Positions 1 to 64,000 of a stretch of DNA of 64,000 nt are shown here, piece by piece. The stretch comes from Diploptera punctata (Eukaryota > Arthropoda > Insecta > Blattodea > Blaberidae). The notes beneath the pieces were generated by a model that was given only the letters and a program-made list of their open reading frames with translations, was not told the DNA's origin and searched no databases. The position numbers and the translations under genes are program-made. The DNA is taken from assembly GCA_030220185.1 (NCBI GenBank), contig JASPKZ010010276.1:124001-188000 (forward strand), in the 5' to 3' direction. Each line of letters opens with the position of its first letter. The first letter of the stretch is position 1.

Positions 1-450
1 CTTTCCATTGGGATCCATTCCATAGCAATTTTTGGCAATCTTTGTTCTGGCATTCGTTTGACATGACCATACCACTGCAATCTTTTCTTTTCTATGATGT
101 CTATGATGTCCGGCTCCTCTTGTACACCCATAATTTCCCTTATTTCTTTATTTCATATTCTATCCAATCTAGATTTTCCAACTGATCTTCTTAAAACATC
201 CATTTCTGTACTTAAAATTCTTTTCATTTCCCTGGTAGGAATTTGCCAGACTTCAGCACCATATGTTAAAATGCTCTGAATTATGGTTTGATATATTTGT
301 AATTTTCTATTTTTTGTAATTTTTTGGTCCACCAAACAGAGTTTAAAGCATTTATTGCTTGTTTTGTTTGTGCGATTCTATTTTTAATTTCCACTGTGTT
401 ATCGCCTGAATGATCTAATTTTGTTCCTAAATAAGTGCATTCAATACTAG
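1..450 (-). mobile_element. LINE-B reverse transcriptase C-terminal fragment
   Basis: The minus strand encodes the region downstream of the RT catalytic core of a non-LTR retrotransposon. In order it shows YLGTKLDHSGDNTVEIKNRI, then a frameshift, then QSILTYGAEVW, then RRSVGKSRLDRI, and near position 60 a GHVKRMPEQRLPK block. This order is known from LINE RT C-termini. The upstream FADD core is absent, because the fragment begins at an (AAT)n tract, and the 3' end lies outside the window. It is a 5'-truncated, frameshifted copy with no function expected. It is the same family as the fragment at 58200-60060. Confidence 0.8.
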
Positions 451-451
451 G

Positions 452-538
452 TAATAATAATAATAGTAATAATAATAATAATCGTGATGAAGAAGATGAT
501 GATAATAATGATAATAATAATAATAATAATAATAATAG
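452..538. repeat. (AAT)n array, imperfect
   Basis: AAT trinucleotide array with GAT/GAA interruptions. It abuts the 5' truncation point of the LINE-B fragment. Confidence 0.95.
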
Positions 539-559
539 CTTTATTTTATCTCTAAATTT

Positions 560-1953
560 TGCAATGAACATAAATGATTACATGTTATGTATGTAACTAT
601 TATTTTTAATGCATTTTGATTTACTATAGATTTAACGAATTAAATATAATATGTCTATATAAAAAACGAGAAAAAATTATTAACGACATAATATGCATTT
701 CAATAAATAGAGGAAACATTTATTATTAGACAGTAGGTAACATTATAAGCGTGATTTAAAAGTGGTAAATGTGCGGCAACCCCTGATATCTTGAGGAAGG
801 AAATTCCAGGAGCAGACAGAGGCTACTCTGAAGGAAGTAGAATAAGAGGAAGTGATACGAAGAGGGATTGTTAGCAGACTGTTATCTTGTGACCTAGTGT
901 CAATATTGTGGTAAGAAGATAACTTCTCAAATCTGGACGCCAGGTAACTAGGAGTGTAGGAATTCAGAAGTTTGAAAATAAGTAAGACGGAGCCAAGAGA
1001 GGTTATTGAAGTGTTCGGAAGTAAGATCATAACGGCGGACATTGAAAATGAATCGACCGCAAGCATTATGGACTCGCTGCAGTCTCTGCGACAAGTTAGT
1101 TTAGATCATATATAACGTCACAATAATCGATGTGTGGCAACACAAGATTCTGCACAATGATTTGTTTTAATGAAACTGAGAGAAAATTCTTTAAACGTCT
1201 AAGATAATGTAAGATGGAAAAAGTATTTCTACATATGTGTTTCACTTGTGTTTACCAGGTTAAATTTGATTCTAGATATCGTCCAAGATCTATTACTGAA
1301 GAAGAATAAGGGATAATTATATTATTTATAGTAATGTTTGGAAGTGTAGATATGTCAAATGTTGTAAGCAATCTCTGTTGTCCCATTAGAATTACTTGTG
1401 ACTTGTTGGGATTTAGAATTAAACCGATTCTTGAAGACCAGTTAAATATGTTTATTAGATCGTCATTCATTTTCGTGAAGCTGTTATAGAGAGAATGAGG
1501 AGATGAATGTAGGTAAATTTGGAAATCATCAGCATAGAGATGAAAACGGCAGTGCTTTAGTACAGTTGGTAAGTCATGTATCTAGATGGCGAAAATAAGC
1601 GGTCCGAGAACACTGCCCTGGGGGACTCCCACCTGCACGTTACGCCAAGACTAAGATCTAGAGTTTAATTGTTGACGCTCATGCAGGTATGAGTCGACCC
1701 AGGATACAGAGCTGTCAGACAAGTGTAGGTGTTTGAGCTTTGTCATAAGTAAGTCGTGGTCAACTATGTTAAAAGCTTTGCTGAAGTCAAATAAGGTTAA
1801 AGGAGTCAATTCGCGTATGTCCATGGCTTCACGAATATCTTCAGAAATTTTTAACAAAGCTGTGGTTGTGCTATGACCAGAACTAAAGCCAGAATGTTAA
1901 GGATCAATGAGGTACCGTAATTTGCTTGGAGATATTCAGTCATTTGCTTATGT
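560..1953 (-). mobile_element. LINE-A (CR1/Daphne-like) RT fragment, copy 1
   Basis: Minus-strand RT pieces in collinear order and shifted frames: LFDFSKAFNIVDHDLL (RT motif with catalytic D, about 1780), a YADD box near 1525, NPNKSQVILMG (about 1400), then the C-terminal tract RGCRTFTTFKSRL near 750. RT of this type copies its own RNA at a nicked target (target-primed reverse transcription). The endonuclease and ORF1 are missing and several stops are present, so this is a dead 5'-truncated copy. The truncation point falls in the (AAT)n array at 1954. Sequence from about 560 to 743 is probably its 3' UTR. Confidence 0.8.
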
Positions 1954-1997
1954 ATAATAATAGTAATAATAATTATAATAATAACAATAATAATAAT
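1954..1997. repeat. (AAT)n array
   Basis: Imperfect AAT array between LINE-A copy 1 and a SINE-1 copy. Confidence 0.9.
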
Positions 1998-2325
1998 CCA
2001 TTCATAGCAATTCTGCCCAAGAGCATGTCTTTCACTGCAATCATAGCATTTTCGTGCTATGTTTTACAGCTTTACTAGGGAATTATAGGCGTGGTAGCTT
2101 CCCGTTGCTTTCCACACCGGTGAAGGATGATGATGTTAATGATAAGGATGATGATGATGGCCGGATGATTTTCGAGGACCGTGGGCCCTAAGCTTCCTGA
2201 CATTTGTTTACAGATGAGGAAAATCCACGAAAAAAACCCTCACCTAGGAGCCTGTTCCGACCGGGAATCGAACCCGGGCCCGCTGCATCACATGGCAGCA
2301 CGCTACCTCGAGATCACAGCGGTAG
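1998..2325 (-). mobile_element. SINE-1, tRNA-headed, tail type 1
   Basis: On the minus strand the unit starts with a tRNA-like head (GCTGTGATCTCGAGGTAGCG) and a B-box-like GGTTCGATTCCC near 2265. The body follows, then a tail containing CACACCGGTGAAGGATGATG and GCTATGATTGCAGTGAAAGA. Near-full copies with the same tail lie at 34518-34816 and 63221-63548. Pol III transcription and LINE-mediated movement are known for tRNA-derived SINEs and inferred here. Confidence 0.8.
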
Positions 2326-2354
2326 ACAATAATAATAACAATAATTAATATATC

Positions 2355-2389
<35 letters not shown>
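2355..2389. repeat. (ATT)n array
   Basis: Pure ATT tract. Confidence 0.9.
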
Positions 2390-2390
<1 letters not shown>

Positions 2391-2394
2391 AATA

Positions 2395-2500
2395 CCTAAC
2401 CTCGAAACTCGACATTACGGAAAAGTTTTGGCGAACCCCTTGAAATATTTTGCAAACCCCCTGGGGGTTCGCGAACCACAGGTTGGTTAACGATGCAGTA
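2395..2500 (-). other. Possible hAT-like terminus
   Basis: The minus strand contains GGTTCGCGAACCCCCAGGGG followed by GGGGTTCGCC. This resembles the ends of hAT (Charlie-type) elements, but no partner terminus or target duplication was found. The rest of 2390-2898 holds nothing I recognise. Confidence 0.3.
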
Positions 2501-2898
2501 GTCGGACGATAGAGACCAGTGAATTCAGGATTGAACCAATGATTTCCGTAAACCACGGAGTTAGTTAATAATAAAGTTATTATTATGTAATTCTATAGGG
2601 AATGTTGTTTAATATACGACATATGGAAGCTGAGTTTATTGCTCCGTCGCGTCGTTTTTAGAATGCACAAGGGAGACAAATAAATGATAATACTCAGAAT
2701 AGCGAGTAGAAAATACACAATGTATCAACTCCATATTAAACAGTAAGCGTGTACAATTAAATATCCTTGTTGGTACATCATTAAAACAACTTCATTTGAT
2801 TACGAATTTCATCTTGCTCGTCCTTCTTCTCAGTCGTTTTGTAATAAAATGTTGCTCCATAGGTATCCTCTGATTCTATAATAATGCTTTCTAAACTG

Positions 2899-2948
<50 letters not shown>

Positions 2949-2952
2949 TAAT
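2899..2952. repeat. (AAT)n array
   Basis: AAT array immediately before a SINE-2 tail. Confidence 0.95.
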
Positions 2953-3165
2953 ACCAAATTTACGGAATTTTCCCGTCTTAGTACTACCTTGGTTTCCTAG
3001 ATGTCAGTATGAGGCGGAACGCTGACCACGGACCATTCAAAATGACATCTATACGAAAACAAGTGTAACTAAATTAGTATGGTTCAAATTCTTCCCTGTA
3101 GGGGGAGAACGCCTAAATCTCTGTAAAGGGAAAACATGGGTTTACAAAAACAAATAATAACAGTA
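2953..3165 (+). mobile_element. SINE-2, 5'-truncated copy
   Basis: Matches the 3' half of the full SINE-2 at 46530-46935 nearly base for base, including TAGTACTACCTTGGTTTCCT and TTCTTCCCTGTAGGGGGAGA. The tRNA-like head is missing. An A-rich AATAATAA tail follows. Confidence 0.75.
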
Positions 3166-3224
3166 ATAATTTTTATTTTAATTACAGATTTTTTATGTTT
3201 ACACTTATTTCTGTGATTAAGTTT

Positions 3225-3660
3225 TATTTTATTTCTCTATTCGTCTCTATCCATCCACTCCATGCCCTCCAGTCATCTTGTTCTCATTCCAGTTATTCCT
3301 TGCATCCACGAGTTTCGAGGTCTTCCTTTCATTATTCTTCCTGGTAGACACCATTCCAAATATTTTTCTGGGTCACCTTTCTTCTTGCATTCTTCGTACG
3401 TGCCCATACCAATTTAATTGCTTATTTCTTATATTATATCCGATTCAATGTATAATATTCATTTTTCTCGTAATATAATATTTCTTATTTTTTCCTAATT
3501 TTGAACATCTTGCTGCTCTCCTCAAGAAATCCATTTCCACCTACATAAGTTTTTGTTGAATTTCCAAACTTCAGCTCCGTATGTGACAGTACTTCTCACT
3601 ATTTGAATTAAGTATTTACAACTTATTTTTTTTTCTGGTTGTATGTCAGTTCCATTAGAC
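3225..3660 (-). mobile_element. LINE-B C-terminal fragment
   Basis: Minus-strand translation, with frameshifts, gives EMDFLRRAARCSK, QLNWYGHVRRMQEER and WPRKIFGMVSTRKNNERK. These are the EMD-LRR, GHV-RM and basic tail blocks of LINE-B. The region is interrupted by stops and bounded upstream by (AAT)n at 3664. Confidence 0.7.
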
Positions 3661-3663
3661 GGC

Positions 3664-3675
3664 ATAATAGTAATA

Positions 3676-3726
<51 letters not shown>
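3664..3726. repeat. (AAT)n array
   Basis: AAT array at the truncation point of the preceding LINE fragment. Confidence 0.95.
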
Positions 3727-3816
3727 TGTAATAATAATGTTAAAAGTACTGTATATTAAGAAAAAAAAACTTTATTTAAATTTAGTACGAAGCTTGTCGA
3801 TCGATAATTAATAATT

Positions 3817-3848
3817 ATGATAATAATAATAATAATAATAATAATAAA
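3817..3848. repeat. (AAT)n array, short
   Basis: Short AAT run directly before an H-repeat fragment. Confidence 0.9.
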
Positions 3849-3855
3849 ATAAGGT

Positions 3856-4165
3856 AAATGTGTTTTTATGTTTAGTTGAGTAAGTAAAAAGAAGAATCAT
3901 TATAAATTTATATCGTAATTATAATTTAGATACGCCATGCTGATTAACCGGAGTTGCCCGGGAACCTACTTGTCCCGCTTTTGTTGGCACCAATGAGCTG
4001 AAAGACAAAAAATGGTTATTGTGAGTTATCCGTAAAAGATAGATATTTGCTGTCGCGCACTTTATTGTAGAATATCTTGAGATATATCTATTAATTTGGT
4101 GTAGGCCTATTTGTTATTGTTTAGGGAGGTAAACTATTTAAGCGTCCGAAAGCGACTTTTTCATT
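3856..4165 (+). repeat. Repeat H fragment
   Basis: Shares TTAGTTGAGTAAGTAAA, the palindromic CCGGAGTTGCCCGGG core, GGTTATTGTGAGTTATCCGT and the TTTAAGCGTCCGAAAGCGAC block with the H copies at 41166-41986 and 57203-58170, in the same order. It ends inside the CGTCC block and has no coding potential. The class is unknown. Confidence 0.65.
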
Positions 4166-4311
4166 GCACCAATGTAAGTTTTTTCTTAATTGACCCAAAT
4201 ATTCTCTAAACGATGTAAAAATTCTATTCAAATTGGTCAAGTAATATTTGGTTCCATAAAGGATAGTCAGACTCACAGATATTTTGATATATAAGATGAC
4301 ACCAGTTTTGT

Positions 4312-4498
4312 CATTTTCGACATTGGTATTCTGTCCTAGCATCGGCGTATAGCAACCCATTTCTGAGGTTTTAACGCCTGCAAGGCGGGGTTACGCTGCC
4401 CCTATGATATGATACATGTTAGTGATGATGGTAATGATGCGCTATGAGGGGCGTTAATGCTAATCTTAATCTAATGAGGTGAATATGAAAATGATTAT
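4312..4498 (-). mobile_element. SINE-1 tail type 2, left part of an interrupted SINE
   Basis: Matches the type 2 tail at 47810-47960 and 12660-12835: GACATT..GGTATTCT, the GGCGGGGTTACGCTGCCC block and GGTAATGATGC. It stops at ATTATGA where repeat M begins. The matching head resumes at 5182, so M lies inside this SINE. Confidence 0.65.
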
Positions 4499-5181
4499 GA
4501 CTATTTAACTCATGCCCCAAATGGGAGTCAATGACCAATCACGTTTCAATGTTTTCTGTTTTACAACCAATCAGAGTCGTGTTTCACGAAATATTTATCA
4601 GTGTTAAATTTACCATATTAAAGAAAGCTCCTCCTTTTTAATATTCTGAACAGGTCTGACCATTATTTTGCAGTGACTGAGCCTATAAGAAATACGGCTA
4701 CCAGATTGCATATATAGTGCATAGATATCAACACATAGCGCTTGCAGGAGTTAATATAAATACATTTGTAGCAATTTATTGTACCACCAAAAAAATAAAC
4801 AACTGTTTGCACTTTCTTAAATGTATTTTTTCCCAGGTAATAATCCAGAAAAATATAATTGTCATATTTACATCATTCAGTTTGATGTGTTTCATTTATT
4901 CTCCACTAGAGAACATTCTTACAATATTGCGTTCCTTTGGCAATAAATTGCATGATCTTGTTGCAGAGATAAACAAAATAAGCAGATGAAGCATACCAAT
5001 CGTTTCTCATTTGTTTTCAAATATCGCCGTTTACATTAAATATATAAATATTTTAAAATAACTATAGTTAAATAATGATTTGTGAGTAAACAGCTTAATT
5101 TTATTCGTTAAATAGTCCTAACAAATACCACTCTTGATTTCCAAATTCTCTAGATAAGTTGGAAATCACTTGTGGCATTAC
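4499..5181 (+). repeat. Repeat M, full copy
   Basis: Begins GACTATTTAACTCATGCC and ends TGGCATTACT, as do the copies at 20926, 30604, 33612, 45845, 51838 and 63896. It is non-coding and AT-rich. Near its right end AATTCTCTAG..TTGGAAATC is part of a conserved inverted pair. TTAT is present at both junctions. It looks like a non-autonomous DNA element, but no transposase class can be assigned. Confidence 0.75.
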
Positions 5182-5357
5182 TTATGATGATTGTATGATG
5201 TGCGGGGCCGTTATGGGCCTTAATCTTTCCTGACACTTATCTTATAAGTGAGGAAAAACCCTGAAGAAACCTCACCCACAAACTTTTCCCTACCGAGACT
5301 CGAACTCGAGCCGCTGCTTGACAAGGCAGCATGCTACCTCGAGATCACAGTGGTAAT
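5182..5357 (-). mobile_element. SINE-1 head, right part of an interrupted SINE
   Basis: The minus-strand tRNA-like head (ending in ACCTCGAGATCACAGTGG on the plus strand) and the body block GGGCCTTAATCTTTCCTGAC continue the SINE broken at 4498. Confidence 0.7.
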
Positions 5358-5367
5358 TAATAATACG

Positions 5368-5415
<48 letters not shown>

Positions 5416-5510
5416 GTAATAATAATAATAATAATAATGTTACAACAATAATAACAATAATGTTAAAATAATAATAGTTATAATAATAATAATAATTATA
5501 ATGGTAATAA
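5358..5510. repeat. (AAT)n array, long
   Basis: AAT array, pure to 5438 and then degenerate. It lies at the 3' end of the minus-strand LINE-B fragment and may be its tail. Confidence 0.9.
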
Positions 5511-5514
5511 TAGA

Positions 5515-5715
5515 TAGATCATCGGTAGATTAATGTCTTTGACTTCGTCCGATTCCCAATAGCCAATTTTGTCGGTCCATCCAATCTCCTGATTGTAGAT
5601 GTTTCTCCTTCATGTATAAATGTATTCCCTGACTCCAGGAGGTTTTAGGTCTTCCTCTGCCTCGTCATCCCTCAGGTTTCCATTCCAAAACAGATTTTAG
5701 TAGCTGAGTATTTGA
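5515..5715 (-). mobile_element. LINE-B extreme C-terminal fragment
   Basis: The minus strand reads RGRGRPKTSWSQGIHLYMKE, then DWMDRQNWLLGIGRSQ and a stop, which is the basic C-terminal end of a LINE polyprotein. One in-frame stop precedes it. The WSQG-H block is shared with 58200-60060. Confidence 0.7.
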
Positions 5716-5987
5716 GGACGAGGGGATCATTTCATCTTATATTTTCTGTCAAATTCTTCCTAAAGGGCATATCAGGCTCTTAGCTGTAGTGAAAGCAATT
5801 GATCTAAGGATGGACACCTGAAAAATCCCTGGTCCTCCAGGTTGGGGGTTGATGCAGTAGGCCAGTTCCCTCCCACTAGAAAAAAAATGCAATGCTGAAA
5901 AACCTAATAGAGATAAGCCAGTCAGATTAAAAGGAAGGCGAATCAAGCTACGAAAACGAACTCTGCTAATTGGAACATGGAACGTAA
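5716..5987 (+). mobile_element. LINE endonuclease domain, piece 1 of 3
   Basis: Near 5930 the plus strand reads RIKLRKRTLLIGTWNV. TWNV is the first conserved block of apurinic-type LINE endonucleases, where N is a metal-site residue. The frame stops at CGTAA (5983-5987), where a LINE-A copy begins, and resumes in frame after the second CGTAA (7199-7203). The upstream bases 5716-5929 are probably the 5' part of this element; nothing else is recognised there. Confidence 0.7.
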
Positions 5988-6194
5988 TAATAATAATAAT
6001 AATACTTTATTTATTCTGGCAGAGTTAAGGCCATAAGGTCCTCTCTTCCACTCAACCAGTACAAATACAAATAAATATTCGACAAATATAGATATACACT
6101 ATACTAATTATAAACACTTAAAGATACAATAAATGTAACAATGTAAATGTCATGTACAAACAACATTTTATAGGGTAATAACAATAATGATACG

Positions 6195-6243
<49 letters not shown>

Positions 6244-7198
6244 TAATAATAATATAAATATGATACATTATACGGGAAACACCAATTAATATATATATAT
6301 ATCTTACACTGGATAATAATGAAGTCGATTTTAGAGCAAATATAAATTTAGATTTCTTTTAAAAGATGCCAATGTCCGGCAGCCCCTTATTTCTTGTGAT
6401 AGGGAATTCCAGTTGCGAGAAGTGGAGATGGTATATGACATGGAGTGATGTGATGTCCTATGTTGCGGTATATTAAGTAAGAGACTATGTTGTGATCTTG
6501 TGTTTAAGTTATGGTTTGAGGATAGATACTGGAAACGGGATGATAAATAATTGGGAATCGAGGTATGTATGATCTTAAATAGGAGAATTAGACAGTGCGA
6601 TTTTCTTCTCTCTTTTAGATGTAGCCATGACAATTCGTGGAATAATGGAGAAATGTGTTCGTATTTTCGAACATTAAATATGAATCTGATACACATATTA
6701 TGGACACGCTGCAGTTTGTCCGATAATCCGTCACTTATGTCAGTTAGTAGAACGTCACAGTAGTCAAAATGCGGCATCACTAAAGTTTGGATTAAAATTC
6801 TTTTAAGAATTGTAGGAAGAAAATGTTTAAGTCGCTTTAGGGAATGCATTATGGAGAAGATCCTTTTAGATGTTTGTTTTACTTGCTCATGCCATTTTAA
6901 ATTAGAATCTAAGTAAAATCCCAAGTTTTTAACGACGTCGGTATAAGGAATTTGTTCATTATCTAATATGACAGCCGGCATATTGCCATTGTTTATGAGG
7001 TGTAATAGCCTTGGATGTCCGATAATTATTGCTTGCGTTTTGTTTACATTTAGTTTCAGCCCATACTGTCTGGACCATAAAGATATATGCCTGAGGTCAG
7101 TGTTTACTTTGTCAATATATTCATTAATTTCGTCAGGCCTAAAGTGTGTGTAAATCTGTAGGTCGTCGGCGTAAAGATGATGCTTGCAGTTTTGTAGT
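5988..7198 (-). mobile_element. LINE-A RT fragment, copy 2, inserted into another LINE
   Basis: A 216-residue open frame (6331-6981) begins soon after the YADD box (near 7165, HHLYADDLQIY) and runs to RGCRTLASFKRNLNLYLL and a stop. The 3' UTR (5988-6330) holds an internal (ATT)n and the block GGCCATAAGGTCCTCTCTTC, then an AATAAA-like signal and a short (ATT)n tail. The 5' part is truncated just before YADD. CGTAA occurs at both junctions, consistent with a 5-base target duplication. This is the cleanest LINE-A C-terminus in the window. Confidence 0.85.
6195..6254. repeat. (AAT)n array inside LINE-A 3' UTR
   Basis: The same position in the 3' UTR is occupied by (ATT)n in the plus-strand copy at 29358, so the array belongs to the element. 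Confidence 0.9.
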
Positions 7199-7374
7199 CG
7201 TAAGGATTAAAATGGAGGAGGTCCTTAAACAGATGGAAGATTTGAAGCAGGACATAATCGCACTGACAGAAACAAAGAAGAAAGGAGAAGGAATAGAAAC
7301 TTCAGGATCATATGTTCATATTTACAGTGGTGTTAAGAAGAACGAAAGGCTAAAAGAGGGGTTTCAATATTATA
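7199..7374 (+). mobile_element. LINE endonuclease domain, piece 2 of 3
   Basis: Continues piece 1 in frame as RIKMEEVLKQMEDLKQ, then DIIALTETKKKG (the endonuclease E block, with catalytic E) and SGVKKNERLK. A one-base deletion near 7350 shifts the frame, after which KRGVSIL is seen. It ends with AATATTATA (7366-7374), the left target duplication of a palindrome. Confidence 0.75.
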
Positions 7375-7620
7375 GTAATATTGTGAAAAGAAAAATTAAT
7401 GTCTGAACCAGAAATCGAACTGTGGACCTCTATTTCTCCAGACTAGTGTGCAGCCCATTACACAATTCTAGACCTGGCGGCGGACGAAACGAGAATCATA
7501 GATTTGTATATGTGGAAAAAATTGTTAATGTTTGTGCCAGGTCTAGAATGGTGGAGAACTACAGGTTCACAGTTCGATTCCTGGTTCAGACATTAATTTT
7601 TCTTTTCACAATATCACTAT
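7375..7620. mobile_element. Palindromic tRNA-like foldback element
   Basis: Two inverted arms (about 7375-7490 and 7536-7620) match except for a 24-base stretch present only in the left arm. Each arm contains a tRNA-like B-box segment (right arm CAGTTCGATTCCTGG) followed by ATTAATTTTTCTTTTCACA. It is flanked by a perfect 9-base duplication, AATATTATA, at 7366-7374 and 7621-7629. It behaves like a foldback or inverted-SINE insertion. No transposase is encoded. Confidence 0.75.
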
Positions 7621-7813
7621 AATATTATAATATGATCCATTATTAGAACTGTGTTAAAATAACAGTATTGGAAAATGTTAAAAAGTACTTATCAAGAAGA
7701 AATATGAGATATATCACAAACTGGGAAGCAATAAATGAAAACATAATTAAAATGAATATATCTCTTTTTGGTATAAGATGCTCTATATTAGGAATATATT
7801 AGTGAGGACGAAA
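7621..7813 (+). mobile_element. LINE endonuclease domain, piece 3 of 3
   Basis: The plus strand reads NWEAINENIIKMNISLFGIR and then CSILGIY, followed by SEDEN after a stop. This is the mid-domain block of the same endonuclease. The element is cut by the (AAT)n array at 7814, and its RT does not follow. Confidence 0.65.
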
Positions 7814-7815
7814 AT

Positions 7816-7887
<72 letters not shown>

Positions 7888-7927
7888 TTAATAATAATAA
7901 TGATGATGATGATAATAATAATAATAA
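7814..7927. repeat. (AAT)n array
   Basis: About 110 bases of AAT with a few GAT units. Confidence 0.95.
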
Positions 7928-8044
7928 ACTTGGACTTGTTTTAAAAATGGCTTACTGCAATACGTTTGTGCAATCTAATTGTTTTATCCCTTCTTCTGTG
8001 TAAAATTAACATCTCCAATATGACTTACATGTCAAAGATTAGTT

Positions 8045-8160
8045 CAGATACACTGTAATTCTTCTTTGGCGCTACAGCCCATATTGGGGCCTGATCTCCA
8101 TGCATATCCATCCATTTGTCTTCCAGTGATCCATTTATAGAATTCTGGATCGCATACTAG
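8045..8160 (-). mobile_element. LINE-E-like 3' end
   Basis: The minus strand gives GGGCTGTAGCGCCAAAGAAG, a 3'-terminal block with a GAA-rich tail typical of an arthropod LINE family, preceded by short coding traces (MDGYAWRSGPNMG). Confidence 0.45.
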
Positions 8161-8980
8161 ATAAATACAGAACCTACATTGGTGGCCGTAGAAGTTCTGA
8201 GGTTAACAGGATGCAAAATCACCGCCGAAGGCAGCAGGGAACTTGAAGAGGAAAGAGAATAACCCACACCAGATCTAAGAGGAGATTTAAAATTCTCTTC
8301 TTCGTCTGTAAAGGGCACAGAGTTTTCTTGTCAGATGTTGAATTTTGCATAAGATTAAACTGAGACAACATGAAAACAAAATACGGTCTGACGCCAGAAT
8401 TTAACAAGTCACTTCTCTCATTTATGAGTAACTAGAGAATATAAGAACAACATAAATTCTCGGACATACAGTAAAAATACATATATTCTATGTGAAGTGG
8501 TCTACTATCTGAAATGTTTAGTTATATACTATTGCTATGTGAAGTGTTTTACATTGAATAATATATATTTTTATTTATTTCTCATTTAAAGACGCTCGAA
8601 TATTAAAGCTCATATAGTATCCAGAATCACTAGATATATCCAATAGGCTGTGTGGTTCTGTAACGTTTGTCATTATTTCAATTTAATCTTATAATATTCA
8701 ATAGTTGAAATTAGGAGCAAATAGATTGTTGCAATTAAATTCAAACTCAGTATTTTTCTTGTGAACTGAAGAAAACCACAAGAAAAACTTCACAGATGTT
8801 GTTGTGTACTGGAACTTCAACTAGAAACCTTCCGAACATATGTATCTACACAACTCCTAATTCATTATATGTATATTTCTATGTAAAATAAAATGCGTAA
8901 AAATACAAAATGACTAAGGAAAGTATTATAGAAATTGCCCAGAAAAGTGTATATTTAATATGTATATATGTATATATATA
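8161..8980. other. Unassigned AT-rich sequence
   Basis: No gene, repeat boundary or motif recognised. Confidence 0.5.
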
Positions 8981-9717
8981 GAGCGTGTTGCAAAAAAAAA
9001 ACACCGACAACGGAGGTGAGGCGGTATATTGAGATATGTGGATAATTTTTTAATAAGGTACCTATGTCCGGAAATGATGCGTTTTCACACTATGAGCAGC
9101 TAACTTCTCAAGAGTTCAGCTACTTGGATTTCATTACTGTCGTAGTAACGTCACGTTTTCAAAATATCCGCCTCTCATCTCATTTCAGAACGTACATCGG
9201 CGCTGTAGTGATTGGCGCGCACGTTCAAATACGCCTGGCCTCGTTTGAATTATTTCTGTTACAGCGTGAATTCAGGCTATAAGATCCATACGTGGCTCTA
9301 CTGGAATCTGATAAACAGACAGTTTCATGCCGCCCAACAAAAAGTAGTTGAGAGGGTTAAGATCAGGTGATCTTGGAGGCCATGTGACTGATAGCCCTCT
9401 GCCAATCTATAGACCTGGATATGTGATATCCAAATGTCTCCTCACTAATGTGAGCTGCATTGAAGTGAGCTGGAGCTCCGCCATGTTGCAGCCACATTCC
9501 GTTGCGAAGCCACGTATCACAGGTTTCATACCAGTGAGGTGTTGTCAAGTAATTAGTCTTTAAGTCCTTCGAACTAACACTGATCGTACGACATAATTAA
9601 CTAGTCGTAGTGTGAAAACGCGTTATTTCCTGACATTGACACCTTATTAAAAATGATCAAAATATCTGAATATACTACCTCACCTCCGTTGTCGATGGTT
9701 TTTTTTTTGCAACGCCC

Positions 9718-9719
<2 letters not shown>
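8981..9719 (-). mobile_element. Tc1/mariner-like remnant, about 740 bases
   Basis: The ends are inverted repeats of roughly 90 bases (GAGCGTGTTGCAAAA at the left, TTTTTTGCAACGCCCTG at the right) next to TA-rich DNA. The minus strand encodes WLQHGGAPAHFNA, the second catalytic-Asp region of Tc3-like transposases. The expected D is G here, and the N-terminal DNA-binding part and the first catalytic D are missing. It is an internally deleted, inactive relative of the copies at 34828 and 53240. Confidence 0.8.

Positions 9720-9755
<36 letters not shown>
9719..9755. repeat. (TA)n array
   Basis: TA dinucleotide run at the right end of the Tc1-like remnant, the expected target composition for this superfamily. 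Confidence 0.9.
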
Positions 9756-10340
9756 GAAATAAAAAGTAACATGAGTATCTATCTGTATCCATATATCCCC
9801 ACATGGAACAAGAGTGCTCCCGTGAGGAAGTTACATAACCAAGTTAATTTAGTTACGCTTATTTCCGTACAAATTTCATGGAGTTACAAGCGGTTAGCTT
9901 ATTGCCTCATAGAGACTAATAAACGCAACGAAGGTGTTGTTTGGATAGAATAGGATGATTCAGTTATTTCTCAGAGATTCAAATTTAGGATTTTAGGTTC
10001 CATCATGAGCTCGGAAATATGAGTATCGGAAAATAATTATGGAAGGAAATTTAGGATACATTCTGTTCATATTTTGGACATATGGAGCAATAAAAATGGC
10101 ACATATTCATTGCTCGCCCGATTTTCAAAGATATTTTACCTTTAATATTCCCTCCCTAAACAGATTAAAATTTAAGCTGGATTAAAAACATTTAGCACTT
10201 GAACTCGGCGAGTTTCTGTTTTTTTCTAAAAACGAAGACAGCACTGAAGGTGCACAGATCCGTTGTTAATCCATCGTAAGTGTCCAGTTAGTCCGCTCAA
10301 CGAATCACTATGAACAGGATTCCCAACTATTTCATTTGTA
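9756..10340. other. Unassigned sequence
   Basis: No gene or known repeat recognised. Confidence 0.5.
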
Positions 10341-10540
10341 CAGTTCTAACTGTCCATAGCTGCCTCATATGCAGCAGACTCAGGTTAGATCCCCGGTCGA
10401 TACAAGTTTTCTGGGTTATGTGTTTTTTGTTTTTTTTTTCTCAACTGCAAGACAAATGCCAGAAAATTTTAAGGCCCAATGGCTCCGAATATTATATGAC
10501 CATCATCATCTTCTTCTTCTTCTTCCTCTAGGCATGAAAG
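10341..10540 (+). mobile_element. SINE-1, degraded copy
   Basis: Recognisable blocks in order: GTTAGATCCCCGGTCGATAC (B-box region), AAGACAAATGCCAGAAAATT, AAGGCCCAATGGCTCCGAAT and ATGACCATCATCATC. The A-box region is badly decayed. Confidence 0.65.
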
Positions 10541-10548
10541 CAGACAGC

Positions 10549-10549
<1 letters not shown>

Positions 10550-10599
<50 letters not shown>
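10550..10599. repeat. (ATT)n array
   Basis: Lies at the 3' end of the minus-strand LINE-D copy and may be its tail. Confidence 0.95.
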
Positions 10600-10600
<1 letters not shown>

Positions 10601-11345
10601 TACTACAAGGTTTAGGCTATGCAGCCTGTTCCGGCGAAGTTAAAAGTGGAGTCCATCTTCTTCGTGGTCGGCCAACATCTCTTGTTCCTCTGGGATTATA
10701 CAGGAAGGTTCTTTTTGGTATTCTTTCGTTGTTCATTCTCATTAAGTGTTCTGTCCATTTCTTATTATTTTCGCTGATTTTATCTTCAATTTTATATATA
10801 TTTAATTCTTCTCGTATAGTTTCATTCCTTATTCTATCCGCTCTTGTGCATCCTTTCACATTACGTAAAAACAGCATTTCCGCAGTATGTATCCTGCTTT
10901 TATCCCTTGATTTCATTATCCAATTTTCACTTCCATACAACAACAAAGGAACAGCCATTGCTTTATATAATTTATGTTTCGTATCTTTCCTTGTTTTCCG
11001 ACCTAAGGTTCTTTTTATGGTTCCACAAATAGCCTGAAATTTATTTACTTTACTTTCTATATCTTTATTTTCTCTATAAGTTATATCACATCCTAAATAT
11101 TGGAAATGTGATATTTGTTCTATTATTTTGTTATCCAGTACAATTTTTGATCTAATTCCATATTTACCAATAAATGTCATTAATTTTGACTTATTTATTG
11201 ATATTTTACAATTATATCTATTGGCTATTAATTTAAATGTATATGCTAAGATTTGGAGCTCATTTTCAGATTCTACTAAAAGTACAACATCGTCAGCGAA
11301 TAATAAAGCATTTATTTTATCTTTATTATCAATTAATATTCCTAA
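10600..11345 (-). mobile_element. LINE-D reverse transcriptase, C-terminal half
   Basis: An open minus-strand frame of about 240 residues runs without a stop from LIDNKDKINALLFADDVVLL (catalytic DD pair at about 11285-11313) through FQYLGCDITYRENKDIESKV, LLLYGSENWIM and RNVKGCTRADRIRNETIREE to GRPRRRWTPLL and a stop near 10617. This is the palm-to-thumb half of a LINE RT. The fingers region and the endonuclease are missing, the element being cut at the (ATT)n array at 11345. The intact frame suggests recent insertion. Confidence 0.85.

Positions 11346-11409
<64 letters not shown>
11345..11409. repeat. (ATT)n array
   Basis: ATT array at the 5' truncation point of the LINE-D copy. Confidence 0.95.
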
Positions 11410-11479
11410 GTTATAAGCAAGATATTCAAAATTGGAAAAAAATAAATAAAAAAATAAAGCCATACGAAAAAAAATTAAA

Positions 11480-11712
11480 TGTCCAATACTAAATTACATA
11501 AGGTATGGGCATGTACGAAAAATACAAGAAAATACTAGAAAACAATGGAATTCTGTCCACGCGGAAGAATGAAGAAAAGAAAACATCTAAACTCATGGAT
11601 ACAAGAAATAACCGGAATGAGAACAAGAGGACTGGAGGACATAGTGTGCATGGATAGGGACGAGGAGAGCAGAAAAATGAAACTTTAGGCATACAAAGAT
11701 GTGTAACAGGGC
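11480..11712 (+). mobile_element. LINE-B-like C-terminal fragment
   Basis: The plus strand reads RGRMKKRKHLNSWIQEITGM, then DRDEESRKMKL and a stop, the basic tail of a LINE polyprotein. The upstream frame is broken by stops. An (ATT)n tail follows at 11727. Confidence 0.65.
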
Positions 11713-11726
11713 AAATCTGTATATAA

Positions 11727-11727
11727 A

Positions 11728-11784
<57 letters not shown>
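11727..11784. repeat. (ATT)n array
   Basis: Follows the 3' end of a plus-strand LINE fragment, in tail position. Confidence 0.95.
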
Positions 11785-12497
11785 TATGTATTTGTGTTAA
11801 GTGTTAGTATTCAATTCTTTTAAATCAAATAAAGTCAGGAAGTGTACTTTTAATTTTAAAAGTAAATTTCGACAGCTTATATTCGCGATTTTGCCAATGC
11901 ATAAACGTTTATTTTTACTCCGACCACATCTGGAACCGACTATAACCAACCGAAAGCTTCTCCTATGCATTGTATTGTGTTCCATTTTATTGTCATGTAA
12001 TATATTAAAACTTTATTTAAGGTCAGTTTTACTGATGAATGTTTTCTGACAAAATATAATTAGTACAATTATTATGCACAATTTTACTTGTGTCAGTGTG
12101 CACGTGTTCCCCGATGAGTATATTGCAGTGTACAAACAATTATAGGTTGTTGGTACAATATTTTTTTCCAGCATCATGAGGTTATTCGAAACAGTTGGAA
12201 GTGAAACCGCGCAGCGAGTGAATATAATCTGCCCCAGGATTGCGGTTCTCTGCGGGCTTCACAGCTGTATACGTAGGGAAATTTTCACGTCATATATACC
12301 TTCTCTCATTTGACAGCACAGTAGTTCATGTTCTTAGTGAATGTTTCTTGTGTTATTATAGAAAAAAAAATGTTGCAAAGTATTTAATTTAAAATAAAAC
12401 TATTAACATATTTGTATGTAAAAAAATTCACAATCAAAACACACGTGATCGAATTTAGAATTACAGGTTCATTTATGACTAAAATTAATTATGCTTA
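11785..12497. other. Unassigned sequence
   Basis: Short open frames only; none resembles a known protein. Confidence 0.5.
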
Positions 12498-12835
12498 GTG
12501 CACCGCTGTGGTCTCGAGATAGCGTGCTGCCTTGTCACGCAGCGGGCCCGGGTTCCATCCGCGGTCGGGACAAGTTTCCTTGGTGAGTTTTTTTTGGACT
12601 TTTTCCTCACTTGTAAGACAAATGTCCCCAAAGATCATATGACCATCATAATCATCATCGCCATCATGATTCATATTAACCTTAGATTAAGATTCTGGCG
12701 CACTGCTATGATCATCACTCATATCATCGAGGCAGCCGTAACCCCGCCTTCCAGGCGCTACAACTTCAGAAGTGGGTTACAATTACGCCAATGCCAGGAG
12801 AGAACACCAGAAATGTCTAAATGACAACCTGGGGC
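12498..12835 (+). mobile_element. SINE-1, tail type 2
   Basis: Head GTGGTCTCGAGATAGCGTGC with B-box-like GGTTCCATCC, body with AAGACAAATGTCCCCAAAG, then a different tail: GGCAGCCGTAACCCCGCC, CAGAAGTGGGTTACAATTAC and GCCAGGAGAGAACACCAGAA. The tail matches 4312-4498 and 47810-47960 rather than the type 1 tail. Confidence 0.75.
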
Positions 12836-12879
12836 ATTGAATAAAAATATGTATGTTTTTCGAATAGACAATAATCCAC

Positions 12880-13060
12880 CGCTGTGGTCTGGTGGTAACG
12901 CCATTGCGTTAGACGCAGCGGGCTGAGTTTGATTCGCGATCGGGACAATTTTCCTGAATGACGTTTTTCTTCATCTGTAAGAAGACTTTCAGGAAACGTA
13001 AAGGCCCAAGTAGTGCCCGAACACCATATGACCTTCATAATAATCCATATCAACCATGCC
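12880..13060 (+). mobile_element. SINE-1, truncated copy
   Basis: Head ACCGCTGTGGTCTGGTGGTA, B-box-like GTTTGATTCGC and the AAGGCCCAAGTAGTGCCCGA block. The tail is short. Confidence 0.7.
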
Positions 13061-13189
13061 ATGTTTAGTTTGAAAGTGCCAAGAGTGAATGTTATGTCTT
13101 GCCTTAGAATGGTATGTTATCTCAAAGCTGGCCTGATATTGAGCTGATCACTCATCTATGGAGGACTTAAATGTCCTTTGTATCGTTAA

Positions 13190-13770
13190 AAAGTTGCGAT
13201 GGTCCGTCGCTGTGGCGTAGTCGGTAGAGTTTCTACCTTCCATTCCGGCGACCCGGGTTCGATTCCCGGAGGGGTAAGGGATTTTTAAACATCTCTACCG
13301 TGGAACTGGATGTATGTCGTGTCCAGTTGTACCCATTGGGTTTAATTTAAAAAAAAAAGTTGCTATGTGTTTGATGAAGAATTAAAACTTTCTGGCAATT
13401 CGAATCTTGTAGGGCTATACCTTTCATTCCGGAAACCCGGGTTCGATTCCCTTGGAACTGGGTGTGTGTCGTGTCCAGTTATAGGCCCTACCCATTGGGT
13501 TTAATTTTTAAAAAAGTTGCTATGTATTTGATGAAGAGTTAAACAATTTTTTCTCGCAGTTGAAATCTTTTTAGGGATTATACCTTCTACTCCCTGCGAC
13601 CCGGATTCGATTCCCGGCGGTGTGAGGGATTTTTAAAAATATTTACCTTGGAACTGGGTGAGTGTCGTGTCTAGTTGTACCCATTGGGTTTAATTTTTAA
13701 AAAAGTTCCTATGTGTTTAATGAAGAGCTCAATATCATCTGGTAGTTCGAATTTTGTAGGGCTGTAGTGC
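13190..13770 (+). mobile_element. SINE-3 trimer
   Basis: Three consecutive SINE-3-derived units. The first (13200-13350) has a full tRNA-like head (GTGGCGTAGTCGGTAGAGTT, GGGTTCGATTCCCGG) and ends in TACCCATTGGGTTTAATTT. The second and third retain the B-box segment (13430-13450 and 13600-13620) and the same end, joined by a shared linker starting GTTGCTATGTGTTTGATGAA. Unit spacing is roughly 156 and 189 bases. Single copies lie at 18690 and 54433. Confidence 0.75.
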
Positions 13771-13929
13771 CATGGAACTTATAGGCCTAAATATTCATAC
13801 AAAGGGAGAGGTCAAACTAATGTAACGTTAGAAAAGAAAAAATGGACAATAATACACACAAATAATACTAATAAAATTCGTATCAAATTCCTCCCAGGTG
13901 AATAGTCAAACATAAAAATTAAAATATGT

Positions 13930-14350
13930 ACTTTTGACAGATTAAATGGAGGCCTTTCGGAAGTTAACTTCCACCATCAGCAGGATGAGTATGTACTACT
14001 AGGTGTTATTGTTTTACGACGCTGTAGACGTTGATTGTCTTGGAGTGTCGTTAGTAGCAACTGACTTGTTTTAACGATATCATATAATGGGTTGACGATT
14101 GGGGTGTGTTCTCATTTAGTAGTAAGGTACTGCTGACTTCTTTTTAAAGTAAATGTATTCTAATAAATTTATCTTAGCTGGAATTTTTTCTTTGTGAACT
14201 ATCGTGAGGGCATTTTCTATTGTGTCCAATCGGTGACCAGCGTTAATGATGAGTTTGGCATAGCTTGATTTTTCACCCGCGTACATAAAATCTTTGAGGT
14301 ATTCCTCTTATCTTGTATTAAATTCTAGACTTTTTTACAATAACACTTGA
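13930..14350 (-). mobile_element. Penelope-like element, endonuclease C-terminus and 3' region
   Basis: The minus strand reads EEYLKDFMYAGEKSSYAKLI, INAGHRLDTIENALTIVHKE and KINLLEYIYFKK. This is the conserved end of the GIY-YIG endonuclease of Penelope-like elements (the GH block and the final EYIYF). Downstream on the same strand is a hammerhead-like motif at 13951-13980. RT and the GIY-YIG core are missing. Confidence 0.65.
13951..13980 (-). ncRNA. Hammerhead-ribozyme-like motif in Penelope 3' region
   Basis: The minus strand reads CTGATGG, stem GGAAG with loop TTAA and CTTCC, then GAAAGGCC. This matches the CUGANGA - stem II - GAAA layout, but G replaces the final A of the first box, so activity is doubtful. 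Confidence 0.35.
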
Positions 14351-14389
14351 AAAAAAAACACACAAGTGACCACTCATATTTATAAAAGT

Positions 14390-14720
14390 CATCATCATCA
14401 TCCTTCACGGATTAGGTGTTTGCCTGTTCCGATCTCACATCTATTCAGCCCAGCGCTTTCTTGGTCTTCCCACCGATCTTCGTCCTCCAGGATTATACAA
14501 TAGTGCCATATTTGATATTATATCCTCCGTCATTCTTTACAGATGTTCTATCCAATTGTTCCTGTGTTCTTCTATTTGTTGAAGAAGTGGTTGTACTTTT
14601 AGTCCTCTCTAATATTATCTTTTCAAATATGTTCTTCTCTTGTACAACCTTTTCGCAGCCCATAGGAATCTCATTTCCGCTGCCTGAATTTACGTTTTTT
14701 GTAAATTGAAGGGTTTGGCT
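14390..14720 (-). mobile_element. LINE-D C-terminal fragment
   Basis: Minus-strand traces: QAAEMRFLWAAKGCTREEHI, corresponding to AEM-FLR-VKGCTRADRI of the LINE-D copy at 10600, then in other frames NRRTQEQLDRTSVKN and the final basic segment. Several frameshifts. Confidence 0.6.
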
Positions 14721-14763
14721 GTAAAACATATTAATTGACAAATTCTTGAAAATTGAGTTATAG

Positions 14764-14907
14764 CATGTAAACTGTGATATGTGACCTTATGAAACATTTT
14801 GTGCATGTAGTTTTTACATATATCAATAGGTGGCAGATGGTCAATAAATGGTAAATAAAACTATGTGCACCAAATGCTTCAGAAGGTCACATATCACAGT
14901 TTACATG
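14764..14907. repeat. Foldback hairpin with 25-base perfect arms
   Basis: CATGTAAACTGTGATATGTG plus five more bases (14764-14788) recur as an exact reverse complement at 14883-14907, with shorter matching arms inside (CATTTTGTGCA and TGCACCAAATG). A small MITE or solitary foldback is likely. Confidence 0.75.
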
Positions 14908-14979
14908 TGTGCCGTGTCTCTGATCTGCTACCTTTTTTGTGCACCGTATCTTTAGAGGATTTAGTCATATATTCCATTA

Positions 14980-15760
14980 CACTCATAGTAGCATCGGGTT
15001 CATAGCTATCAGTGCTATTTCTAATCCTTTGCCCGGGCCCATGAGAGGCAAAGATTGATTCATCCTTCCCATCTAGATTCATAAACATTAATTAATAATA
15101 ATTCTTAAAAACACACTGTACCAATTTATGATTCTTAGTTAACCTGAATATACTATTTATAACCATGAAAGCTAGACGGGAAAAAGGAGCGCATATAACT
15201 TTGAGGAAGCTTGTATACGGGAATTTATGTAGCGTAGCTAACATACAATAATCAGACATCGATATTTACTTAAAATGAGATTTAATGTTTAAATTACACG
15301 TCTGAAGTTGAAAAGTGAAATTAAATATAAACATAGCTTGATCATTCAAATATTAAAGAACAAACAATAAGTAATAACATAAATAACATTGTTTACACAA
15401 TCAACCACTCATACATACTTTTTAGTCCTGCCTAGTGTGCCTTACCCTGGCTTGCCAGACCAAACCCAAAATACGCAGCTCTCCTGGAGCTCGCGTCCTC
15501 CAGACAACAGACAAGTGTTCCAACGAAAATCTATGATCGAATGATAGAGTTCACTACGTGTTTGGCCTATTTGAGAGTTCCGAAGTAGAAGGAGAAGGTG
15601 CGCACTACAAACAGAGCAAAGGTAGGGGTAGGAAGGAGAATGGGAGTAGATACAAAGATAAAAAGGAAATTGGCATAGTTCACGAATCTCACTGTAGAGG
15701 GAGGATAACAGCACAGATGTATCGAACCGAAATAGCACTTTCGGTTCACATGCTCCGACT
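14980..15760. repeat. Single arm of foldback family P
   Basis: Shares with the right arm of the 49500-51545 palindrome the blocks CCCGGGCCCATGAGAGGCAA, AGGAAAT-TTGGCATAGTTCA and AATAGCACTTTCGGTTCA, in the same order and orientation. The middle (15080-15430) is more diverged. Confidence 0.6.
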
Positions 15761-15879
15761 CAATTTTCAAGAATTTGTCAATTACCACGTTTTACAGCCG
15801 AGCCCTTCAATTAATAAATATACCATTCGCTGCATAACACTATTCGTTTAAATGTACGCTCGTTTTGTATTACTTCATT

Positions 15880-15906
15880 TATAGAATAGAATAGAATAGA
15901 ATAGAT
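15880..15906. repeat. (ATAGA)n array
   Basis: Five pentamer units at the 3' end of the minus-strand LINE-A copy 3, where other copies have (ATT)n. Confidence 0.9.
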
Positions 15907-18412
15907 TTATTTAGCCTGGTGGAGTTAAGGCCATGTGGCCTTCTCTTCCACTCACCAGAACAAGCATATGTTACATATGAATACAAAACAAATACAATAA
16001 TAGTCATATAAAACAGGACAAACATATGTTACACATGAATACAAAAAAATTACAATAGTCATATTAAACAGGACAAACATATTACATATGAATACAAAAA
16101 AAAGTTACAATAATAGTCATTGAACAATTAATTATCTGTCATATTGAATAATAATGAAATTAATGTCTAATAATAGAATGAAACTAAATACAATTAAAAT
16201 TAAATTAATGACACAATGAATAAAAAAGGAATAACAGCTCGAATCTAGTATGCATAAAAGAAGAGAAAAAATACAAAGAAAGTAATAAACTACAATGAAT
16301 TAATCTACGTTTTTTATACAAGGCACTAGGTAAATATATTAACAAATCCTAAGTCTATTTTTATTAAATAATGCAAAAACGCATTATTAATTCTTAAAAA
16401 GTAGTATTAGTGAGTTGTTTCTGTTAGTGATTTTATTTTCAATTTATTTCTGAAAGATGGTAAAGTTTGGCAGTCTCTGACATAGGGTGGAAGTGAATTC
16501 CATGTTCTAGCAAGAGAAACTGTAAAAGATTTCGAATAATAGGTAGTATGATGAGGAGGGATATAAAGGACACTGTGCTCAAGGGATCGGGTATCTAAGT
16601 TATGTGTATCAGAGAGTTTAGTGAAGCGGTGTGATAAATAATAAGGTAAAGATGTGTGTAATATGTTATAGAGAAGGCATAGGGAATGGATGGTTCTACG
16701 ATCTTGAAGACGAAGCCATGACAATTGTTCCAGGGATGGTGTAACGTGATCAAATCTACGTATACCACAAATAAAACGTATGCAAGAATTGTGAACACGT
16801 TGAAGTCTTTGGGTAGAACAGTATTTAGGTCAGTAAAAAGAGTATCACAATAATCAAAATGGGGCATTGCAAGTGGTTTTCTACTAGCATTTTTCTTAGA
16901 GAAAACGGTAAATAATTTCTTATACGATTTAATGAGTGTATTATTGAGAAGATAGTTTTGCAAATGTTTATTTATTTGTTTATTCCAAATTAAATGTTTA
17001 TCCATAAACACTCCTAGATTTTTACTGTCTCACTATAAGGGATCTGAACCCCATTAAGTGACACATGTAATACTGCATTTGTGTTAATTGAGGATAATAG
17101 TCCTCTGATGGCCCAATAATGATTGCTTGTGTCTTTCTAGGATTTAATTCAAGTCCATATTTCTCTGCCCACGCCGTTAGCGAGTCAAGGTCCTCATTAA
17201 TTTTGGTTACCGCGTCATTTAAAGAATATTTGTCTGAGTGAAGGTAGATCTGCATGTCGTCCGCAAATAAATGATGTTTGCAATGTTTTAGGGAGTCAGA
17301 TATGTCGTTTATATAGATTGAAAAAAGCAATGGGCCGAGCACCGAGCCCTGTGGAACTCCAGCTTTACGGTAGGTCCAAGAAGAGCGTAATGTAGAATTT
17401 CCTACAACATATTGCTGGCGCTCACGAAGGTAGGAGTTGAACCATTGCGTGACACTGTCAGAAAGTGAGAGGTTTTTTAGTTTAAGCAACAATAAGTCCA
17501 AGTCTACCGTGTCAAATGCTTTACTAAAGTCAAGTAGTGTAAGAATAGTAAGTTTTCGATTATCAGATGCTTCGCGTATGTCTTCACATATATTTAGTAG
17601 AGCAGTATTTGTATTGTGTCCTGTCCTAAAGCCTGATTGGTATTGATCTAAAAGGTCGTGTTCAGTTAGGTAGTCAGTCAGTTGTTTGTGGACTAATCGT
17701 TCCAAAGCTTTTGAAAGGGTAGGTAAAATACTAATGGGTCGAAAATCGTTAGGAGTTAAGGGAGTTTTTATTTTCGGGAGTGGCGTACAATTGCTTGCTT
17801 CCATAATGTGGGATATATAGAGGTTTGTAGTGAGGAGTTGAAAACATAAGTTATGGTAGGTAGTATAACGTCGATTATTTTGTTAAGTAGAGTGATATTT
17901 ATACGGTCAGTACCTTCTGCTTTTGTTTTTATTCGTTTGAGAGCTTTCTTTATGTCATTTTCTGTAAGATATGAAAATGGAAATGTTCTCTGTCTGGTGG
18001 ATTTGTCAATAGTAGTTCACTTATTGTATGTGTTTTGTCTTTAGGAGTAAAGAATGTGCTTGTAAAATGGTTATTAAGTGTGTTCAGAGAAACAGGTAGT
18101 TTTTCTACCTGTGTGTCTTTCCTTCCTACACCCATTTTATTCAGATTTTTCCAAATATCTGGGTTACTGTTATTAGGTTCAGTAAGGCTGTATAGATGTC
18201 TAAGTTTGGCGTTTCTGATAGTTTGTGTAGTCTTGTTACGTAACCGTTTATAGTGATTAAGATTTATATCAGTTTTGTCGACTCTATATTTCCGATATGC
18301 TGCGTCTCTTTCAGTCATCAAGTCACGAATATTAGCAGACATCCAGGGAGCAGGGTGTCGTTTCACTAGTTTAGTTTTCAGTGGAGCGTGCCTGTCATAT
18401 AGTTGTAGATGT
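15907..18412 (-). mobile_element. LINE-A, longest copy (copy 3), RT domain nearly complete
   Basis: Minus-strand order: N-terminal linker (17950-18366, APWMSANIRDLMTERDAAYR), then RT (17022-17804) with NDFRPISILPTLSKALERLV, YQSGFRTGHNTNTALLN, LLDFSKAFDTVDLDLLL (catalytic D), GVPQGSVLGPLLFSIYIND, and HHLFADDMQIY (catalytic DD, near 17260), then two frameshifted C-terminal pieces (16595-17011 and 16407-16724) ending RDCQTLPSFRNKLKIK. The 3' UTR (15907-16400) contains GGCCATGTGGCCTTCTCTTC. Endonuclease and ORF1 are missing upstream of 18412. The RT order matches CR1/Daphne-like LINEs; the clade name is inferred. Frameshifts make it inactive. Confidence 0.88.
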
Positions 18413-18469
18413 GTTTAAGTAAATACCATAGACTAGATGATGAATAGTCACTCAGTTCCATCTACATAC

Positions 18470-18650
18470 ACGCGTCGGTCCAGGTGGACTAGTAGTTACT
18501 CTGCTCGCCACTGGTTTCCGGGTTCAAATCCAACCGAGTCCCATGGATTTTAAGAGTGAGAAATTCTGATCATGGCTTCCTTCGGAAGGGAAATAAAGCC
18601 GTAGGTCCCGTGTCGTAAATTTACGCCACGTGATAAAAATAATCTCAACT
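18470..18650 (+). mobile_element. SINE-2-like copy, divergent
   Basis: tRNA-like head (GGTGGACTAGTAGTTACTCT, B-box GGGTTCAAATCC) followed by CCCATGGATTTTAAGAGTGA and AAGCCGTAGGTCCCGTGTCG. It parallels the SINE-2 at 46530 but with a different tail. Confidence 0.6.
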
Positions 18651-18689
18651 CTAAAAAAATATATCTCTGAGCAAACGTTTAGAACTCAT

Positions 18690-18835
18690 TGGTCCGTCGC
18701 TGTGGCGTAGTCGGTAGAGTCCCTACCTTCCACTCCGGCGACCCGGGTTCGATTCCCGGCGGGGTAGGTGATTTTTAAATCTCCACCTTGGGTCTGGGTG
18801 TGTGTCCTGTCTTGTGTTTGTATGTGTGAATCAGA
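18690..18835 (+). mobile_element. SINE-3, single copy
   Basis: GGTCCGTCGCTGTGGCGTAG with GACCCGGGTTCGATTCCCGG (B-box) and GATTTTTAAATCTCCACCTT. Near-identical head to the first unit of the trimer at 13190. Confidence 0.8.
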
Positions 18836-18990
18836 TAAAAAGGTTAACAAAGGTAAAACAAAAAGGAAGAAAGAAAACGAGAAAGGAAGAAATAAAAAAA
18901 ATCACGCCCAAATTTGAACAGCGACGCTAATTACTTTGACTTAAAAAGCGTAATTAGGGGCCGAATTCACCAACAGAGGTAACTGTATTT

Positions 18991-19546
18991 TAAATACCTT
19001 TTCGGCATTCTTGGCCGTGTCTTGCAGTGTTGTCTTCTCGACGTTTCGTCACCTACTGTGGGTGATATCTTCAGGATATGTTGCTTGTTTAAATTGTCGG
19101 AATCATTTTATTTATTAACACTCATGTTTTATTAAAACTATACGTTATTTTACTCGATTAAACCGAGAAGCCATAGCGATATATACACATAAACAAAATA
19201 ACAGAAAAGAGGAAGGTTTGAGAATCAATAAAACATGGTATCCTGTCCTAGAAAAGTGTCAGATAAAACCTTACGACAAATATAGCAAGTCATGACGTAT
19301 ACCATGACAACAACTAATAAGCGAGGTGCTCTAACACTAACAAAATATAAATGATTTACTCAGATAAATACTTACAGTAAAATCACACAAGTTAAGTTAG
19401 TTAGCAGTTTACAATGAGAATTTAAACAAGCAATATCTCCTGAAAATGTCACCCACAATAGGTGACGGAACATCGAGAAGAAAAAAACTGTAAGATACGG
19501 CCAAGAATCCCGAAAACGTATTTTAAAATACATAACAATTTATTGG
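18991..19546. mobile_element. Inverted Penelope-type terminal repeats
   Basis: Two inverted arms (about 18991-19100 and 19420-19546). The outer segment reads CTTGGCCGTGTCTTGCAGTG, then GACGTTTCG and GATATCTTCAGGA in the left arm, and the reverse order in the right. These blocks resemble the pseudo-LTR ends of Penelope-like elements. The central 320 bases have no RT or GIY-YIG. It is probably a non-autonomous or solo remnant. Confidence 0.55.
19040..19074 (-). ncRNA. Hammerhead-ribozyme-like motif
   Basis: The minus strand reads CTGAAGA, TA, stem TCACC with loop and GGTGA, C, GAAAC then GTC. Both conserved boxes and a GUC cleavage triplet are present, with stem III reduced to about one pair as known for Penelope hammerheads. 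The partner arm near 19440-19475 (+) has CTGAAAA and GGAAC instead, so it is degraded. Confidence 0.45.
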
Positions 19547-19659
19547 AGGTAACTGTATTTCACCAGTTTAAGCTATGCATTGCACAGAGGGAAACTTATG
19601 TAATTAGTTACCTCTGTTGGTGAAAGCGACCCAAAATAAAATTACTAACTGTATAAATT

Positions 19660-20223
19660 CGCTTTCTGGAAATGCGGGCTATTATGAGTTACAGAGACTC
19701 TTGATGTCCCACCTCCTTTCAAAAAACTTTAAACTGAAAATATATAAAACTATTATTCTACCGGTCATGTTATATGGGTGCGAAATATGGACTCTTGCTT
19801 TAAGAGAGGAAAGGAGATTACAAGTATTTGAGAATAAATTACTTAGGAAAATTTTTGGACCAAAGAGAGATGAACAGACAGGTGAATGGAGAAGACTGCA
19901 TAACAATGAGCTACATGGTCTTTATAGGAAGCCAGATATAATAAGAACAGTTAAGTCTCGTAGACTGCGATGGGCAGGACATGTAGCACGTATGGGGAAT
20001 GAAAGACTTGCATGGAAGCTTTTTGTAGGAAAGCCAGAGGGAAAACGCCCAGTTGGTAGACCAAGAATGAGGTGGGAGAATAACATTAACTATGATTCGA
20101 GGGAAGTAGATTATACAGGGAATGATTGGAAAGCATTAGCTCAGGATAGGGATGTATGGAGAGCTTATGTCCGTGCGGCCATGAACCTACGGGTTCGATA
20201 GTGCCAGTGAGTAAGTAAGTAAG
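19660..20223 (+). mobile_element. LINE-C C-terminal fragment with target duplication
   Basis: A single open frame from LSGNAGYYELQRLLMSHLLS through LYGCEIWTLALREERRL, RRLRWAGHVARMGNERLAWK, PEGKRPVGRPRMRWENNI to VRAAMNLRVR and a stop (20199-20201), then a (GTAA)n tail. TAACTGTATAAATT flanks it at 19646-19659 and 20224-20237, a 14-base target duplication expected from target-primed reverse transcription. It is severely 5'-truncated: RT core and endonuclease are missing. The frame has no interruption, so insertion is recent. Confidence 0.9.
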
Positions 20224-20304
20224 TAACTGTATAAATTATCTCCTCTTTAATTTTTCTACAAGTCTACAGTAATACTAGAACCAAATAATCTTTAATGTCT
20301 CTTA

Positions 20305-20410
20305 GGGTCGGTTTCACCAACAGAGGTAAGTGTATTACGCCAGTTTATGCTATACATTATACACGGGGAAACTGGCGTAATACAGTTACCTCTGTTGGTG
20401 AAACCGACCC
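20305..20410. mobile_element. Palindromic MITE, 106 bases, TTA-flanked
   Basis: Arms of about 40 bases starting GGGTCGGTTTCACCAACAGA and ending with its reverse complement, with one mismatch seen and a 20-base centre. TTA is duplicated at 20302-20304 and 20411-20413. Three-base TWA duplications and G-rich ends fit PIF/Harbinger-type MITEs; that assignment is inferred. Confidence 0.85.
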
Positions 20411-20413
20411 TTA

Positions 20414-20925
20414 GTGTACTTGGTAAGGTTGTATTCCTGAAAAAAAAAGTTATAGAAGTGTTCCTTACTCTCGCCTATATATAATCCTCGGGTTTTGTAA
20501 ATATTCACATTTTTTGTCGAGAAGTAATTTTAAAGAAGTTTCGTACGTTATCGGCATTACATTTTATAGTCATTATTATCTGCTATTCAGCAGGTATTTC
20601 GTACTGATTTTGTAGTATCGTAGATTATTCAGAACAACAGAGAGTTTGTTCTAGCAGTTCATGACAAGGAAAAAACACAATGTGAAATGAAAGTAAGTTA
20701 TTAGACTAGGCCTACATTAGAAAAAGTCTTGTGTAGTTTTAGGAGAATCTGAAGAAAAACTGATCATACATTATTCTATGTTACTTATAAACGAATCAAA
20801 GAAACAGGACAATATTGAAGATAATGAAGACTAAGAATTTGTTTATATAGATATTGCTAAAAATGTAGGCACATGATCAGACGTTGTAACCTGTATTCCT
20901 ATAGACCTTACATACTATATTTATT
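20414..20925. other. Unassigned sequence
   Basis: Nothing recognised. Confidence 0.5.
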
Positions 20926-21692
20926 GACTATTTAACTCATGCCGCAAATGGGAGTCAATAACCAATCACGTTTCAATGAATTTTGTTTTACAACCAATCT
21001 CACTCGTCTTTCACCCCGATATTTATCAACTTAAGTTTATCATATTAAAGAAAGTTCTCCCTTTTTAATATTCTGAACAAATCAGGGCATTATTTTGCAC
21101 TGGCCGATTCTCTAAGAATTCAACGTATGTTTAATAATGCAATTTATATGTCAAGGTGTAAGAATCCTAAAATGCACGTGGCTCTAAGATTGTATATATA
21201 GTGCACGAATGTAACCAGATACTGCTTGCGAGATATAATAGAAGAATTGTAGCAATTTATTATACCACAATACAAAGAAACCACTGTTTGCACTTTCTTA
21301 AACATATTACTTCCCTGGTATTTACGCTCCAAACAAAATTGACATATTTACATCATAGGACATCACAACTTAATTAATAACCTATAATGTTGGTTATAAT
21401 ATACAGTTTAATGTGTTTCATTTTTTCTCCACTAGGGTGCATTCTTACAATAATGCAATCCTAATTGGCAATAAATAATATGATGTAGTTGCGGTGATGA
21501 ACAAATCAAACATAACAGACGTTTGTCATTTGTTTTCAAACATCGCATTTTACATTAAATATACACATATTTTAAAATAACATATTTAAATAATGATTTG
21601 TGAGAAAACAAGTTAATTTTATTCATTAAATAGTCCTAACAAATAGTCCACTCTTGATTTACAAATTCTCTAGATAAATTGGCATTACTTAT
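20926..21692 (+). repeat. Repeat M, full copy
   Basis: GACTATTTAACTCATGCC to GGCATTACTTAT. Closest to the 4499 and 51838 copies, sharing the longer middle with the GTGCACGAATGTA segment and AATTTATTATACCACAA. The terminal hairpin is reduced. Confidence 0.75.
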
Positions 21693-21924
21693 GATAAATA
21701 TATGAAGTTAGGAAATAACACTATGAGATTTATTTTAATTCAATTTGAGATTTTTTGACTCGTTTCACATTCCTTGATATTTATGCAGACCTTGATTTCG
21801 TTCACTGACTTTGTGACTTTCTCGATGCAACACAACTGCCGTCTTGCTGTTGTCCCTCCTGAACATTGATTTCCATTTTCTGTGGAGTGATATTTTTGCA
21901 ATTTAAATTTAAAGTAATATCATC
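21693..21924. other. Unassigned sequence
   Basis: Nothing recognised. Confidence 0.4.
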
Positions 21925-22204
21925 TTATATATAAAAATTAATGTTTGTTTGTTTGTATATGCACGGCCATACCGTTGATCCGATTGTGATGGTTTTTTTT
22001 GCAAAATGTTCAGGAGATTCCCGGGATGAACAAAGGCTATAAGAAAGTTGTGATACTCAACTCCTGCACCCTTAAAAATCGCCCTTCGTAGTGGAAAACG
22101 TGAAAAAAGTAACACTTTGGACGCTTAAATGGCTTATGCTGCCTAAACCATAAGAAATACACAAAATTAATGCACACAGAATTGAATATCTCAAAAAGCT
22201 CTAC

Positions 22205-22546
22205 GTCCCGCGCCGTAGCCGAGCGGTTAAGGTAGGAAGCCTTGGCGGAGAGCTACGGGACTTGCGCTGGTTCGATTCTCCATGGGGGAAGAAATTTTCT
22301 CATGGTATTTCGGCCAGTATGGGACCGGTGCCCACCCAGCATCGTGAGGCAATTGGGTAGCTACAATAAGTAGCGGCTCCAGGTTGAGGAACCAGCTATA
22401 ACGGCTGGGGGACTCGACATGCTAACCACATGTCACCCCTACACTGGCTGTTGATCATCTACCTCTGTGATTGACACATGTGGATGTGAAGGGCCAGCAG
22501 CCGGCTGGTAAAAGGGCAACCGCTGAAAAGTGGAAAGACCCTCAAT
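22205..22546 (+). mobile_element. SINE-4, tRNA-headed, full copy with target duplication
   Basis: Head CGCCGTAGCCGAGCGGTTAA resembles a class II (Leu/Ser-type) tRNA, with B-box GGTTCGATTCTCC. The body has CAGTATGGGACCGGTGCCCA, TAAGTAGCGGCTCCAGG and CTGGGGGACTCGACATGCTA, ending near GACCCTCAATCGG. AAAAAGCTCTAC occurs at 22193-22204 and again at about 22549-22560, a 12-base target duplication inside repeat H. Confidence 0.85.
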
Positions 22547-22647
22547 CGGAAAAAGCTCTACAAAAAAGTCCGCGACAGCATATGTTTATCTCTTACGGAT
22601 GACTCACAATAATCATTTTTGTCTTTTATTGATACCAAGAGTCTCGT

Positions 22648-22790
22648 GCCGTAGCCGAGTGGTTAAGGCAAGAAGTCCTGGCGCAGGACTACAGGACTTA
22701 CGCTGGTTCGAGTCTCTACGGGGGAAGAAATTTTTCTCATGGAATTTCGGCCAGTATGGGACCGGTGCACAGTGGGTCAGAAATGAAATC
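22648..22790 (+). mobile_element. SINE-4 head fixed inside repeat H
   Basis: GTGCCGTAGCCGAGTGGTTA, B-box GGTTCGAGTCTC and CAGTATGGGACCGGTGCAC. The same truncated segment sits at the same place in the H copy at 41500-41640, so it was captured before H multiplied. Confidence 0.75.
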
Positions 22791-23313
22791 TACTGGGGGG
22801 GGGGAGAAACTGTTTTGACTCGCTCTCATCAATTTATCTTTTTTTTTCACTCTAATATAATTGTTATTTGACGGTTCTTAACTTATCTGCAAAGGAGGGT
22901 ACAATTTAAAAGTGGAGGATTACTTGAAATTCGAAATTAAAACTCCTGTACATCAACTGGACCGATTTGGATGATATTTTTTTCCTGTGTGTTTGAGTGG
23001 GTCCCTGGATGGTTTAGATTCACAATTGGACTTGGTAGGTGGCGCGGCGATCGGGATATAGGATTTGTTTATGTCAGATGCGTAGTCATCTGCTTTATCG
23101 TTATGTTCCGACATAACTACGTGACGTCATCATTCACACTCCTTGAGCCACAACAGAAGGCTGTAAGAGGTTTTCTTGCGAACTTATTTAATAATATCTA
23201 ATTATGTCCTAATTGCTGAATTTTATGGTAAAAAAGTAACATATTTTTATCGTCCGCCCATGACATGAGAATTGAACGATCGGGCAGGACAACGTCTACC
23301 GGGTACGCTAGTA

Positions 23314-23790
23314 ATTTATAAACTATTACTTTTATAATTTATACTTTACACTATTTTTATAATAAAATGAGAACAAAATATTATTCATAATATCATAAAA
23401 GTGTTTCTTTGAATACGTTACTTTGACAAATGAGGACCACGTAAATTACATCTGTAATTTATTTCTCCAAAAAATCCAATAGATCTGTGTTAATGTTAAC
23501 AATATTGAAGATTGCTAACAGTAATAAATTACATAGTTGAACACTCTCTTTGTAAGGTTTGAAATTAATTAATTTATCCACATCAGCGCATTGTAATGGG
23601 ATCTCTTTACATTTTACATCAGCGCAGCCGTATGACAACCAAAGAAGACCTATTAGCACAGAGCAATTGATTGTATGATTAAAAATAAAGCAATTATTAC
23701 ATGAAACTCCCAACGATTACAATGGTTTAGGAATTTGTTATATCGATAACATTACAACAAGAATTTAAAAGTGTACGCTATAATTATGTT
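23314..23790. other. Unassigned sequence
   Basis: Short frames only; nothing recognised. Confidence 0.45.
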
Positions 23791-23885
23791 AAATTCCAAG
23801 GAGCAAATCCTCTGTGACGGACTTTAACCCCTCGGTGTTGAGTCCAAAGATGTTGAGGGTCGTAATAGAACGAAGCCTTTGTTGT
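23791..23885 (+). mobile_element. SINE-2 internal fragment
   Basis: Matches the 46617-46690 part of the full SINE-2 (AAGGAGCAAATCCTCTGTGA, GACTTTAA, GAGTCCAAAGAT) without head or tail. Confidence 0.55.
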
Positions 23886-23888
23886 GAC

Positions 23889-23963
<75 letters not shown>
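23889..23963. repeat. (AAT)n array
   Basis: Pure AAT for about 75 bases. Confidence 0.97.
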
Positions 23964-23964
<1 letters not shown>

Positions 23965-24549
23965 TATTTTATTTACATTTATTAGAATAGTCATGTTTGT
24001 CTAATGCTGTAATTATATAATATAATTAAAAACATGTTTTATACCTTCCAATGTGGATTTAAGAATGGTTTGTGCAGTATTGATGTAGCTGAGTATTTAA
24101 CAATTATTATTTCCGGTTTTTATGATAAGTAGAGCACCTGGTCATTTTATATAATCTATAAATAGCGTTTTAATGCGTTAATAATTCACTTATTATTTAG
24201 AAATTATATTATTATTGAATCACTGATACTAATTTGTATGTATTCCGTCCTATTTACTTGACCGTTTAAACACTATTTTCATTACGGTGTCAATTCTGAT
24301 GTATAAAAAACCGTGTGTGGTGATCCCCAAGGATATGTCCTAGGTCTAGATTTGTTTTTAAATATGTTAAATGATTTAACATAGGTAACGAATCCACTTT
24401 GTTAGCTGGTGATCTATTATATTACTCTTCTATCAGCGAAATTAAATTAGACTGACTGACTGACTGAATAAGGCGAAGTCTAGTTTCGCCCAGTGAGCTG
24501 CGTATGTTAGAACCGACTAGGGCTCTTTGGCAGCTAAGTAGATAGTTAT
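23964..24549. other. Unassigned sequence
   Basis: No supported feature; a short GACT run at about 24451-24466. Confidence 0.45.
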
Positions 24550-25742
24550 TAATTAAATAAAAATAAAACGTAGTTTTATTTGATTTTCGTATTTATTATA
24601 TAATTCAGTGACAGCTGTTTCGGTACACTGTACCTTCTTCAGACATGTTAAAAAATTATGAATTGTGTTCCAACTGATCTAAGCAACAATACAACAATAT
24701 TTATTTAAATTTTTAAATTTAACAAAGGGGATTCATTCAAATCAAGTTGAGAATTTAACAGTTTTTTACTACTTTTAAACTTATTAATTTCTACAGCCTC
24801 CAAAAGATCTAACTTCTTACCCTTATCACAAATATGTAAAATTTCAAAATTTGGATCGAAACAATGATTAAATTGGAATAGGTGGTTAGCATAGTTTGAA
24901 TTTTCTAAATTTCTGTTATATGCTCTCATGTGTTCCTTTATCCGAGATATAAAAGGTCTACCAGTTTGTCCTATATAGACATTGTCACATGTGCCACACT
25001 TCAATTTATATACACCTGATAATTTTTCTTTTTTTGTTTTGGTTTTATTGTTTTTTATTATATTTTGTAGAGTTTTATTAGTTTTAAATGCCACATTAAT
25101 GTTCAACTTTTGAAGTGTTTAGATATTTTATTTGAAAGTGGGCCTATGTATGACATTACGACATATTTCTTATTGTTTTCTTTGGGTACAGGAAAAACTT
25201 TGTTAATTGCTTTTTTGTAATTAATATTCTTAATTAAACATTCTATAATTTCAGGGTCGTATCCATTATTAACAGCCAATTGTTTAATGATATTCAATTC
25301 ATTATTATATTCCAAGGGTGAAAGAGGGATTTTTAAAAGTCTATGAATGTAACTATTAAAGGCTGCCATCTTATGAGTATATGGGTGAAGAGAAGAACTA
25401 TGGATTGTGGTATCAGTATGAGATGGTTTGTGAAAGATACCAAACTCAAACTTATTATCAATGTGTTTTATTGATAAATCCAAGAAATTTATACTATTAT
25501 ATGTTTCTAATTCCATTGTGAAATTAATACTTCTGTGAATGTTATTAATAAAATTTAAAAAGGAATTCAATTGTCTTTTGGTTCCTGTGAAGCCTGCTAT
25601 GACATCATCTACATACCGATACCAAAATAGAACATTTCTAGCTAATACATTCTTATGTATGATTTGTTCTAAGTCATCCATAAAAATCTCTGCCAAAAGA
25701 GGGCTCAACGGATCACTATGTTTTATTTTTATTTAATTAATA
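24550..25742 (-). mobile_element. Penelope-like element with RT and GIY-YIG endonuclease
   Basis: The minus strand carries two abutting frames. The first (25103-25708) begins SPLLAEIFMDDLEQII and includes RYVDDVIAGF (catalytic YVDD, about 25605-25630), then NSINFLDLSI and HKPSHTDTTIHSSSLHPY, all typical of Penelope RT. The second (24705-25106) encodes the GIY-YIG endonuclease with SGVYKLKCGTCDNVYIGQTG and a downstream R and E of the RIKEH block, ending LNESPLLNLKI. The frames overlap by four bases, where family members have one fused protein, so a frameshift is present. The RT fingers are lost (5' truncation near 25740). A 20-base inverted repeat flanks the element. Confidence 0.9.
24610..24642 (-). 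ncRNA. Hammerhead-ribozyme-like motif at Penelope 3' flank
   Basis: The minus strand reads CTGAAGA, one extra A, stem GGTAC - AGT - GTACC, GAAA, then CAGCTG and TC. The core boxes and a GTC cleavage triplet are intact. CAGCTG is self-complementary, as expected for dimer-type hammerheads. The extra A and a weak stem I lower confidence. Confidence 0.45.
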
Positions 25743-26296
25743 AATATGGATTTTCATCAAGTAAACACCAACTCAATTGATTAAGTAGATAGTGGCTATC
25801 GTTACGTGGTTTTAGTTCATTTAATCTGAGCCTACTTGGCGGCGCCAGTATTTGCGTGCCGATGGTGATGAAAATTGGACAGAGATTTGGGATGTGATGA
25901 CCTGAAGTAGGGCATCAGAATCCACACTGCCTTCAAGCCGAGAGTCGGAAATCCAGCAGTGTGGAATGAGCCACGCCACTCCAGGTGAGAGCACGTCGCC
26001 AAATCTCTGGCTGGATTTAATGAGGGTTATATTGGATAAATATGTTTTTTTATGAACAGCACACCGCTGAGGCAAGGTGTCCTATACTGCGTACCATAGC
26101 ATTTCATGCAAAGATGTAAATGTATACATCTTGCTTACATTTTAGCCATTATCACTGTTACACATATTCACCAATTGCGACAGGAACAACAAGCGCTCCA
26201 TTGGAGTCTAAAGCCAGCCAATATAGGCTGGAAGTCTTGGAGTGCCTGTTGTGCCTGTTCGGTCATTAAGGGGTGAAATACAGGCTGCGTCTGTGC
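25743..26296 (-). other. Sequence downstream of Jockey-type ORF1
   Basis: On the strand of ORF1 this follows its stop codon. It should hold ORF2 in a complete element, but I find no endonuclease (no TWN block) and no RT. A short open frame at 25821-26075 is not recognised. Confidence 0.4.
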
Positions 26297-27874
26297 TCAA
26301 GCAGTGCTACGATCAATGCCTTGTTGAGCTTGATTGCCAGAACTTATGACGTGACTGAAAGATAGTGTGGGATTTACTTTTACAGAAGTAAAAGTACGGG
26401 GAGTGTTGACATTATGTGTTGAAGGTTTGGGTTTTATATAAGCTTGCTTAGCTGCCTCATAAGCTGGGCAGTTACGATAGGAGACAGGATGGCCTGTTGC
26501 TCCGCAATTTGCGCATTGAAGTTTAGAGGGATCAAGTTGTGCCTCCGCTTTTACGGGGCATTCTTTATGATTATGTGCCTTTGAACATATAACGCATCGT
26601 GGCGTCAAGTTGCACCCTGCGAAGGTATGATTAAAGTTCTGGCAGTTAAAACATTGTTTGAGTCCAGAACGCGGCCTGTATGGTTCCACAGCGACAACTG
26701 TATACAACAAGCGACTTAGATTGTAAATTTCTCGAGCTGCAGCTGTATTCTCCAGCTCGATGACAAATAAGGGAAGTAGGATGGTGTTTTCTCCGTCCTT
26801 TTTTGACATTTGCTTGATTGTTTTGATAGGATATTCTAGCGCCAGTAGCTCACTATGTATGTCTTCAGTAGGGGTTGAGGATGGTAATCGTTTGAGTACT
26901 ACTCTCAGTGGAAGATCTTTCTTAAGTTGGTAAGTGTAATATTGTTTGTTTACATTTTTGAAAAATTTCTTTAACTCTTGAAAATCCTCCACTGATGATG
27001 CATAGTATCGAAGACCCTCACGGGTGTTTACCACTTTGAGATCACTTTTGATTTGTTTTCTTATTTCTCGATTCATTTTAAAAAGGTCCCCGTGTCCCCA
27101 TTACAGTAATTGGTGGGGGCCTTTCTAATTTAGGTTGATTTGGATTTGTTTCTTTGGTGTCGTTTACCCATGAGGGTCCCGTAGCTGTTGTTACTGAGTC
27201 ACGTCCTTTATTCTTATTTGTTAAAGGGTCAGCAAAAGGGCTCTCTGCAGTGGTGTTCATTTTTGACAAAATGTTAAATCTATTTTGAGTTTCCACTGTT
27301 GGGATCACAGCTTGTGGTTGGACCTTTTTTCCCTGATGGCTGGACGACTTTATTGTTTTTACTTTATATGTTTTTCTTTTATTTGAATTATTAGGTTCTT
27401 CATTTTCTTTATGTTTTGCTTTTTCAGCTACTTTTACTTGTTTTTCCTTTTTGTTTTTTTAGGTTTTGGTAGTTCGTTACGCATGTTATCACTGATGAAG
27501 CAAGCAGTTTGTACTTCCACTGCAATAGCTTTTACTTCCATGAGTAAGTCATGGTACATTATTGATTGGTCTGGTTCATTATTCATTAAGTCATTCAATC
27601 GATTGAGGGAAAACATGGTGAGGTCCCGTGCTGCGTCAGTACGCTCGTACTCTGGGTATGCCTGTAGGTAGTTACACACTATGAAAAGGGTACTTTTAAT
27701 TTTGTCAGTAATTTCAAAAAAATTGCTACCTTCTTTAAAGTTTTTACTTTTGACATGAGCTTCAAATTTTACTAAGGCAATGTCCCAGAGATTGATCGGC
27801 CTGTAGTCCTCCTCCTCGTCCATTTCCATCACAGCGATAGTGTCCTTGGCAGCTGCCATGCTTGGGGATGCCAA
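26297..27874 (-). pseudogene. Jockey-type LINE ORF1 (gag-like RNA-binding protein), frameshifted
   Basis: Three minus-strand frames follow one another. 27434-27874 is the acidic N-terminus (MEMDEEEDYRPINLWDIALV). 27078-27308 is a polar linker. 26297-27076 contains a PRE_C2HC-like domain (LPLRVVLKRLPSSTPTEDIH) and cysteine knuckles: CFNCQNFNHTFAGC, CVICSKAHNHKECP and CANCGATGHPVSYRNCP. Such knuckles bind element RNA and form the ribonucleoprotein in insect Jockey-like LINEs. The N-terminal methionine near 27874 is preceded by a plausible 5' UTR. At least two frameshifts separate the pieces. Loss of the 3' half is unusual, since LINEs are normally lost from the 5' end. Confidence 0.85.
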
Positions 27875-28020
27875 GACTTAATTTATGGGCACAAAAAACA
27901 CTAATCACACACACTAACACAAGCAAATAAAAATTGAACACCAACACTATATAGTTTAGTAGAAGGTGCAGTGTCCACACTCTGATATAGGCCACTATCA
28001 CGACTGGTATAAAAGAAAAA
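27875..28020 (-). promoter_or_regulatory. Probable 5' UTR of the Jockey-type element
   Basis: Lies immediately upstream of the ORF1 start. The far boundary is not defined. No start-site motif can be assigned by eye. Confidence 0.3.
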
Positions 28021-28325
28021 CTGTTGAAGTTTCTTGTCTGTATCTAAAATGATTCGTTGCTAATGATTGTTTACCCTAGCAACAGCCTAATATGGCTACA
28101 AGATTAAATTTAAAGCACTAAAATTGTAAATACTAATATCGTCAACAATATTCTTTCTTGAATTATAACTCCTTTATAAGTCAACACTTTTTAAACATTA
28201 CAAAACGGAAATTATAACACAGATTATAATAAAACTTGAATTATTTCAGTTAAATAAGGATCTCTCAATAATGCAAATTAATTCTATCACAGCTTACTAG
28301 ATCCTTCATTAAATCAGTAGTTTAA
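28021..28325. other. Unassigned AT-rich sequence
   Basis: Nothing recognised. Confidence 0.45.
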
Positions 28326-28329
28326 TTAA

Positions 28330-28958
28330 CCCTTAAATTGGCAAAACATTAATTTCTCGTATTAGTTATTTAAATATTGCGGACCGCACTGACAACGAAA
28401 TCGTGCATAACTGTTATTATTAAGTAACTAAGACTATTAACGTTTGAGAGGAAAATATTTAGAAGAGTGCTAGGTCCAGTAAAGGAAAATGGAAATTGGA
28501 GGTTGAGAAGGAATGACGAATTATACCTCAAGAATAATAAAGAAAATATAGTTAGTTTCATCAAATCCAAAAGATTACAATGGTTTGGACATACACTAAG
28601 AATGCCAAAGGGAAGATTGCCGAATGATATTTTGAATTGGACGCCACAAGGAACAAGACCAAGGGGAAGACCCAAGGATCGATGGGAAGATGACGTAATT
28701 GAAGATTTGAGAGAAATGGGGATTTTTGATTTGAAATCCACTGCACAAGATAGGAAGAAGTGGCGTAAACTGGTTGAGAAGGCCAAGACATTCCACTGGA
28801 AGTCATAAAGCCTGACGAAGAAGAAGAAGAAGAAGAAGAGTGTAATTCTGCACACATTTCAGTAATTTCGTATCGTTATATTTCTTCTGTTTTATTAAAA
28901 CTATTAGATAAATAAAAACAATTGATATATCCTATAGAACACATTGCGAATTTAAGGG
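28330..28958. mobile_element. TTAA-flanked MITE (piggyBac-like) with a nested LINE
   Basis: Begins CCCTTAAATTGGCAAAAC and ends GCGAATTTAAGGG, an inverted pair, with TTAA at 28326-28329 and 28959-28962. TTAA duplication and CCC/GGG ends are typical of piggyBac-type elements. The MITE itself is about 220 bases once the LINE-E insertion is removed. A second, diverged copy is at 34222-34460. Confidence 0.7.
28436..28845 (+). mobile_element. LINE-E C-terminal fragment, open frame
   Basis: An uninterrupted frame of about 120 residues: RRVLGPVKENGNWRLRRNDE, RLQWFGHTLRMPKGRLPNDI, RGRPKDRWEDDVIEDLREMG, KWRKLVEKAKTFHWKS and stop at 28806-28808, then a (GAA)n tail (28818-28841). It is the 3' end of a LINE polyprotein without RT core. 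It sits inside the MITE, so it is younger. Confidence 0.8.
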
Positions 28959-28962
28959 TTAA

Positions 28963-29235
28963 TCATGTCTCAGTCTATTGATTAAATAATTATCTGGTTT
29001 CAAGCAAAATAATATTACTCTAATTATAGGAAACTTGTAGTTAGAAAATCAATATAATACTAAGCTGTCGGGAAATGAGAGTCTCAAATATATTTGGTTT
29101 TCACCAATTATCTAGCATTATTTACCAATTGTGAAATTTAAAAAAAGTTATCTAAACCGTACTTTCATATAAGTTACTATGATTTTTTCGGTACTATTAA
29201 GTACTTGCACATAGGGCTAGTCGATTTTGTACTGT
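28963..29235. other. Unassigned sequence
   Basis: Nothing recognised. Confidence 0.4.
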
Positions 29236-29359
29236 ATTCATTGCCGGACATTGGCATCTTTTAAAAGAAATCTAAATTTATATTTGCTCTAACCTCGACT
29301 TCACCATTACCTAAGGTACAGATGTTAATTGACGTTTCTCGTATAATTTATCATATTTA

Positions 29360-29402
<43 letters not shown>
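29236..29402 (+). mobile_element. LINE-A 3' end, copy 4, left part
   Basis: Plus-strand match to the end of copy 2: ACATTGGCATCTTTTAAAAG (coding TLASFKRN), the stop, then the UTR with CGTATAATTTATCATATTTA leading into the internal (ATT)n. It is interrupted at 29402 by a LINE-D insertion and resumes at 31226. Confidence 0.8.
29358..29402. repeat. (ATT)n array inside LINE-A 3' UTR
   Basis: Homologous in position to the array at 6195-6254, now split by insertions. Confidence 0.95.
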
Positions 29403-30530
29403 AATAGCAAAAGTAATGTTAACAGAAGAACAAAGTGGATTCAGACCAGGGCGTTCATGTATGGATAATATATTTACGATAAAAGAATTTATAAACAAAA
29501 GAAGAGAATATATCAAGGAAACACACATAGCTTTTATTGATTTTGTGAAGGCATATGATAAAGTAGACAGAGGAAAACTTTGGACAATTTTAAAAGAAAA
29601 AGGAATTCCGAAACACTTAATAGCAGCTATAAAGAGTTTGTACTGGAACACAAATTTTGTTATAAAAACTAGAAATGAAGTAAGTAAAAATAAAATTCAT
29701 ACTAATTAAGGAGTTAAACAAGGATGTAGTATCTCTCCAGTTTTGTTTAACCTATACATCAATGATATAATAAAAAAATGGAACGTAGAAACAAATAAAA
29801 GAATCAAATTAGATAAAACACACTACTTGAAAACATTATTATACGCTGATGACCAGGTAATAATAGCAAATATGGAAGACGAACTTCAAAGGAATATTTT
29901 TAAACTACATAATATATGTGAACAATATAATCTCAAAATATCCATAGAAAAAACTAAGGTAATGGCATTCCGAGGGAAAAATCAAATCAGATCCAAATTG
30001 TAATAGGAAACAAAATCATAGAACAGGTGAACCATCTCAATTATCTAGGATGCGACATTTCATTTAATTATGATAATGATATAACTAATAAAATTGCAAA
30101 ATTCCAGGGAATATGTGGTACGATGAAACGATCACTAAATAAAAAACAACAAGAGAGACCCAATTGAAATTTTACAAAACATTGGTAGTACCGGTACTGC
30201 TCTATGGTTCAGAAGCCTAGATACATAAGAAACAAGATCTAAGTAGGATAACGGCGGCAGAAATGAAATTTCTGAGATCTGTTAAAGGGTGCACTAAGGA
30301 AGACAGAATCAAGAACACAGAAATAAGACAGGAACTTGAAATATTTGCAATAACTGATAAAATAAGATATATATAGACAAAAATGGAAGGAACACATAGA
30401 CAGAATGAATGAAGATAGATATCCAAAAGAAATAACAAAATACAAACCTAAAGGCACCCGAGATGTGGGCAGACCTAGAAAGGATGGGCTGAAGTCGGAA
30501 CGGGTCTACAGACCTAATCCATAAATGCAG
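29403..30530 (+). mobile_element. LINE-D reverse transcriptase fragment, nested
   Basis: Plus-strand order: LTEEQSGFRPGRSCMDNIFT, HIAFIDFVKAYDKVDRGKLW (catalytic D), a stop, then GVKQGCSISPVLFNLYINDI, LLYADDQVIIANMEDELQRN (catalytic DD, near 29850), LNYLGCDISFNYDND, then frameshifted traces down to MWADLERMG. It covers RT fingers, palm and thumb but lacks the endonuclease. Numerous stops and frameshifts. The tail is (GAT)n then (ATT)n. It lies within the ATT array of the LINE-A 3' UTR. Confidence 0.85.
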
Positions 30531-30602
30531 ATGATGATGATGATGATTATTATTATTATTATTATCATTATCATCATAAGTATTATTATTGTTATTATTA
30601 TA
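30530..30602. repeat. (ATT)n array, mixed with GAT/CAT
   Basis: Between the LINE-D tail and repeat M. Confidence 0.85.
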
Positions 30603-30603
30603 A

Positions 30604-31225
30604 GTAATGCCACGAGTGATTTCCAAATTATTGATAAATTCACGACTCACGAAGTGAGGAGTGATTTTATATAAAGAATTTGGAAATCAAGAGTGGCATT
30701 TGTTAGGACTATTTAACGAATAAAATTAAGCTGTTTACTCACAAATCATTGTTTAACTATAGTTATTTTAAAATATTTATATATTTAATATAAACGGCGA
30801 TGTTTGAAAACAAATCAGAAATGTGAGTTTATGTTCATTCACTGCTGCTTGATCATATTATTTATTGCCAAATAAGATCACAATATTGTAAGAGTGCATC
30901 CAAGTGGAGAAATAATGAAACACATCAAACTATATATCATATTCAATATTACGGGTTATTCATTTATTTATTTGTTTAGTAAACAATTCAGAAATCAAGG
31001 AATCTTTTCATTATTTGCTATTTTCAATGTATTTGTTGGAGAAAAATAATGCTTTGACTGTTCAGAACATTAAAAAGGAGGAGCTTTCTTTATCACAAAA
31101 GCAGGAGCTGATAAAGAGAAATCGATAAAGAGCGAGGTGAAACACGACTGTCATTGGTTGTAAAACAAAATTCATTGAAACGTGATTGGTCATTAACTAG
31201 CATTTGTGGCATGAGTTAAATAGTC
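30604..31225 (-). repeat. Repeat M, nested in LINE-A UTR
   Basis: Starts GTAATGCCACGAGTGATTTC and ends GGCATGAGTTAAATAGTC. It carries the long terminal hairpin: GTGATTTCCAAATTAT pairs with ATTTGGAAATCA around an inner CTCACGAAGTGAG. Nearly identical to the copy at 33612. Confidence 0.85.
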
Positions 31226-31299
31226 GTATAAAAATGTTGTTTGTTCATGAAATTTACATTGCAACATTTAATACATTATAAGTCTTTATAATTAGTATA

Positions 31300-31337
<38 letters not shown>

Positions 31338-31426
31338 CAAATATTTATTTGTATTTGTGCTGGTTGAGTGGAAGAGAAGGCCTTATGGCCCAAACTCTGC
31401 CGGAATAAGTGAAACGTTATTATTAT
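31226..31426 (+). mobile_element. LINE-A 3' end, copy 4, right part
   Basis: Resumes the copy 2 UTR: AATGTTGTTTGTTCATGAAA, TTTATAATTAGTATAGTGTA, (AT)n, CTGGTTGAGTGGAAGAGAAG, GGCCTTATGGCC and GCCGGAATAA, ending in ACGTTATTATTAT. Confidence 0.85.
31301..31334. repeat. (AT)n array
   Basis: TA expansion in the LINE-A UTR; copy 2 has only a few units there. Confidence 0.9.
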
Positions 31427-32323
31427 ACTTACTTACTCACTGGCACTATCGAACCCGTAGGTTCATGGCCGCGCGGACATACGCTCTCCATACATCCCTA
31501 TCCTGAGCTAATACTTTCCAATCATTCCCTGTATAATCTACTTCCCTCAAATCATAGTTAATGTTATTCTCCCACCTCGTTCTTGGTCTACTAACTGGGC
31601 GTTTTCCCTCTGGCTTTCCTACAAGAAGCTTCCATGCAAGTCTTTCATTCCCCATACGTGCAACATGTCCTGCCCATCGCAGTCTACGAGACTTAACTGT
31701 TCTTTTTATATCTGGCTTCCTATAAAGACCATGTAGTTCATTGTTATGTAGTATTCTCCATTCACCTGTCTGTTCATCTCTCTTTGGTCCAAAAATTTTC
31801 CTAAGTACTTTATTCTCAAATACTTGTAATCTCTTTTCCTCCCTTAAAGTAAGAGTCCATGTTTCTCACCCATATTATATAACTGGTAGAATAATAGTTT
31901 TATATATTTTCAGTTTAACGTTTTTTGAAAGGAGTTGGGATATCAAGAGTCTCTGCAATGCATAATAGCACGCATTTCCAGAATTGAGCCTATGTTTAAT
32001 TTCTTTCTGCATCTCATTCCTATTGTAATTATTGTTCCCAGGTATTTGAATTCAGCAACTTCCTCAAAATTTCCCTCATTTGTCATTAGCTGTCCATTTC
32101 CATTATATAATGAATTCCTACATGTGACCATATATTTAGTTTTATTGATATTTACTTCCAGTCCTAATTTCTTAGTGTTACTCAATAGTGTGTGCGTGTT
32201 GTCCTTTAGTATCTCCCCACTATCGGCCAATAATACTACATCATCAGCATAAACTAGCAGCTTATTAATACCATTGAGTTGTAAGCCTTCCTCATTCTCT
32301 AAAGATTTAATTGCATGCTCTAG
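31427..32323 (-). mobile_element. LINE-C, RT second half, inserted in the LINE-A tail
   Basis: Minus strand: YADDVVLLADSGEILKD (catalytic DD near 32230), LGLEVNINKTKYMV, FEEVAEFKYLGTIIT, then frameshifts, and the open C-terminus MGNERLAWKLLVGKPEGKRP to AMNLRVR with a (GTAA)n tail. ACGTTATTATTAT flanks it at 31414-31426 and 32324-32336 (13-base target duplication). Confidence 0.85.
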
Positions 32324-32325
32324 AC

Positions 32326-32361
<36 letters not shown>

Positions 32362-32388
32362 GTTATTATTATTATTGTTATCTTATAG
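32324..32388. repeat. (ATT)n tail of LINE-A copy 4, displaced
   Basis: Continues the LINE-A tail after the LINE-C insertion. Confidence 0.85.
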
Positions 32389-33611
32389 AAGAAAGTTGTA
32401 CGCATGTTAACCGGCTACAGCTATTGCAATCCTATTTTAATAAATAAAAAAAGTAACTGCAATGAACGTAACTATTTAAATAAAGTGTCTTATAAAAGTT
32501 TTGTTGAATTTGGACATTTATGACAAATCCTCTGTCATACATGGATACAATACAAGGAACAACTACTATTTACTGGAACCTAAGGAGAGATTAATTAAAT
32601 CCAAATAAATGTTTACTTTACCTCGGTTACTGTTGTAATGTGCAATAAGCTTCTCTGTGAATGTTGGTTCTAGGATTTTCAAAAATAAGGTTAAACAGTG
32701 GTTAATTGCATTGCAGCCCAGAACAATGTTGTAGTCCAATTAGTTTAACAAAATTGATTTCAACATGGAAAAGGGACCCATGTACCATTGAACAACCATT
32801 TTCCCTTGTAAGATTATTTAAAAAAGAGGGTTACTTCCTTTTCTGGGAGGCTATTCAATTGTTTATAAGAATTGTTTGAGTCATGTGTTAAAATAGTTTA
32901 ATTTTTTACAGTTGTTATTTACTCTAGACATAGCCCACAATTTAATTAATTGACGCTTTCCGACTGATGTAAAACGAATGTATAAAATTTGAATAATACG
33001 AGACAACATTTAACATAGGAAATTCTCGTATATATATAATTTTTTGTAAAAATAAATCTACAAAGAACATAAAGTCATCAATCTTGTACGTAAACAAAAT
33101 AATATTAAATATTGAAAAATATCAGAATGGGGAGTAGAATTTTCTTCGCATTAAACTAAGCCATTCCAGAGAGAAAATCCAATATATTAATGATGAAGTT
33201 TTAGCTAAATTAGTTAGTTTCATATGTGTAACGTTATTTAATTGTACTTTAATTGACCATTGTAAAATACACATCCGTGCACATTCACTAGAATGTTTTT
33301 TTTTTTTCTCTCCGAGGAAATATTTTGCAAGCACACATAAAATTAAATTATATTTCCGTCAACAGCTGAAATAAAAATCCACTCTCAATATATTTTCAGA
33401 ATTGAAATTAAAGATGTAATCAAATGCATCATTCCTAAAAAATTTCATTTATTTAATGAATGTCATACCACCTCATGTTACAATAGAAGCTGAGAAAGTT
33501 TTGGAACGATGTCAGGTTTTTATACGCGTAGTGTAAATACATTTTTGTTGTTTTATGATGTTTAACACAATTCATATTGATAAAAGCCATCACCCAAAAA
33601 AATTATCATAA
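32389..33611. other. Unassigned sequence, 1.2 kb
   Basis: AT-rich, no convincing frame or repeat end. Confidence 0.5.
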
Positions 33612-34221
33612 GTAATGTCACGAGTGATTTCCAAATTATCAATAAATCACGACTCACGAAGTGAGGAGTGAATTTATGTAGATAATTTGGAAATCAAGAG
33701 TGGCATTTGTTAGGACTATTTAACGAATAAAATTAAGCTGTTTACTCACAAATCATTGTTTAACTATAGTTATTTTAAAATATTTAAGTATTTAATGTAA
33801 ACGGAGATGTTTGAGAACAAATCAGAAATGTGAGTTTATGTTCATTCACTGCTGCTTGATCATATTATTTATTGCCAAATAAGATCGCAATATTGTAAGA
33901 GTGCACCCAAGTGGAGAAATAATGAAACTATATATCATAATCAACATTACGGGTTATTCATTTAGTTTTTAGTAAACAACTCAGTAAAATCAAGGAATCT
34001 TTTTATTATTTGCTATATTCAATGTATTTGTTGGAGAAAAATAATGCTTTGACCTGTTCAGAACATTAAAAAGGAGGAGCTTTCTTTATCACAGAAGCAG
34101 GAGCTGATAAAGAGAAATCGATAAAGAGCGAGGTGAAACACGACTGTCATTGGTTGTAAAACAACATTCATTGAAACGTGATTGGTCATCGACTAGCATT
34201 TGTGGCATGAGTTAAATAGTC
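33612..34221 (-). repeat. Repeat M, full copy
   Basis: Same ends and terminal hairpin as 30604-31225. The hairpin reads GTGATTTCCAAATTATC and GATAATTTGGAAATCA with inner ATAAATCACGACTCAC against GTGAGGAGTGAATTTAT. Confidence 0.85.
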
Positions 34222-34460
34222 TAAATTATAGCCCTTAAATTGACAAAACAGTAATTTCTGGTATTAGTTATTTAAACGTGGCCGACCGCACTGAAGACGA
34301 AACCGTGCATAAACTGTTATTATTCGATATAATATTGTGTAATTCCATACAAATGTATTATCATTAGTTTTCTTCTGTTTTATTAAAACTATTACGTAAA
34401 TTAAATCAATATCTGTTGTATGCTATAGGATACATTACGAATTTAGCAACATAAACCTTA
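34222..34460. mobile_element. TTAA-type MITE, degraded copy
   Basis: Matches the MITE at 28330 without its LINE: GCCCTTAAATTGACAAAACA, GACCGCACTGAAGACGAAAC, TCTGTTTTATTAAAACTATT, ATTACGAATTTAG. TTAA flanks are lost. Confidence 0.65.
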
Positions 34461-34517
34461 TTATACAATTATCTCTGTAGGGTATAAAGTGATTTATCGA
34501 TATATGCATTTAGTGTT

Positions 34518-34816
34518 CGGCCCGAGAGCAGGTCTCTCACTGCAATCATAGAATGTTCATGCTATGTTTTGCAGCTTTACTAGGAAATTATACATGTGGT
34601 AACTTCCCGTTGCTTTCCACATCGGTGAATGATGATGATGATGATGATACTGATAAGGATGATAATGATGGCTGGATAATTTTCGGCGACCTAAGCGTCC
34701 TGACATTTGTCTTACAGGTGAGGAAAAATCTCACACAAGAGCCTGTCCCGACCGGGAATCGAACCGGGCCCACTGCGTGATAAGGCAGCAATGCTACCTC
34801 GAGAACACAGCGGTGG
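34518..34816 (-). mobile_element. SINE-1, tail type 1
   Basis: Full unit in minus orientation: head ACCTCGAGAACACAGCGGTG (plus-strand view), the CCCGACCGGGAATCGAACCG B-box region, and the tail TTTGCAGCTTTACTAGGAAA. Confidence 0.8.
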
Positions 34817-34827
34817 ACCTATGTATA

Positions 34828-35547
34828 GGGTGTTGCAAAAAAACACCGACAACGGAAGTGAGGTAGTATATTGAAATAAGCTGATCATTTTTAAAAGGTA
34901 CCAATGTCCGGAAACTATGCGTTTTCACACTATGACTAGTTATAATTATGTCTCAAGATCAATGTTAGTTCAAAGAATTTGAAGACTCCTTACCTGACAA
35001 CACCTCACATGTACGGAACCGGTGATACGTGGCTTCGCAACGGAATGTGGCTGCAACACGACGGAACTCCAGCTCGCTTCGATGCCAATGTGACGAAATA
35101 TTTGGATACCAAGTACCCAGGTCGATGAATTGCCAGAGGTGGACCTGTCCCATGACCTACGAGATCACCTAATCTTTACCGTCTCGACTAAATTTTGTGG
35201 GGCGACATGAAACAGTCTGTTTATCAGACTCCAATAGAGACACGTATGGATCTTATAGCCCTAATCCACGCTGCTACAAAAATAATTCAAACGAGGCCAG
35301 GCGTATTTGAACGCGCGCGCCAGTCATTACACCACCGACGTATGCTCTGCAATGAAATGGGAGGTGGGTATTTAAAAAAAACTTGATGTGACTATGACAG
35401 TATTGTCAAGTATTCAGTGTTGAAATCTAACTAACGGAACTCTTGAGAAGTTAGCTACCCATAGTGTGAAACGCATCATTTCCGGATATTTATACCTTCT
35501 TAAAAAGATCAACATATCTCAATATACCACCCTACCACCGTTGTCGG
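34828..35547 (+). mobile_element. Tc1/mariner-like remnant, right end truncated
   Basis: Left inverted repeat GGGTGTTGCAAAAAAACACC next to TA. The plus strand encodes WLRNGMWLQHDGTPARFDA (second catalytic D in QHD), then a stop, then MWGDMKQSVYQTPIETRMDL to RRMLCNEMGGGYL, the Tc3-like C-terminus (W-G-D/H-L-K region). The DNA-binding domain and first catalytic D are absent. The right repeat stops at TTGTCGG, losing about 20 terminal bases. Confidence 0.85.
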
Positions 35548-35814
35548 AGCAGAGGTGTGTATGTTCGATTCTCCTCAGTAATAGACCTGTTTACGTGACT
35601 TGTGGTTATATCAGAATGCCGAAACAAAAATTATGCAAAGATGAGTCCATTCCTACACAAAGCGGTCTGTACTAGAAGTCTGTCCCGAGTAGCGCTTTCA
35701 GCTGCAGTTTGTAAACAAACGGTTTAAGTACGATGCAGCCTAGCCTATAACAATACTTTTTTTTCAGTCCTAATTATAATTATGATAATAAAAATTGCTA
35801 TATTAAAATTATAT
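35548..35814. other. Unassigned sequence
   Basis: Nothing recognised. Confidence 0.4.
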
Positions 35815-35990
35815 AGCTGTGGTCGAAAAACAGGCCTCAGAAGGTCCTTAAGGTAGGAGGAGGTTAAGATCCCATCTTTCTAGATAACCAGTTGTCAGAC
35901 CTGCATGACGGTCGCCTTTACCCCCAGAACATGCTGTGGTACTCACTTCCTCCAGAGGGTAAATCGACCTCAGGCCACGATCGCTTAACT
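35815..35990 (-). mobile_element. SINE-5, 5'-truncated
   Basis: Minus-strand blocks shared with the copy at 60841-61135: GAGG-AAG-GAGTACCA, GGCGACCGTCATGCAGG, GTTATCTAGAAAGATGGGAT, CTTAACCTCCT and GGCC at the end. The tRNA-like head is missing. Confidence 0.55.
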
Positions 35991-36225
35991 TTGTTGTTAT
36001 ATATTTTGCAATATTTTATACATCTCTTGGCATGGTAATATTTTGTTAACATTTATGAACAGTAGATGAATGTGGTTTGGCCTTCACCCTTATTTTGATC
36101 TCAATTACCGTTATATTTTGTTAATTTTGAATGTCTCAAAACAGACATATTATTTACGGTAACTGGGGAAACGCATTGAGCATTTAAACCTGAAGTGGAT
36201 GGGTTAAGGAAGTTTAAAAATACTG

Positions 36226-36348
36226 ATTACGCAACTAACTCACTGGCTCTATCGAACACGTAGGTTCATGGCCGCACGGACATAAGCTCTTCATACATCT
36301 CTATCCTGAGCTAACGTTTTCCAATTATCCTCCGTATAATCTACTTCC
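36226..36348 (-). mobile_element. LINE-C 3' end, part 1
   Basis: Plus-strand view: TATCGAACACGTAGGTTCAT (the AMNLRV end), GACATAAGCTCTTCATACAT, up to TAATCTACTTCC, where SINE-6 interrupts. Confidence 0.75.
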
Positions 36349-36647
36349 GGCGGCTCCGTGGTGCTAGGGTCCTGAGATCGAGACTAGGTCACTCCATGAG
36401 GACGAAACGGAGCTTGGCAGGTTTTTTCGGGGGTTTCTCCCGTTTTCCACTGCCACAATGCCATTCCACCATTTCTCCACACTCACTTAATCCATTTACG
36501 TTTCATTTCGTTCATCAGCCCCGTGATGGTGCGTCAGGTGTGGTCGGCACCCTTGTCATTCACAGGCTCTATATAGGGGACTTCATCTCATCTCAACCCT
36601 CGATCCGGCCCTGAGTTGTACACTAGTTGAGGATATTTATTTATTAA
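36349..36647 (+). mobile_element. SINE-6-like insertion with target duplication
   Basis: About 300 bases starting GGCGGCTCCGTGGTGCTAGG, with TTTCTCCCGTTTTCCACTGC, CAGCCCCGTGATGGTGCG and CATCTCATCTCAACCC. TAATCTACTTCC (36337-36348) recurs as TAACCTACATCC (36648-36659), a diverged 12-base duplication. The head is only weakly tRNA-like. Confidence 0.6.
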
Positions 36648-36850
36648 TAACCTACATCCCTTAAATTGGTTAATATTATTTTCTCACCTCATTATTGGTC
36701 TAACAACTCGTTTCCCTCTGGTTTTTCCTACTAGAAGCTTCCATGCTCCTCTTCCATTCCCCATGTCCTGCCCATCGCAATCTAAGAGAGTTAACTGTTA
36801 TTATTGGATATTATTTCCTATAAAGATCATGTAGTTCACTGTTACGTAAC
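36648..36850 (-). mobile_element. LINE-C 3' end, part 2
   Basis: Continues part 1: CTCACCTCATTATTGGTCTA, TTTCCCTCTGGTTTTTCCTA, CCCATGTCCTGCCCATCGCA, matching the GRP, PEGKRP and AGHVARM coding blocks on the minus strand. Several small deletions. Confidence 0.7.
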
Positions 36851-36954
36851 ATTGAGCAACAAAAAAATAAACTTTTTTTTTGTCTCACAAAGAAAAATAT
36901 GTGATTCTGATAGTATGTTTGCTCCTGAATTCAAATATAATATCGGTTTTTCTC

Positions 36955-37320
36955 CATCACGCAAGGTTTGAAGAAGATTCCATCCTTTTAGCCGGGAACC
37001 AAGCATTTCAGACTGGTTTTTGGATTACTTTAAATCTCGTATGAGATCGTTAAGATCTTCTTGAGTCAATAAATGAGGCTCAGATGAATAGCTTTGTTTA
37101 AAAGTTGTATCACCAAAATCTGTTTCTTCTTCTTCTTCCTTCTTCCATCAGAATCTGAGCTATCTTCATCTAACGTCCCATGTTCTGGAGGCTTTGGTAT
37201 GGGCAATTCTTCGCAGTTTGGAACTGGTCTCACTGCAGATTGCAAGTCAGTGTACACCACTGTATGTTTTGATTTTGACGTAATCCCTTTAAAATAATTA
37301 TTTAAATCCATTAAATGAAA
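36955..37320 (-). pseudogene. Fragment of a multicopy arthropod protein family
   Basis: The minus strand reads GITSKSKHTVVYTDLQSAVR, PVPNCEELPIPKPPEH, DEDSSDSD, a lysine run, and in another frame LTQEDLNDLIRDL and SEMLGSRLKGWNLL. The same ordered blocks occur in the longer copy at 42280-43911. The function of the family is unknown to me. The copy is truncated at both ends and frameshifted. Confidence 0.65.
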
Positions 37321-38589
37321 TTAAAATTTAAAACGAACTGTGGGTGATGGAGAAATTCCAAATACAATATTTGAAAACACGATAAAAACTGCATTAAGTA
37401 CAACTATTGGTACTCATGAGACAAAAATCATGTTGACCTGTATAATCTTCACCATTCTTCTGTTTGTTCAACTCTCTTTGGCCCTAACTTCACAGGGACT
37501 CGAACCCGCAATCATCGTGATTGTAGCTGCAGACCTTGTTACAATATGTTACCATGTTCAAAAAGACCAAAGCTAAACTGAGACGACTATACAATCTTTG
37601 CAAAGATATTTTGGAGTGCTATTAGTTGGACAAGACTGATTTATGTTATTGTGAGAGTGAACTAAAGTTGCGTGGGAATTGCTTTGCTATAAACATTAAG
37701 TCTATTCTGGAATGACGTTCTCTGAACAAAATTGATCTCATAAGAGCAGTTGAGAGTTAATACAAGTTCCATTTAATCCTGAAAATACCAAAGAAGGTTT
37801 TGTTCGTTGCTCTTTAACCTTAAAACTTACAGATCAAAGGAAATGATTAATTCCACAGACCTTTTAAAGTACAGCCATTTATCACGTTTGGAATATTTTT
37901 AATGGAATCCTTTTTTACGATAAAATATACAGTCAAACACAATCATTTGTTTAATAGAACACAAAATGTTTATAAAATAGTACTATCATAAAGAGCTTTA
38001 AGAGTAACTTTAATATTGAAGTAACATTTTACAATTAAGCACATTTCACTTTCATTTCAGTGCTTAAAATGTTCATAATTTATGTTATAAACTTTTTTGA
38101 GGTTTACGGCTTTGTACTCTGCAAGCTTCTAATGATCCTTTTATGTAATCCTAGTAGAGCGACTTTTTTCTATATTGTAAATTAGAATCGTAGAGGTAGA
38201 TTATATCTGAACGTTCATGTAACGAGGTTTTTAATAAATAACGAAACGTGAATCTGTTAATGAACTTCAGAATTATCTGCATTGAAATCAGGGCATTTTA
38301 TACAAGGGTGAACAAAAACCTGCAAACTAGCAGAATGCAAAGAGTTCCCTGTAAAAATATACGAAATATTCCTAGCATAAATTAGGTGTAATCAGACATA
38401 ATACACGGTGTCCCCAGAAACATTCCGTGGTTACAGTCGCAGTCAGTTGATGGATTTATACAAAATAGGTGTCATTAGAAAGATAAATGAATATAATTTA
38501 AAATTGATAAAATGACTGAAACAACACATTACGTAATTTTGTTTATTGTAATTTAGATATTCGTACCTGCAAAATTTGGATATGGAGAT
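37321..38589. other. Unassigned sequence, 1.3 kb
   Basis: A plus-strand frame of 78 codons at 37340 has no recognisable relative. Near 38404 CACGGTGTCCCCAGAAAC could be a transposon end but has no partner. Confidence 0.45.
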
Positions 38590-39500
38590 GAAATAAGGAA
38601 ATTTCAACAGATATGTGATTCGGTTAGTTTATGCTGATGATGTAGTAATATAGGGCGATATAGCGAAGAGATACGAAAGGCCAACGCTAGGTATTGAGTA
38701 ACGCTAAGAAATTGGAACTGGAAGTAAATATCAATAACACTAAATATATGACCACACATAGAAATACATTATATAATGAAAATGGACAGCTAATGACAAA
38801 TGAGGAAAATTTTGAGGAAGTGGCTGAATTCAAATACCAAGGAACAATAATTTCAAACAGGAATGAGATGCACAAAGAAATTAAACATAGGCTCAATTCA
38901 GGAAATGTGTGCTATTATGCATTACAGAGACACTTGACGTCCCAACTCCTTTCAAAACACTTTTTAAATGAACAATATATAAAAGTATTCTTCTACCAGT
39001 TACATTATATGGATTGCAACAACATGAACACTTACTTTAAGGGAGGAAGGAAAAGGAGATTAGAAGTATTTGAGAATAAAGTTCTTAGTAATATTTTTGG
39101 ACCAATGAGAGAATGAACAGGCAGGGTGAATGGAGAAGACTACTAACAAGGGATACTACATGGTCTTCATAGTAAGTTCAGATTATACGAAGAACAGTTA
39201 AGTCCTGTTAGATTGCTATAGGCAGGACGGTACAAAATGGGGGGGATATGAAATGGGGAATGAAAGACTTGCATGGAAGCTTCTTATAGGACAAAAGCAA
39301 GAGGGAAAACGCCCAGTTGGCAGACAAATAATGGGGTGGGGGAATAACATTAATTATGATTTGAGGGAAGTAGATTATACAGGGAGGAAGTAGATTATAC
39401 AGGGAATGACAAAACCTTGGCTCAGGCTATGGATGTATGGAGAGCTTATGTCCTCGCGGACATGAACCTAGGGGTTCGATAGTACAGTAGTAAGTTGGTT
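38590..39500 (+). mobile_element. LINE-C, RT second half, decayed
   Basis: Plus strand: LVYADDVVI (catalytic DD near 38635), then after frameshifts MSNAKKLELEVNINNTKYMT, ENFEEVAEFKYQGTIISNRN, RRLEVFENKVLSNIFGPMRE, and the final MNLGVR-like end at about 39475 with a TAGTAAG tail. It also has a short internal duplication (GTAGATTATACAGGGA twice near 39370-39400). Confidence 0.75.
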
Positions 39501-39519
39501 AGTTAGATATGTGATTCTT

Positions 39520-39998
39520 CAATAAGAAGATGTTTGAGAAATAAGACCTAAAGGAAGGAAACTCAATTGGAAATTTTACAAAACTGTAGGAAGTTCCACT
39601 CGTTACCAAAAAGGGTATGAGACATGGCTTTTTTTTAAAACGATCTCTGATATAAACATAAAAAATTGAGACAATTAGAAATTCTATTTCTGAGATACGG
39701 TGACAGGTGTATATTTAAGAGATCAAAAAAAGATTGTCAAGAGATCGAAGATGAATTAACAATTACATAATATAGGCCTTCTTAAACGAGACGAAATATA
39801 CAGAAAATAAATGTAAATGGTGTGTAAACATATAGAGTATCCAAAGAATGCCAAATACTTGTTTTTCTTCAAACAGATACTTTCTTATTTGACCTGAAGG
39901 CGCAAAGATATGTAGGAAGACCGAAACAACGTTGGAAGGACGACCTGTATCATATTGTGCAGCAGGGAGAGGAACGGGTCATTAGGCCCACCATACCA
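39520..39998 (+). mobile_element. LINE-D C-terminal fragment, strongly decayed
   Basis: Traces in several frames: TQLEILQNC, LEILFLRYGDRC and finally RRYVGRPKQRWKDDLYHIV, the GRP-RRW block. Many stops. Confidence 0.5.
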
Positions 39999-40034
39999 GT
40001 GGTATGGAGACTCGATGTCACAATAATTTTTTGT

Positions 40035-40097
40035 ATATTGTTAACCTGGTTGAGTGGTCGAACCAGGCCTTAAAGGCGGCCAGATAAAATGAAGCTA
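40035..40097 (+). mobile_element. LINE-A 3' end relic
   Basis: CTGGTTGAGTGG, AGGCCTTAAAGGCGGCCAGA and TAAAATGAAG correspond to the last 60 bases of LINE-A. An ATT block follows directly. Confidence 0.5.
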
Positions 40098-40245
40098 TTA
40101 TATTATATTATTATTATTATCATTATCATTATTATTATCATTATCATTATTATTATTATTAGGCCTATTATCATTATTATCATTATAATTATTATTATCA
40201 TTATTATTATGTATTATTATTATTATGTATTATTATTATTATTAG

Positions 40246-40322
<77 letters not shown>
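40098..40322. repeat. (ATT)n block, 225 bases
   Basis: The largest microsatellite in the window, with ATC, AGG and GTATT interruptions in its left half and pure ATT at the right. Confidence 0.97.
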
Positions 40323-40323
<1 letters not shown>

Positions 40324-40914
40324 GGTGTCTCTTGGAGGGGCTGACCTAACAACTTGTCACTAGCTAACATTTAGGGGGAAATAAGCAAAAATAAATTTTC
40401 TCTATTAAATAACTGCCGCAAAGAAACATCCTTGTCCCACGTGGGAATTTAAATATAGAGAAAATATTCTTGATCATTACAGATTATTAGGTTGCAATTT
40501 AAACGTGAGCGTGAAAGGGCCGACAAATTTAGCTTTGAGCTATCTTATTTCGGAATTGGTCTTTTTGCGTGTCATAAGATTAGGACACGGGAACCGCTGC
40601 TTTACTTCCGTTCCGAATGGAAATTAAGATTTTTAAGCCAAGAAAAATTAGGTTTAAATCTACGAATCTCAGAAGCATAACTGTTAAGAAATGGGTCTTG
40701 GGAAAGAACTTTTAGTCCAGCCTTGACAATTCAAGAAAATAAGAAAACCCCTCTCTCCTATTAGATTGGTAGGCCCTGGGACATTCTAACATTTAAATGT
40801 TATCGTCTTAGCTAATTTGCTCGGTTAATGGAATTACTGGTGTAATTATTCGTTACTTTTGTACAGTTTTTTTCACTGTTTTTAATTTCTTGTACACTAA
40901 AGCTCTTACCTCTA
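40323..40914. other. Unassigned sequence
   Basis: Nothing recognised. Confidence 0.45.
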
Positions 40915-40965
40915 ACTCCAACTCACTGGCACTATCGAATCCGTAGGTTCATGCCCGTATAGACA
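40915..40965 (-). mobile_element. LINE-C 3' terminal relic
   Basis: CACTGGCACTATCGAATCCG and GTAGGTTCATG, the last 50 bases of LINE-C, with no more of the element. Confidence 0.6.
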
Positions 40966-41165
40966 ACACCAAAGCTCTTATGTTATATGACATTAAACTA
41001 TGTTAATTTGTACTATTTTAAATGATTTTACACCATAGAGGGTAGACTATTATATATTTTTCGTGATTTATATGTACACTATTCCTTTTGGAAAATCCTG
41101 ATCCATGTCAATTCGCTACTTAAGATACGTAGAACTATCATATTGTAAACGTTAACTTTATTATA

Positions 41166-41986
41166 TACTAGCGTACCCGGCAGACGTTGTCCTGCCCGAA
41201 CGTTCATTTCTTATGTCATGGGCGGACGATAGAAATATGTTACTGTTTTTTACCATAAAATCCAGCAATTAGGACATAATTAGATATTATTAAATAAGTT
41301 CGCAAGAAAACCTCTTACAGCCTTCTGTAGTGGCTCAAGAAGTGCAAATGATGACGTCACATAGTCATGAATATTAGAATTGTACCCTCCTTTGCAGATA
41401 AGTTAAGAACCGTCATATAACAATTATATTAGAGTGAAAAAAAAGATAAATTGATGAGAGTGAGCCAAAACAGTTTTTTTTAGCTATATTTCATTCCTAA
41501 CCCACTGTGCACCGGTCCCATACTGGCATTACAAAAATGTCTTCCCCCCGTAGAGACTCGAACCAGCGTAAGTCCCATAGTTCTGCGCCAAGACTTTCTT
41601 GCGTTAACCACTCGTCTATGGCGCTAGACTCTTGGTATCAATGAAAGACAAAAATGGTTTTTGTGAGTTATCCGTAAGAGATAAACATATGCTGTCGCGG
41701 ACTTTTAGCCTATGTAGAGCTTTTTGTGTATTTCTTATGGTTTAGGCAGCGTAAGCCATTTAAGCGTCCAAAGAGCTACTTTTTTTCACGTTTTCCACTA
41801 CAAAGGGCGATTTTTTAAGGGTGTAGGAGTTGAGTATCACAACTCTCTTGTAGCCTATGTTCATCCCGGGAATCTCCTGAACATTTTTCAAAAAACCCAT
41901 CACAATCGGATCAACAATATGGCCGCGCATAAAGTACGAACGAACAAACATACAAACAAACAAACATTAATTTTTATATATAAGAT
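41166..41986 (+). repeat. Repeat H, near-complete copy
   Basis: TACTAGCGTACCCGGCAGAC at the left, CTCCTTTGCAGATAAGTTAA, an inverted-orientation SINE-4 head segment (41500-41640), GTTATCCGTAAGAGATAAAC, GCTGTCGCGGACTTTTAG, TTAAGCGTCCAAAGAGCTAC, GGATCAACAATATGGCCGCG, and the end AAACATTAATTTTTATATAT. It mirrors 21925-23313. ACCCGGC-GTTG-CCTGCC near its start can form a short hairpin. Confidence 0.7.
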
Positions 41987-42279
41987 TACACAAGTCTACA
42001 TTTTAAAAAAAATTCTCAGATGATAAAATAGGTGTTTTAAAATCAAATATTTATACTGATACCAGAAATTATTTCCATTTTTGTCTATCACGTCAGGTTT
42101 GTGCACAAAATAAGAATTTATATCTTCACGTTTTAGCTACTACAAGTACAAATATATTCAAACTTCATTTCACACAAGATAATTTTTTGTTAAAAATACT
42201 ATAAAGAACTGCCCTAATAATTTATTTACTACCATGTAACAAAACAGAAAGTAAATGGTGTTCCATTAATTTTGAAACC
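41987..42279. other. Unassigned sequence
   Basis: AT-rich, possibly the 3' flank of the pseudogene that follows. Confidence 0.4.
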
Positions 42280-43911
42280 TTCTCTTCTTTGACTTCCTTG
42301 AAGTTCCTCCATTTTTAGTCTCCCTCATCAACATCCAACAGTAGTTTCATTCCATGTCCCCTGGTACTTCCTCTCCATCTTTTTAATATCCTGGTGAAAA
42401 TTTTCATCTTGTTCTTCACTATAATATCCCAGATTTTCGGGGAGGTAGTCAATATGGGAATATAGAAAGTGAACATTCACACTGATGTTACAATTCAACT
42501 TTTTGAAAGCAAATTCAATATGTTTTCCACAATTGCCTTGTAATTAAGATATTTGTTATTGCCTAGAATGTTTTCAGTAACTGATCAGAAAGCGGTCCAG
42601 GCTTCTTTTCAACTCTCATTCATTTTTTATTCAAAATAGTCATCCTTCATCAGTTTATTTATTTGGGGACCAACAAAAATTCCAGCTTTCAATTTTTCTT
42701 CTGTGATGGACGGAAATGTCTTACAAAAGTACTTGCAGTAAGACCCATCCTTTGGTAGAGCCCTTAAACACTGCTTCATCAAGCCCAATTTGATGTGTAG
42801 TGGTGTAAGCAGGACTTTTTGAGGGTCTACAAGTGGTTCATGTAGGATGTTTTAGTTCCAGGCACAACATTTCTCCGCTCTGGTCAAACTTTCACACCCC
42901 AATGTTTTTGCAATGCCCGACAATCCCATTCACGTAGATAGCATGCCATTTTTATGAAACCACATTGTTGTCCTAATAGCATTCCTACAACTTTAAAGTC
43001 ACCGCAGATTAGCCACCTGTATTCCTCATACTGGATACTTGTTAATAGCAACTTCATGTTCTCGAATGTCTCCTTCATCTGAACTGAATGGGCAATAGGA
43101 ATGGACCCATACACATTCCCATTATGCAATAACACACCTTTGAGTCTCCTCTTAGATGAGTCTATAAAAAGTGTCCACTGAAGTAGAATCATGCTCAATG
43201 TCATAGAAGTGCATTAACTCATTTATGTTATTGCAGTAAACCAAGCAATAATTCTGTGAGAATAAAGGAAGAAGTTATTTTTCCCTGTGTCTGTACCATG
43301 AGTAATGTGTTCCTGGTTCCAGAAGATTCTTACTTTTAAGCCGTCAGCCAAGTAGTTCTGCAGATTCCTTTGGCAAATTCAGATCACGAACTAGATCATT
43401 AAGGTCACTTTGACAGAACCGTTGTGGAGTAAAGCCGTCTTTAGGCTGATGTATATCATCAGTATCATCGTCAGTGATTGCATTAAGTTCACTTTCAACA
43501 TTATATTCTGTCAGGTTCTCTAACACAACTGGAGGAAGAGGAACGGGCAGCTCTTCTCCTGGTGGAACTGCCTAATGGCTGAAGAGATGATTGGACAGAC
43601 AATTTGATTCTTATTTTTTTAATTACACCTCTAAAAATTAAGCAAACAGGAGTAGCAGTTATTCAGGCGGTCTTTAGGCATGAACGTTTTATTCCCTTTT
43701 GTCCACAAGCTTAACCTTTCAACGGAATATAGGCAAACTTTCTTTGGCCCCCACGCCTTATCCCAGTCTCCAAATTTTATTTTAAAATAAGCAGAGTAAG
43801 CTTTTTCTCAAAGCCTGTAATATCCGTTATTTGATTAAGCATTGTATAATTTCCAAAAATATAGCAGAAAACGTTAGGATTGTTCACACACTTGCCTGTA
43901 GACATTGCCAT
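42280..43911 (-). pseudogene. Multicopy arthropod protein family, N-terminus-complete pseudogene
   Basis: Starts at an ATG (43909-43911) reading MAMSTGKCVNNPNVFCYIFG, where a Cys pair begins a probable zinc-binding N-terminus. Then, with frame changes, GDWDKAWGPKKVCL, NNCYSCLLNFRGV, AVPPGEELPVPLPP, DLNDLVRDLNLPKESAELLG (43344-43526 frame), LFIDSSKRRLKGVLLHNGNV and GDFKVVGMLLGQQCGF (42884-43204 frame), and downstream LLTPLHIKLGLMKQC. I recognise this as a large family found in many copies in arthropod genomes. Its function is unknown to me; spread as part of a transposon is possible. No introns are seen, and at least five frameshifts or stops make it inactive. Confidence 0.75.
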
Positions 43912-44221
43912 ACTTGCAGTCAAGCTAAAGAGATAAAATGAGAACAGAATTCATGATGCAAGTTTCTGATATGAACAACACTTGAAAGATTACCCAATAA
44001 CAACCTCAGCAGCAGTTGAATTGACAAATTTCCCTCCAACAATACACATTACCGTCTGGCACATATTATGCTCTCACCAATAAATATATGAAAACTGATT
44101 AGGTCCATTGTGAAAAAACTGTATGTGATAGAAGAAAACTAAGAATGGTTCTGGAATCAGCATAAAAAAGTGAACTAATACAACGTATTAGTTTTCCAGT
44201 CATCTGATATCATGCAAACTA
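43912..44221. other. Unassigned sequence
   Basis: Upstream of the pseudogene; no promoter motif identifiable. Confidence 0.4.
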
Positions 44222-44240
44222 ATATTATTATTATTATTAC

Positions 44241-44285
<45 letters not shown>
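44222..44285. repeat. (ATT)n array
   Basis: Nearly pure ATT. Confidence 0.96.
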
Positions 44286-44287
<2 letters not shown>

Positions 44288-44639
44288 GAAAACAAAAGTG
44301 TTTGATACTACAGAGGATTTATATCAGCGTATTAGTTCTTTAATTCCTTATTCAAAGTGAGAGGGCAGGCTGACCTGAGCACTGCGACGTAAATTATCTA
44401 TTGCACTGTCCCATTGTTACGGAGATGAATGGAATGAAAGTCTACTCTACGGCGTTACGTAAGTTGTAAGTCGTCTTCGAGGTTGACACACATGACACAT
44501 ACCGCCATTTTTACGGTTGGCCCGTGGGCAAAAATGAGACTACAATTTTTCCTTCTGCCCTTTTTATATTGCTCAGACTCGAAGTAAGAAGGAGCATCCT
44601 GAGTGCCTCCCACTAAGATTCCTGCAACCACATATCTTT
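44286..44639. other. Unassigned sequence
   Basis: Nothing recognised; slightly richer in G and C than its surroundings. Confidence 0.4.
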
Positions 44640-44905
44640 AACACTTATGGGTTGTCATCCAAACTATTTTTACTAACATGAGATGAGATGAAGAGGGAAA
44701 TGAAATGAAATAATGAGAAGTGAAATGATGTGAAGGAGAAGGAAGGGGAATAAAGAGTGTTGGTGGGATAAAATTCGGGAAACGGGAGAATCCTGAGAAC
44801 AATCCCGGTATAGCACATCCCCAATAATCCTCTGGAACCGCAAGGATACAAACTTGATATTCTAGTCGGGACAGCCACGAGCGCAAGCCTTTGTGACCCA
44901 TCTAG
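44640..44905 (-). mobile_element. SINE-6-like repeat
   Basis: The minus strand shares TTCTCCCGTTTCCC, a TTTC/CACC-rich middle and CATCTCATCTCA with 36349-36647. The head (GGCTTGCGCTCGTGGCTGTC) differs. Family membership is tentative. Confidence 0.4.
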
Positions 44906-45729
44906 TGTTATATTAAAAGTTCATTGCTCCCTGTCTACAACTCCGACATCTAGGTTCCGTGGATTCTAATATTCTTATAAAAAGTGGCAGGATAAAGCAA
45001 TAAAGAAGAGAGAAGTGATAATTTCACGAATTCGATTGATTAATTTTATGCTTTAATACTGCTTTTTTTTAATCCATCAGTATGTATAAAATGTCGTTTA
45101 AGCAATCCCATTTTTTCTGTATTCAAGTTGGTGTAGTGTGTCCGGATACAGATGTTAATAATCTGACGTATGAAACACGCAGTCAGGCGATATATCCAAC
45201 TACATATATCAGTTGGTGTAATAGAACCACCTGCAATTTCTAGTACTTGAACCGGAACAATATGAATCCACCTCTCTGCTTTGTCGGGAGATAATGAGAT
45301 TTCCAACACTTCCACACATATACTACCCTCAAACTTCATAAACTCTCTCTTCAACTATTATATTCCTAAGTATCTCAGCTTATACCTGCAAACTAATGCA
45401 TGCTATATGTCACAGACAGTAAACTAACCTTCAAAACCATTGCAGTTTGATGTTAAACATGACGTCTTTTGTAAAGTTCTGATTTCATTCCCTGATGCTG
45501 TCACTAGAAATACGGAATGGATGTAATACATTAATTACAAATTCCTTATGGCAGTATATTGAAAAATGTCTCGTGGCCTAAGAGTAATACATTTATGGTT
45601 TTTCCATAAAATAAATACATATGTTTACTGGTCCATTATTTGTAATGTATTGGTCTGATTTTTACACAGTACAAAGGGGACGATAAATGAAATATATTTC
45701 CCCTTCCAATACTGACAATTAACCTCGCA
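44906..45729. other. Unassigned sequence with one unrecognised frame
   Basis: The minus-strand frame at 45046-45354 (102 codons) has normal amino acid composition (begins MKREFMKFEGSICVEVLEIS). I do not recognise it. It has no flanking splice signals I can defend and may be chance. Confidence 0.35.
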
Positions 45730-45736
45730 TAATAAA

Positions 45737-45770
<34 letters not shown>

Positions 45771-45842
45771 TTGATAATGATAATGATAATAATGATTATC
45801 ATGGTGATAATGATTATAACAATGATAACAATGATGATTACA
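45730..45842. repeat. (AAT)n array grading to GAT/AAC units
   Basis: Pure AAT to about 45770, then a degenerate trinucleotide run up to repeat M. Confidence 0.9.
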
Positions 45843-45844
45843 AT

Positions 45845-46382
45845 GACTATTTAACTCATGCCCCAAATGGGAGTCAATGACCAATCACGTTACAATTATT
45901 TTTATTTACAACCAATCACAGTCGTGTTTCACCTCGCTCTTTATCGATTTCTCTTTATCAGCTCCTGCTTTTTGTGATAAAGAAAGCTCCTCCTTTTTAA
46001 TGTTCAAAAGCATTATTTTCTCCAACAAATACATTTAATATAGCAAATAATGAAAAGATTCCTTGATTTTACTGAGTTGTTTACTAAAAAAATAAATGAA
46101 TAACCCGTAATGTTGATTATGATATATAGTTTGATGTGTTTCATTATTTCTCCACTTGAGTGCACTCTTACAATATTGCGATCTTATTTGGCAATAAATA
46201 ATATGATCAAGGTGCAGTGAATGAATATAACTTCACATTTCTGATTTGTTTTCAAGCATCGCCGTTTACATTAAATATATAAATATTTTAAAATAACTAT
46301 AGTTAAACAATTATTTTTGAGTAAACAGCTTAATTTTATTCGTTACATAGTCCTAACAAATGCCGCTCGTGGCATTACTTAT
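45845..46382 (+). repeat. Repeat M with a deleted terminal hairpin
   Basis: GACTATTTAACTCATGCCCC to CGTGGCATTACTTAT. About 80 bases between AACAAATGCC and GCTCGTGGCA are missing compared with 33612, exactly where the hairpin should be. Confidence 0.8.
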
Positions 46383-46460
46383 GATAATTATAATAATGCT
46401 GACGATAATGTTGATGATTATGGTGATATGATGGTAATAGTGATGATGATGATAATAATG

Positions 46461-46497
<37 letters not shown>

Positions 46498-46522
46498 TAA
46501 TAATAATAATAATAATAATATC
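46383..46522. repeat. GAT/AAT microsatellite
   Basis: Degenerate GAT/GGT units followed by pure AAT, directly before SINE-2. Confidence 0.9.
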
Positions 46523-46529
46523 GGCCGCG

Positions 46530-46935
46530 GTGTACTAGTGGTTATGCTCCTTGCCTCTGATCCCGAAGGTCGCGGGTTCAAACCAGGCCGGGGTCGATGG
46601 ATTTTTGTAGCATGGAAAAATCCAAGGAGCAAGTCCTCTGGGAGGGACTTTAAGCCGTGGGTCCCGAGTCTAAAGATTTTCAGGCTCGTAAAAGCTCCTT
46701 AAGCCTGAATGAAAAGGCCTCTAAGCAAAATTTACCAAATTTTCCCGTCCTAGTACTACCTTGGTTTCCTAGATGTCAGTATGAGGCGGAACGCTGACCA
46801 CGGACCACTCAAATGACATCTATATGATAACAAGTGTAACTAAATTTGCATGGTTCAAATTCTTCCCTGTAGGGGGAGAGCGCCTAAATCTCTGTTAAGG
46901 GAAACACGGGCTTACAAGATTACAAGAAGAAATAA
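46530..46935 (+). mobile_element. SINE-2, full copy
   Basis: tRNA-like head CGGTGTACTAGTGGTTATGC (A-box region) and GTCGCGGGTTCAAACCAGGC (B-box), then AAAATCCAAGGAGCAAGTCC, GGTCCCGAGTCTAAAGATTT, TACTACCTTGGTTTCCTAGA and TTCCCTGTAGGGGGAGAGCG, ending in an AATAATAAT tail. It defines the truncated copies at 2953 and 23791. Confidence 0.8.
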
Positions 46936-47482
46936 TAATAATTTGAATAAGAATAATAGTCTAAATAAGAGTAAGAAGAATAACAACAATAATAATAAAG
47001 CATTTAATTATATCTCTTTTAGTTTAACTTGTGTTAAAATATAACAGTGGAATAAAAAAATAGAAAATGAAAAAGTTGCTTCATTTCAGGTCTTCTATGT
47101 ACCGTGTGAAAAATCAGACCAGTAATCACATCGTTATAAAGTAACTTGCCAATAACATTTGAATCAATTAAATCACAAATCCCCGACGTCCACATTTTTG
47201 CCGAAATGGTTTACTGGTGGATTATATGACTATGAATGTAGTGTCATTAATTGAGACTGAAATAACCCATGTCCAAATAACGGCAACCTTGTAGTACAGG
47301 GTTCGCATTTTAACGTTCTATTCAGAAACTCATGTCCAGTGACTTGTGCTGATTCTATTCTTAATTGTTGGAAAAATATGTTAAAACCAAACGTTAGCTT
47401 CTTGATTATTTTCAAAGGTTGCCACCCTGATTATTGAACAGTTGACACTCAATAATCTGTATAAAAATATAATTGCGTTCTG

Positions 47483-47484
<2 letters not shown>
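46936..47484. other. Unassigned sequence
   Basis: AAT/AAG-rich start, then nothing recognised. Confidence 0.4.
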
Positions 47485-47514
<30 letters not shown>

Positions 47515-47531
47515 TATATATATATATATAA
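47485..47531. repeat. (AAAT)n(AT)n array
   Basis: Tetranucleotide run changing to a dinucleotide run. Confidence 0.95.
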
Positions 47532-47626
47532 AGTAAAAATATTATTTTTAATTTGCATACTTGTTATAGCTAGCTACCAGATGGTAGTGAAGGCCGAGTT
47601 CTCGCTACATCTAGTAATAATGGAGA

Positions 47627-47628
<2 letters not shown>

Positions 47629-47668
<40 letters not shown>
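47629..47668. repeat. (AT)n array
   Basis: Pure AT run of about 40 bases. Confidence 0.95.
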
Positions 47669-47670
<2 letters not shown>

Positions 47671-47689
47671 ATAAATAAATGTTTGTATT

Positions 47690-47785
47690 GGATTTGCCCG
47701 GTCATGTAATGGATAGAACGCTGGGATATCAACCCAGAGGTCCGGTTCCAAATCCTTTCCAGGCATTTATTTTTCTTATCATGTC
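47690..47785 (+). repeat. tRNA-like sequence with inverted ends
   Basis: GCCCGGTCATGTAATGGATA, anticodon-arm-like CTGGGATATCAACCCAG, and a B-box-like GGTTCCAAATCC, ending CCAGGCA. The acceptor arms pair with one mismatch, but the T-stem does not form, so it is not a working tRNA gene. Flanks GATAAATAAATG and CATTTATTTTTCTTATC are inverted, and the right flank resembles the foldback at 7375. Confidence 0.5.
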
Positions 47786-47809
47786 ATATATATTTATTTA
47801 ATTATTTAA

Positions 47810-48142
47810 TTCAGTGCCACTATGTTGCCATTTCGACATTCTGGTATTCTCTCCTGGCATGTCGTTATTTACTTCCGAGGTTGGGGCGGAGTTACGCTGC
47901 CCGAATGATATATAATAGGTGATGATGATGGTAATGATGCTCCAGGAGATGCGTTAATCCTAAATTTAATGAATATGTTAATGATGGCGAGATGATGTTC
48001 GGGGACCGTTTGGGCCTTAAAGTTTTACGGGTGAGGGAAACCCCCGAGAAAACCGTCATCCAGGAAACTTGTCCCGACCGGGGATCGAAGCCGGGCTTGC
48101 TCCGTAACAAGGCAGCACGGTATCTCGAGACCACAGCGGTGG
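47810..48142 (-). mobile_element. SINE-1, tail type 2, full copy
   Basis: Plus-strand view: tail TTTCGACATTCTGGTATTCT and GGCGGAGTTACGCTGCCCGA at the left, body GGGGACCGTTTGGGCCTTAA, B-box region CGACCGGGGATCGAAGCCGG and head TATCTCGAGACCACAGCGGT at the right. It is the uninterrupted reference for the SINE split by M at 4499. Confidence 0.8.
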
Positions 48143-49499
48143 GCTTAGTATCCGAAATTACATCTTAATACCGTTTTTATAATATAATTTAATTGTTTTA
48201 TCGGCTAACTGTGGTGATTATCCAGCGGCTCGCATTGTTTCTCCGCAGCTGTTATATGTAATTAAATATAATTAAATACAAAGATGCCGACTACTGCCAC
48301 TATTGTAATTTCGCACGTGAATCATTGTCAAGTATCTGCTTTTATATAAATTGACAGCCATCATAGTGAGGCGATAATATCTAATATGATTACCTCAGAA
48401 CCACCTAAAAATAGGAACGAAGCGTTGGCAGAAAACGAAAATATAATATTATTAAAGATGCAAGAGTGAGAAATACGATGTATATAAATTACAAGTGGAA
48501 AGTGAGGAATTTTTTGGACTTCCCACTCATAATAAATCTTAGCGTGGATAGGATTGTGAAGTAGTAAAGAAGAGTTCGGGTAATGTGGACCCTACTGTTT
48601 GAGTGAAGGTGTTAATATCTTCTTTCATTGGTGCTGCCCTAAAATAAAACATATTTTAACTTCTTCCCTGATCAGCTTTGACGGGTTCAAGGCCAGTTCC
48701 TTTTATTCTTTGTGCGAAGAAGGGTTTATTTTTTTATATTTATGAAAATGACCACTTTAAAAGTTTTTCAAGCTATAAATCAATTCTTAATTTCCGCTGT
48801 TGAATATTACAAATGTTGGAAAAACTCCCAAATATATCATATTATGTAGATGCTGTTTTAATATATTGACGGTGTTTGGTTTGATATTACGTGACATGGT
48901 GGTTGTATAAAATAATTAAATATGATAAAGGAATTCGGTTAATTTGAACCCTCCACGAGGACCTGGATCCACTTTGCACTCATACGTATATTTTATCAAT
49001 GAGGATGCTATCTGTAAAAACCATTCACTTAATTAATTTCATTTAGTATCCTTGTAATTTTCTAAACCCGAAGACCGCCGATTTCTGCAAATGAATAACG
49101 TGTGAATGTTATAATAGACAATAATTTTTCAAAACATTAAGTAAATATCAACGCTTTTTAATTATGATCAGTCATGTATATTTTCAGATAATCTGTGCCT
49201 GTCTGTATAAATTAATAGAGTAAATAAACTTAAAAATAGACTAAAAGCTAAGGTGGACTCTGGGGTCCACTTTGTCCGAATATGTAGGTTAAAATTGACT
49301 TTTGTTTTAATGTAAAAAAGTTTAAAAATTATGAAGATGTTTCCACATTTGAATAAATTAAAAATGCTATTTCACACTAATGATAACAATCACGTAATTA
49401 AACAAAATTCAAATCACTTAATTAAAATAAGAGGAACAAATTCAAAACAGGGTCAAAATTACCGGAAGTTCCTCTATATATTTTAACTAATAAATAAAT
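48143..49499. other. Unassigned sequence, 1.36 kb
   Basis: No gene recognised. Three separate sites share a motif: TTCGGGTAATGTGGACCCTA (48576), TTCGGTTAATTTGAACCCTC (48934) and GGTGGACTCTGGGGTCCACT (49252). Confidence 0.45.
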
Positions 49500-51545
49500 T
49501 AACCGAAAGTGTGTTTTTCGGCTCATTATTGTAGCATCGTTCTCCTCCCTAGACTGGAATATTTATGAACTATGCCAATATCCCTTTCTCCTTGTATTTA
49601 CCCCCTCTCTCCACTCTTTACCCCTCCCGCTGCGCAGTGTTTACGGCGCATCTCCCCTCTACCTCGGAACCTTCATATACGTGGTGCACTGGCAGAACGT
49701 TATCATTCAAGCATTCATTCTTTCTACGTTCAGTTGTTCAAGCAGATTCAAGGTTTGAATCCGCATCCAGTCCGCGATGCGATTGGAGCTCTAATGGACA
49801 AGCTCGTCTGAAGTCGAGAAGCGGCGTGGTTTAGTTGGTCCGGCAGACCAGGGAAGAAGTTGCCCCTGGTTCGGACGCTAGCATGAGTGTGACGTGAGGT
49901 ATGGTGTGGTTTTTTCTATTGTAAGAGTTATTCATTTATTTATTTACATTTCTCCTTTTTGTTTATTGAATGATCAAAATGTTTTGTTAATTTGTTTTTA
50001 CTTCAGACAACTTGTTTCTATTAAATGTCATCTTTTATACAATTTATCTGCTTGTTTACAATCCTATACGGAAATTCACTCACGTAGGAAACTATTTCCA
50101 GCTCCCTTACTATTTTGCTGTTTAGCTTTCTTGATTGACAATTATTGTCATTTTCACTCACTCTATGTATTTGAGAATTATTATTTATGTCAACATATCT
50201 GAGAGAGAAAGATGAATCGATTGCTGCCTTCTATGGGCCCAAGGCAAGCAACTTTGTGATTGATAACCTTGCAGGAAATCAGATCCACGTTAATAGAAGC
50301 AGCAGCAACAAAACACGATCCCGGATAAATTGTAGTAGTAGCGTGGTTCTCTTGTCCACAAATGGTTGCGCAGAAGCGTGGTTTATTTATTGTGGTCATT
50401 TCGCGCCCCGCGCAAAATGGTAGTAGTAGCGTGGTTTATCTAGCCCACAACAAAAAGTAACGTTTTTAATAAAGTCAGACATTTGATGAAAAAAACCCTA
50501 ATGTTCACTATTTGGAGTAGAAACCCCTCATATCCAACAGTAATATGAATTGATTTTCGATTCCTAGGCATTTGTGTGTGCGGGCGGGGTGTGGGAGAAT
50601 AGTTTAACCTCTCTAATAAACCACGCTTCTGCGCAACCATTTGTGCAGGCGCGGTGAGAACCTCCTCACTACTCGCCACCATTTGTGCGGGATCGTGTTT
50701 TGTTTCTGTTGCTTCTATTAGCGTAGATCTGATTACTTCCAAGGTTATTAATCACAAAACTACTTGCCCCGGGCCCATAGAAGGCAAGGATTGATTCATC
50801 TTTTTTTCCTAGATATATTAACATGAATAAATAAGGATTCTCAAATCCACAGAGAGACTGAAAATGATGGTTTTCACAATAATTATCAATCAGGAAAGCT
50901 AGACAGCAAAAGTAAGGGAGCTGGAAATGATTTCCTAAGTGAGTGAGTTTCCGTATAGGATATCTAAACAGCTACGTGCACATAAATCAGATAGCAGATG
51001 AATTATATAAAAGATGATATTTAATGCAAACAAGTTGTCTGAAGTAAAAACAAAATCAAGAAAAACATTTGGATCATTCAAGAAAGAAAAAAGAATATAA
51101 ATAAATAAATGATAATACTTTTACAAGACAAAAAACCACACCATACCTCACACTACACTCATGCTAGAGTCCAAGCCAGGGGCGGCTTCTTCCCTGGTCT
51201 ACCGGACCAACTAAAACTACGCCGCTTCTCGGCTTCAGACGACCTTGTCCATATTAGAGTTCCAATCCCATCTCGGACTGGATCGATGATTCAAACATTG
51301 AATGCTGAATGAATGATCTGCTTGAATGATAACGTTCTGCCTGTGCACCACGTATATGAAGGTTCCGAGGTAGAGGGGAGATGCGCCGTAGACACAGCGC
51401 AGCAGGAGGGGTAAAGAGGGAGAGTGGGGGTAGATGCAAGGAGAAAGGAATATTGGCATAGTTCATGAATATCCCAGTGTAGGGAGGAGAACGACGCTGC
51501 AGGAATGAGCCGAAAAACGCACTTTCGGTTCATGTGGTCTGGAAA
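49500..51545. mobile_element. Palindrome P, about 2.05 kb foldback
   Basis: Outer ends CCGAAAGTGTGTTTTTCGG (49502) and CCGAAAAACGCACTTTCGG (51515) are inverted. The arms match through GCCAATATCCCTTTCTCCTT, GGCAGAACGTTATCATTCAA, CGGCGTGGTTTAGTTGG, AATTCACTCACGTAGGAAAC and GAATCGATTGCTGCCTTCTA versus their complements in the right arm. Near the centre GCAGAAGCGTGGTTTATT (50369) meets AATAAACCACGCTTCTGC (50619). The arms are diverged, so duplication is not recent. No transposase is seen; short frames in the arms are not convincing. Confidence 0.8.
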
Positions 51546-51837
51546 TACATAACCTATATTATTATTCGTCTTATTTCTAACATGTTCCGGATATTTGTCT
51601 ATATAGTCATCACTTTTTTTTCTCCTTCCTGAACAATTTATAATTTTGGACATGAGAGGTTTCTAGTTTATTATTTAACCGATTCATTTCTGTACATTTT
51701 ATTATCTGAAAAATCCATGCGATCCACACTGTATAAAACATTTTTATTGTATATACCTAAATGAATTTTAACTTAAAACCTGCCTAAATTATATTTACAT
51801 TTCCATATAATATAGAATCCTAACTCAATTATCGTAA
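51546..51837. other. Unassigned sequence
   Basis: Nothing recognised. Confidence 0.4.
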
Positions 51838-52537
51838 GTAATGCCACGAGTGATTTCCAAATTTATGTAGAGAATTTGGAAATCAAGAGTGGCATTTGTT
51901 AGGACTATTTAACGAATAAAATTAATTTGTTTACTCACAATTCATTATTTAATTATAGTTACTTTAAAATATGTATATATTTAATGTAAACGGCGATATT
52001 TGAAAACAAATGAGAAACGATTGGTACGCTTCATTTGCTTCATTTGTTCGTCACTGCAACCAGATCATATTATTTATTGCCGAAGGATCGTAATATTATA
52101 AGAATGCACCCTAGCGGAGAAAGAAAATTATAACCAACATTATAGGTATTAATTGATTTCTGTTGTCCTATGATGTAAATATATCAATTATATTTTTCTG
52201 CAACGTTATTTCCTGGGAAATAATTCGTTTAAGAAAGTGCAAACAGTGGTATATTTTTTTGTGGTATAATCAATTGCTACAAATATTTTATATTATCTCC
52301 CGCAAGCTCTATGTGTTTACATTCGTGCACTATATATACAATCTGGTAGCCACATACAGTCACTGCAAAATAATGACATGGCCTATTCAGAATGATAAAA
52401 AGGAGCAGCTTGATTTTAAAGTAATAAAATTAAACTGATAAAATCGAGGCGAAAAACGACTGTGATTGGTTGTAAATCAAACTTCATTGAAACGCGATTT
52501 GTCATTGACTCCCATTTGGGGCATGAGTTAAATAGTC
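51838..52537 (-). repeat. Repeat M, long subtype
   Basis: GTAATGCCACGAGTGATTTC to GGCATGAGTTAAATAGTC. The middle resembles the 4499 and 20926 copies (GTGCACTATATATACAATCT). The hairpin keeps only its outer stem. Confidence 0.8.
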
Positions 52538-52779
52538 ATTACAAATTCATATGGATTTTTATTGTTTTTGTTACATTCTCTCTCATATAATTGTTATATC
52601 ACAACACTCTGTAGAATGTGGTTATTATTGTTTAAAATTCATTATTATTCACAGATGCTTTAACATGTAAGGTCATATCGTGTCTATTTTAGTTTTAATT
52701 ATGAAGTTAATTCATGAATATGATAAAAATGTGTTATGTTAATGAAATTAAAACCCAGAAATAAAATTTACAATTCAGT

Positions 52780-52885
52780 AAAGCCACGGAAAACCTCAAT
52801 CAGGTTGGTCGAAGCAGGGTTTGAACCCAAGACACATCCCGAATACGAATCTCAATCGCTACGCTTGATGCAACTCGTATAGTTT
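52780..52885 (-). mobile_element. tRNA-headed SINE fragment
   Basis: The minus strand reads CTTGGGTTCAAACCCTGCTT (B-box) followed by ACCAACCTGATTGAGGTTTT and CCGTGGC. Only the 3' half of a tRNA head plus a short body is present. Confidence 0.5.
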
Positions 52886-53130
52886 GGCTATCATTGTATC
52901 TGTGAAGTTCAGCTATCTGTCTCTTCTACTTACATAATTATATGGGGTTTTGATTGAATAATACCTGGTATGACGGACTGACACTGTAGATTCTGTGACA
53001 TACATTTCACAGGATCTGGACACTTGAACCCGTCGGAAAGACTATATTTTATCTTTGAGTTGGACATTTTAACCCTCACTTGGCAGTCAGTTGTTAAATT
53101 AATGTCTGGTTTTGTTGTTTTATACAGGTC

Positions 53131-53157
53131 AAACACACACACACACACACACACACA
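53131..53157. repeat. (CA)n array
   Basis: Thirteen CA units, the only CA array noticed in the window. Confidence 0.95.
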
Positions 53158-53228
53158 TATCCATCCATAGTAATTCTGCCCGAAGGCAGGTCCTTCACTG
53201 CAATCATAGCATTTTTATGCTATGCTAA
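53158..53228 (-). mobile_element. SINE-1 type 1 tail fragment
   Basis: AGTAATTCTGCCCGAAGGCA and CACTGCAATCATAGCATTTT match the tail ends at 1998 and 63548. The head and body are missing. Confidence 0.6.
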
Positions 53229-53239
53229 CATATATATAC

Positions 53240-53976
53240 AGAGTGTTGCAAAAACACCGAAAACGGAGGTTAGGTGGTATATTGAGATATGTTGATAATT
53301 TTGAATAAGGTTCCAATGTCCGGAAATGATGTATTTTCACACTATGAGTAGCTAACTTCTCAAGAGTTATGTTAGTTGGATTTTAAGACTCAATACTTTG
53401 GCAATACTGTCACAGTCACATCAAATTTTCAAAATATCCACCTCCCATCTCATTACAGAGCGTACATTTGTGGTGTAGTGATTGGCGCACACGTTTAAAT
53501 ACGCCTGGCCTCGTTTGAATTATTTCTATCGCAGCGTGGATTCGGGATATAAGATCAATATGTGACTCTACTGGAGTCTGATAAACAAACTGTTTCGTGT
53601 CGCGCCACAAAGGTAGTCGAGATGATTAAGGTAAGGTGATTTTGGAGGACGTGGGACTGATCCCCCTCTATCAATCCATCGACCAGGATACGTGGTATCC
53701 AAATGTCTCCTCACGGTGGCATCGAAGTGAGCTGGATTTCTGTCATGTTGCAGCCACATTCCGTTGCGAAGCCACGTATTACAGATGCCGTACCTGTGAG
53801 GTGTTGTCAAGTAACGAGTCTTCAATTTCAAACTAACACTGATCTTGAGACATAATTAACTGGTCATAGTGTGAAAACGGCATCATTTTAGGACATTGGT
53901 ATCTTATTAAACAATTATCAACATATCTCAATATACTACCTCACCTCCGATGTCGGTGTTTTTTTGCAACACCCTG
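53240..53976 (-). mobile_element. Tc1/mariner-like remnant with both ends
   Basis: The inverted ends GAGTGTTGCAAAAACACCG and GGTGTTTTTTTGCAACACCC lie in TA-rich DNA. Minus-strand frames give TWLRNGMWLQHDRNPAHFDA and MWRDTKQFVYQTPVESHIDL to MCNEMGGGYF-type ends, so the second catalytic D and the C-terminus are present while the N-terminal half is deleted. Same deletion layout as 8981 and 34828. Confidence 0.85.
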
Positions 53977-54109
53977 TGTATATATATGTTTTCACTTAAT
54001 CAAATTCATATTATTACATCCTCATTCAGGCTTTACACCTATTCAACTCTCCGAGTAGATCAACGATATCCGCATTTTCGCTATTTTTTTTAGTGTTAAA
54101 TGCTCTTCT

Positions 54110-54345
54110 GGGTTACGTCGCAGCATGGTTGGTTAAAGTATACGCAATAAGCCGGAATTTCGAGGATTCGAGTCCCAGTGGGGTCAGGGTTTAGAAACAG
54201 ACCCAAACCTTCTGGGATCGCTCAGCCTCTAACCGAAATGAATATTATACGCCTGTTTAGTTGATTAAGGCGGTCGTCACGCAGGGCTGAATACCTTGCT
54301 GACATTAAAACCATGCAGACTGCAATTCCCTTTGAATTTATTAAA
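54110..54345 (+). mobile_element. SINE-5, full copy
   Basis: Head GCATGGTTGGTTAAAGTATA with B-box-like GGATTCGAGTCCCAG, then GGGTCAGGGTTTAGAAACAG, CGCTCAGCCTCTAACC and CGTCACGCAGGGCTGA. Aligns with 60841-61135. Confidence 0.7.
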
Positions 54346-54432
54346 GCATGGTGTCTACATTAACAATATACGTTCTATATATTTAATGGAAATTACATAT
54401 TCAATAGCAGGTCCTATAAATTGAAATAATGT

Positions 54433-54582
54433 CTGAAGCTGTGGCGTAGTCGGTAGAGTCCTTACCTTCCACTCCGGCGACCCGGGTTCGATTCCCGGCG
54501 GGGTAAGGGATTTTTAAAATCTCAACCTTGGGACTGGGTGTGTGTAGTGTAGTGTCAAAGTTGTACCCATTGGGTTTAATTC
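54433..54582 (+). mobile_element. SINE-3, single copy
   Basis: GAAGCTGTGGCGTAGTCGGT, B-box GGGTTCGATTCCCGG, and TACCCATTGGGTTTAATT end. One of the best preserved of the family. Confidence 0.8.
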
Positions 54583-54721
54583 CTCTGAAAAAATAAATAA
54601 ATTGAAATAATTGAATATGTTATTACGAATGAATTAGGAGAAATGTCTCGTTGGGTTCTTTGCTTTTTTTTCTGTTTCGAATGAATTTTATTAATAACAA
54701 ATATAACTAGTTAGGTCTAGG

Positions 54722-54968
54722 GGTGAGTTTAGATGATGCATCAGTTTTCAAAACACAATACATTCGATTTTCGTTTATAATCTCTCAATAACAATATTTA
54801 TTTGTAGTCGTCTAGTGTTTCCGTACCTCATTAAAATCATTTAACGATGAGTTTAGGTGTTGAATCAACTTTCAAAACACAATACGTTCGATTTTATTTC
54901 ATAATCTCTTTATAACAATATTTATTTGAAGTCGTCTAGTGTTTTCGCAACTCATTAAAATCATACAA
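54722..54968. repeat. Tandem duplication, period 124
   Basis: GAGTTTAGATGATGCATCAG (54725) recurs as GAGTTTAGGTGTTGAATCAA (54849), and the following AAAACACAATAC, TCGATTTT, ATAACAATATTTATTTG and GTCGTCTAGTGTTT blocks repeat in the same order. Confidence 0.8.
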
Positions 54969-55134
54969 TCAAACCGTTATTCAATTGTTTGAATTACACC
55001 AGTATCATTTTATATTGATATCTCACGTCGGATAATACTATTATCAAAGCTTCACAAAACATGTACGAGTATTTATCTTTTATGAAATACTGTACAGGGA
55101 ATATCATTATATCTATCTTCTTCTCTATTAGGAA

Positions 55135-55230
55135 CTAGCTAATACCCGGCGTGCGCTGCTATGTCTAAATAAATGAAAATTAATTTGCTTTTAATATTTA
55201 GTTGAATAAGTAAATGGAAAAATAATTATA
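55135..55230 (+). repeat. Repeat H, left part of an interrupted copy
   Basis: CTAGCTAATACCCGGCGTGC and TTAGTTGAATAAGTAAATGG match the H unit that resumes at 57203. The palindrome 55231-57202 separates the two. Confidence 0.6.
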
Positions 55231-55779
55231 AAGGCAAATAGCCGGCTAAGTTAGGGGTGAGCGGCCCCACGCGTATTCGTTCCAAATTTTGGCCGAAAGT
55301 TGCGTCTGATGGGTTACAAACTCACACCAAATTTCAATCCACTAGGAACAAATATTAAAATACAACTAGTATTTTTGGTGAAGATTTTTTTTCTCAGGAT
55401 CTACTGGACCAATTTTTATGAACAAAATATACGATATAAATATATTCAAGGCGATTCACAGCAAAAATCGAGAACTCAATCCCACGAACGTAACAACCTG
55501 AAAACAAATATTTTATTTTTCGTGATTTTTTTCGGCCACTCGCTCATGAGATACAATTACGAGTTTTTGTATTAGACAATCGGATCTCTTTCTACAGCAT
55601 ATAATTTTTCCAAGTCGATCGAAGAGGTGGAGCATAGTTAAAAAAACATTAAATACAATTTTTGCATATTTTATCTAAATTTTATTAAGATTTCTTACAA
55701 TATAATTATACTTTCGATCAATTTTTGGTGCTGTGTCATTTACGTTACTGGCCGATGAAGATTTTCACTGCCTCCCTTA

Positions 55780-56330
55780 ATCATCGTCGCTATCATCATT
55801 GATGATGGCAGTTGTATTCTTCTTTGCGAACAATTTACTTAGAATCGCAGCTGGTCGTAAAATCTTGGTCAAATATCTTCCATGTGCCAGGTAATATATG
55901 ATTGTAGCTACATGAGAAGAGCAACCGACAGTCCTTCTCCCATTGGCGCATTCACAATAATGTCTTGTGATTCCTTTTGTGCTAATACTGTGAGGGGTAT
56001 ATTCAACGAAGCAGCGATAAACCTTCCTGGATATGTGGCGAGACTGAACTTGAAGCTTCAAGACGAGTGATTTATCTTTGACGAATTGTATATTTACGTT
56101 CCCGGCTTCGTCAATAATTTGTGCAAGATATGACCCGGTGAACAGAATTTTAGCTCTCTCACAGTAATTTCCGGAAAATCTAGTAGATCCTCCGATGAAA
56201 TACTTTGAAAAGGTATTTTCTTACGAAGCCATCTCTTCGTCCTCAATCGCTAACGTATTTTCGACACTTTCTGAATTTTCATCCCCTCTAAGACTTCATC
56301 TGCACATCCTATATCGGATATAAAACACTT
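55780..56330 (-). pseudogene. SWIM zinc-finger protein, C-terminal part (transposon-type)
   Basis: The minus-strand frame reads NYCERAKILFTGSYLAQIID, NVNIQFVKDKSLVLKLQVQS, RHISRKVYRCFVEYTPHSIS, then the SWIM motif HYCECANGRRTVGCSSHVAT (C-x-C ... C-x-x-H zinc ligands) and IIYYLAHGRY, ending INDDSDDD and a stop. A frameshift near 56225 separates an upstream LRKKIPFQSISSEDLLDFPE block. I recall the family as the end of DDE-transposase-like proteins multicopy in arthropods. That link and the function are inferred; no DDE core is present here. Confidence 0.65.
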
Positions 56331-56458
56331 TCAAAACTTATTATGCAGAAATGATGCAATTCTCAAGCAACTACCCACTTTTGGAAGCATTTTATTATCA
56401 AAATTTTTATCAAGGAGTTGATATATCTGTTTGATTATACCATGAACAAATATGTACC

Positions 56459-56647
56459 ATCATTATTGTGAATGCGCCAATGGGAGGAGGACATTCGGTT
56501 GCTATTCTCATGTAGCTGCAATTATATAATACCTGGCACACGGACGATATTAGTCCAAGATTTTACTACCAGCTGCGATTCTGAGTAAATTGTTCGCAAA
56601 GAAGAGTACAACTGCCATCATCAATGATGATAGCGACGAAGATTAAG
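56459..56647 (+). pseudogene. Second, inverted copy of the SWIM C-terminus
   Basis: The plus strand reads ECANGRRTFGCYSHVAAII, a stop, YLAHGRY, PAAILSKLFAKKSTTAIIND and DSDED with a stop. It retains the second Cys of the C-x-C pair and the C-x-x-H ligands but carries an internal stop. Confidence 0.65.
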
Positions 56648-57202
56648 GGAGGCAGTGAAAATCTTCATCGGCCAGTAACGTAAATACCATAGCTCCAAAA
56701 ATGATCGAAAGTATAATTATATTGTAAGAAATCTTAATAAAATTTAGATAAAATGTACAAAACAATTGTATTTCATTTTTAACTATGCTCTACCTCTTCG
56801 ATCAACTTGGAAAAATTATATTTTGTAGAAAGAACTCCGATTGTCTAATAGAAAAAAATAACTCGTAATTGTATCTCGTGAGCGAGTGACCGAAAAAATC
56901 AGGAAAACTAAAATATTTTTTTTCAGGTTGTTATGTTCATGGGATTGAGTTCTTGATTTTTGCTGTGAATCGCCTTGAACATATTTACAACATATGGTTT
57001 TTTCATAAGCATCGATCCAGTAGATCCTGAGAAAACAAAACTTCACCAAAAATACTAGTTGTATTTTTATCTTTGTTCCTAGTACAGCTACAGGGTTGAA
57101 ATTTGGTGTGAGTTTGTAACCCGTCAGACCCAACGTTTGGTCAGAATTTGGAACGAATACTCGCGAGGCCTACTCACCCCTAATTTAGCCGGCTATGGCC
57201 TT

Positions 57203-58170
57203 TATATTTTTTAGATACTCCGTGCTGATTACCCGGCGTTGCCCGGGAATTTACTTATCCTGATCTTCTTGACATAAATCAGCTGAAATTCGAAAATTAG
57301 TGTGTTTTATGTTGAGTTAAATAAGTGAGAGGAAGAATGAATATCGTAATATTTTTAGATACCCCGTGCGTTTTCCCGGCGTTGACCGGGAATCTACTCA
57401 TCCCGATCCTCTTGGCATAAATGAGCTGAAAGACAAAAATTAATGTACTTCTTATGATTAGTTGAATAAGTAAAGTGAAATATAATTATAAATATATAGC
57501 GTAATTATATTAAGATTCCCCGTGCTGATCTACTTATCTCAATATTCTTGGCATAAATGAGCTAAAGGGCAAAATTCGTTATTGTGAGTTATCCGTAAAA
57601 GAATGCCCGCCAAGTGCTGCTGTGCTTGCACAGGAATCTACGTACTTGTCTCGATCTTCTTGGCATCAATGAAAGACAAAAATGGTTATTGTGAGTTATC
57701 CGTAAGAGATAAGCAAATAATGAAATAAAAATGAAAGTTCTTCCTTTATTAATATTTTTATAGCCGATTAATGTTTTAAATACTTATCATCTTAGTGGTT
57801 TAATTCCATTTATATTTCTTCGTTTATATAGTTTAAGCATGCTGTCGCGGACTTTTTTGTAGAGTTTTTTGAGATATTCAATTATGTGTACATTAATTTT
57901 GTGTATTTGTTATGGTTTAGGCACGTAAGCCATTTAAGCGTCCAAAGAGCTACTTTTGTCACGTTTTCCACTCCACAGGACGCGGTTTTAAGGGTTGTTA
58001 GGAGTGGAGTAACACAACGCTTTTATAGCCCCTAGGTCATCCCGAGAATCTACTGCACCTTTTGCACGGGTGCCTCATCACCATCGGAACAACGGTATGG
58101 CCGTGCATAAAGTAAGAACCAGAAGAAAAAAAACATACAAACCAACAACCCAAAATTCATTTTTATATAT
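57203..58170 (+). repeat. Repeat H with internal tandem units
   Basis: Three to four tandem units (about 57215, 57360, 57520 and 57610) share CCGTGCTGAT, CCCGGCGTTG-CCGGGAAT, TCTTGGCATAAATGAGCT and GAATAAGTAAA. Then the common H 3' part: GCTGTCGCGGACTTTT, TTTAAGCGTCCAAAGAGCTA, TATGGCCGTGCATAAAGTAA and ATTCATTTTTATATATTAGA. Confidence 0.65.
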
Positions 58171-58199
58171 TAGAATTCTTTACAATACACGTAGTTTTA

Positions 58200-58750
58200 C
58201 TACAACCCATTGTAAATTTTACTAATCAATAAATCCCGATTGTCTGAACCACTCTTCTGTTACCCCTCTCGACACAGAACTTCCTATGCACTCCTTGACT
58301 CCACTGTTCTTTTAGTCTCCCTTTTCTTTTGTAGCCTTTCCGCTTCAAAATTCCTTATTGTTCATTAGTAATCCTGTCATCTGACCGTCCTCTTTTACGT
58401 TGCCAAGCCATTTTTAGTCTTCTTTCTTTCAATTAGATTTGTAGAAAATCTTTTTGGACAATCATCATTTCTCTGATTTTAGTATGTTCTTATACTCTAG
58501 AAGTCCTCGTCCAAAAGTACACCGTTGTACCCAGTAGCTTATGTGCTTGCTCTTTGACTTAATGTCCCCGTTTTTGCACCATATAATAATATACTCTCCA
58601 CCAATGAACTATAAATAAGTTTTTTTTTTAGTTTTATTCAGAATGTTTCTATTCCAAAGCACCGAATTAAACATTCCAACTGTTTTTCTTCTTTGACTTT
58701 TTTTTACACGCTTTATATTAGCTTGACCTGTATCTTTCTATGTAACGGAA
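58200..58750 (-). mobile_element. LINE-B RT C-terminal part, downstream of an insertion
   Basis: Minus-strand traces in order: KRVKKSQRRKTVGMFNSVLW, NILNKTKKKLIYSSLVESIL, LLYGAKTG, GNVKEDGQMTGLLMNNKEF and KEKGRLKEQWSQGVHRKFCV. These are collinear with the part at 59570-60060 and continue it. Confidence 0.65.
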
Positions 58751-59567
58751 TCTTTCAACACGATTTTCACCCACTTAATAACATTGGATCGCCTTGAAAC
58801 TTTGTATACTTGTGAGGGACCGATGACAACACAATAATTTCATAATATGTTCCTATGCTCTTAGCCAGGATCATCAGGAAATAAAAAAATAAAGATTGGT
58901 AAAATAAGTTGCGGACGTATCGACTTTTTAGTCTATCGATAGGTAGCTCCGCGATAGAGCGGTCGATTGTAGTGGTATATAATTTCAGTAATCCATAGGT
59001 CGCTGGTTCAAATTCGGCCCGGAGGATTTTTTAGAAGAGTATTACTTTTAGCTCATACTACAATAGTATCGAATTTAAAGATATTTACATTTTTAGAAAA
59101 CCAAACTAAAAAATAAAAAATAAATAATAGTTAAAAAAACTAAAGCAACACGCTTTATTAGAAAACCGAACTAAAAAATGAAATATAATTTTAATTTCCA
59201 ACATGCATGGGATAAAATTAAAGTGATGAATAAAAAAAATGATCTCCAACACATCTAGAATAAAGTTAAGAGTTATCTACAAAAAAATAATTTTACAATC
59301 AAAAGCGTAAGGTGCTCTATATCAATTAATATATTTGATAATAAACAGAAAACGCAAAAACCATAAAAAGTACCCCACGCTTTTGATGGTAAAATTATTA
59401 TTTGTTGTATATAACTCTAGTTTTATTTTAGATATGTTGGAGATGATTTTTTTGTTTTCCACTTTAATTTTATCCCAAGCGTGTTGGAAATTGAAATTAT
59501 TTTTAATTTTTTAGTTCGGTTTTCTAATAAAGCGTGTTGTTTTAGTTTTTTAACTATTATTTATTTT
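58751..59567. mobile_element. tRNA-like head plus foldback inserted in LINE-B
   Basis: 58940-59030 (+) is tRNA-like (GGTAGCTCCGCGATAGAGCG, B-box GCTGGTTCAAATTC). 59122-59320 and 59375-59567 are inverted arms of about 195 bases: AATAGTTAAAAAAACTAAAG, CACGCTTTATTAGAAAACCG and TCAAAAGCGTAAGG against their complements. The central loop is about 55 bases. The LINE frame is interrupted exactly across this block. Whether tRNA part and foldback are one element is unknown. Confidence 0.65.
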
Positions 59568-60060
59568 GATCTCAGAATTGCTTGTTCCTTCTGTCTCTAA
59601 TATTGTTCCTAGATATTTTAATTTAACTGTATTTATGTTCTCGTTTTCAGTCTCCAAACATTCATTTAATTGTAGATGATAAATATTCTGTTTTATTGAA
59701 ATTAATATTTAATCCCCAATTTTGATATTCCTTCATAAGTTTTCTCATCGTGTAGGAAGCATCTTCGATGTCTTGTGTAATTAATATTTGGTCGTCTGCA
59801 AACAGGAGTTGATGCAAATTGTAATTTCGATTCAAAGGAATTCACTTTCTTGATCCAGTTACGTAAACAAACGTCCATATAGATTTTAAACAACAGCGGT
59901 TAAACACAGCATCCTTGTAACAATCCTTTGGATGCATAGAATTCTGTAGATACACAACTTTCCACGTTGACTTGAGCCACATTCCCTGAATACATTGATC
60001 GTAAGATATCTATTATATCCTCACTTATAGTAACCTACCTTACAACCTTTATGCTTTATA
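59568..60060 (-). mobile_element. LINE-B RT core fragment
   Basis: Minus strand: NLHQLLFADDQILITQDIED (catalytic DD, about 59790), MRKLMKEYQNWGLNINFNKT, EYLSS, ECLETENENINTVKLKYLGT and ILETEGTSNSEIK, ending at 59568. The palm half of the RT is present with one frameshift. Confidence 0.75.
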
Positions 60061-60589
60061 CTAAATTATTGATTTGTTCAATCAATGATTTTTATCATTA
60101 TTTTTATTTTTATTTTTATTTAATGTACCCCTATTTTTGGGAATATGATCATAGGTTTTTGTAGGTCAATGAACACCAAACCTATATCTATAGATTCATC
60201 TCTATATTTTTCTAACAGAATTCTTAAGGTGAAATTTTGGTCTATACAAGATCTATCTGCTGAAAAACCACATTGTTATAATTATAACATATATATTTTT
60301 TCCTTTGAATGGTTAATGCGACGCTTGCTTATTCATTGACAGTAACTATTTGCAATATGTTAACATTTCATGTAAATTTACTGATTATCTTGCGGATGTA
60401 ATTTTTGTTGTCAGAAGATAATTATTTGCCTTACACAACACAGCACAAAAATTAAATTACAAATACTATTTCTTAGTTATATCTTGACAAATTAAGCAAT
60501 CATGAAATAAAAACAAGAAATCACTCAAATTTATTCTACATTTTATACTTTTTTTTGTGATTAGCAAAAAAAAATCAGCAGGTAGTGTG
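60061..60589. other. Unassigned sequence
   Basis: Upstream of the LINE-B RT fragment on its own strand; further RT may be present but is too decayed to claim. Confidence 0.4.
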
Positions 60590-60662
60590 CTTGTTTTATA
60601 TAAATTTGTGCTTATTGAGTGGAAGAGAATACCACTGCCAGAATAAATAAATAAATAGATAA
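60590..60662 (+). mobile_element. LINE-A 3' end relic
   Basis: TTTGTGCTTATTGAGTGGAA and CTGCCAGAATAAATAAATAA are the last bases of LINE-A, followed by a microsatellite. Confidence 0.55.
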
Positions 60663-60663
<1 letters not shown>

Positions 60664-60706
<43 letters not shown>

Positions 60707-60838
60707 GTAATAATAATAATGGAGGTAGTAATAATGATACTAATAATAAAATTATCATTAAATTATTGTAAATATTATTATTATTAATAATATTATTGTA
60801 ATTGTTATGTTATTATTATTTTATTATTATTATTATCA
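60664..60838. repeat. (AAT)n then (ATT)n array
   Basis: Pure AAT to about 60722, a degenerate middle, and ATT units to about 60838. Confidence 0.92.
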
Positions 60839-60840
60839 GA

Positions 60841-61132
60841 GACATCACGAATATAGTTGGTTAAGACAGTATGCTACAAGCCAAACGATCCGTGGGTTCG
60901 AGTACCCTTTGGGGTCAGGATTTTAAACTAATCTAAATCTTCTCACACTACATAGCCTTCGGGACGACTCAGCCTCTAACATAATTGAGTACCAGACGCT
61001 TTTCTGGAGGTATAGGCAACCGTTACGCAAAGGCTGAAAACCCTCCTGAAATCTTGTGCCGATTTGTCTAGAAAGGTTGGAGTCTTAACCTCCTACGACG
61101 ACACGGCCTCCTAAGGCCTATAACGGGTTCAC

Positions 61133-61135
<3 letters not shown>
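60841..61135 (+). mobile_element. SINE-5, full copy
   Basis: TATAGTTGGTTAAGACAGTA head, GTGGGTTCGAGTACCC B-box, TTGGGGTCAGGATTTTAAAC, GGCAACCGTTACGCAAAGGC, GTCTTAACCTCCTACGACGA. An (ATT)n tail follows. Confidence 0.75.

Positions 61136-61185
<50 letters not shown>
61136..61185. repeat. (ATT)n array
   Basis: Tail-position ATT run after SINE-5. Confidence 0.95.
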
Positions 61186-61634
61186 GTAATCAAGAGTTGT
61201 AACTGTAGTTGGATGTAGAGAACTCCACATTAGACGGCCACAATACAATCAATTACTAGTAATTACTATCTACCTCCTTAAAATGTAAAGAAGCAATTTT
61301 CTCGCTTTTTCATGACGTTCATTTCTGAACTCACTTCCACTATTCATTTGGAATTGCAATTTTACATTCGTCTTCCTGTCTCTACCGAGGAAGTTTGATT
61401 GATATTGGAATTTCTTCAAATTAGCCCGAAATGTGCCTCTACTACGCAGTAAATTGATTTGAGGCGAGGAACGAGTGACATTCCGCCCTGCAATTACATG
61501 CTTCTCTCTATTCATGTAGCATAGTACTTCAGTTGAAACATCAGAAATCGTTTCATTTTTTGTTATTAATGATCTACCATATATTCATTTTTCTCAATTA
61601 ATGTATGTTTTAACAAGGTGTTTGATTTTTACAG
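61186..61634 (+). other. Probable intron upstream of the GPCR exon
   Basis: Ends with a pyrimidine-rich stretch and TTTTTACAG (61626-61634), a good 3' splice site. A minus-strand frame at 61270-61515 is not recognised and is probably chance. Confidence 0.5.
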
Positions 61635-61866
61635 GAGGCAGTGGACCCTAGGAACCGCACTGTGTAAACTTGTGCCAGTTCTGCAAGGGACAAACATCAT
61701 GGTATCTGTTGGAACTATAACAGTAATTGCACTGGATAGATATTTGACAATAGTGCGACACTATGGCAGGGACGGCACGCCCAAAACAAGGCGTAGAGTT
61801 GTCATCAGCATCCTTCTCATCTGGTTACTGGCGGCAGCAGTTACAGCTCCTGTATGTTACTATCAG
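61635..61866 (+). CDS. Neuropeptide-Y-like class A GPCR, internal exon (TM3 to TM4)
   Basis: An internal exon of a seven-transmembrane receptor that would signal through G proteins at the plasma membrane after binding a neuropeptide. It is bounded by ACAG at 61631-61634 and by CAG/GTAAGA at 61864-61872. It starts on the third base of a codon and ends in phase 0. Residues visible: RQWTLGTALCKLVPVLQG (end of loop 1 with the conserved Trp and the disulphide Cys 3.25 at 61663), NIMVSVGTITVIALDRYLTI (TM3 with DRY at 61735-61743), a basic loop (PKTRRRVV), and SILLIWLLAAAVTAP (TM4 with Trp 4.50 at 61822). The pattern fits NPY/NPF-like receptors; the exact ligand cannot be given. The frame has no stop and no frameshift. 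TM1-TM2 and TM5-TM7 must lie on exons outside the window or unrecognised. Confidence 0.88.
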
Positions 61867-63220
61867 GTAAGATAAGCCAGCCTAAAAAAATAAATAATTA
61901 TAGCCTACGTATGTATGTATGTTACTTACATACAATGTGTCTCACTAGATTTGTGGCCGCTAGCGGGAAAACTGACTGCGAGCAGTGAGTCATCAATTCG
62001 CGCTGCCCACGCAGTGCAATTGGCGCCTCACGGAGTGAATCAGTCGAGCCACATGTTTATAAGGTGAAACAGACGTTCTACTGCAATACTGTAATGCCGT
62101 GTTATAACATGTTATAAAGTAAAATTAAACACATAGTCAAGTTCTATAAAGTCTTACTTCATAGTTATCATTATGCTTTGATGTGTCCAAAATACAGCGT
62201 AGCGTATTTGTATGCGATAATGATATAAAACAGAGTCTTGCAGAGAAGTTCTTAGATAATTCAGAACACAATTTCCAGGTGTAAATCCTCTAAATAGAGA
62301 GACCGTTCTACGACTTGTAAACAAATTTAGAAAAATTGGTTCTATGCTCGATAAGAAACCAAGGGTAACAAAACGTGCGCTGAGAAAAAATATATAAAAC
62401 TTTAGATAATAGTATATTACAATGCGAAGTTGGGAAGTGGTTCTTACAGAATTCAGGAAAATGTTTAAAAACCGAACGCTAGCGAAGATTTTAATTTCCG
62501 AGATTCTGTAAAACACTTCACAAACGTGCTTTGTACATTATTTTTTGCGCGATGGTGTTTTCAAAATAATAAATAATAGTAAAATAATATCTTTCTTGGA
62601 AATGTTTGCGTTCATTATAAACAATTGACTAACGTTAACAGTGTAGGCAATGTTTATTAGTTGAAACTCAGGAGACCGTGAGACCAACTAAGTGATAATA
62701 TGGCGGCAAGTATGTGCTTATTGTTTTATATTGTTTCAAATAAACTTCAGTTCATTTAAAATGCAGTGATTTGTTTTGTATAATGTATATTAACACTATC
62801 TTTTGTATATACATTGTATGTAGTATACATAGAGGGCAGTTGTCTTACTTCCCACACGCGTGTTTGTAATATGTGTTTTTTTATTATTTATTAAGAGCCC
62901 CACCACCATCCCCCTGGGTTTCCTCGGGCTTAATACCCATATGCCCTGGTCTGCACTTGTAATCTGTAATATTACTGTACATTTATTTTTATAACAGTAT
63001 AGTTAATGCAGGAAGTTGAACTTTCAATCATGGTCGCCATTGCTGTAAGTAAACAAAACGCAAAAAATATAACGTGTATGCAAAAAAAAAAGTTTGAAAA
63101 ACTTAAAAATTAGGCCTATATCAGAATAGAGTTAACTTAATAACATAACAGCATGTAATGAGTCTAAATCACGGTGTCGAAAGTGTGTGGATGTAAGAGA
63201 ACATTTTCAACATCTTATGT
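61867..63220 (+). other. Probable intron downstream of the GPCR exon
   Basis: Begins with GTAAGATAAG, a strong 5' splice site. No further receptor exon (TM5 onward) was found up to 64000. Near 61975-62035 is a GC-richer patch. Confidence 0.45.
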
Positions 63221-63548
63221 CCACCGCTGTGGTCTCGAGGTAGCGTGTTGCCTTGTCACGCAGCGGGCCCGGGTTCGATCCCCGGTCGGGGCAGTTTTTC
63301 TAGGTGAGGTTTTTATCGGGGTTTTTCCTCACCTATAAGACAAATGTCAGGAAAACTTTAAGGCCCAAACGGTCCCCGAAATCATATGGCAATCATCATC
63401 ACCCTTATCATCATCATCATCCTTCACCGGTGTGGAAAGCAACGGGAAGCTACCACACCTACAATTCCCTAGTAAAGCTGCAAGCTAAGCATGAAAATAC
63501 TATGATTGCAGTGAAGGACCTGCCTTCGGGCAGAATTACTATGGTTAT
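63221..63548 (+). mobile_element. SINE-1, tail type 1, best copy
   Basis: Head ACCGCTGTGGTCTCGAGGTA, GCCTTGTCACGCAGCGGGCC, B-box GGGTTCGATCCCCGG, body AGACAAATGTCAGGAAAACT and AAGGCCCAAACGGTCCCCGA, CAT repeats, tail TTCACCGGTGTGGAAAGCAA and GAAGGACCTGCCTTCGGGCA. It is the least damaged copy of the family and sits in the likely GPCR intron. Confidence 0.85.
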
Positions 63549-63895
63549 GTCACAGGTATATACTTATTTTCACTCTTCTTTGATTATCATGAACCAATGA
63601 GTCTAACCCAGATGGCGTGTGTCTCGTAAAGTACCAATAAGATGAAAGGTTAAACTACGTTAATGAAATAGAATGGAATTTTCATATTTCATTTTATATT
63701 AGCATCATCTTCAAGTATTAAGCATTTGGTCTGTTTGGTCCTCTACGAGAAATTTTTCTGTCCATTTCTTCATGAATTTTCCTCTCGTTCTATTTCTCTT
63801 TTCCTTCCTCTCTATCATTTATGATTGTATTCTAAGCTGTTATTGGAAATTCGGAATTCTGACACTCTTTTTCATATGATCATAGTATTTATTTT
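63549..63895. other. Unassigned sequence
   Basis: Nothing recognised. Confidence 0.4.
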
Positions 63896-64000
63896 GACTA
63901 TTTAACTCATGCCACAAATGCTAGTCAATGACCAATCACGTTTCAATGAATGTTGTTTTACAACCAATGACAGTCGTATTTCACTTCGCTCTTTATCGAT
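63896..64000 (+). repeat. Repeat M, start only (cut by window end)
   Basis: GACTATTTAACTCATGCCAC, ACCAATCACGTTTCAATGAA, GTTTTACAACCAATGACAGT and CGCTCTTTATCGAT match the left end of M. Confidence 0.8.

What the first reader, a model, noticed from the sequence alone, without database searches (positions are those of the whole stretch)
13951..24642. Hammerhead-ribozyme-like cores at three Penelope-related loci
Minus-strand motifs at 13951-13980, 19040-19074 and 24610-24642 share a CTGA(A/T)G box, a 5-base stem II and GAAA, with different stem sequences, so compensatory change is likely. Two of the three lie beside recognisable GIY-YIG coding sequence. Hammerheads in Penelope-like element ends are established knowledge. 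Deviations: final G in the first box at 13951, one extra A at 24635.
Basis: partly seen in the sequence, partly recalled or inferred. Interest (0 to 1): 0.75.

Follow-up and report, generated by a model that had tools for sequence, protein, structure and literature searches.

The report
Dimer-type hammerhead ribozymes in Penelope elements
Three stretches of this probably insect genome carry the recognisable core of a small self-cutting RNA, each in a different family of Penelope-type jumping elements; such ribozymes are already known from these elements, so this is a well-supported new example of a known kind.

Summary
All three minus-strand motifs are hammerhead-type cores in repeat families with 655 to 2,265 first-look candidates. 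Stem II covaries: 46 of 46 cells pair, 16 changed on both sides. One exact form occurs 26,651 times in the genome, against 119 for the reversed pattern. Rfam finds nothing, probably because stem III is no hairpin. Hammerheads in Penelope-like elements are established, so this is a new member of a known kind. A genomic footprint of cleavage was sought and not found (1 of 60 junctions). A by-product: in 20 of 21 family-2 inverted pairs exactly one arm has the short "tail".

The parts
13946..13984 (-). Family 1 hammerhead copy: stem I 2 bp here (3 bp CTG/CAG in the family majority), CTGATGG (family CTGATGA), extra T, stem II GGAAG/CTTCC, GAA, palindrome AGGCCT, C17; predicted cut between 13949 and 13948
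14119..14307 (-). probable C-terminal GIY-YIG remnant upstream of the family 1 motif
   Evidence: frame; 29% identity over 56 aa to 24705-25118; no Pfam match
18984..19099 (-). Family 3 arm (tail-less) holding the motif
19034..19078 (-). Family 3 hammerhead copy: CTGAAGA, extra T, stem II (outer pair A.C broken in this copy), GAA, palindrome ACGT, C17; predicted cut between 19040 and 19039
19408..19539 (+). inverted mate arm of family 3
19436..19480 (+). decayed fourth hammerhead copy (CTGAAAA, GGAA)
   Evidence: E 0.0013
18976..18990 (.). left copy of a 15-bp direct repeat GAGGTAACTGTATTT (probable target duplication; part overlaps the element end)
19546..19560 (.). right copy of the same 15-bp repeat
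24606..24646 (-). Family 2 hammerhead copy, core intact: stem I AC/GT 2 bp, CTGAAGA, extra A (24635), stem II GGTAC/GTACC, GAA, palindrome ACAGCTGT, C17 (24610); predicted cut between 24610 and 24609
24542..25714 (-). Family 2 Penelope-like arm, tail-less 3' end, 5' truncated; holds motif, GIY-YIG and RT end (boundaries approximate)
24705..25118 (-). GIY-YIG frame
   Evidence: Pfam E 8.4e-4 (below cut-off)
25103..25732 (-). reverse transcriptase frame, stop to stop (partial; its first codons lie in the inverted arm)
   Evidence: RVT_1 E 2.4e-6 (below cut-off)
25715..25783 (+). inverted short arm carrying the roughly 40-nt tail (I read the tail as the start of the next unit; not tested)
24535..24543 (.). 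left copy of 9-bp direct repeat TAAGTAGAT (target duplication; its last two bases may belong to the element)
25782..25790 (.). right copy of the same 9-bp repeat

Best explanation
The three motifs are minimal type-I hammerhead ribozymes of the dimer type, in the terminal repeats of three different Penelope-like retrotransposon families of one genome. Shown from sequence: core CUGANGA...GAAA...H17, a covarying stem II, a short stem I, one extra base between A9 and stem II, and a different self-complementary stem III in each family. Inferred: two copies (two RNAs, or two units of one transcript) pair through the palindrome, so that each supplies the catalytic strand that cuts the other 3' of C17. 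In this window only the family 2 copy (24606-24646) looks core-intact and well paired in stem II. The 13951 copy has A9 changed to G; the 19040 copy has an intact core but weakened stems I and II. Whether the RNA cuts in vivo is not shown, and the inserted copies retain the uncut motif. That family 3 is a Penelope-like element rests on its motif, inverted pairs and tail, not on coding sequence.
For: Family alignments give one architecture with different letters: F1 stem I CTG/CAG, II GGAAG/CTTCC, III AGGCCT; F2 GT/AC, GGTAC/GTACC, ACAGCTGT; F3 TCTC/GAGA, GTCACC/GGTGAY, ACGT. Further families in fetched loci: GCCA/TGGT, GCCCTC/GAGGGC, ACGT; and, with 1 bp of stem I, AAAACA/TGTTTT, ACATGT (which listed palindromic motifs only). 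Without the palindrome rule, 73 motifs in 56 loci: exactly one extra base in 73 of 73 although 0 to 2 were allowed; a palindrome after GAA in 57 of 73. Stem II: 46/46 cells paired, 16 changed on both sides, 0/500 shuffles as high; sliding the partners drops pairing to at most 61.5%; 186/210 against 143.7. Genome counts 26,651 v 119 and 2,917 v 1. Core intact in 46 of 49 F2, 33 of 44 F3 and 12 of 21 F1 rows. RT and GIY-YIG frames adjoin F2, and RT relatives such as P0003, P0018 and P0026 carry both domains. Precedent: minimal hammerheads in PLEs that may act as dimers (passages of PMC6155905, PMC7761336); palindromic stem III (passages of PMC3088659, PMC6466107); an unpaired A after A9 in CChMVd plus (passage of PMC3705267).
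Against: No Rfam hit. Energy model: the explicit hammerhead dimer (-20.5, -16.3, -19.9, -23.9 kcal/mol) is never the minimum of the two-strand fold (-28.4, -28.0, -26.8, -31.4) and about equals two monomers, except F1, where it is lower. Stem I is only 2 bp in F2 and 1 bp in one other family. The palindrome is broken in 6 of 21 F1, 5 of 49 F2 and 15 of 44 F3 rows (11 of the 15 are ACAT, which fits CpG decay), and the core in 9, 3 and 11 rows. Of 34 neighbouring listed motifs within 5 kb, 32 are inverted and 2 lie in the same direction, so cis tandem dimers are uncommon among the first 100 places. No excess of element ends at the cut site: 1 of 60. No activity test was possible.
Confidence: 0.85

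Rival explanations
1. The motif is a relic or a protein-binding hairpin of the Penelope terminal repeat; it looks like a hammerhead by descent but no longer cuts, and selection keeps stem II for RT or endonuclease binding.
For: Inserted copies retain the uncut motif; no element ends pile up at the cut site (1 of 60); in the anole element, hammerhead mutants still insert in vitro and no RNA-seq ends at the cut site were found (PMC11167929 main text).
Against: Unpaired catalytic letters, not only stems, are shared by all families, and F2 keeps the core in 46 of 49 rows (the scored F2 copies are 97-100% identical, so this conservation is cheap). In the same anole paper the ribozyme does cut when protein is added.
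Confidence: 0.12
2. The stem-loop is a chance or unrelated terminal hairpin of three transposons.
For: No Rfam match; a CM hit at 38630 (E 0.17) falls on a stretch that I read as YADDV, a reverse-transcriptase-like motif (letters), so core-like letters do arise by chance.
Against: 0 of 200 shuffles with the full descriptor; 26,651 v 119 and 2,917 v 1; same frame with compensatory stems in five families.
Confidence: 0.03
3. The palindrome works mainly as a dimer linkage: it pairs two template RNAs (or two units) so that both target strands are extended, one from each of two start sites, and the ribozyme cut follows later.
For: 20 of 21 F2 inverted pairs have the tail on exactly one arm; direct repeats of 7-12 nt flank 19 of 19 pairs tested (mean 9.8 v 4.8 for re-dealt flanks), so a pair looks like one insertion; in 11 of the 14 F2 pairs readable on both arms the arms differ at one C/T site, 3 are T/T and none C/C; none of 13 F3 pairs has the tail on both arms.
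Against: Nothing links the palindrome to the pairs; two pseudo-LTRs of one tandem RNA would explain the C/T difference; the 35-mers of many pairs listed are identical, which suggests a common source; the loci were picked by similarity to a C-bearing query. A tail on one of the inverted repeats was reported before (PMC3846280 passages).
Confidence: 0.12

Closest known systems
Minimal type-I hammerheads of Penelope-like elements (Cervera and de la Pena 2014; Lunse, Weinberg and Breaker 2017; neither paper held here; known through passages of reviews, and recall)
   Same: association with PLE terminal repeats; very small stem III; abundance; expected dimer mode
   Different: nothing shown to differ; whether the one extra base between A9 and stem II and palindromes of up to 8 nt are described there could not be checked
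Poseidon element of Anolis (PMC11167929, main text read)
   Same: hammerhead near the pseudo-LTR/ORF junction, GIY-YIG and RT, two start sites that define the tail
   Different: in that element the frame begins at stem II and the cut lies inside it; in F2 a candidate ATG (my reading, frame not tested) lies about 66 nt downstream of the cut
Hammerhead of CChMVd plus strand (PMC3705267 passages)
   Same: one unpaired base after A9
   Different: a viroid RNA; no common origin implied
Newt and ASBVd dimer hammerheads; palindromic stem III of Aedes and other repeats (passages of PMC6155905, PMC3088659)
   Same: short stem III that can pair in a dimer
   Different: those passages do not place them in Penelope elements

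Membership tests
Hammerhead ribozyme | CUGANGA ... GAAA core with cut site UH (H17) | tested here: met
   F1-F3 majority sequences; 12/21, 46/49 and 33/44 rows intact; the window's F1 copy itself has A9 to G
Hammerhead ribozyme | stem II with compensatory change | tested here: met
Hammerhead ribozyme | stem I flanking the core | tested here: inconclusive
   4, 4, 3, 2 and 1 bp in five families, G.U counted; short in F2
Hammerhead ribozyme | stem III, closed by A15.1-U16.1 | tested here: inconclusive
   possible only between two copies, through palindromes (57 of 73 motifs); the dimer is not the energy minimum
Hammerhead ribozyme | match to an Rfam hammerhead model | tested here: not met
   Rfam is one yardstick, not part of the definition
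Hammerhead ribozyme | self-cleavage 3' of H17 | not testable with these tools
   an indirect genomic footprint was sought and not found
Penelope-like element | RT plus GIY-YIG in one element | tested here: met
   F2: both domains, in different frames and both below Pfam cut-offs, relatives with both domains; F1: remnant only; F3: none in the window's family 3 stretch by a search with the F2 proteins, fetched F3 loci not searched
Penelope-like element | inverted or direct pseudo-LTRs, 30-40 bp tail, target duplications | tested here: met
   F2; F3 inverted pairs and tail, flanking repeats weak there (mean 5.8 v 4.5, highest of 500 shuffled means 5.5); not tested for F1
Dimer-type PLE hammerhead | motifs in tandem in the genome | tested here: not met
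   2 of 34 listed neighbours within 5 kb run the same way, 32 are inverted (first 100 of 26,651 places)

The most novel reading that the evidence does not exclude
The self-complementary stem III of Penelope hammerheads is a dimer-linkage site: it joins two template units so that the two cut target strands are extended from the two start sites, one each, giving head-to-head inserts with the tail on one arm only; cleavage then separates the templates.
Probability: 0.12. Interest if true: 0.75.

Novelty: new member of a known kind. Interest (0 to 1): 0.38.

Why it matters
One review calls the role of the PLE hammerhead unknown and a mystery (PMC7761336, passages). This genome offers thousands of copies, five families with four different palindromes, and insertions whose two ends can be compared, so questions about dimer cleavage and two-strand initiation can be put to sequence data and simple in vitro tests. 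As a find, the ribozyme itself is expected.

Tried and rejected
Cleavage footprint: a pattern asking for a non-C before the first base after the cut gave 305 places. Of the 20 fetched, by my reading of the printed flanks 10 begin at the cut and 10 hold the motif with a changed H17. That looked like ribozyme-made 5' ends, but the pattern selects for it. In the first 60 of 6,040 places of a downstream 39-mer junctions are spread widely, 1 of 60 at the cut and 1 a base before it; 16 run past the end of the reference used. Junctions were called without gaps, so some are small indels. Several of the 60 places are also among the 20, including the one at the cut (L132 is the place of L090). I dropped the idea.

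Two separate template RNAs as a firm claim: weakened, because the query carried the rare C (0 C among the 45 readable of those 60 copies) and because many pairs listed share the same 35-mer, which fits one source.

CM hit at 38630: by its letters an RT YADDV motif (my reading), rejected. DNA alignment A1 misaligned F2 and was not used. BLAST of the F1 motif against phages was empty and says nothing about animals.

Rows dropped: L032 (haplotig of the window); L002, L012, L015 (duplicates) but not; seven places with a length other than 35 left out; two of the 21 pairs (second pair of L034, and L058) left out. Of 29 loci, nine gave no pair inside the fetched flanks. A count of C-bearing F2 copies was asked twice, not answered, and given up.

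Full report
What was checked. The window lies in a 3.12-Gb genome held without a name. Of 83 relatives of the RT frame, 7 carry an organism name and all 7 are insects, the best a beetle (57% identity over 69% of the query), so the host is probably an insect. The three motifs are present on the minus strand as described. With a descriptor the window has two hits, both palindromic; shuffles have 0.05 on average without the palindrome rule and none in 200 with it. I added the palindrome rule after seeing the motifs. The 19040 copy misses this descriptor because one stem II pair is broken.

Family copies decide the matter. Searches of the whole genome gave 655, 1,549 and 2,265 first-look candidates for families 2, 3 and 1, of which 40 each were scored. 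Aligned copies (49 rows of F2, 44 of F3 with some duplicates, 20 of F1 plus the window) give three versions of one plan: stem I, CUGANGA, one extra base (U, A, U), stem II, GAA, a self-complementary stretch that begins with A and ends with U, C17, stem I. Stem I is CTG/CAG, GT/AC and TCTC/GAGA; stem II GGAAG/CTTCC, GGTAC/GTACC and GTCACC/GGTGAY; the palindromes are AGGCCT, ACAGCTGT and ACGT.

A check without the palindrome rule (56 fetched loci, drawn by families 2 and 3) finds 73 motifs with CTGANGA, stem II of at least 5 and GAA. All 73 have exactly one extra base, though none or two were allowed. A palindrome follows GAA in 57; the other 16 are largely decayed F2 and F3 copies, most often ACAT for ACGT. 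Two motifs in L009 (ATCACGAT, ATTGCGAT) each lie one transition from the palindrome ATCGCGAT, which would fit the same decay (inference). By rows, the palindrome is intact in 15 of 21 F1, 44 of 49 F2 and 29 of 44 F3.

Covariation. On 11 family sequences (typed; row F2a equals the window's family 2 motif) all 46 scorable stem II cells pair, with 16 cells changed on both sides; none of 500 shuffles is as high on these or on the covariation score, while 7 and 26 of 500 reach the number of pairs with double change and of further pair types. Sliding the partner by one to three columns drops pairing to 61.5% or less. Among 35 distinct 35-mers (30 from the first 100 of 26,651 genomic places, five from family 3) 186 of 210 stem II positions pair, against 143.7 +- 5.2 when halves are re-dealt, 0 of 2000 as high. 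The outermost pair is the weak one (20 of 35). Sequences are related by descent, so these controls overstate independence; the change between families is the stronger point.

Abundance. CTGANGAN{10,30}GAAACGTC: 26,651 against 119 with the pattern read backwards. CTGANGAN{10,24}GAAAGGCCTC: 2,917 against 1. The 39-mer at the F2 3' end: 6,040 against 0. A second contig (C9216) matches this region at 100% with all three queries, probably a haplotig, so counts include duplicates.

Rfam. No match at gathering score and no hammerhead among the 17 at E <= 10. My explanation, that a hairpin stem III is missing, is an inference. My own model (four stem II pairs in use) finds the three motifs at E 3.4e-5, 1.1e-4 and 1.4e-4, the decayed mate at 19436-19480 at 1.3e-3, and a hit at 38630 (E 0.17) that I read as chance. 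The first of these is in the training rows.

Element anatomy. In F2 the motif lies about 60 nt 3' of the GIY-YIG frame; the window copy runs from about 24542 to 25714, then an inverted arm with the tail to 25783, all between copies of TAAGTAGAT (24535-24543, 25782-25790). Across 21 F2 inverted pairs in 20 loci, 20 have the tail on one arm and not the other, and one has it on neither. All 19 pairs tested have a 7-12 nt direct repeat at the outer ends (two bases of the element end were included in the comparison), mean 9.8 against 4.8 for re-dealt flanks, highest shuffled mean 6.2 in 1000. In F3, 13 of 13 pairs are head to head; 9 have one clear tail, 2 a long and an intermediate one, 1 an intermediate and none, 1 none; no pair has two clear tails. 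In one search's first 100 places, 32 of 34 neighbours within 5 kb, and 22 of 22 within 1 kb, are head to head. A tail optionally on one of the inverted pseudo-LTRs, and target duplications of 8-10 bp, were described in Adineta (PMC3846280, passages), and two start sites and extension of both strands in Anolis (PMC11167929, main text). The counts here agree with both; the Adineta paper prefers self-priming on an antisense template for the inverted repeats.

How it works. Most likely two units pair through stem III and each core cuts the other 3' of C17. Reviews say that PLE hammerheads are minimal, lack helix III and may act as dimers (passages), that dimers need a palindromic sequence and a tandem arrangement, and that stem III is palindromic in several such ribozymes (figure legend). 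Here the palindrome is met; the tandem arrangement mostly is not. In the anole element the ribozyme cut only with protein present. In energy terms the dimer hammerhead is possible but not the minimum.

A negative result. If the cut made the 5' ends of templates, insertions should begin at the base after C17. A biased pattern suggested so; the unbiased sample did not (1 of 60).

Verdict. The ribozyme is a new member of a known kind. The primary papers on PLE hammerheads were not held (one search was a look-up under a wrong identifier), so I cannot say whether the extra base and the palindrome lengths are already described there. Paper searches made.

Noticed in passing
24535-25790 and loci L034-L060: Inverted-pair insertions of family 2 carry the short tail on exactly one arm (20 of 21) and often differ between arms at one C/T site (11 of the 14 readable on both arms).
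   Followed up: partly
contig C9216 of G000, 581-11451: A second contig matches the window at 100% with all three 201-bp queries; probably a haplotig, so repeat counts are inflated.
   Followed up: no
38630-38686 (+): Weak CM hit (E 0.17) on a stretch that reads YADDV, an RT-like motif; a chance hammerhead-like core.
   Followed up: partly
20298-20416: Long near-perfect inverted repeat (GGTCGGTTTCACCAACAGAGGTAAC...), MITE-like; a similar end flanks the family 3 insertion at 18976-19560, which may sit inside such an element (read).
   Followed up: no
13252, 13439, 18742, 54481 (+): Short matches to the Rfam tmRNA model (E 0.027 to 3.1), probably T-arms of tRNA-derived SINEs.
   Followed up: no
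L017, L020, L010:454, L009: Further hammerhead-like families in flanks of fetched loci: CTGACGA T AAAACA GAAT TGTTTT GAA ACATGT C (L017, L020), CTGAAGA T GCCCTC...GAGGGC GAA ACGT C (L010), CTGACGA T GAACAT GATT ATGTTT GAA ATCACGAT (L009).
   Followed up: partly
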